From a virus: a stretch of 21,663 bases of DNA. The stretch is from positions 1 to 21,663 of the IMG/VR virus record IMGVR_UViG_3300042879_001757; one strand, 5' to 3'. A program made the translations under genes and the position numbers. Positions 1 to 21,663 of the stretch are shown here, piece by piece. Position 1 is the first letter of the stretch; each line of letters opens with the position of its first letter. Under the pieces are notes generated by a model. The model had not been told where the DNA came from, searched no databases, and saw only the letters and a list, made by a program, of their open reading frames with translations.

Positions 1-1
1 T

Positions 2-73
2 GACAAGATGGTGGCGATGCTCCAGAAGTGCGCCCCCAAGGTGTTCATCAACGGCCTCATCGTACTGGCCTAA
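2..73 (+). CDS. C-terminal end of an unidentified phage protein (partial)
   Basis: An open frame runs in from the left edge and stops at TAA 71-73. It gives 23 residues ending in VFINGLIVLA. The frame is open with GC-rich codons like the following genes, and a strong terminator follows at once, so this is most likely the last gene of an upstream transcription unit. Position just before the portal gene suggests a virion or packaging protein, but the fragment is too short to recognise. Confidence 0.6.
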   Translation, partial: DKMVAMLQKCAPKVFINGLIVLA

Positions 74-94
74 GTGGCAACAACTGACAAAGCT

Positions 95-123
95 GGGGCG
101 GGTCTAACAGCCCGCCCCTTTTT
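95..123 (+). terminator. Rho-independent terminator
   Basis: A perfect 8-bp GC-only stem (GGGGCGGG 95-102 with CCCGCCCC 111-118) closes an 8-nt loop and is followed directly by five T (119-123). It lies 22 bases after the stop at 73 and 7 bases before the portal start at 130, so it separates two units or attenuates read-through into the portal operon. No Bacteroidota -7 box is seen between it and the portal ATG. Confidence 0.9.
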
Positions 124-129
124 GTAACC

Positions 130-1395
130 ATGAGCCTACCCAAGTTCTACGCCTACCTCAAGGAAGGCACCAGCGCACCGCTCGTGGAAGAGCGCTACAC
201 GGGCAACCCGTGGGTCTACTTCGGTGCCGACAACCTCTTCCTCGAGAACATGCGCACGCTGGCGGACAACTGCGTCCCCTTACAGCGCTGCATCGAGATG
301 ACGGCGATGTTCATCGCTGGGCGTGGCATCCGCTTCGTCGACGAGGAAGGCAATGAGGTGGAGGCGGCGCAGCGCAAGTTCCAAGAGTGGATGCAGGACA
401 GCACCGAGGAGGACTTCCTGCATGCGACGGCTTTGGACATCGCGCTGGCTAACACCAAGAGTTGGGTGGTACGCCGTGGCTTCGGTGGCGGCATCGTGCG
501 TGTGGACCACCTTGACGTGTCACGCCTGCGCAGCGGCAAGCTGATGGAAGGCAAGGTGAGCAACTACTACTGGTCGGCCAACTGGAAGGAGGTCGGCGCG
601 CGTGGTGGTGCCGTAGTGCGGTACCGCCCCATCGAGCTGCCGGCCTTCAGGATGGATGAGCGTGTGCCCAGCGCGGTCATCTATAGCAAGACCTACAAGC
701 AGAACCGGGACTACTACGGCGAGCCGTGGTGGCTGCCTGCGGTGCCCGACGCTGAGGTGTGGGCCAAGGTGCCGGTGTTCAACAGGACGCAGATTGATAC
801 CGGTTTTAAGCCAACGGTCCACCTGCATACCTATATTAGTGCAGACACCAAGGACCTTGAGCAGTACGACAAGGACATCGAGGATGCCTACACGGGCGCC
901 AACGGCCGTGGCATCTTCCACACCTTCGGCACGCAGGACGAGAACGCTCCGCTGCTGAACGTGCTGGCGCGTGGTGACCATGCCGGGGAGCTTGACGCCA
1001 TCAGAGAGGCTGCTGAGGCGGTCATCGTGCGAGGCTATGGCGTGCCGGACCTGCTTTACCGGATGGACGTGGTGAGCGGCTTGACCAGCGCAGGCAATGC
1101 CATGAAAGCCGCTGCTGACCAGTTCATGGAAGGGTTCATCAAGCCCAAGCAGCAGATGATCACTAAGGACCTGGTGCGCCTCATGAATGCGGAGGGTATC
1201 CCGGTGTGGAATGCCGAGATCATCCCGCTCCAGTTGTTCGACGACGACACCGAGAGCGAGAATATCCGCCTGCGCACCATGACCATCAACGAGCTGCGCG
1301 AGGATATGGAGCTGCCTGCCTTCGAGGATGAGCGCGGCGACATCATCCCGGCACAGACGGCTGCGCTGCCTGCACCAACTAATACCCCTGCCTGA
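130..1395 (+). CDS. Phage portal protein
   Basis: The 421-residue product is most likely the portal, the dodecameric ring at the capsid vertex through which DNA enters and leaves and to which the tail connects. Support: length near the usual 400-500 residues; an N-terminal part with aromatic and acidic stretches, including VDHLDVSRLR (about 124-133); a C-terminal part (about 295-345) with GYGVPDLLY and SGLTSAGNAM followed by a long helix and KPKQQMITKDLVRLMN, a pattern typical of portal clip/wing regions where selected DNA-interacting helices precede 'ends with the preferred pre-activation' residues; and an acidic Pro/Ala-rich tail. The start ATG sits seven bases after a terminator. The stop overlaps the next start by one base (TGATG), which suggests translational coupling. 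The family call comes from overall pattern and gene order, without a single decisive motif. Confidence 0.75.
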   Translation: MSLPKFYAYLKEGTSAPLVEERYTGNPWVYFGADNLFLENMRTLADNCVPLQRCIEMTAMFIAGRGIRFVDEEGNEVEAAQRKFQEWMQDSTEEDFLHATALDIALANTKSWVVRRGFGGGIVRVDHLDVSRLRSGKLMEGKVSNYYWSANWKEVGARGGAVVRYRPIELPAFRMDERVPSAVIYSKTYKQNRDYYGEPWWLPAVPDAEVWAKVPVFNRTQIDTGFKPTVHLHTYISADTKDLEQYDKDIEDAYTGANGRGIFHTFGTQDENAPLLNVLARGDHAGELDAIREAAEAVIVRGYGVPDLLYRMDVVSGLTSAGNAMKAAADQFMEGFIKPKQQMITKDLVRLMNAEGIPVWNAEIIPLQLFDDDTESENIRLRTMTINELREDMELPAFEDERGDIIPAQTAALPAPTNTPA

Positions 1396-1994
1396 TGGCC
1401 TGCTGTGAGACACAGATCATAAGCCTCGCCACGGTGCGCAGCATCTGCGGGCTTTCCAAGACGGTAGACGACCGCAAGCTCGCACCCTTCATGAAGCTGG
1501 CGCAGGAGGAGCTGGAGAAGGTGCTGGGCCGCACGCTCTACGATGAGCTGGACACTGCCATCCAAGCGGACCCCACGCTGGCGACCGAGGCCGACCTGCT
1601 GTCGCTCCTGACCTACGTTAAGGGACCGCTGGCATGGCGCACGATGCAGCACAGCCTCCCCCGCATGTATGCAGAGCCGACGGCTAATGGCGTGCATAGC
1701 GTCAACGGCGGTGACTACCAAAGCGTGGATGCCAAGACCTTGAGCATGCAGGTGACGCAGGCCCGCAGCGCAGCCGATGCAGGATATGAGCGGCTGCTGA
1801 AGTTCTTGGACGAGAACGTGACCACCTATCCAAGCTACAACGACAACGTGGAGCTGGAGGAGCGGGTCAACAAGATGTACCCTGGTGGCGTCATCACCCG
1901 TAAGTCGCGGTGGCAGTACCCCTATGGCATCCGCACACCGGACCAGACCAACCGCAACGTGAACCAATACGGCGAGTGCTGCGATGGTAATTGA
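1395..1994 (+). CDS. Head-tail connector/adaptor-like protein
   Basis: A 199-residue soluble protein. The N-terminal 70 residues are helical, with KLAPFMKLAQEELEKVLG followed by RTLYDEL, a pattern seen in small connector proteins encoded directly after the portal in Bacteroidota phages (my recollection of such proteins is a DUF6712-like family; the name is from memory). The middle (about 75-110) is Gly/Asn-rich, and the C-terminus is basic, aromatic and Asn-rich. It starts at an ATG overlapping the portal stop by one base and runs 11 bases into the next gene, so it is part of the late operon. It would act at the portal-tail junction. The function comes mainly from position and length. Confidence 0.6.
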   Translation: MACCETQIISLATVRSICGLSKTVDDRKLAPFMKLAQEELEKVLGRTLYDELDTAIQADPTLATEADLLSLLTYVKGPLAWRTMQHSLPRMYAEPTANGVHSVNGGDYQSVDAKTLSMQVTQARSAADAGYERLLKFLDENVTTYPSYNDNVELEERVNKMYPGGVITRKSRWQYPYGIRTPDQTNRNVNQYGECCDGN

Positions 1995-2466
1995 GCGCGG
2001 CAGCAGCAACACGCTGGCGGTGATGGCGCGTGAGACGCTGTCTCCGTCCTACTGGCTCCTGCACTTCAACGACCCGGAGCGCAACGGCAATGCCTACTGC
2101 GTGGTGCAGGCAGGCAATGCCACGAGCGCGATGGTCACGCTCACCTTTGAGGAGGTGGCGAGCGGTGCTGTGGCTGCCGATGGCGAGGTGACCCTGTCGC
2201 CTGCTGGTAACTGGACGGTCACGGTCTATGAGCAGACCAGCCCGACCAATATCGACACGGACCTCGCTGACCGACTGGTGCGCGAGATGGCTGTATTCGT
2301 GGAGCAAGGCACGGCACCGGATAGCGGCTGGACTGATGAGTGCCCGACCAGCGGCACGGCCTGCGACTACGACATCACCGTGAATGTCAACGGCTCATTC
2401 GTCCAGACCATCAATGACGTGGACCCGTGCGTGGACAACACGCTCAACATAACTATCACAGCCTAA
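1984..2466 (+). CDS. Small probable structural protein, function unknown
   Basis: A 160-residue protein not recognised at family level. It is rich in Thr, Val, Ala and Asp and reads as mostly beta strand: segments such as AMVTLTFEEV and NWTVTVYEQ alternate with turns. There is no signal peptide or membrane segment. The C-terminal 35 residues contain three Cys and end in NTLNITITA. It lies between the connector and the tail fibre, overlapping the first by 11 bases and the second by one, so a virion role (adaptor, collar or fibre attachment) is inferred from context alone. Confidence 0.7.
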   Translation: MVIERGSSNTLAVMARETLSPSYWLLHFNDPERNGNAYCVVQAGNATSAMVTLTFEEVASGAVAADGEVTLSPAGNWTVTVYEQTSPTNIDTDLADRLVREMAVFVEQGTAPDSGWTDECPTSGTACDYDITVNVNGSFVQTINDVDPCVDNTLNITITA

Positions 2467-3956
2467 TGGCAACGCTGACCGTCAATACCACGCTGGCCGA
2501 TGGGGCCGTCCCCAACGCCAAGCTGTCGGACATGGCACAAGGCACGGTCAAGGGCCGTGCAGCAGGTGCTGGAACTGGAGACCCGCAAGACCTGACGCCG
2601 GACCAGGCAAGCACCATCCTTGATGGTGCCACCGACCCGTTCGTGCGCACCAGCGCAGCGGCGACAGGAGACGTGGTAGGTCCAGCATCCGCCACCGATG
2701 AGGCCATCGCTCGCTTCAACCTTACCACGGGAAAGCTGATACAGAACAGCCCGGTTCTGCTTGACGACAACGGGAAGCTGGGTCAGGTTGATGCCATCGA
2801 CTTCGACACCACGCCGACCAGTGCAGCAGCCGCAGGGCGCATCCGATGGAATAGTACCGAGGGCGCACCGGAGGCAGGTCTCGCTGGCGGCAATGTCACC
2901 GCGCTGCTCGGCACCGACCTGCATGTGCTCATCTATAACAACACGGGCAGCACCATTCCCAAGGGCAAGGTGGTGCGCGTCAATGGGAGTAGCGGCACAC
3001 GCCTCACTATCGCGCTGGCGCAGGGCAATGGTGACCTGAACAGCGCAGACACCATTGGATTGACGGCTGAGGCCATCGGTATCAACTCAAGCGGCTACGT
3101 CATCACGCGCGGCATCATCCGCGCGTTGAACACCAACGCCTTCAATGAGGGCGACACGCTCTATGTGTCACCGACCACGGCTGGCGAGATAGTCAACGTC
3201 AAGCCGAGCGCACCGAACCATCTGGTGCGCGTGGGCTATGTCGTCAAGAAGGCTGGCATCAATGACGGCATCATCTATGTGGACCCGCTCAACGGCTTCG
3301 AGTTAGAAGAGCTGCATGATGTCCGCATCACCACGCCTGCGACTAATACGGTCGGGCTGTTCTGGAATGCGACCGACAGCGTTTGGGAGAACTTAACCCC
3401 AGCCAACGCACGGACTGCGCTTGGCCTCGGCACCGCCGCTACGGCCAACACGGGAACTGGCAGCGGGGATGTGCCAACCACATCACAGGCCGACGCTCGC
3501 TACATCACCCCGTTCGCCTATTCGCTGCTCCCCACTTGGACGGTCGGAACGCAGGCCACCACATCCGCGACGATGGCCGATGTTACCAACACGGAATTGA
3601 CGGTGCCGGGTGCTGGCATGTACGAGTTCGAGTACCGCATCACCTACAGCGCCAACGCTACTACGACAGGCGCTGGCTTCACGGTGCGGAACACGGTCGG
3701 TGGAACGTTGGATTACGGAACCGTCGAGGCCGGTGTTGATACTCAGTCTGGTGATCGCTCAACGTTTCGCGGTGGCTTCCAAACAGACATATCTGCGGCA
3801 TCATCCCGCGCTACAACAGGCAACATAGGCGTCGTACGTGGCCGCGCCGTGTTCAACGCCGCATCCGCCATCCGCCTGCAATTCCGTACCGAAATCGTCA
3901 CCACCACGACCATCACCGTCACCGATGTTATCGGGTTCATTCGTCGCGTTGCCTAA
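2466..3956 (+). CDS. Tail fibre / receptor-binding protein
   Basis: A 496-residue protein starting at the ATG that overlaps the previous TAA (TAATG at 2464-2468); an in-frame ATG at 2427 is rejected because it would overlap the upstream gene by 40 bases. Residues about 8-75 carry a stalk pattern (AVPNAKLSDMAQGTVKGRA, then GAGTGDPQDLTPDQA) common in phage fibres. A middle beta-rich domain spans about 148-280. A neck-like segment (LEELHDVRITTP, then NARTALGLGTAAT and ADARYI) covers about 280-350. The last 145 residues (from about 352) are Thr-rich beta strands resembling a C1q/TNF-like jelly-roll tip. It would be a trimeric virion protein that contacts the host surface. Domain limits are estimates. 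Confidence 0.8.
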   Translation: MATLTVNTTLADGAVPNAKLSDMAQGTVKGRAAGAGTGDPQDLTPDQASTILDGATDPFVRTSAAATGDVVGPASATDEAIARFNLTTGKLIQNSPVLLDDNGKLGQVDAIDFDTTPTSAAAAGRIRWNSTEGAPEAGLAGGNVTALLGTDLHVLIYNNTGSTIPKGKVVRVNGSSGTRLTIALAQGNGDLNSADTIGLTAEAIGINSSGYVITRGIIRALNTNAFNEGDTLYVSPTTAGEIVNVKPSAPNHLVRVGYVVKKAGINDGIIYVDPLNGFELEELHDVRITTPATNTVGLFWNATDSVWENLTPANARTALGLGTAATANTGTGSGDVPTTSQADARYITPFAYSLLPTWTVGTQATTSATMADVTNTELTVPGAGMYEFEYRITYSANATTTGAGFTVRNTVGGTLDYGTVEAGVDTQSGDRSTFRGGFQTDISAASSRATTGNIGVVRGRAVFNAASAIRLQFRTEIVTTTTITVTDVIGFIRRVA

Positions 3957-4393
3957 TGGACACCACACGTATCAAACACCTCGCCGCATCCATCGTTGAC
4001 CCTTCCGGGGGCGCGTGGCTGCTACACATCATCAGCGTAGCCTGCGCCGCTGCCGCATCATTCATCGTCCCGGTCAAGCACTACCTGCTCCTCATCGGAG
4101 CCTTGGTCCTCTGCGACATGTACACGGGATGGCGGGCATCCGGCAAGGTGTTCAACTCAAAGGGCATGGGAGGCACCATCGAGAAGGTCGTGCTGTACAT
4201 GCTTGCCATCCTCATCTGCCGTGGCGTGGACCTCTCCTTCGGCTTGGGAGATACCTTGGGAGTGACCACCGTCACCGCTGGCGTCATCGTCAGCCGCGAG
4301 CTGCTGAGCAACCTTGAGAACATCGGCAAGGTCACAGGCCTCGACCTGGTGTCAGAGGTCAAGGCATTCATCGGCAAACTCTTCAAGCGTTGA
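3956..4393 (+). CDS. Phage holin
   Basis: A 145-residue inner-membrane protein that would permeabilise the cytoplasmic membrane at lysis and release the amidase encoded next. Hydrophobic segments lie at about 21-38, 42-56, 77-90 and 100-113. They are followed by SRELLSNLENIGKVTG (113-128) and a basic end (KLFKR), the layout of the Phage_holin_4_1 (toxin-secretion/phage-lysis holin) family, which usually runs about 120-150 residues. The start overlaps the fibre stop by one base (TAATG), and the endolysin follows after 9-15 bases, the classic lysis-cassette order. Confidence 0.85.
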   Translation: MDTTRIKHLAASIVDPSGGAWLLHIISVACAAAASFIVPVKHYLLLIGALVLCDMYTGWRASGKVFNSKGMGGTIEKVVLYMLAILICRGVDLSFGLGDTLGVTTVTAGVIVSRELLSNLENIGKVTGLDLVSEVKAFIGKLFKR

Positions 4394-4408
4394 AGCTGGA
4401 CCGTGCCT

Positions 4409-4813
4409 ATGCGGAATATCACGCATCTCGTTGTCCATTGCACCGCGACGCCACAGTCTGCGACTGTCTCCAGCATCCAACGGTACTGGAGGCAGGTGAT
4501 GGGATGGCGCAGCCCCGGCTACCACATCCTCGTCCTGCCCAACGGGACGGCGATGAGGCTGGCACCGGACGAGGCGACAACGAACGGCGTGAGGGGACAT
4601 AACGCCACCAGCCTACACGTCAGCTACATCGGCGGTGTAGGCACCAACGGTCGCCCGCTCGACAACCGCACACCTGAGCAGAAGGTGGCGCTCTTGCGCG
4701 TCATCAACGAGTGGCGCGCCTTGTACCCCAACGCAACCGTCCAAGGGCATCGTGACTTCCCTGGCGTCACCAAGGCCTGTCCATCATTTGATGCCCGCAC
4801 CGAGTATGCTTAG
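4409..4813 (+). CDS. N-acetylmuramoyl-L-alanine amidase (T7 lysozyme-like endolysin)
   Basis: A 134-residue amidase that cleaves the bond between muramic acid and L-alanine in peptidoglycan. It matches the zinc Amidase_2 fold of T7 lysozyme: HCTAT with H10, GYHILVLPNG at 37-46, a central RGHN/VSYIGG segment, and GHRDFPGVTKACPSFD at 113-128. H10, H114 and C124 are the expected zinc ligands; Y38 and K122 sit where T7 lysozyme has its catalytic Tyr and Lys. The protein is a little shorter than T7 lysozyme (151). There is no signal peptide, so export depends on the upstream holin. An in-frame GTG at 4403 would add two residues and is an equally possible start. Confidence 0.93.
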   Translation: MRNITHLVVHCTATPQSATVSSIQRYWRQVMGWRSPGYHILVLPNGTAMRLAPDEATTNGVRGHNATSLHVSYIGGVGTNGRPLDNRTPEQKVALLRVINEWRALYPNATVQGHRDFPGVTKACPSFDARTEYA

Positions 4814-5699
4814 AGAGGTAACCCGAACCAGCCACATCTACGAGATCACCAGCAAGCTCTCCAATATTGAGCAGTGGGTGTTCCTCGCTCCCGACATCCA
4901 CTGGGACAACCCACATTGCAAGCGCGACCTGCTCAAGCGGCACCTCGATGAGGCGGTCAAGATGGGCGCCCGCATCGTCATGCCCGGCGACACGTTCTGC
5001 CTGATGCAAGGAGCCTATGACCCAAGGAAACAGAAGAGCGACATCAGGCCGGAGCACAACGTCAACCATTACCTTGACGCGGTGGTGGAGACGGCCGCTG
5101 AATGGTTCGCCCCTTACCAGCCATACATCGACATCGTGGGCCTCGGCAACCATGAGACGAGCATCCTCAAGCGGATGGAGACGGACGTGGTACAGCGCTT
5201 CGTGAGCCTCCTGAACAGCAAGGCCAAGGGCGGTCACCGCGTGATGGCTGGCGGTTATGGTGGCTGGTACACGCTGATGGGCAACATGACCGGCAGCCGC
5301 AAGAGCTATGTGATCAAGTACTACCACGGCAGCGGTGGTGGTGCTCCGGTCACCAAGGGCACCATCCAGCACAATAGGGCAAGCACCCAAACGGAGGGTG
5401 CCGACGCCATCGTGATGGGCCACGTCCATAACGACTATGTGGTGACCTATACCAGAGAGATGCTGGACGCGCAGTACCAGCCGGTGACGCGGGACCTGCT
5501 CATGATCCGATGCTCGACCTACAAGGACGAGTATGCCGACGGCCACAGCGGCTGGCATGTCGAGCGTGGCGGAGGGCCGAGGCCGCTGGGTGGGCAGTTT
5601 TTGTGCGTGCGCTTCCACAAGGGCTGGTCGGGCAGCGCAGAGCGCAAGACCAAACCCAAGCCCTCGTCGGTCGTCGCCTTCAGCAGGAGGGCAATATGA
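4806..5699 (+). CDS. Calcineurin-like metallophosphoesterase
   Basis: A 297-residue protein with the complete metallophosphoesterase motif series: DIH (D30, H32), GD (D62), GNHE (N115, H116), an isolated His in YYHGSGGG (H174) and GHVH (H206, H208). These residues hold a two-metal centre that hydrolyses phosphomono- or diesters. The C-terminal 40 residues are basic. The ATG at 4806 overlaps the amidase stop by eight bases and is preferred over an upstream in-frame ATG at 4752 that would extend far into the amidase. The gene closes the late operon and overlaps the convergent gene at 5680-6141 by 20 bases. Substrate is unknown: nucleic-acid, nucleotide or lipid phosphoesters are all possible. 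Confidence 0.88.
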   Translation: MLREVTRTSHIYEITSKLSNIEQWVFLAPDIHWDNPHCKRDLLKRHLDEAVKMGARIVMPGDTFCLMQGAYDPRKQKSDIRPEHNVNHYLDAVVETAAEWFAPYQPYIDIVGLGNHETSILKRMETDVVQRFVSLLNSKAKGGHRVMAGGYGGWYTLMGNMTGSRKSYVIKYYHGSGGGAPVTKGTIQHNRASTQTEGADAIVMGHVHNDYVVTYTREMLDAQYQPVTRDLLMIRCSTYKDEYADGHSGWHVERGGGPRPLGGQFLCVRFHKGWSGSAERKTKPKPSSVVAFSRRAI

Positions 5700-6141
5700 C
5701 AACCACCAGCGCTGTCACGGCTGCGAAGATAACCACCTCAACGGCGTAGGCAATGCGCCCGGCGCGGTGAATGAACCCGACATTGCCGAACTCTATGTAA
5801 TCGTCGCGCATCAACAAAACATCCAGCCAGTTTGGCCAACGCATGTAGAACAGAGCAGCAAACAGCCTATCATAAAGGCTGCTCCACGGCCCGATGTACC
5901 ATACGCTCAGCCCACGCAGCCTATTGAGCCGGAACCGGAACACGGCGCTGAACAGGAAGGCCAGTCCGATGGCGAAGAACGGCACGCCGAAGAGCAGGCA
6001 CGGCACACCAACGGCGATAGCACGAAGCACCCACTGCAACTTGTGGCGGATGTACTTACCATGGGCAATCTCTTCGGCATCGTCAGCAGCGCACCAAAGG
6101 GCGAAGGCGACCGTGAACACGGTGAGAATGATCAGTTCCAT
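5680..6141 (-). CDS. Integral membrane protein of unknown function
   Basis: A 153-residue protein with three hydrophobic regions: about 3-18, a long hairpin-like stretch at 39-67, and 130-150 near the C-terminus. A loop between them carries a basic FRFRLNRLRG motif (68-77) and many aromatic residues. No known family was recognised. It is the last gene of the leftward operon, 41 bases after the methyltransferase-like gene, and its 3' end overlaps the convergent phosphoesterase gene by 20 bases. Placement near lysis functions suggests envelope action (accessory lysis or superinfection exclusion), which is inference only. Confidence 0.7.
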   Translation of the reverse strand: MELIILTVFTVAFALWCAADDAEEIAHGKYIRHKLQWVLRAIAVGVPCLLFGVPFFAIGLAFLFSAVFRFRLNRLRGLSVWYIGPWSSLYDRLFAALFYMRWPNWLDVLLMRDDYIEFGNVGFIHRAGRIAYAVEVVIFAAVTALVVVILPSC

Positions 6142-6182
6142 TTGTTGTTGTTTGTTGGATGGCAGTTGCGTATATCACGTAG

Positions 6183-6848
6183 TTAGGGGCAACTGCTACC
6201 ATCTGCGGTTGAGAATAAGGTCGGTGCGTGAAGAGCCTCTGACCATTGGCCTGCCATTGCCTTTGCGATGCCTGGGAAGGTCTTGTTACGAATGCGCCTC
6301 ATAGCCTCTGAACCATAGGCCAGCTTCTTGCCATCAGGCCCGACAGCATCGCCATACCAAGCCGGAAGCCTTTTGCCTGAAGGAGCCACGTAGAACTCGC
6401 CCTTGTCCACCACCTTGGTAGGCACCAACTTCGGCAGTGCCTTCAGCCAAAGGCAGGTGGTCTTACTGAACGGGTCGCCGAACTGCCAAGGGTGGATGAT
6501 TTGGTCGGGCTTCCGGTACGTGCTCGACATAATGCCGATCGGGTTCTCGATCGCCACCCGTGGGCAGTCAATCCGCGTGAAGAGCATGAAGAAGTCGATG
6601 CCTTCCTGTTGCCTCCCATCGGCCCGCTTCTGCGCGAAGTGCTTGGCCCCGCTCACGGCAAGGTGTGTGCATGGGGGAAAGGCGATCACCATGTCCCACG
6701 GCTGCCCCAAGATGTCGCGCACGTCTCCCTGGTAATGTGGCCCCGGCGCATCGGTCGGCAGTATGTCGCACGAAATGGCGTCATGGCCTAATGCCAGTAG
6801 CTCATCACGCACCGTCCCTGAATGTTCGCAAGCAACGAGGATTTTCAT
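6183..6848 (-). CDS. Minimal cytosine-C5 DNA methyltransferase-like protein
   Basis: A 221-residue Rossmann-fold protein of the type often annotated in phages as DNA cytosine methyltransferase. A SAM-binding start (MKILVACEHSG, 1-11) is followed by an acidic strand end (SCDILP, 26-31), a PPC motif (FPPCTHLAVSG, 57-67, C60 the candidate nucleophile) and an ENP motif (IENPIG, 100-105), corresponding to motifs I, II, IV and VI of C5-methyltransferases. It is much shorter than restriction-type enzymes (over 300), and no target recognition domain or motifs IX-X are evident. It may methylate phage DNA without classical specificity, or have another substrate. The leader upstream carries a 13-bp hairpin (6883-6920). 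Confidence 0.75.
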   Translation of the reverse strand: MKILVACEHSGTVRDELLALGHDAISCDILPTDAPGPHYQGDVRDILGQPWDMVIAFPPCTHLAVSGAKHFAQKRADGRQQEGIDFFMLFTRIDCPRVAIENPIGIMSSTYRKPDQIIHPWQFGDPFSKTTCLWLKALPKLVPTKVVDKGEFYVAPSGKRLPAWYGDAVGPDGKKLAYGSEAMRRIRNKTFPGIAKAMAGQWSEALHAPTLFSTADGSSCP

Positions 6849-6882
6849 GTCATCTGTTTTTAACCGCAGCAGCCCCTAACAA

Positions 6883-6920
6883 GCCAGTAAACGCCATGCA
6901 AAGCCACGGCGTTTACTGGC
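6883..6920. repeat. Perfect 13-bp inverted repeat in the methyltransferase-like gene leader
   Basis: GCCAGTAAACGCC (6883-6895) and GGCGTTTACTGGC (6908-6920) pair perfectly around a 12-nt loop. No T-run follows on either strand, so it is not an ordinary intrinsic terminator. On the transcribed (-) strand it lies between the zinc-ribbon stop and the start at 6848. It could act as an RNA processing or stability element, or as a protein-binding site. Confidence 0.8.
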
Positions 6921-6934
6921 CGGGACGATGTTCG

Positions 6935-7138
6935 TCAGCTTACCCACCAAACGCGGCATTTCGCGCAGCAGTAGCTTTTGCCAACGTGCAGCGCACCCGG
7001 AATGTCGTCGGGTTGTGGGTCACTTATCAGGGTGGTACGCTCCCCGCGCCTACCGCACGAAGGGCAAGCCGAACGTACATCTACGGCTAAACGCAAGCTC
7101 CCCGCGCTTATGCCCCTACTATGCCTGCGTTTAGCCAT
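6935..7138 (-). CDS. Small zinc-ribbon protein
   Basis: A 67-residue basic protein with a CPSCG knuckle (25-29) and a second CCAKC (57-61), four cysteines arranged as in a treble-clef or zinc-ribbon finger; a WW pair precedes the C-terminus. Such small ribbons bind nucleic acid or act as adaptors; no specific role can be assigned. The ATG lies 6 bases after the preceding gene's stop on the - strand, consistent with operon membership. The first codons form one arm of an 11-bp inverted repeat (7085-7136), so part of the N-terminal sequence may be constrained by RNA structure. Because the region also holds two hairpins, a non-coding alternative cannot be excluded. Confidence 0.6.
   Translation of the reverse strand: MAKRRHSRGISAGSLRLAVDVRSACPSCGRRGERTTLISDPQPDDIPGALHVGKSYCCAKCRVWWVS
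7085..7136. repeat. 11-bp inverted repeat at the start of the zinc-ribbon gene
   Basis: GGCTAAACGCA (7085-7095) and TGCGTTTAGCC (7126-7136) are perfect reverse complements separated by 30 bases. The 7126-7136 arm begins at the third base of the zinc-ribbon start codon as read on the - strand. In the mRNA the stem would lie right behind the start codon and could hinder initiation. The core TAAACGC is shared with the inverted repeat at 6883-6920. Confidence 0.7.
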
Positions 7139-7144
7139 GTCCGT

Positions 7145-7348
7145 TCAGCGCCATCGTCCGGTGTAGTTCATCCATGTTCCGAACCACAGGGTGAACGGTG
7201 CCATCAGGCCCAGCAATGCCCACGCGCTCTCCTCAAAGGCCATCACAATAGAAGCAATGCCGAAGAGGTGGATGAGGATGGCGGCAGGCCAAGGCGTCAG
7301 ACCGAAGCCGGACCACCTGGTGATGTATTGGATGAAGGTCTCACGCAT
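7145..7348 (-). CDS. Small membrane protein with two predicted transmembrane helices
   Basis: A 67-residue protein with hydrophobic helices at about 20-38 and 42-62 separated by an acidic turn (FEES), and basic ends (TRW near the start, GRWR at the end). The ATG at 7348 overlaps the stop of the lipoprotein gene by eight bases, which is why it is preferred over an upstream in-frame start at 7402. Helical-hairpin membrane proteins of this size beside spanin-like lipoproteins can be holins, antiholins or pinholins, but the family was not recognised and a true holin candidate already exists at 3956-4393. Confidence 0.65.
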   Translation of the reverse strand: MRETFIQYITRWSGFGLTPWPAAILIHLFGIASIVMAFEESAWALLGLMAPFTLWFGTWMNYTGRWR

Positions 7349-7772
7349 GGCGATGAGGTGGATATCGGTAAAGCAGGAACATCGCGAGGCACAGCACGGC
7401 AAGCACCAGCGCAGCAGTGCGCCACCAATGGTGGACCTTGTTGATCGTCGGGCATGGCACCACGCGGTCCACGGTCACCGTGACGGTGTCCGCCTTGACG
7501 GTGCCGATGACATCCAGCACCACCTTGGCCGTGTCGCAGGGGCTGCCGGTGGGCACCCTCACTATCTGGACCGTCTGCCGGTCGTTGGTGATGGTGATGG
7601 TATCGTGCTGCGTCAGCGTGTCACGGACCATGACTGTATCGGCCGGCACCACCACGGTGATGGTGTCCGTCCGATGCAGCTCAGGGTGCTTGGACAGCAG
7701 CCGTTGCAGGCGGCGCTCCGGTGAGCAGCCTACAAGCAGTACGGACGCGAGGAGGAGGAAGCGGGTTTGCAT
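7341..7772 (-). CDS. Lipoprotein with C-terminal membrane anchor; candidate unimolecular spanin
   Basis: A 143-residue protein. The N-terminus is a lipoprotein signal (MQTRFLLLASVLLVGC, lipobox LVGC with Cys16; Ser at +2 favours the outer membrane by the enteric rule). Residues 35-105 are a beta-rich periplasmic region with repeated DT-V/I-T strands (DTITVVV, DTVMVRD, DTITITN, DTVTVTV). A single hydrophobic helix lies at about 118-135, followed by a short basic tail (YRYPPHRHA). Lipid anchor at one end and transmembrane segment at the other is the topology of u-spanins such as T1 gp11, which connect outer and inner membranes and fuse them in the last step of lysis. The start at 7772 gives the clean signal peptide. 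Function is inferred from topology. Confidence 0.75.
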   Translation of the reverse strand: MQTRFLLLASVLLVGCSPERRLQRLLSKHPELHRTDTITVVVPADTVMVRDTLTQHDTITITNDRQTVQIVRVPTGSPCDTAKVVLDVIGTVKADTVTVTVDRVVPCPTINKVHHWWRTAALVLAVLCLAMFLLYRYPPHRHA

Positions 7773-7903
7773 GCCTCTAAGGTACGGTTGATCTGCTCCT
7801 CTGTCCAACCACGCAGGCGGCGCAGCTCGACCCACGCGCTGAGGTACACCTCGTTGTGGCTGGGTGTGACCTGGGGGCGGACGGTGGACCTGATGCGGAT
7901 CAT
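7730..7903 (-). CDS. Small protein of unknown function
   Basis: A 57-residue protein starting at an ATG that overlaps the HTH gene stop by three bases (ATGA), a clear coupling signal. Its middle (WVELRRLRGWTEEQINRTLE) reads as two helices and could be a small helical DNA- or protein-binding unit; the C-terminus is Ser/Pro/Arg-rich. It overlaps the lipoprotein gene by 43 bases, so its last 14 codons are shared with the signal-peptide region of the next gene in another frame. No family recognised. Confidence 0.55.
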   Translation of the reverse strand: MIRIRSTVRPQVTPSHNEVYLSAWVELRRLRGWTEEQINRTLEACKPASSSSRPYCL

Positions 7904-8082
7904 TGCTGGATGGCTTTGAGGAGTTGCATGGCGGTGGAGTAGTACACGTCGCCATCGCCACGCAGGAAGGTGTGGACGGTGGACTTGGGCGCACCGGAGC
8001 GGCGGACCAGCTCGCCGATGGACCATTTGCGGGCACGCAGCTCGGCCTTGATGGCCTTGCGGAGTTTGGGTGTGGTGTTCAT
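7900..8082 (-). CDS. Small HTH (Cro/C1-type) DNA-binding regulator
   Basis: A 60-residue protein that is essentially one XRE-like helix-turn-helix domain: a first helix KAIKAELRARKW, then SIGELVRRSG and APKSTVHTFLRGDG (about 21-44) as the two HTH helices, then a closing helix. It is Cro-sized, with no dimerisation or cleavage domain. It is the first gene of the leftward operon and lies next to the divergent control region with several palindromes, so it probably controls both operons and itself. A -7 box TAGGTTTG ends only five bases before its ATG, so its mRNA may be almost leaderless. Confidence 0.8.
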   Translation of the reverse strand: MNTTPKLRKAIKAELRARKWSIGELVRRSGAPKSTVHTFLRGDGDVYYSTAMQLLKAIQQ

Positions 8083-8087
8083 GACGG

Positions 8088-8119
8088 CAAACCTACGGCA
8101 GGCCGCACCGACCGTGCAA
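8088..8119 (-). promoter_or_regulatory. Bacteroidota-type promoter for the leftward operon
   Basis: On the - strand, TTG (8119-8117), a 21-base spacer and TAGGTTTG (8095-8088) match the Bacteroidota -33/-7 pattern TTG...TAnnTTTG. The -7 box ends five bases before the HTH gene start codon, so transcription would begin at or next to the ATG. No competing start or other box lies nearer. Confidence 0.65.
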
Positions 8120-8182
8120 GCTATTTTCGTTCGTGGTCGAAAAATGTCACTTTGTGTACAGGAATGTGACGAGTGGTGTACA
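8105..8182. promoter_or_regulatory. Candidate operator cluster between divergent promoters
   Basis: Short symmetric elements crowd this stretch: GCAC-N5-GTGC (8105-8117, inside the leftward promoter spacer), TTTTCG-N8-CGAAAA (8124-8143), and two GTGTACA copies (8154-8160 and 8176-8182, 22 bp apart, i.e. two helical turns) whose TGTACA core is self-complementary. A related GTACA (8210-8214) overlaps the rightward -7 box. Likely sites for the HTH protein encoded next door; which element is the real operator is not known. Confidence 0.45.
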
Positions 8183-8188
8183 TTGGTG

Positions 8189-8218
8189 TTGCACCGTGTC
8201 CGGTTCGCCGTACATTTG
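8189..8218 (+). promoter_or_regulatory. Bacteroidota-type promoter for the rightward early operon
   Basis: TTG (8189-8191), a 19-base spacer and TACATTTG (8211-8218) fit the Bacteroidota -33 and -7 consensus well. Transcription would start near 8223-8225, leaving about 15 bases of leader before the ATG at 8239. The leader is A/C-rich without a Shine-Dalgarno sequence, as usual in this phylum. Confidence 0.75.
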
Positions 8219-8238
8219 GGCCATCAACGAACAACGCC

Positions 8239-8484
8239 ATGTACGCCAGCATCAACATCAAGACAGGGGACATCGAACTCGCAGTCTGGAACAACCACAC
8301 CGACGACGAGATGATTGTCACCACCGCCAACCTGCACGACATTACCAGCCAGCCGGTCGAGGATGGCAGCCCGCGCCGCTGGTGCGAGATGCCTGAGGAC
8401 CTGATGCGTGAGCATGTGGAGACCGTGCTCGACTGCAAGGCATCAGACATGGGCTACACCCTCCGCGAGTTCTACTGGTTCTAA
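8239..8484 (+). CDS. Small early protein of unknown function
   Basis: An 81-residue acidic protein, first gene of the rightward early operon. The ATG at 8239 is chosen because it lies about 15 bases after the predicted transcription start; an in-frame upstream start at 8173 would lie before the promoter. The N-terminal half reads as beta strands (ASINIKTGDIELAVW); the C-terminal half is helical and Asp/Glu-rich (MPEDLMREHVETVLD), ending in REFYWF. First-gene position and acidity fit a host-takeover or DNA-mimic-like protein, but that is conjecture. Confidence 0.7.
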   Translation: MYASINIKTGDIELAVWNNHTDDEMIVTTANLHDITSQPVEDGSPRRWCEMPEDLMREHVETVLDCKASDMGYTLREFYWF

Positions 8485-8504
8485 CCATCAACACCACCAT
8501 CAAT

Positions 8505-8741
8505 ATGGAACGCTTTGACTACCTCTGGGCCACCTTCGTTCAACGCGTGAGCGATGCCCGCACGACCAACGACCGGAAGGCGATGCTGGCTCTGCGCCTC
8601 GCTGATGCCCTCGACCGCCTCGACATTCTTGCCCGCTCTGCACAGAGCTTCCGCAACGCAGGCTGCAGCATCCCTGAGCGGAACCGCCGCAACTACCGCC
8701 TGACCAAGATCCGCATCAACCTCCTCCTCGATAACATCTAA
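8505..8741 (+). CDS. Small helical protein of unknown function
   Basis: A 78-residue, largely alpha-helical basic protein. Its C-terminal part (NYRLTKIRINLLLDN, about 63-77) resembles the end region of the next gene product (NNWRVTRIKLTETEAKL), so the two may be diverged paralogues. No family recognised. The A/C-rich gap before it (8485-8504) has no terminator or promoter, in keeping with one early operon. Confidence 0.7.
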   Translation: MERFDYLWATFVQRVSDARTTNDRKAMLALRLADALDRLDILARSAQSFRNAGCSIPERNRRNYRLTKIRINLLLDNI

Positions 8742-8747
8742 CCAGCC

Positions 8748-9035
8748 ATGAGCATGACCAAGAACTCCCAAGCTTACCAGGACTACTTCGCAGAGCGCGA
8801 CTATGACCTGGAGTACCGCGAGCATGCCTACCTCGCCGAGCGCAACTACCTTGAGCACCTGCGCAGCAGGCTCATCGAGGACCTCAAGCTGTACGGCGAC
8901 CACATGATGCAGAGCCTCACCATCGGCGAGAGCGACCGCATCAGCACCAACAACTGGCGGGTGACCCGCATCAAACTGACCGAAACCGAGGCGAAGCTCG
9001 CGGCCCTCAACGGCGAGCGCAATATCAACAAGTAG
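8748..9035 (+). CDS. Small acidic helical protein of unknown function
   Basis: A 95-residue protein, helical and rich in Glu, Arg and Tyr in its first half (YFAERDYDLEYREHAYLAE), ending in TEAKLAALNGERNINK. It may start at 8748 or at the in-frame ATG 8754. The last 17 codons plus both TAG stops and the start of the next gene are duplicated 596 bases downstream (9581-9641), so the two-gene cassette behind it was added next to its 3' end. The C-terminus shows similarity to the preceding gene product. Confidence 0.7.
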   Translation: MSMTKNSQAYQDYFAERDYDLEYREHAYLAERNYLEHLRSRLIEDLKLYGDHMMQSLTIGESDRISTNNWRVTRIKLTETEAKLAALNGERNINK

Positions 9036-9045
9036 TAGACATGGA
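8985..9045 (+). repeat. Left copy of the 61-bp direct repeat flanking the Gly-X cassette
   Basis: This segment covers the last codons and two tandem TAG stops of the 95-residue gene and the first five bases of the next gene. It matches 9581-9641 at 60 of 61 positions; the single difference is T at 9023 against A at 9619. Identity ends abruptly on both sides. Confidence 0.95.
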
Positions 9046-9334
9046 CAAGAGCATTCTGACAATTGATGGCATGGAATACGTCCGCAAAGATGCGCAGGCT
9101 ATCGGTGATGTGCGTATCATCGTTGCCGACCGTGGATGGGTGTTCGTTGGCAACTGCCACGACAATGACGACGGTAGCGTGACAATCACCAACTGCCGCA
9201 ACATCCGCTTGTGGGGGACTACACAAGGACTTGGTGAGCTTGTGAATGGGCCGCTTCAAGACACCAAGCACGATGCTTATGGAACCGTTCGATGCACGCC
9301 AATCGTGACAATTGCAGTCAATAAAGGATGGTGA
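9041..9334 (+). CDS. Small phage protein with the 'RLWGTTQGLGEL' signature (DUF6948-like)
   Basis: A 97-residue soluble protein. After beta strands with a DRGWVFVGNC segment (about 30-39) comes NCRNIRLWGTTQGLGEL (51-67) and a C-terminal strand TPIVTIAVNKGW. The motif order 'strand, IRxWGTTxGLGEL, xGP, C-terminal strand' is one I know from many small phage and bacterial proteins of unknown function (Pfam DUF6948, name from memory). It is the first gene of a cassette enclosed by the 61-bp direct repeat, and its stop overlaps the start of the Gly-X repeat gene by one base (TGATG). Members of this family are often encoded beside such Gly-rich repeat proteins, so the two may work together. Confidence 0.75.
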   Translation: MDKSILTIDGMEYVRKDAQAIGDVRIIVADRGWVFVGNCHDNDDGSVTITNCRNIRLWGTTQGLGELVNGPLQDTKHDAYGTVRCTPIVTIAVNKGW

Positions 9335-9576
9335 TGGATAAATACATCCTTTTGCTCGGCAACGGCGACGGCACCGGCTACGCCTACGGCTACGGCGACG
9401 GCACCGGCTACGGCTACGGCGACGGCTACGGCTACGGTGACGGCAACGGCTACGGCGAGGGTGACGGCTTCGGCAACGGCGACGGCACCGGCACCGGCTA
9501 CGGCACCGGCGACGGCGACGGCTACGGCGACGGCACCGGCGACGGCTACGGCTTCGGCGAAGGCACCGGCTATTGA
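9334..9576 (+). CDS. Gly-X dipeptide repeat protein
   Basis: An 80-residue protein: an eight-residue hydrophobic head (MDKYILLL) and then 36 consecutive dipeptides, 35 with Gly first (one Ala) and the second residue drawn mainly from Tyr, Asp, Thr, Asn, Glu and Phe. There is no Lys, Arg or Cys in the repeat, so it is acidic and tyrosine-rich, likely disordered or able to self-associate. The start at 9334 overlaps the previous stop (TGATG); an in-frame ATG lies at 9328. The DNA is a degenerate GGC-NAC hexanucleotide repeat, so the length can change by six bases without loss of frame. Function unknown. Confidence 0.75.
   Translation: MDKYILLLGNGDGTGYAYGYGDGTGYGYGDGYGYGDGNGYGEGDGFGNGDGTGTGYGTGDGDGYGDGTGDGYGFGEGTGY
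9361..9573 (+). repeat. Degenerate GGC-NAC hexanucleotide repeat
   Basis: About 35 head-to-tail six-base units of the type GGCGAC, GGCTAC, GGCACC, GGCAAC and GGCTTC encode the Gly-X protein. Longer blocks such as GGCGACGGCACCGGCTAC recur, which points to growth by slippage or unequal recombination. All three forward frames are largely open through the repeat, which creates spurious long reading frames on both strands. Confidence 0.95.
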
Positions 9577-9580
9577 TAAC

Positions 9581-9641
9581 ACCGAGGCGAAGCTCGCGGC
9601 CCTCAACGGCGAGCGCAAAATCAACAAGTAGTAGACATGGA
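9581..9641 (+). repeat. Right copy of the 61-bp direct repeat flanking the Gly-X cassette
   Basis: It matches 8985-9045 at 60 of 61 positions. Here the segment is a remnant: the codons for TEAKLAALNGERKINK no longer belong to a plausible gene, but the two TAGs and ATGGA are kept, so the ssDNA-binding protein gene retains the same start context (five bases after the last TAG). This copy probably marks the original junction and the left copy the duplicate, or the reverse. Confidence 0.95.
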
Positions 9642-10104
9642 GAACAAGAAGCAACTGGAGGAGATGACGCTCAAGAACGTGAGTGTCAAGTGGGCCAAGG
9701 TCCACGAGCCGGGCAAAGCCTACGAGGACACCGCGCCGAAGGAATGGAGCATCAACTGCTACGTCAACGACGAGGACCGCGATGCGCTGATGGCACGCGG
9801 ATGCAACCCGAAGGAGGACAAGGACGGCAATGAGTACTTCATCGCCAAGCGCAGCACGGTCACCAAGGCTGGTGCCCAGACGACGCCACCCATCGTGGTG
9901 GATGCCAAGAAGGCCGTCTTCACCGACGAGGTCGGCAACGGGTCCGTCTGCAATGTGGCGGTGACGCTCATCCCGTGGGCCAAGAACAAGCGCACCGGCG
10001 TGAAGCTGTACCTGCGCGGTGTGCAGGTGCTGACGCATGTGCCACACAGCAAGGGCGGTGCCGACGTGTTCGACGCCGTGCCGATGGACGGGGACGTGTT
10101 CTAA
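9637..10104 (+). CDS. Single-stranded DNA-binding protein (T7 gp2.5/DUF2815-like)
   Basis: A 155-residue protein that would coat ssDNA during phage replication and recombination. It fits the gp2.5/DUF2815 pattern: an opening strand LKNVSVKWAKVHEPG, EWSINCYV, a middle with KRSTVTKAGAQTTPP, then GNGSVCNVAVTLIPWAKNKRTGVKLYLRGVQVL (about 92-131), and an acidic tail ending in Asp-Gly-Asp-Val-Phe. A C-terminal aromatic residue after acidic residues is typical of SSB and gp2.5 tails that contact polymerase and helicase. Downstream replication genes support the role. Assigned from pattern, not from a unique catalytic motif. Confidence 0.75.
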   Translation: MENKKQLEEMTLKNVSVKWAKVHEPGKAYEDTAPKEWSINCYVNDEDRDALMARGCNPKEDKDGNEYFIAKRSTVTKAGAQTTPPIVVDAKKAVFTDEVGNGSVCNVAVTLIPWAKNKRTGVKLYLRGVQVLTHVPHSKGGADVFDAVPMDGDVF

Positions 10105-10106
10105 CG

Positions 10107-10310
10107 ATGGAGCAGGCCACCGACGATATGGTGTGGGGCCTCATCAACAGGCTGCAAGGGGCGGAGGGGTCCAACCTCTCCCCCCGAGCAGTGGCCCGCA
10201 TCCATGAGATCATCACACAATGTCAAACCAATGGCCACCCAGACCGAGGCACGCAGACTGAGCAGGCACGCTGGCTGGCCGATAGAATGTTCAGAGATGA
10301 AGATAAGTGA
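10107..10310 (+). CDS. Small acidic protein of unknown function
   Basis: A 67-residue helical protein starting two bases after the SSB stop. It contains SPRAVARIHEII (about 25-36) and ends in ADRMFRDEDK. No domain recognised. It overlaps the next gene by 14 bases. The tight spacing argues for co-translation with the SSB and the alpha-CTD-like protein; nothing more specific can be supported. Confidence 0.65.
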   Translation: MEQATDDMVWGLINRLQGAEGSNLSPRAVARIHEIITQCQTNGHPDRGTQTEQARWLADRMFRDEDK

Positions 10311-10608
10311 GACCAAGCTGAGCAACCGGACGAAGAACGCCCTGCTGGATGCCGGCATCGAGACGCTGGACGACCTGCCCAGCTACGACGAGCTGAAGCA
10401 AATACGCAACCTTGGTAAGATGTCACTCTACCAGATTGAGGAACTCAAGAAGGAGATGGAGGTCATCCCCGACAAGGTGGACCTGCGTGACTACTTCGCT
10501 GGGCTGGCGATGCAGGCATTGATAGCCGATGGCATGGATGGCTATAGCAACGTGGCGGAGCATGCCTATGCACATGCCGATGCCATGCTCAACGAACGCA
10601 ACCGATGA
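10297..10608 (+). CDS. RNA polymerase alpha-CTD-like helix-hairpin-helix protein
   Basis: A 103-residue protein. Residues 5-55 align with the C-terminal domain of bacterial RNA polymerase alpha: KLSNRTKNALLDAGIETLDD and then QIRNLGKMSLYQIEEL match the first helix and the NLGKxSL hairpin. By alignment with E. coli alpha, the DNA contacts R265, N268, G296 and S299 are kept (R11, N14, G40, S43), while C269 is Ala and K298 is Met. Residues 63-103 (DLRDYFAGLAMQALIA, then AYAHADAML) form a second helical module I know from many small phage proteins. A stand-alone alpha-CTD could occupy UP elements, bind host regulators or redirect host polymerase. The ATG at 10297 is preferred because the homology begins there. 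Confidence 0.75.
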   Translation: MKISETKLSNRTKNALLDAGIETLDDLPSYDELKQIRNLGKMSLYQIEELKKEMEVIPDKVDLRDYFAGLAMQALIADGMDGYSNVAEHAYAHADAMLNERNR

Positions 10609-10817
10609 AGAAGAAGGAACTCTTTGACCACCGTGAGCACCGCTGCTGGATAACTGGCGGAGGCCGCTCCTACAAACCTGAGACACTCTATGGCAAGCAC
10701 ATTGACCGTCAAAAGCAAGTGGCTGGACAAGCCGTGGGAACCGGAACCAGGAAGCAAGCAAGGCCCAGCGATGAGCTACCTGCACGACGGGCAGGTCAAG
10801 CATCTAAGCTGGGCTGA
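10605..10817 (+). CDS. Possible small basic protein, or 5' part of a frameshifted gene
   Basis: A 70-residue frame starts at an ATG overlapping the alpha-CTD gene stop (ATGA), a good coupling signal. Its first half (MKKKELFDHREHRCWITGGG) looks coding; the second half (GTGTRKQARPSDELPARRAG) reads like an off-frame shadow of the Myb-like gene that overlaps it by 128 bases. Either a short overlapping gene, or one original gene broken by a +1 change near the AAAA run at 10711-10714. No family recognised. Confidence 0.35.
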   Translation: MKKKELFDHREHRCWITGGGRSYKPETLYGKHIDRQKQVAGQAVGTGTRKQARPSDELPARRAGQASKLG

Positions 10818-11121
10818 GCTTCAGGCCGGTGAGCGCGTCGGCAGCGAGAGCTACCTCGACTATGCGTTCGGGGCACAGCCGCCATCATCTGGGCGAGGCG
10901 GCTGGGAGCTGTTCGAAAACCGCCCTGGTATCACCGAGGAGGACCGACCGGACGACGACCTGATGGCTAACGGCACACATCGTTGGACCCTTCAAGACAC
11001 CGCCACGCTGATACGCCTTGCCAAGCTACAGGTTGACTGGATGACCATCGCTCTTATCGTCAAGCGGACACCATCCGCTTGCAGGGCAAGATGGAATAAG
11101 CTCGTTCCGGGTTTCCAGTGA
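10690..11121 (+). CDS. Myb/SANT-like DNA-binding protein
   Basis: A 143-residue protein. The C-terminal 46 residues (about 97-142) have the three regularly spaced tryptophans of a Myb/SANT repeat: W99, W117 and W135, each 18 apart, in HRWTLQDTATLIRLAKLQ, DWMTIALIVKRTPSACRARW. This is the pattern of a three-helix Myb unit whose third helix (RTPSACRARWNKL) contacts DNA. The N-terminal 90 residues are Pro/Gly/Glu-rich and without recognised domain. It is the last gene of the early operon; a symmetric AT-rich palindrome follows. Role could be transcription control or DNA tethering. Upstream the same frame opens at 10654, so the true start may lie in a disrupted region. Confidence 0.7.
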   Translation: MASTLTVKSKWLDKPWEPEPGSKQGPAMSYLHDGQVKHLSWAELQAGERVGSESYLDYAFGAQPPSSGRGGWELFENRPGITEEDRPDDDLMANGTHRWTLQDTATLIRLAKLQVDWMTIALIVKRTPSACRARWNKLVPGFQ

Positions 11122-11123
11122 AC

Positions 11124-11156
11124 CTACCCTCCTTCCTCCCTATATATATAGGGTAG
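11124..11156. repeat. Nested palindromes at the end of the early operon
   Basis: CCCTATATATATAGGG (11138-11153) is a perfect 16-base palindrome. CTACCCT (11124-11130) and AGGGTAG (11150-11156) form a second, overlapping inverted repeat, so the two stems exclude each other. No T-run follows. It lies three bases after the Myb-like gene stop. It may slow read-through, bind a protein, or serve as an easily melted site. Confidence 0.6.
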
Positions 11157-11217
11157 TGACCAACTTTCGATGTTGAGCAAAAAACAAGCTTCACAAGCGG
11201 AATAGTGGAATGGACTT

Positions 11218-11263
11218 TATTTTTGGGTCCATGTCGAAAGAGTAGAGAAGTGTTCTAACTTTG
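11218..11263 (+). promoter_or_regulatory. Promoter candidate(s) for the IbrA/EctC/IbrB cassette
   Basis: Two exact matches to the Bacteroidota -7 box lie here: TATTTTTG (11218-11225) and TAACTTTG (11256-11263). Neither has a good TTG at the usual 19-21 base distance, so the -33 element is weak. The second is better placed: a start near 11268 would begin the transcript right at the first hairpin of the structured leader. The stretch is AT-richer than the flanking genes. Confidence 0.5.
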
Positions 11264-11268
11264 CCGGT

Positions 11269-11392
11269 CCATGCAATAGGGCATGGAGGCTGGGTCAGCA
11301 GCCATGAGAAACAACGCCAAACACATCGGCCCTCACGGGCACCTGAAACTCTCTGACCGGGGTGGATGGTGAACGTGGGGGCCGACCTTTTT
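11269..11392 (+). ncRNA. Structured leader RNA with terminator-like 3' hairpin (attenuator or riboswitch candidate)
   Basis: Between the -7 box at 11256 and the IbrA-like ATG at 11398 lie a 6-bp hairpin (CCATGC 11269-11274 with GCATGG 11281-11286), a 5-bp hairpin (GGCTG 11288-11292 with CAGCC 11299-11303), and a long-range perfect 7-bp stem (TCGGCCC 11326-11332 with GGGCCGA 11379-11385) followed within two bases by TTTTT (11388-11392). CATGG 11282-11286 can instead pair with CCATG 11302-11306, so alternative folds exist. The T-run ends five bases before the ATG. This layout fits transcription attenuation or a small terminated RNA. It matches no riboswitch class that I recognise. Confidence 0.45.
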
Positions 11393-11397
11393 GCATC

Positions 11398-12696
11398 ATG
11401 AGAGTTTACAACCAAACAAAAAATGTGTACGAGGCAGCAAACGAACGCCTTGACTACATATTCAAAAATTTTTCTCGTATCTACGTGTCATTTAGCGGAG
11501 GCAAGGACAGCGGTGTAATGCTGAACCTTGTGCTTGACTATATGAGGCGTAACGGCATCACCAAAAAAATTGGTTTGATGACGCTTGACAACGAGGCGAA
11601 TTACGAGCAGTCGCTTCAATTTATGCACAGCATTGTTCGGAACAACCTGGACTTGCTTGATGTGTATTGGTGCTGCCTTCCGATTACGCTGCCATGCACC
11701 GTTAGCCAATACGCAGTTGAATGGCAATGCTGGGGAGAGCGAGACAAGGAGCGTTGGATTAGGCCAATGCCACAAGATTCCTATATCGTAAACATGCAGA
11801 ACCACAATTTCACGTGGTTTAAGGAAGACATGAATTACGATGAGTTTTGGGACAGATTTGGAGAATGGTATGCACAGGGTGAGCGCTGCGCCTGCTTAAT
11901 CGGCATCCGTACATCAGAAAGCCTGAACCGATTTCGCGCTATCATGAACAAGCGCAAGGAAATGCTTGATGGAAACATTTGGACAAAGCGCAACGGCGAA
12001 CACGTTTATAACTGCTATCCTATCTACGATTGGAAGACAGAGGACATTTGGACCGCAAACGCCAAGTTTGAATGGGAGTACAATACCCTATATGACATCT
12101 TTTACAAGGCGGGGGTGCCTGTTGCCAAGATGCGCGTGGCTTCTCCGTTCATGAGCGAAAGCAAATCAAGCCTTAACCTGTACAGGGTAATTGACGGTCA
12201 CACATGGGCCAAGCTATGTAGCCGCGTTCAGGGCGCAAACTTCGCGGTCCAATATGGCAAGCAAATGGGCTACAGGAACTTTAAGCTTCCGCCCAACCAT
12301 TCGTGGAAATCATTTGTAAAGTTCCTTCTTGATACTCTGCCAAAAGAGGTGTCTCAAAATTTTAAGTCGCGCTTCATCCAGTCGATTAAGTTTTGGGCAA
12401 GGGTGGGGCGCGGACTGCCTGAAGAGGTCATTTCCGAGCTTGACAAGCACGGAGTTACCTATGATGTAAACGGGACAACGCCACATGGAGGAAACAGCCT
12501 GAGAAGGATTAGGATTTGGCGTGTTCCTGACCACCTGGACATGATCGACTTTCACAATTCGATGGTAACATCTTGGAAGCGATTTGCCGTTACCATTTTG
12601 AAGAACGACCATACCTGCAAGTACCTTGGCCTTGCGCCAACAAAGGAGCAGGCCATTCGTCAACGTCAAATAATGGAAAAGTACAAGAAGCTATGA
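11398..12696 (+). CDS. IbrA-like PAPS reductase-fold protein (DUF3440)
   Basis: A 432-residue cytosolic protein of the adenine nucleotide alpha-hydrolase/PAPS reductase superfamily. Residues 29-40 (YVSFSGGKDSGV) hold the SGGKDS pyrophosphate-binding loop. Cys-containing and aromatic segments fill the middle, and the C-terminal half carries the DUF3440 pattern (LCSRVQGANFAVQYGKQMGY, then HSWKSFVKFLLDTLP). Family members include E. coli IbrA, which with IbrB raises expression of Eib surface proteins; the reaction is not established. The start at 11398 matches the family start; an in-frame GTG at 11362 lies inside the leader hairpin. The stop overlaps the EctC-like start by four bases (ATGA). 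Codons are clearly AT-richer than in the genes on either side, which suggests recent transfer. Confidence 0.88.
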   Translation: MRVYNQTKNVYEAANERLDYIFKNFSRIYVSFSGGKDSGVMLNLVLDYMRRNGITKKIGLMTLDNEANYEQSLQFMHSIVRNNLDLLDVYWCCLPITLPCTVSQYAVEWQCWGERDKERWIRPMPQDSYIVNMQNHNFTWFKEDMNYDEFWDRFGEWYAQGERCACLIGIRTSESLNRFRAIMNKRKEMLDGNIWTKRNGEHVYNCYPIYDWKTEDIWTANAKFEWEYNTLYDIFYKAGVPVAKMRVASPFMSESKSSLNLYRVIDGHTWAKLCSRVQGANFAVQYGKQMGYRNFKLPPNHSWKSFVKFLLDTLPKEVSQNFKSRFIQSIKFWARVGRGLPEEVISELDKHGVTYDVNGTTPHGGNSLRRIRIWRVPDHLDMIDFHNSMVTSWKRFAVTILKNDHTCKYLGLAPTKEQAIRQRQIMEKYKKL

Positions 12697-13130
12697 AGAC
12701 CGTAAGGATAAAAGACATTCAGGGAACAGACCGCGAAGTGCATTGTCCACGCGGTGGGTTCATTAGTTACCGCACGCTGCTGGAGCGTGATGGAATGGGA
12801 TTTTCCATGCACAAAACGGTGATACCAAAAGGAGCGCCACAGCATTGGCATTACAAGCACCATCTTGAAGCTTGCTATTGCATCAAGGGCAGTGGCGTGT
12901 TGACCAACCTTGAAACAGGCGATGTTTATACCGTTGAAGTTGATACGGTGTACGTGCTTGACAACAACGACGACCACACATTTCAGGCGCTTGAAGATAC
13001 CGTTCTAATTAGCGTCTTTAACCCTCCGGTGACAGGTGGCGAAGTTCACCAGGCAGACGGATCATACTCACAAACAACAAACCAGCACGACTATGCAAAC
13101 GGAAAATCAAATGACCACTGGGAGCGTTGA
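12693..13130 (+). CDS. Ectoine synthase (EctC)-like cupin
   Basis: A 145-residue cupin strikingly similar to L-ectoine synthase: GTDREV (11-16), RDGMGFSMHKT (32-42), HYKHHLEACYCIKGSG (53-68), TVYVLDNNDDHTF (85-97) and SVFNPPVTGGEVH (107-119). The EctC iron ligands (Glu57, Tyr85, His93 in Paenibacillus EctC, numbering from memory) correspond to E59, Y87 and H95 with identical spacing. R27, T42, F109 and E117 also match ligand-binding positions; F23, H40 and S107 replace Trp, Asn and Cys. No ectA or ectB is nearby, so ectoine synthesis is unlikely; another small amide- or amino-acid-derived substrate is more plausible. The last 20 residues (Gln/Asn/His-rich) are beyond the family end and overlap the IbrB-like gene. 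Confidence 0.88.
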   Translation: MKTVRIKDIQGTDREVHCPRGGFISYRTLLERDGMGFSMHKTVIPKGAPQHWHYKHHLEACYCIKGSGVLTNLETGDVYTVEVDTVYVLDNNDDHTFQALEDTVLISVFNPPVTGGEVHQADGSYSQTTNQHDYANGKSNDHWER

Positions 13131-13695
13131 CGGCGGATACGTTTCCCCTGTCTACAACGTACTTCGCGTTCCGCTTGAGAAAATCAAAGCGAACGATTAC
13201 AACCCAAACTCTGTTGCGCCTCCTGAAATGGAGTTGCTTGAGACGTCCATTTGGGAAGATGGGTACACCCAGCCGATTGTAACCTTCTATGACAAGGACC
13301 AGGATACCTACATTGTTGTAGATGGTTTTCACCGATACACCGTAGGAAGGACATCGCAGCGCATCCGTGAGCGCGAGGGGGGAACGTTGCCAATTGTTGT
13401 CATCAACAAAGAGCTTGGTGACCGAATGGCATCAACAATTCGACACAACCGTGCTCGTGGCTCTCACAACATCGAACTGATGAGCAACATCGTTGCAGAA
13501 CTTGTTGAGATGGGCAAAAGTGACCGATGGATTTGCAAGCACATCGGGATGAGCGTTGACGAACTATTGCGCTTAAAGCAAATTACAGGCGTTGCGGCCT
13601 TGTTTGCTAATCGCGACTTTAGCGATAGCTGGACAAGCGATGGGATGGAGTTTGATGACGCCGCGTACGAAGCGCAAATTGAAGGAGGAGAATGA
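13093..13695 (+). CDS. IbrB-like ParB/sulfiredoxin-fold protein
   Basis: A 200-residue protein. Residues 22-110 form a ParB/Srx domain: VLRVPLEKIKANDYNPN, then DGYTQPIVTFYD, then YIVVDGFHRYTVG (73-85), where DGFHR is the nucleotide-binding GxxR-type motif, here of the Srx/IbrB form. HNRARGSHN (118-126) is the second ParB motif. Residues 142-163 (KSDRWICKHIGMSVDELLRLKQ) resemble an HTH. There is no ParA partner, so it is not a plasmid partition protein; the pairing with an IbrA-like gene points to IbrB. ATG 13093 overlaps the EctC-like gene by 38 bases; ATG 13111 is an alternative with a 20-base overlap. Confidence 0.85.
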   Translation: MQTENQMTTGSVDGGYVSPVYNVLRVPLEKIKANDYNPNSVAPPEMELLETSIWEDGYTQPIVTFYDKDQDTYIVVDGFHRYTVGRTSQRIREREGGTLPIVVINKELGDRMASTIRHNRARGSHNIELMSNIVAELVEMGKSDRWICKHIGMSVDELLRLKQITGVAALFANRDFSDSWTSDGMEFDDAAYEAQIEGGE

Positions 13696-14105
13696 CGTCG
13701 ATTTGGCATCCATATCATTCATGGGAGTGCTTCCATGCTGGGATGTATGATTACAGCGTGGGGCCTCCTATGGATGAAGGGAAGGAAATGTATCGCCGCT
13801 TTCTGTCTAACGCTGAGCTGTTTAATGAGCAGGCGCGGAGACTTTCATCGGAATGGCCGATTTCATGCGAACACTTTTTGACCAAGGATGCAATGAACAG
13901 GGTTGCATGGATTGGACAGGCGGCAATGTGCATCCATTCCGGATTGTCCAGAAGGTACAGGGGCGGGTTTCACTTGCTTGATGCCAAACAAAAAATTTCC
14001 GCCAATAGAATTGCCATTGAAGTTCTAACAGACTGGAAACATGAATACTCGCGAAAGAATACAGCACTACATTGGAACCTGGAAGCAAAGGGGATATTTG
14101 GATGA
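13692..14105 (+). CDS. Conserved phage protein of the IbrA/IbrB neighbourhood
   Basis: A 137-residue protein starting in ATGA overlap with the IbrB-like stop. Key features are IWHPYHSWECFHAGMYD at the start and RLSSEWPISCEHFLTKDAMNRVAWIGQAAMC (about 50-80), then a helical end. The signature EWPxSCExxLT...NRxAWxGQAAxC is one I recall from phage proteins usually encoded near IbrA-like and ParB-like genes; no function is known. The conserved Cys and Trp pattern suggests a folded enzyme-associated domain. The last 21 codons overlap the following gene. Confidence 0.75.
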   Translation: MTSIWHPYHSWECFHAGMYDYSVGPPMDEGKEMYRRFLSNAELFNEQARRLSSEWPISCEHFLTKDAMNRVAWIGQAAMCIHSGLSRRYRGGFHLLDAKQKISANRIAIEVLTDWKHEYSRKNTALHWNLEAKGIFG

Positions 14106-14301
14106 CATACCTGATGAGGTGCCAAATGAACTTGCCGATGAACTACTTGCGCCGTCATACAAGGCAATAGCAATAGCGTTGCTTGAGAACGACATGCATC
14201 TGACGTCTCTAGGATACGAAGCAAAATTTAGCAAGTGGTACGATGTGTTAAAGAGGATTGAAATTGAAGCAAGGCCAAATAATCAACTAATGTTGTTTTA
14301 A
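14041..14301 (+). CDS. Conserved small cassette protein ending in a clamp-binding-like motif
   Basis: An 86-residue helical protein with TWKQRGYLDDIPDEVPNEL (13-31), then APSYKAIAIALLENDMHLTSLGY (37-59) and KWYDVLKRIE (65-74). I know this pattern from small phage proteins found with IbrA/IbrB-like genes. It ends in NNQLMLF: QLxLF at the extreme C-terminus matches the consensus by which bacterial proteins dock on the DNA polymerase beta sliding clamp. The start at 14041, inside the previous gene (65-base overlap), is supported by the family-like N-terminus MNTRERIQHYI. It closes the AT-richer cassette. Confidence 0.75.
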   Translation: MNTRERIQHYIGTWKQRGYLDDIPDEVPNELADELLAPSYKAIAIALLENDMHLTSLGYEAKFSKWYDVLKRIEIEARPNNQLMLF

Positions 14302-14343
14302 GCACAACACAAAACTGAAGATGGATTGCTGATTTGTAAAAAA

Positions 14344-16755
14344 ATGACTTTTATGAACAAGTTCTCAGTCTTCCGCGACATCAACAATGTCGACCAGCCC
14401 CACGACCGCGACATGGCGTGGGTCATTGACCGCATCCGCTCCGGTGGCAACCGTGCCCTCATCGAGCGCATCCGCACCATCGAGACCAAGGCCGAGCGTG
14501 ACAAGCTCAAGAAGCAGCTGATGTCCATCTGCTTCTCCGGCACCTTCCTGCGCCGTGAGGACCGTAGCATCGAGCGGCACAGCGGCTACATGGTCGCCGA
14601 CTTCGACCACGTCAGCGACTTGGAGGCGCTGCGCACCACCCTCTGCGCGGACAAGTACACGCACGTCCTTTTCACCAGCCCCAGCGGTGACGGCCTCAAG
14701 GCGGTATTCAAGGTGCCTGCAAACGCCAAGGAGCACAAGGCACGGTTCCGCGCCCTGATGGAGTACTTCAACAGGGAGGACTTCGACCCGAAGAACGGCA
14801 ATTTGTCCCGTGTCTGCTACGAGAGCTGGGACCCGGACATCTACCACAACCCAGACAGCGATGTATTTACCGCCATCGTGGAGGACCAGCCATACCGGTT
14901 CGCCACCGAGCGCCCTCGCGTGGTCCTGCGCAGCGCAGACCGCATCATCGCCAAGCTGCAGAAGTGGAGTGACCGCCGGTTTCCCATCACCGAGGGGCAG
15001 CGCAATGACAACCTGTTCAAGCTGGCATCAGCAATGAATAGGTTTGGCGTAGCCAAGCTGTCGGCCGAGACGCACCTCAAGCAGTATGCGCAGGAGGGCT
15101 TCGACGTGGATGAGATCATGCGGGTGGTGGATAGCGCCTATCGTGACACCAGCGCACACGGAACGGAGGGCTTCAATGACGACGAGACGGAGGAGCACAT
15201 CCGCAGCCGCTACCAGGCTGGCGCCTGTTTCGATGACATCGACCAAGAGGTCGAGCCTTTCATCAAGGACAAGGCAGAGCGGGCAGCCACTATCGAGGAT
15301 GTCATCGGGGACGTGGACAGCAATAGCTGGTGGTCCAAGGACAAGCAGGGCAGGGTCAAGGTGGATAACTACAAGTTCAAGAAGTTCCTTGAGCTACATG
15401 GCTTCCGCAAGTTCTATCCGACGCCGGGGGGCATGTTCGTGTTCGTGCAGGTGTCCAAGAACCTCGTGCGCAACTGCTCCACGACCAACATCAAGGACTT
15501 CGTGATGCACTTCATCGAAGGCATCGGCGACCGTGCCCTATACAACTTCATGGCCGGGAAGCCTGGCATGTTCAAGGATGAATACCTGAATATGCTGGAC
15601 GCGCTCACGCTGCCGTTCGCCCGTGACACAGCCACCTATGGCACGCTGTTCTACCTGAACGCAGCGGTTCGCATCTATAAGGGTGGCGGCGTCGAGCTGG
15701 TAGACTATGCCGACCTGGGGGCCTATGTCTGGGCAGATCATATCATACAGCGCACCTATGCCCATGACGCTATCGACGATGGCGAGTGGTGCCGGTTCGT
15801 GGAGCTTATCAGTAGCGAGAACATGGAGCGGGTCAAGGCACACCGCACCACGATGGGCTACCTCCTCCACGGCTACAAGGACAAGACCAACAACGTGGCC
15901 GTCATCTACAACGATGGCGTCCTCAATGAGAACCCCAACGGGGGGAGCGGCAAGGGCATCATCATGCAGGCCATCGGCAAGCTCAAGCGGGTCAGCATCA
16001 TTGACGGCAAGACATTCTCATTTGACAAGGGCTTCCCATACCAGACGGTAACCGCCGACACGCAGATACTGCTGTTCGATGATGTGGGCAAGCGGTTCCA
16101 GTTCGAGCGGCTATTCAGTGCCATCACTGAGGGCCTTGAGGTGGAGAAGAAGAACAAGGATGCCGTGCGCATCCCTGTTGAGCTATCACCCAAGGTGGTT
16201 ATCACCACCAACTACACGGTGCAGGGCAAAGGTGGCAGCCACGAACGGAGGAAGTGGGAGGTGGAAATGTCGCCGTACTTCAACGCTAACAGGAGGCCCA
16301 AGCAGGTGTTCGGTCATAACCTCTTCGAGGATTGGGATGAGCTGCAATGGCAGCGGTTCGACAATTACATGGTCAGGTCGTTGCAGATGTACCTTGAGCA
16401 TGGGCTATACGAATGCAGCTGGGAGACGCAGCACATCCGCAAGTTCATCAACGAGACCAGCCCGGAGTTTTGGGAGTGGCTGGATGATGAGAGCAAGGAG
16501 CCGAAGCTGAGGCTGGGAGAGGTGCATTACCGGGCACAGCTGATGGAGGCGTTCGTGAAGGAATACCCGGACTGGGACCGGTTCAAGTACAACCTGACCG
16601 GCCGAAGATGGGCTATGTGGCTGGAGGCATACGGCGCTTTCAAAGGCTGGGAGGTGATGAGCGAACGGAACCAGAACGGGCATTACACCAAGTATGTGCT
16701 GCCTGGCACACCGAAGGAAGAGCAGGAAGTTGAAACCGACGAAGTACCATTCTGA
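14344..16755 (+). CDS. Primase-helicase: BT4734/VirE-N-type primase fused to SF3 helicase
   Basis: An approximately 800-residue replication protein. The N-terminal 200 residues (KFSVFRDI, then YMVADFDHVSDLEALR and HVLFTSPSGDGLKAVFKV) follow the BT4734-like/VirE N-terminal domain found in Bacteroidota mobile elements and phages, related to archaeo-eukaryotic primases. A linker of about 250 residues follows. The C-terminal half is a D5-like superfamily 3 helicase: Walker A NPNGGSGKGI (about 527-536; Gly replaces the usual Ser/Thr after Lys) and Walker B QILLFDDV (about 571-578), then SPKVVITTNYT as a sensor-like segment. It would unwind DNA and prime replication. The start is 14344 or 14353; the longer form from TTG 14326 is unlikely. 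Codon use returns to GC-rich here, unlike the preceding cassette. Confidence 0.88.
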   Translation: MTFMNKFSVFRDINNVDQPHDRDMAWVIDRIRSGGNRALIERIRTIETKAERDKLKKQLMSICFSGTFLRREDRSIERHSGYMVADFDHVSDLEALRTTLCADKYTHVLFTSPSGDGLKAVFKVPANAKEHKARFRALMEYFNREDFDPKNGNLSRVCYESWDPDIYHNPDSDVFTAIVEDQPYRFATERPRVVLRSADRIIAKLQKWSDRRFPITEGQRNDNLFKLASAMNRFGVAKLSAETHLKQYAQEGFDVDEIMRVVDSAYRDTSAHGTEGFNDDETEEHIRSRYQAGACFDDIDQEVEPFIKDKAERAATIEDVIGDVDSNSWWSKDKQGRVKVDNYKFKKFLELHGFRKFYPTPGGMFVFVQVSKNLVRNCSTTNIKDFVMHFIEGIGDRALYNFMAGKPGMFKDEYLNMLDALTLPFARDTATYGTLFYLNAAVRIYKGGGVELVDYADLGAYVWADHIIQRTYAHDAIDDGEWCRFVELISSENMERVKAHRTTMGYLLHGYKDKTNNVAVIYNDGVLNENPNGGSGKGIIMQAIGKLKRVSIIDGKTFSFDKGFPYQTVTADTQILLFDDVGKRFQFERLFSAITEGLEVEKKNKDAVRIPVELSPKVVITTNYTVQGKGGSHERRKWEVEMSPYFNANRRPKQVFGHNLFEDWDELQWQRFDNYMVRSLQMYLEHGLYECSWETQHIRKFINETSPEFWEWLDDESKEPKLRLGEVHYRAQLMEAFVKEYPDWDRFKYNLTGRRWAMWLEAYGAFKGWEVMSERNQNGHYTKYVLPGTPKEEQEVETDEVPF

Positions 16756-17981
16756 TGATCACCCTACGCCCATACCAGACCGACGCGGCCAAGCGCCTTG
16801 CCATCATCCTGCTTGCGCATCGCGTTGCCTACCTGCGCGGCGAAGTGCGCACCGGCAAGACGCTGACCGCCTTCCACACCGCGCAGCTAATGAGCATTCC
16901 TCGGATACTGGTGGTGACGAAGAAGAAGGCCATCGCCTCCATCCAGCGTGATGCCTCGGCCATCGGCGTGGAGGCCACCGTGACCAACTACGAGCAACTG
17001 CCAAAGCTCAAGGGCACCACCTGGGGACTGCTAATCGTGGACGAGGCCCACGGCGTAGGTGCATATCCCAAGCCATCCAAGCGGTTCAAGGACATCAAGC
17101 AGCTCACCTACCGCTACCTGCTGCTGATGTCAGGCACGCCATCGCCGGAGTCCTACAGCCAGCTCTACCACCAGTTCGCCTTGGCCCGGATGCCGTGGTC
17201 TGGCTACAGCAACTTCTACCGGTGGGCGGACAAGTACGTCAACGTGAAGGACAAGCGTGTCGGCACCGGCACGGTGGTCAAGGACTACAGCGATGCCCGC
17301 GAGGCCATCATCATGCGCGACATCAGCACGCTCACGGTCAACATCACACAGGAGCAGGCAGGGTTCACCACCGTCATCGAGGAGCAGGTCCACAAGGTGG
17401 AGATGCTGCCACGGACCTACCGCCTCGCCCGTCGCATCATGCGTGATGGGGTGGTGGGAAAGCCGGGGCGCAGGGTGGTGCTGGCGGACACCGCGGTCAA
17501 GCAACTGAGCAAGCTGCACCAGATCTACAGCGGCACGGTCATCACCGAGCATCACGGCGCCATCATCTTCGACAAGTCCAAGGCTATATATTGCCGGGAG
17601 ACATTTCAAGGAAAGACCGCTATCCTATACAAGTTCCAAGCCGAGGGGGATATGCTGCGCGAGGCCTATGCCGGCAGGTGGACAGACAGCCCGGAGGAGT
17701 TCAACGCCACGGACAAGACCTACATCGGGCAGGTGCAGAGCAGCCGAGAGGGGGTCAACCTGTCCAGCGCGGACGACCTGGTGTTCTTCAGCATCGACCA
17801 TTCAGCGCTCAGCTATTTGCAGGGAAGGGACCGTGCGTCGTACCTTGGTCGCGAGCGGGCCAACAGGGTCCATTGGATATTTGCCGCCCGCTCGCTGGAG
17901 CCGCAGATTTACAAGACCGTCAGGAACAAGGAAGACTACACCACCGCGCACTATCGGCGCGACAAACACCAAGACCTATGA
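16755..17981 (+). CDS. Superfamily 2 DEAH-box/SNF2-like helicase
   Basis: A 408-residue ATP-dependent DNA translocase. The motif set is present: Q-like LRPYQTDAAKR at the start, Walker A GEVRTGKT (29-36), Ia-like ILVVTKKKAI, DEAH (96-99), SGTP (126-129) and a C-terminal motif VI region QGRDRASYLGRERANRVHW (about 353-371), where arginines would contact ATP. Length is that of compact phage SNF2-type helicases. It follows the primase-helicase with a one-base TGATG overlap, so both are made together. It may remodel forks, drive recombination with the VRR-NUC nuclease downstream, or act in origin melting. Confidence 0.92.
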   Translation: MITLRPYQTDAAKRLAIILLAHRVAYLRGEVRTGKTLTAFHTAQLMSIPRILVVTKKKAIASIQRDASAIGVEATVTNYEQLPKLKGTTWGLLIVDEAHGVGAYPKPSKRFKDIKQLTYRYLLLMSGTPSPESYSQLYHQFALARMPWSGYSNFYRWADKYVNVKDKRVGTGTVVKDYSDAREAIIMRDISTLTVNITQEQAGFTTVIEEQVHKVEMLPRTYRLARRIMRDGVVGKPGRRVVLADTAVKQLSKLHQIYSGTVITEHHGAIIFDKSKAIYCRETFQGKTAILYKFQAEGDMLREAYAGRWTDSPEEFNATDKTYIGQVQSSREGVNLSSADDLVFFSIDHSALSYLQGRDRASYLGRERANRVHWIFAARSLEPQIYKTVRNKEDYTTAHYRRDKHQDL

Positions 17982-18238
17982 TTACGAAGCAGGACAAGTT
18001 CAACGCCAAGTGGAATGGACTGAAGGCTGGCAAATGGGCCGTCAGTCCATACGGAAGAATATTCAAGGTCGGACCTGTATCTGAATGGAAAAAAGAAGCA
18101 AGCGGAAGCATTACGGATAATGGCACTACTATCTATAGTGGTCCTGACCAAAAATGGGCGACAGGAATTAATGAAGTTCAGATTGGAGACATGTTCCAAG
18201 AACTTGTTAAGTCAATTCGTCTGACTCATGACTATTGA
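17978..18238 (+). CDS. Small protein of unknown function
   Basis: An 86-residue protein coupled to the helicase stop (ATGA). It is rich in Lys, Trp and Gly and reads as beta strands (KWAVSPYGRIFKVGPVSEW, then SGSITDNGTTIYSG) followed by a short helix (MFQELVKSIRL). No family recognised. Its codons are AT-richer than in the helicase before it or the nuclease after 18428, as in the next gene, so this pair may be a later insertion. Confidence 0.65.
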   Translation: MITKQDKFNAKWNGLKAGKWAVSPYGRIFKVGPVSEWKKEASGSITDNGTTIYSGPDQKWATGINEVQIGDMFQELVKSIRLTHDY

Positions 18239-18431
18239 GAGTGCGGTAGGCATGAGCATCGAAGATGTTCATGCTCTGTATGAGCGAGATGGATGGACAT
18301 GGTACCAGCCGTTCAGCGACTACAGAATAGTGTTCAATCATTTAGATGGCAGATGGGTTCGATATTACACCAGCCTGCATGAAGATGGAATTGAGCGCGT
18401 CGATGGAATTGATAACTATCATAACCCATGA
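18228..18431 (+). CDS. Small acidic protein of unknown function
   Basis: A 67-residue Asp/Tyr/Trp-rich protein starting 11 bases before the preceding stop. SIEDVHALYERDGWTW (10-25) is a short helix and turn, and DYRIVFNHLDGRWVRYY (30-46) reads as paired strands. No domain recognised. The stop overlaps the VRR-NUC start by four bases. Codon use resembles the preceding gene and not the nuclease. Confidence 0.65.
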   Translation: MTIESAVGMSIEDVHALYERDGWTWYQPFSDYRIVFNHLDGRWVRYYTSLHEDGIERVDGIDNYHNP

Positions 18432-18664
18432 CAGAAGCACAATTTCAAGCGACCCTCATCAAGAGGTATGAGGCCGAAGGGTGGTATGTCACCAAGCTCA
18501 TCCAATGCAACAAGACCGGCATGCCTGACCTGATGCTATGCAAGCCGGGCGAGGTCAAGTGGGTGGAGGTCAAGGCCGATAAGGGTCGCCTGTCTCCTGT
18601 GCAGGAGTACCGCCACGCCGAGCTGCGTGCCCGTGGCTTCATCGTTGAAGTAGTGCGCCCATGA
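18428..18664 (+). CDS. VRR-NUC domain nuclease
   Basis: A 78-residue single-domain PD-(D/E)XK nuclease. GMPDL (31-35) holds the metal-binding Asp34, WVEVKADKG (45-53) the ExK pair (E47, K49), and PVQEYRHAEL (57-66) the conserved Gln59 helix. Small phage VRR-NUC proteins resemble the nuclease domain of FAN1 and act on branched DNA, so a Holliday-junction resolvase or debranching role in phage replication fits the helicases encoded upstream. The ATGA overlap with both neighbours shows it is inside the operon. Confidence 0.9.
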   Translation: MTEAQFQATLIKRYEAEGWYVTKLIQCNKTGMPDLMLCKPGEVKWVEVKADKGRLSPVQEYRHAELRARGFIVEVVRP

Positions 18665-19218
18665 ACCTGCACCTCATCCAGCCACAGGAACTCTACGGCC
18701 CTGAAGAGAGGCAGGCCGAGCTGCGCTACTGCTGGGAGGCCAACGCCGCCATCTTCGACAAGGTCACCGCCATCGATGGCCGTCCGACCTTCTCCGAGAT
18801 GTTCACCCTGTGCCTGCCCGGCTACGTCAACGTCATCGCCAACAGCGACATCTACTTCGACCACACCCTGACCGAGCAGGCGCACAAGCTGCATGCCGAC
18901 GAGGTCTGGGCGCTGTCCCGATGGGACGACAAGGGCGGAGCCAACCTGTGGCCATACCACCGTGGAGACAGCCAAGACGCGTGGATCATCAGGGGAGGAC
19001 CGTGGTCCGTGGATGCGCCGTACCCGATGGGAGTACCAGGCTGCGACAATGCCATCGCACATACCCTGCGAGTGATGGGCCTGACGGTCACCAACCCGTG
19101 CAGTAAGGTCCGGGCCATCCACCTGCACAACACCGGCTATCGCACCTATGGCGATGGCCGTGGCAAGCCTAAGACCTACAGCATCCCACCGCCATACGCA
19201 ATGGTCCATCCGTCATGA
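18661..19218 (+). CDS. GT-A-like glycosyltransferase
   Basis: A 185-residue protein. VNVIANSDIYFDHTL (56-70) is a sugar-nucleotide-transferase-like strand with an acidic DxD-type end (NSDIYFD). ALSRWDD (84-90), SQDAWIIRG (104-112) and VPGCDN (126-131) follow in the order of a bacterial GT-A family whose members carry 'NSDIYFD ... LSRW ... QDAWxFRG'. It would transfer a sugar from a nucleotide donor; acceptor unknown. It is short for GT-A enzymes (usually 220 or more). It starts the glycan gene block, overlapping the nuclease by four bases. Confidence 0.7.
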   Translation: MNLHLIQPQELYGPEERQAELRYCWEANAAIFDKVTAIDGRPTFSEMFTLCLPGYVNVIANSDIYFDHTLTEQAHKLHADEVWALSRWDDKGGANLWPYHRGDSQDAWIIRGGPWSVDAPYPMGVPGCDNAIAHTLRVMGLTVTNPCSKVRAIHLHNTGYRTYGDGRGKPKTYSIPPPYAMVHPS

Positions 19219-20066
19219 GAATACTCCATCTCGCCATGGGCATGCCTGAGTTTGACAGGGCATGCACCGACCTCGGACACCATGTGGACCGCATCGACTG
19301 GGGCAAGCACTCCTACGCCGAGCGGCAGCTACTCCTGCTGGAGACCTGCAACCACGACGTGCTCTTCATGCAGCTCCAGAACCCCGATGTGGTGTCCAAG
19401 ACAATCCTCAAGGCCATCCGTGACCGTGGCACGATGGTCATCAACTGGACCGGTGATGTCCGTGACCCCATCCCGCAGCACTATATCGACCTCGCTCCTC
19501 ATGTGGACATCACGGCCTTCACCAACCTGCCCGACGTCATCGCCATGCAGGACCTTGGCTATGATGCGCGGTTCCTCCAGATAGGTTACGATCCCGACAT
19601 CTACAACACCGAGGGCCGCATCACCAACAAGCGGCTGGTGGTGTTCATCGGCAATGACTACCGCGACAGGTTCCCGCTGAGCGAGGCCCGCCGTGAGAAA
19701 GTGATGGCGCTGCACAAGGCATTCCCCTCTGAGTTCGCTGCCTACGGCAAGGGCTTCGGCAAGATGCTGCTGCAAGGCAAGGATGCCACCGTCTACAAGG
19801 AGGCCCTCATTGCCATCAACCTGGACCACTTCCACCGCACAGGCTTCCACTCTGACCGGTACCTGCGCAGCATGGCCTGCGGTGCCTACACCATCGATGG
19901 CACCGCCCTGAGCGCCGATGCGCTGGTGGCTATCGTGCGCGAGGCGCTGGCAAACCAAAGGGAGACAGAGCGGCTGGGACTGCTGCAAGCAGAGGAGACC
20001 TTCAAGCTGGACCGCTGGCACAACCGCATCAAGACCATTGAGCAATGGCGAACATCCTTGTCCTGA
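19215..20066 (+). CDS. GT-B-type glycosyltransferase
   Basis: A 283-residue protein with two Rossmann-like halves. The N-terminal half opens with MRILHLAMGMPEF, contains HDVLFMQLQNPDVV and GTMVINWTGDVRD (about 51-84); the C-terminal half has LVVFIGNDYRDRFPL and a donor-site-like segment FHSDRYLRSMACGAYTID (about 213-230) comparable to the conserved E/D-x-x-A-x-G region of GT-B enzymes (DUF3880/Glyco_trans_1-like family). No membrane segment. It starts in ATGA overlap with the preceding glycosyltransferase gene and overlaps the next by 22 bases. Likely makes a glycan together with its neighbours. Confidence 0.75.
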   Translation: MRILHLAMGMPEFDRACTDLGHHVDRIDWGKHSYAERQLLLLETCNHDVLFMQLQNPDVVSKTILKAIRDRGTMVINWTGDVRDPIPQHYIDLAPHVDITAFTNLPDVIAMQDLGYDARFLQIGYDPDIYNTEGRITNKRLVVFIGNDYRDRFPLSEARREKVMALHKAFPSEFAAYGKGFGKMLLQGKDATVYKEALIAINLDHFHRTGFHSDRYLRSMACGAYTIDGTALSADALVAIVREALANQRETERLGLLQAEETFKLDRWHNRIKTIEQWRTSLS

Positions 20067-20686
20067 CAGGCTACACCGATAACATGGCCGAGGTGGGCGA
20101 CCGCTGTGCTGCCAGCCAGCGTGCCTATGCCGAGCGCCGTGGCTACAAGCATGAGACGGTGCGCACCTATCACGACCGGACGCATCCCAGCCATCAGAAG
20201 CTGGAGTTCATCACCGAGCGCATCGGCCAGTACGATGGCATCATGTGGATGGATGCCGACAGTTACGTCACCGGAGACATGGACCTTGAGCCGCTCCGCT
20301 ACGGCCAGCAGATTATGGACATCAGCATCGACTGGTGCGCACCGATGCCGGACGACCTGACCACCACCTACGTCAGCGCCGGTAATTTCATCGTGTGGAA
20401 CAAGCCCAGCACCGTCTTCTTCCTCGACATATGGCGCAGTCATTCTGAGCGGTTCGCTGTCCGGCAGGCCTGCTGCTGGGAGCAGGATGGTCTGCGCTCT
20501 GCCATGAACGCCATCCCCACCTTCAACGGGCGTGTCCGCCGCCATCCGCGCCGTACTTTCAACGCCGTCCACCATACCTGCGTCAACCGCAACTTCCCCG
20601 ACAGCGCACCGATGCCATGGCAGCCCGGTGATTTCATCCTCCACCTGACCAACGTGGACAGGCTGGCAATCCTCAACAGCCTATGA
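20045..20686 (+). CDS. GT34-like (GMA12/MNN10) glycosyltransferase
   Basis: A 213-residue GT-A enzyme. ILVLTGYTDNM opens the Rossmann fold, IMWMDADSYVTG (66-77) carries the metal-binding DxD (DAD, 70-72), YVSAGNFIVWNKPSTVFF is the acceptor loop, EQDGLRSAMN the usual E-Q-D, and WQPGDFILHLTN near the end matches the C-terminal His-containing motif of galactosyl/mannosyl transferases of family GT34. Donor is probably UDP-Gal or GDP-Man by family; acceptor unknown. It overlaps both neighbours. Confidence 0.8.
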   Translation: MANILVLTGYTDNMAEVGDRCAASQRAYAERRGYKHETVRTYHDRTHPSHQKLEFITERIGQYDGIMWMDADSYVTGDMDLEPLRYGQQIMDISIDWCAPMPDDLTTTYVSAGNFIVWNKPSTVFFLDIWRSHSERFAVRQACCWEQDGLRSAMNAIPTFNGRVRRHPRRTFNAVHHTCVNRNFPDSAPMPWQPGDFILHLTNVDRLAILNSL

Positions 20687-21285
20687 AGACCCTGCCTGAT
20701 ATCATTGACCTGACCCCGTTCGTCCCCTCATGGCACGAGCATGGGTCCTGCATGGACCGCCGCCATATCCTGTGGCTCCAGTATCTGCTCATGCGCACCG
20801 GCGTCCAGCGCACCCTTGAGATAGGCGTCCACACCGGTGCGTCATCCTCCGCGTTCATCGCAGCCAAGGTACCCGACGCTCACTTCGCCGACATCACCCG
20901 GACCATGGAGGCCGTCCGCGTCATTGGCGACCGTGGCACCTTCCATCAGCGGAAGGGAGTTGAAGTGCTCATTGATGAGCAACCATTTGACCTGGTGCTC
21001 GTCGATGGTGCCCACGACGTTGATAGCGTGAGCGAGGAGATAGCCGCCCTGCGCATCAATGAGCCGCGCATCATCGTGGCCCATGACGTGGGCAGCAGCG
21101 CCGCAGGGTATGCCCATTGTGAGGGCGCTCGACTGCTGTGGGACCATCTGGTGGAGGATGGCTGGCTCGTCACCGTGGACCATGCCGACAGGCCCGCAGA
21201 GGCCACCAAGCGCGGTATGCTCGTCGCCACCCGCGACCCTGACCTGCATCAGATAGCCCAAGAGACATGGCTCATGACCACCTGA
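20683..21285 (+). CDS. Class I SAM-dependent methyltransferase
   Basis: A 200-residue protein with motif I LEIGVHTGASS (45-55), an acidic residue after strand 2 (HFADITR) and DLVLVDGAHD (103-112), the pattern of the Methyltransf_24 family that methylates sugars or other small acceptors. It overlaps the GT34-like gene by four bases and follows three glycosyltransferases, so methylation of the glycan is the simplest proposal. Its 3' end overlaps the convergent partial gene by 37 bases. Confidence 0.82.
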   Translation: MKTLPDIIDLTPFVPSWHEHGSCMDRRHILWLQYLLMRTGVQRTLEIGVHTGASSSAFIAAKVPDAHFADITRTMEAVRVIGDRGTFHQRKGVEVLIDEQPFDLVLVDGAHDVDSVSEEIAALRINEPRIIVAHDVGSSAAGYAHCEGARLLWDHLVEDGWLVTVDHADRPAEATKRGMLVATRDPDLHQIAQETWLMTT

Positions 21286-21663
21286 GCATCCACGCTGCTG
21301 GCCCGATGGCTCACAATGTCATAACCCCACAGGTTCGTCCCAGTCTTGATGTCCGTCAGGCACACGCTGCCGTCCGCCACGTTGATGGGGACCGCCTCGA
21401 AGCCTGCCGCCCGGATGGTGCAGTGGCTATCCTGGTCGAGACCCTTGAGGCGCGTCGGTGTCCACAGCCGAGGCACAGCACCCAGCACCGCCCTGCTGAC
21501 CACACGCCCCGCGCCATACAGCAGCGTGTCGCCACGGTCCCATCTCATCATGCAGGACCGTCTGGTGGCCGTGTCGTAGAAGCCGCACGAGCCGGGGAAG
21601 ATGTAGTCCGCCTCGCTATTGATGACCGCCGTCAGGTAGGCCGGGTTGATGAAGTCGTCGCTC
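21249..21663 (-). CDS. Glycosyltransferase, C-terminal part (continues past right edge)
   Basis: A leftward frame is open from the right edge to the stop at 21249 and yields about 137 residues. The start is outside. SDDFINPAYL and EADYIFPGSCGFYD lie at the N-terminal side, GAGRVVSRAVLGAV (a conserved strand after the acceptor loop), KGLDQDSH with a probable catalytic Asp, and CLTDIKTGTNLWGY near the end. This order, with the SDD at the very start, resembles GT2/GT-A enzymes. It converges on the methyltransferase gene, with 37 bases shared, and adds a further sugar transferase to the block. Internal ATGs at 21551 and 21548 are not the true start, since coding continues upstream. Confidence 0.7.
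   Translation of the reverse strand, partial: SDDFINPAYLTAVINSEADYIFPGSCGFYDTATRRSCMMRWDRGDTLLYGAGRVVSRAVLGAVPRLWTPTRLKGLDQDSHCTIRAAGFEAVPINVADGSVCLTDIKTGTNLWGYDIVSHRASSVDAQVVMSHVSWAI

Follow-up and report, generated by a model that had tools for sequence, protein, structure and literature searches.

The window, i.e. the whole stretch of 21,663 nucleotides of viral DNA that was analysed, harbors five overlapping genes on the plus strand between a Myb-like gene (PF13921, 9.9e-07) and a primase gene (BT4734-like/PriCT_1). The initial annotation had placed these genes at 11398-14301 and had named a DUF3440 protein, an EctC-like cupin and a ParB/Srx-fold protein among their products; all the coordinates are exact, as are the overlaps of, in order, 4 (ATGA), 38, 4 (ATGA) and 65 bases, and the profile matches agree with the families named. 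The features are as follows:

11398..12696, plus strand: IbrA-like protein with a PP-loop ATP pyrophosphatase domain and DUF3440 (PF11922, 1.8e-58; PF01507, 2e-10; phrog_2302, 1.6e-108)
11494..11511, plus strand: PP-loop SGGKDS, IbrA residues 33-38, kept in 154/157 relatives
12693..13130, plus strand: EctC-like cupin, Cup (PF06339, Ectoine_synth, 1.8e-43; NF009806, 150.5 bits; PDB identifier 5bxx, 2.6e-27)
12759..12761, plus strand: Cup Phe-23, which in the alignment of 87 phage cupins takes the place of Trp-21, a residue invariant in EctC
12867..12977, plus strand: Cup iron triad Glu-59, Tyr-87 and His-95 (Glu-57, Tyr-84 and His-92 in EctC)
13093..13695, plus strand: IbrB-like ParB/Srx-fold protein with an HTH-like segment (phrog_2159, ParB-like, 9.1e-78; ParB_N, 3.3e-4)
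13321..13335, plus strand: putative nucleotide-pocket motif DGFHR, IbrB residues 77-81 (DG[FYW]HR in 155/158 relatives)
13692..14105, plus strand: g4, conserved all-helical protein, family unassigned (152 HMM relatives)
14041..14301, plus strand: g5, stand-alone, related to the DUF3440 C-terminus of IbrA (hhalign)
14284..14298, plus strand: clamp-binding-like motif QLMLF at the C-terminus of the window g5
11408..14358, plus strand: insertion interval relative to sister phages L327 and L328, its ends fuzzy by a few bases

With a GC of 0.47 versus 0.59-0.60, and a GC3 of 0.43-0.58 in its five genes versus 0.69-0.89 in most flanking genes, the cassette is AT-richer than the flanking phage genes, as had been claimed, and it coincides exactly with the lowest-GC 2.9-kb stretch of the window. 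Low GC is also seen in two small genes at 17982-18431. Over 73 loci compared, module GC follows phage GC (r 0.94; mean difference -2.7 points), so that foreign composition is a property of the cassette in this window only and not of the module in general; the low GC can thus be read as a mark of recent transfer here. Window positions 8235-11407 align with 2868-6006 of L327 and 14359-16753 with 6001-8395; the cassette is missing from L327 and L328 at this exact site and is not found anywhere across the L327 record. The 276-base leader (11122-11397), previously regarded as the cassette's own, belongs to the recipient phage, as it is near-identical in L327, where the primase start follows it immediately. 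A promoter or riboswitch belonging to the cassette was likewise rejected, given that the promoter scan returned one site, fewer than in shuffled sequence (4.6), and an Rfam scan for riboswitches and structured RNAs returned no match.

We recovered 87 non-redundant cupin loci in phages, with a dN/dS of about 0.05-0.07 between close pairs, indicating purifying selection; the cupin is thus neither confined to the window nor free of selection. The cupin occurs with both IbrA and IbrB in all 47 loci of complete context, and g4 and g5 are present in 45 of these. The module genes are all encoded on one strand and their orders are permuted in many ways. Three types of fusion are observed, viz., cupin with IbrB (20 of the 85 loci holding both), IbrB with g4 (51 cupin-less groups) and g4 with g5. 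In the tree, the cupin joined IbrA once, and 83 of the 84 IbrA tips in the resulting clade retain it. Linkage, this single gain and the cassette-less sister phages uphold the earlier proposal that the multigene system is conserved and was acquired horizontally. No claim is made for cysteine gain together with the cupin, as C100 and C407 are also found in a few cupin-less relatives; an orphan EctC on a faecal contig (L009), which has the Trp and lacks IbrA and IbrB, is unrelated to the module, and a GNAT-looking gene upstream of Bacteroides ibrA received no support from Pfam. A first scan of cellular genomes found no cupin, and only 2 of the 80 loci from an IbrB-based scan had the complete module, both on MAG contigs. 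Among cultured phages, the module is carried by Mycobacterium phage Gaia, Nebkiss and Pseudoalteromonas phage XCL1123, and H103, a close sister, is without it. The earlier statement that this exact combination is undescribed holds for searchable papers, although proteins of Gaia and XCL1123 are already labeled "ectoine synthase/ParB multidomain protein".

The AF2 model of IbrA (pLDDT 84.6) matches the folds of CysH and FAD synthase (E 6e-07 and 6e-06), the best Foldseek match being CysH (PDB identifier 6vpu, E 5.9e-07), which places it in the PP-loop nucleotide-hydrolase fold. The catalytic motif of CysH, ECG[LIV]H, is absent from all 157 IbrA sequences, so that, judging by sequence, IbrA does not work by the mechanism of a PAPS reductase.

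The cupin passes the NF009806 cut-off for ectoine synthase (128 bits), and its iron triad is kept across the phage cupins (Glu 87/87, Tyr 87/87, His 86/87), in which Ser-23, Arg-25, Thr-40 and Tyr-52 are invariant. Trp-21, which is invariant in 437 EctC proteins and also present in orphan EctC (PMC6344544), has no equivalent in any of the 87 phage cupins (Phe in 55, Gly in 27, others in 5), and no displaced Trp lies within 8 alignment columns of its position. Asn-38 was rejected as a second diagnostic loss, since Sphingopyxis EctC also has His there. We know of no function for orphan EctC proteins. From the conservation of the triad and substrate residues together with the loss of Trp-21, the cupin is read as having kept its chemistry and changed its substrate. 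EctC takes up its small-molecule substrate in a deep active-site tunnel (PMC6344544), and the cupin may consequently not touch DNA itself. An EctD-like (ectoine-hydroxylase-like) gene lies inside the module in three phages (TIGR02408, up to 5.9e-85). These genes and the score above the ectoine synthase cut-off would suit an auxiliary metabolism in which the phage supports production of an osmolyte, ectoine or a similar compound, by its host, as has been proposed for a viral ectoine synthase from an estuarine virome, read as an osmotic-stress auxiliary gene (PMC13079714). We consider this very unlikely, as the EctC variant W21A retains 9.7% activity (PMC6344544) and the residue is lost throughout the phage cupins, neither ectA nor ectB is found in 36 module-bearing records, the two module-carrying MAGs have no second EctC, and the cupin is tied absolutely to IbrA and IbrB, which have no known role in ectoine synthesis.

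The AF2 model of g4 is all-helical (pLDDT 95.4) and a fold search against the PDB gave no match at E <= 0.001. The g5 protein aligns with residues 319-419 of IbrA in hhalign (probability 97, E 3e-11) and is thus a paralogue of this C-terminal part. A QLxLF-like clamp motif is found in 30 of 90 g5 tails versus 0.8 expected, 24 of them exactly at the C-terminus, and the motif-bearing tails amount to 28 distinct ones at 70% identity; two thirds of g5 proteins have no recognisable clamp motif. In one locus (L247), a beta-clamp gene lies directly upstream of ibrA. The suggestion that the last protein docks on the sliding clamp gains support from this excess, and g5 probably docks on the DNA-copying clamp.

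The recurrent neighbors of the module are replication and recombination genes, and co-occurring modification enzymes near it were accordingly rejected. In Pseudoalteromonas phages, one slot holds either the module or a DNA methylase: H103 and H40/1 have a methyltransferase there, and the complete XCL1123 has no DNA methyltransferase. The two methylases found there have a common N-terminus and do not count as independent cases. A DNA methyltransferase is also located near the site in a cassette-less sister of the window phage. Such exchange is not a general rule, as a methyltransferase occurs alongside the module in up to 9 of 34 records and none was seen in the two-gene ibrAB slot of S. thermophilus phages, in the two sisters looked at. 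The swaps in sister phages nonetheless make a DNA- or nucleotide-modifying or anti-defence role plausible and, together with the clamp motif, give a strong hint that IbrA, IbrB and their partners act on DNA.

In profile comparison, IbrB has weak matches to ParB, Noc, SbnI and free serine kinase, and its score against TIGR00180 (18.2 bits versus a cut-off of 58.45) separates it from the ParB of ParABS partition. IbrA and IbrB have counterparts in IbrAB of E. coli ECOR-9 and YbdN/YbdM of K-12. To our knowledge, although named since 2002, they have been assigned no biochemical role, and the sole known activity of IbrAB is to activate prophage genes, in E. coli. The pair was defined through its activation of the prophage eib genes (Sandt 2002, cited in PMC10434257). 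VirB and similar ParB-fold regulators use CTP switching (PMC10770331). The module could then be a co-activator of gene expression during infection, with IbrA and IbrB as a regulatory pair, IbrB binding DNA in a nucleotide-dependent manner and the cupin sensing or making the switching ligand; the ParB/Srx fold and HTH-like segment of IbrB and its fusion to the cupin are in keeping with this. It is, however, unlikely, as the metal and substrate shell of EctC is invariant as a whole across the 87 sequences, which fits an enzyme better than a sensor, the module also takes in EctD-like enzymes, and a clamp motif and a location among replication genes are unexpected for a transcription activator. 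The weak kinase and SbnI matches of IbrB fit instead a counter-defence or takeover function on a small molecule or nucleotide pool and not on DNA, in which IbrA and the cupin would transform a nucleotide, signal or cofactor of the host and IbrB would be a SerK/Srx-type NTPase or kinase. Nucleotides and amino acids are substrates of PP-loop enzymes, relatives of EctC and EctD use free small molecules, and the module, in the manner of defence and counter-defence genes, is gained and lost between sister phages. DNA is nevertheless indicated by the clamp-docking motif and by the replication genes that constantly surround the module, and PADLOC recognised no matching system apart from weak DndC matches (HMM 3.3e-08); we regard this explanation as improbable.

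We hypothesize, with a probability of somewhat under 0.4, that the module is a phage complex for DNA modification or anti-restriction that docks on the replisome and uses ectoine-type chemistry. Most likely, the five products would assemble into a single complex recruited to phage DNA during replication. The complex would modify this DNA, or else a nucleotide or small group on its way into the DNA, allowing escape from host restriction. IbrA would use ATP to activate a carbonyl, carboxylate or phosphate, adenylation being typical of PP-loop enzymes, and the iron cupin would close a ring in the way ectoine synthase does, starting from a substrate other than N-gamma-acetyl-diaminobutyrate, its product perhaps being hydroxylated by the EctD-like dioxygenase in some phages. 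IbrB would bind nucleotide and DNA and gate or target the reaction, g4 may be a structural linker, and g5 would dock the complex on the beta sliding clamp via its C-terminal QLxLF. A more specific version, in which the PP-loop enzyme, the ParB/Srx protein and the cupin of a clamp-docked, undescribed DNA-modification system add a cyclic-amidine or other group, is possible and rather doubtful; the group may be ectoine-like or otherwise novel, on phage DNA or nucleotides, with the dioxygenase sometimes involved. Overall, the module looks like a virus system not previously described, acting on DNA, with putative chemistry. It joins IbrA/IbrB and EctC-like proteins across many phages that are unrelated to one another, with contig GC from 0.26 to 0.64, and is directly testable because cultured carriers and the module-free sister H103 exist. 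Viral "ectoine synthase" genes such as the estuarine one (PMC13079714) may belong to it and not make ectoine.

The module resembles Dnd/Ssp/BREX type 4 phosphorothioation in pairing a PP-loop sulfur-type enzyme (DndC/SspD) with a ParB-fold protein (DndB), for which DndC with DndB, and the ParB-fold DpdB, provide precedent (PMC12839542). It differs in that IbrA scores 21.2 bits against TIGR03183 (DndC; cut-off 290.4), no cysteine desulfurase or DndD/E is recognised among its recurrent neighbors, and Dnd systems have nothing that corresponds to the cupin, g4 or g5. In Dpd 7-deazaguanine insertion, the ParB-like ATPase DpdB likewise works with a base-modifying enzyme, DpdA (PMC12839542), whereas no TGT-type enzyme is seen in the module. 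The main text of a 2025 ParB-CTPase survey names no cupin, ectoine or PAPS-type fusion, and the phage ParB folds it describes, often fused to DNA methyltransferases, share with the module the joining of a ParB fold to an enzyme domain (PMC12704722). With EctC/EctD the module shares the iron triad, most substrate residues and, in three phages, the EctD-like gene beside the cupin, but it lacks Trp-21, EctA and EctB and has IbrA and IbrB as obligatory partners. Finally, as in the IbrAB pair, which occurs in phages and bacteria, a DUF3440 PP-loop protein is followed by a ParB/Srx-fold protein; to the two known genes, the module adds the cupin, g4 and g5, inherited as a unit.

The genes of the cassette at positions 11398-14301 (+ strand) of the window, which encode IbrA, an EctC-like cupin, IbrB and the small proteins g4 and g5, were confirmed together with their overlaps and flanking genes. 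The foreign composition claimed in the initial annotation was likewise borne out, as GC content in this 21.7 kb virus record drops from about 0.60 outside to 0.48 across exactly this stretch, with GC3 at 0.43-0.58 in the cassette genes versus 0.69-0.89 in most flanking genes. On either side of the cassette, the window matches L327, a contig of 36.6 kb from a sister phage, at about 90-94% identity; L327 has zero bases between the counterparts of window positions 11407 and 14359 and lacks the cassette over its whole record; a second sister contig, L328, has the same junction. The sequence at 11122-11397, previously read as the cassette's own leader, is also found in L327, where it runs directly into the primase gene, and therefore belongs to the recipient phage. 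The cassette may have been inserted between leader and primase or lost from the sisters, and its foreign composition favours gain. Two more small genes with low GC3 (0.46-0.47) at window 17982-18431 are possibly another recent insertion. Elsewhere in the window, a small ORF at 9328-9576 has GYGDGTGYG-type repeats, and cross-matches to L327 indicate a 64-base segment apparently common to 8985-9048 and 9581-9644.

Profile scans of IMG/VR found 212 cupin, 412 g4 and 279 g5 relatives, of which the best 80 each were taken and overlapping loci merged into 163 groups. Of these, 88 bear a cupin, including L009, which was rejected as an unrelated orphan EctC. In the 47 complete-context groups (each contig end over 3.5 kb away from the cupin), IbrA and IbrB accompany the cupin in 47/47, and g4 and g5 in 45/47. 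The commonest order is IbrA-cupin-IbrB-g4-g5, with many permutations, always on one strand. Fusions join cupin to IbrB (20 loci, and Mycobacterium phage Gaia as well), IbrB to g4 (51 groups, all cupin-less) and g4 to g5 (a few loci), and g5 is related, as a stand-alone protein, to the IbrA C-terminal part (hhalign E 3e-11). The IbrA tree places the loci that bear the cupin in a single 84-tip clade (support 0.98), locus L149 being the sole exception, and dN/dS of the cupin is about 0.05-0.07 in the closest unsaturated pairs. Among the best 80 IbrB loci of bacterial genomes, IbrA and IbrB stand alone in 76 and the full module occurs on two MAG contigs. The 47/47 linkage, the single IbrA clade and the absence from sister phages uphold the proposal of a conserved, transferred multigene system. 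At L149:3868-4614, a 1-Cys peroxiredoxin stands between ibrA and the ParB/Srx-fold ibrB in place of the cupin; a close relative lies near ibrB at L088:5822-6508. Nuclease-like genes of homing or recombination type also occur within the module, GIY-YIG-type in L017, L027 and L008 and PD-(D/E)XK-type in L072, L144 and L227, and gp105 of the cultured phage Nebkiss is annotated as GIY-YIG-like.

The cupin scores above the ectoine synthase family cut-off, and across 87 phage cupins the EctC iron ligands Glu-57, Tyr-84 and His-92, as well as Ser-23, Arg-25, Thr-40 and Tyr-52, are practically invariant. Trp-21, which is invariant across 437 EctC proteins and needed for activity (W21A, 9.7%; PMC6344544), is present in 0/87, with no Trp near that position either. 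EctA and EctB were found in 0/36 module-bearing records. Three unrelated phages carry an ectoine-hydroxylase-like gene (TIGR02408; E-values 5.9e-85, 6.7e-51 and 1.4e-55, all under the equivalog cut-off) that retains the HSDFETWH signature, and an IMG/VR search with this EctD profile found no relatives beyond these three.

EctD/PhyH-like genes between ibrA and cupin
L021:5120-6001, EctD/PhyH-like gene
L022:5150-5995, EctD/PhyH-like gene
L099:3290-4135, EctD/PhyH-like gene

We infer that the cupin performs ring chemistry of the ectoine type, with another substrate. An ectoine-type auxiliary pathway, akin to the osmotic help by which a 2026 virome paper interprets viral ectoine synthase (PMC13079714), appears very improbable for the module.

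Structure comparison of the predicted IbrA model reveals a PP-loop fold nearest to CysH, FAD synthase and CysD; SGGKDS is kept in 154/157 IbrA sequences and the CysH catalytic motif in 0/157. IbrB has a ParB/Srx fold with DG[FYW]HR and HNRARG motifs, and its profile weakly matches ParB, Noc, SbnI and free serine kinase; a partition ParB was rejected, the score being under the ParB family cut-off. That the module is a regulator with a metabolite-handling domain seems rather doubtful, and ranks behind a role in DNA modification. The all-helical g4, predicted with high confidence, gave no structural match in the PDB.

A QLxLF-like C-terminal sequence, which has the form of beta-clamp-binding motifs in bacteria, is present in 30/90 stand-alone g5 proteins against 0.8 expected from shuffled tails. 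It reaches the last residue in 24, its carriers include 28 sequences distinct at 70% identity, and the remainder of the g5 proteins has one such motif in 7816 residues. These tails support the earlier suggestion that the last protein may dock on the clamp. In L247, a Planctomycetota MAG contig with the full module, a beta sliding clamp (DnaN) gene (3197-4279) lies directly upstream of ibrA. Judged from their sequences, recurrent module neighbours are Erf, SF2 helicase, DnaB, primase, YqaJ-type nuclease, SSB and Sak4-like proteins, and many bacterial ibrA genes are preceded by SNF2-type helicases. At L276:4251-4694 and 29 similar loci, in Bacteroides and relatives, the gene directly upstream of ibrA encodes a conserved protein, about 140 residues long and with no assigned family.

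The module also appears in exchange with METHYLTRANSFERASES. In Pseudoalteromonas phage XCL1123 it sits between two conserved blocks, a slot that sister phages fill otherwise: with a small ORF and a DNA methyltransferase in H103, and with a DNA methylase in H40/1. Neither PF01555 nor PF00145 methyltransferases were found in the complete XCL1123 genome. Similarly, L327 carries after its primase an SF2 helicase and an N6/N4 DNA methyltransferase (together 8417-10780; methyltransferase match 3.9e-22), which the window lacks at the corresponding site. As a pointer to a DNA role this exchange is only suggestive, because it comprises two cases, H103 and H40/1 have mutually related enzymes, and methyltransferase and module coexist in up to 9/34 records. 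The likeliest reading in our view (probability about 0.38) is a DNA-modification or anti-restriction complex docked on the clamp; behind it we place a small-molecule counter-defence or takeover module, which we regard as unlikely. Linkage, fusion, residue conservation, clamp motif, transfer and slot exchange are direct observations; the module's chemistry and target are inferred.

As first proposed, no description of this gene combination was found in the literature searched. The Gaia and XCL1123 records already carry the annotation 'ectoine synthase/ParB multidomain protein', and the main text of a 2025 ParB-fold survey names phage fusions to DNA methyltransferases and no cupin fusion (PMC12704722). 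If the DNA-modification reading is true, the chemistry would be categorically new. The module is by descent an elaborated clade of IbrAB. Of the best 80 bacterial IbrB loci, 76 are two-gene, whereas the phage module adds the cupin, g4 and g5; compared with ectoine synthase, its cupin lacks Trp-21 but shares the EctC iron ligands, and the 36 records yielded no EctA or EctB partner.
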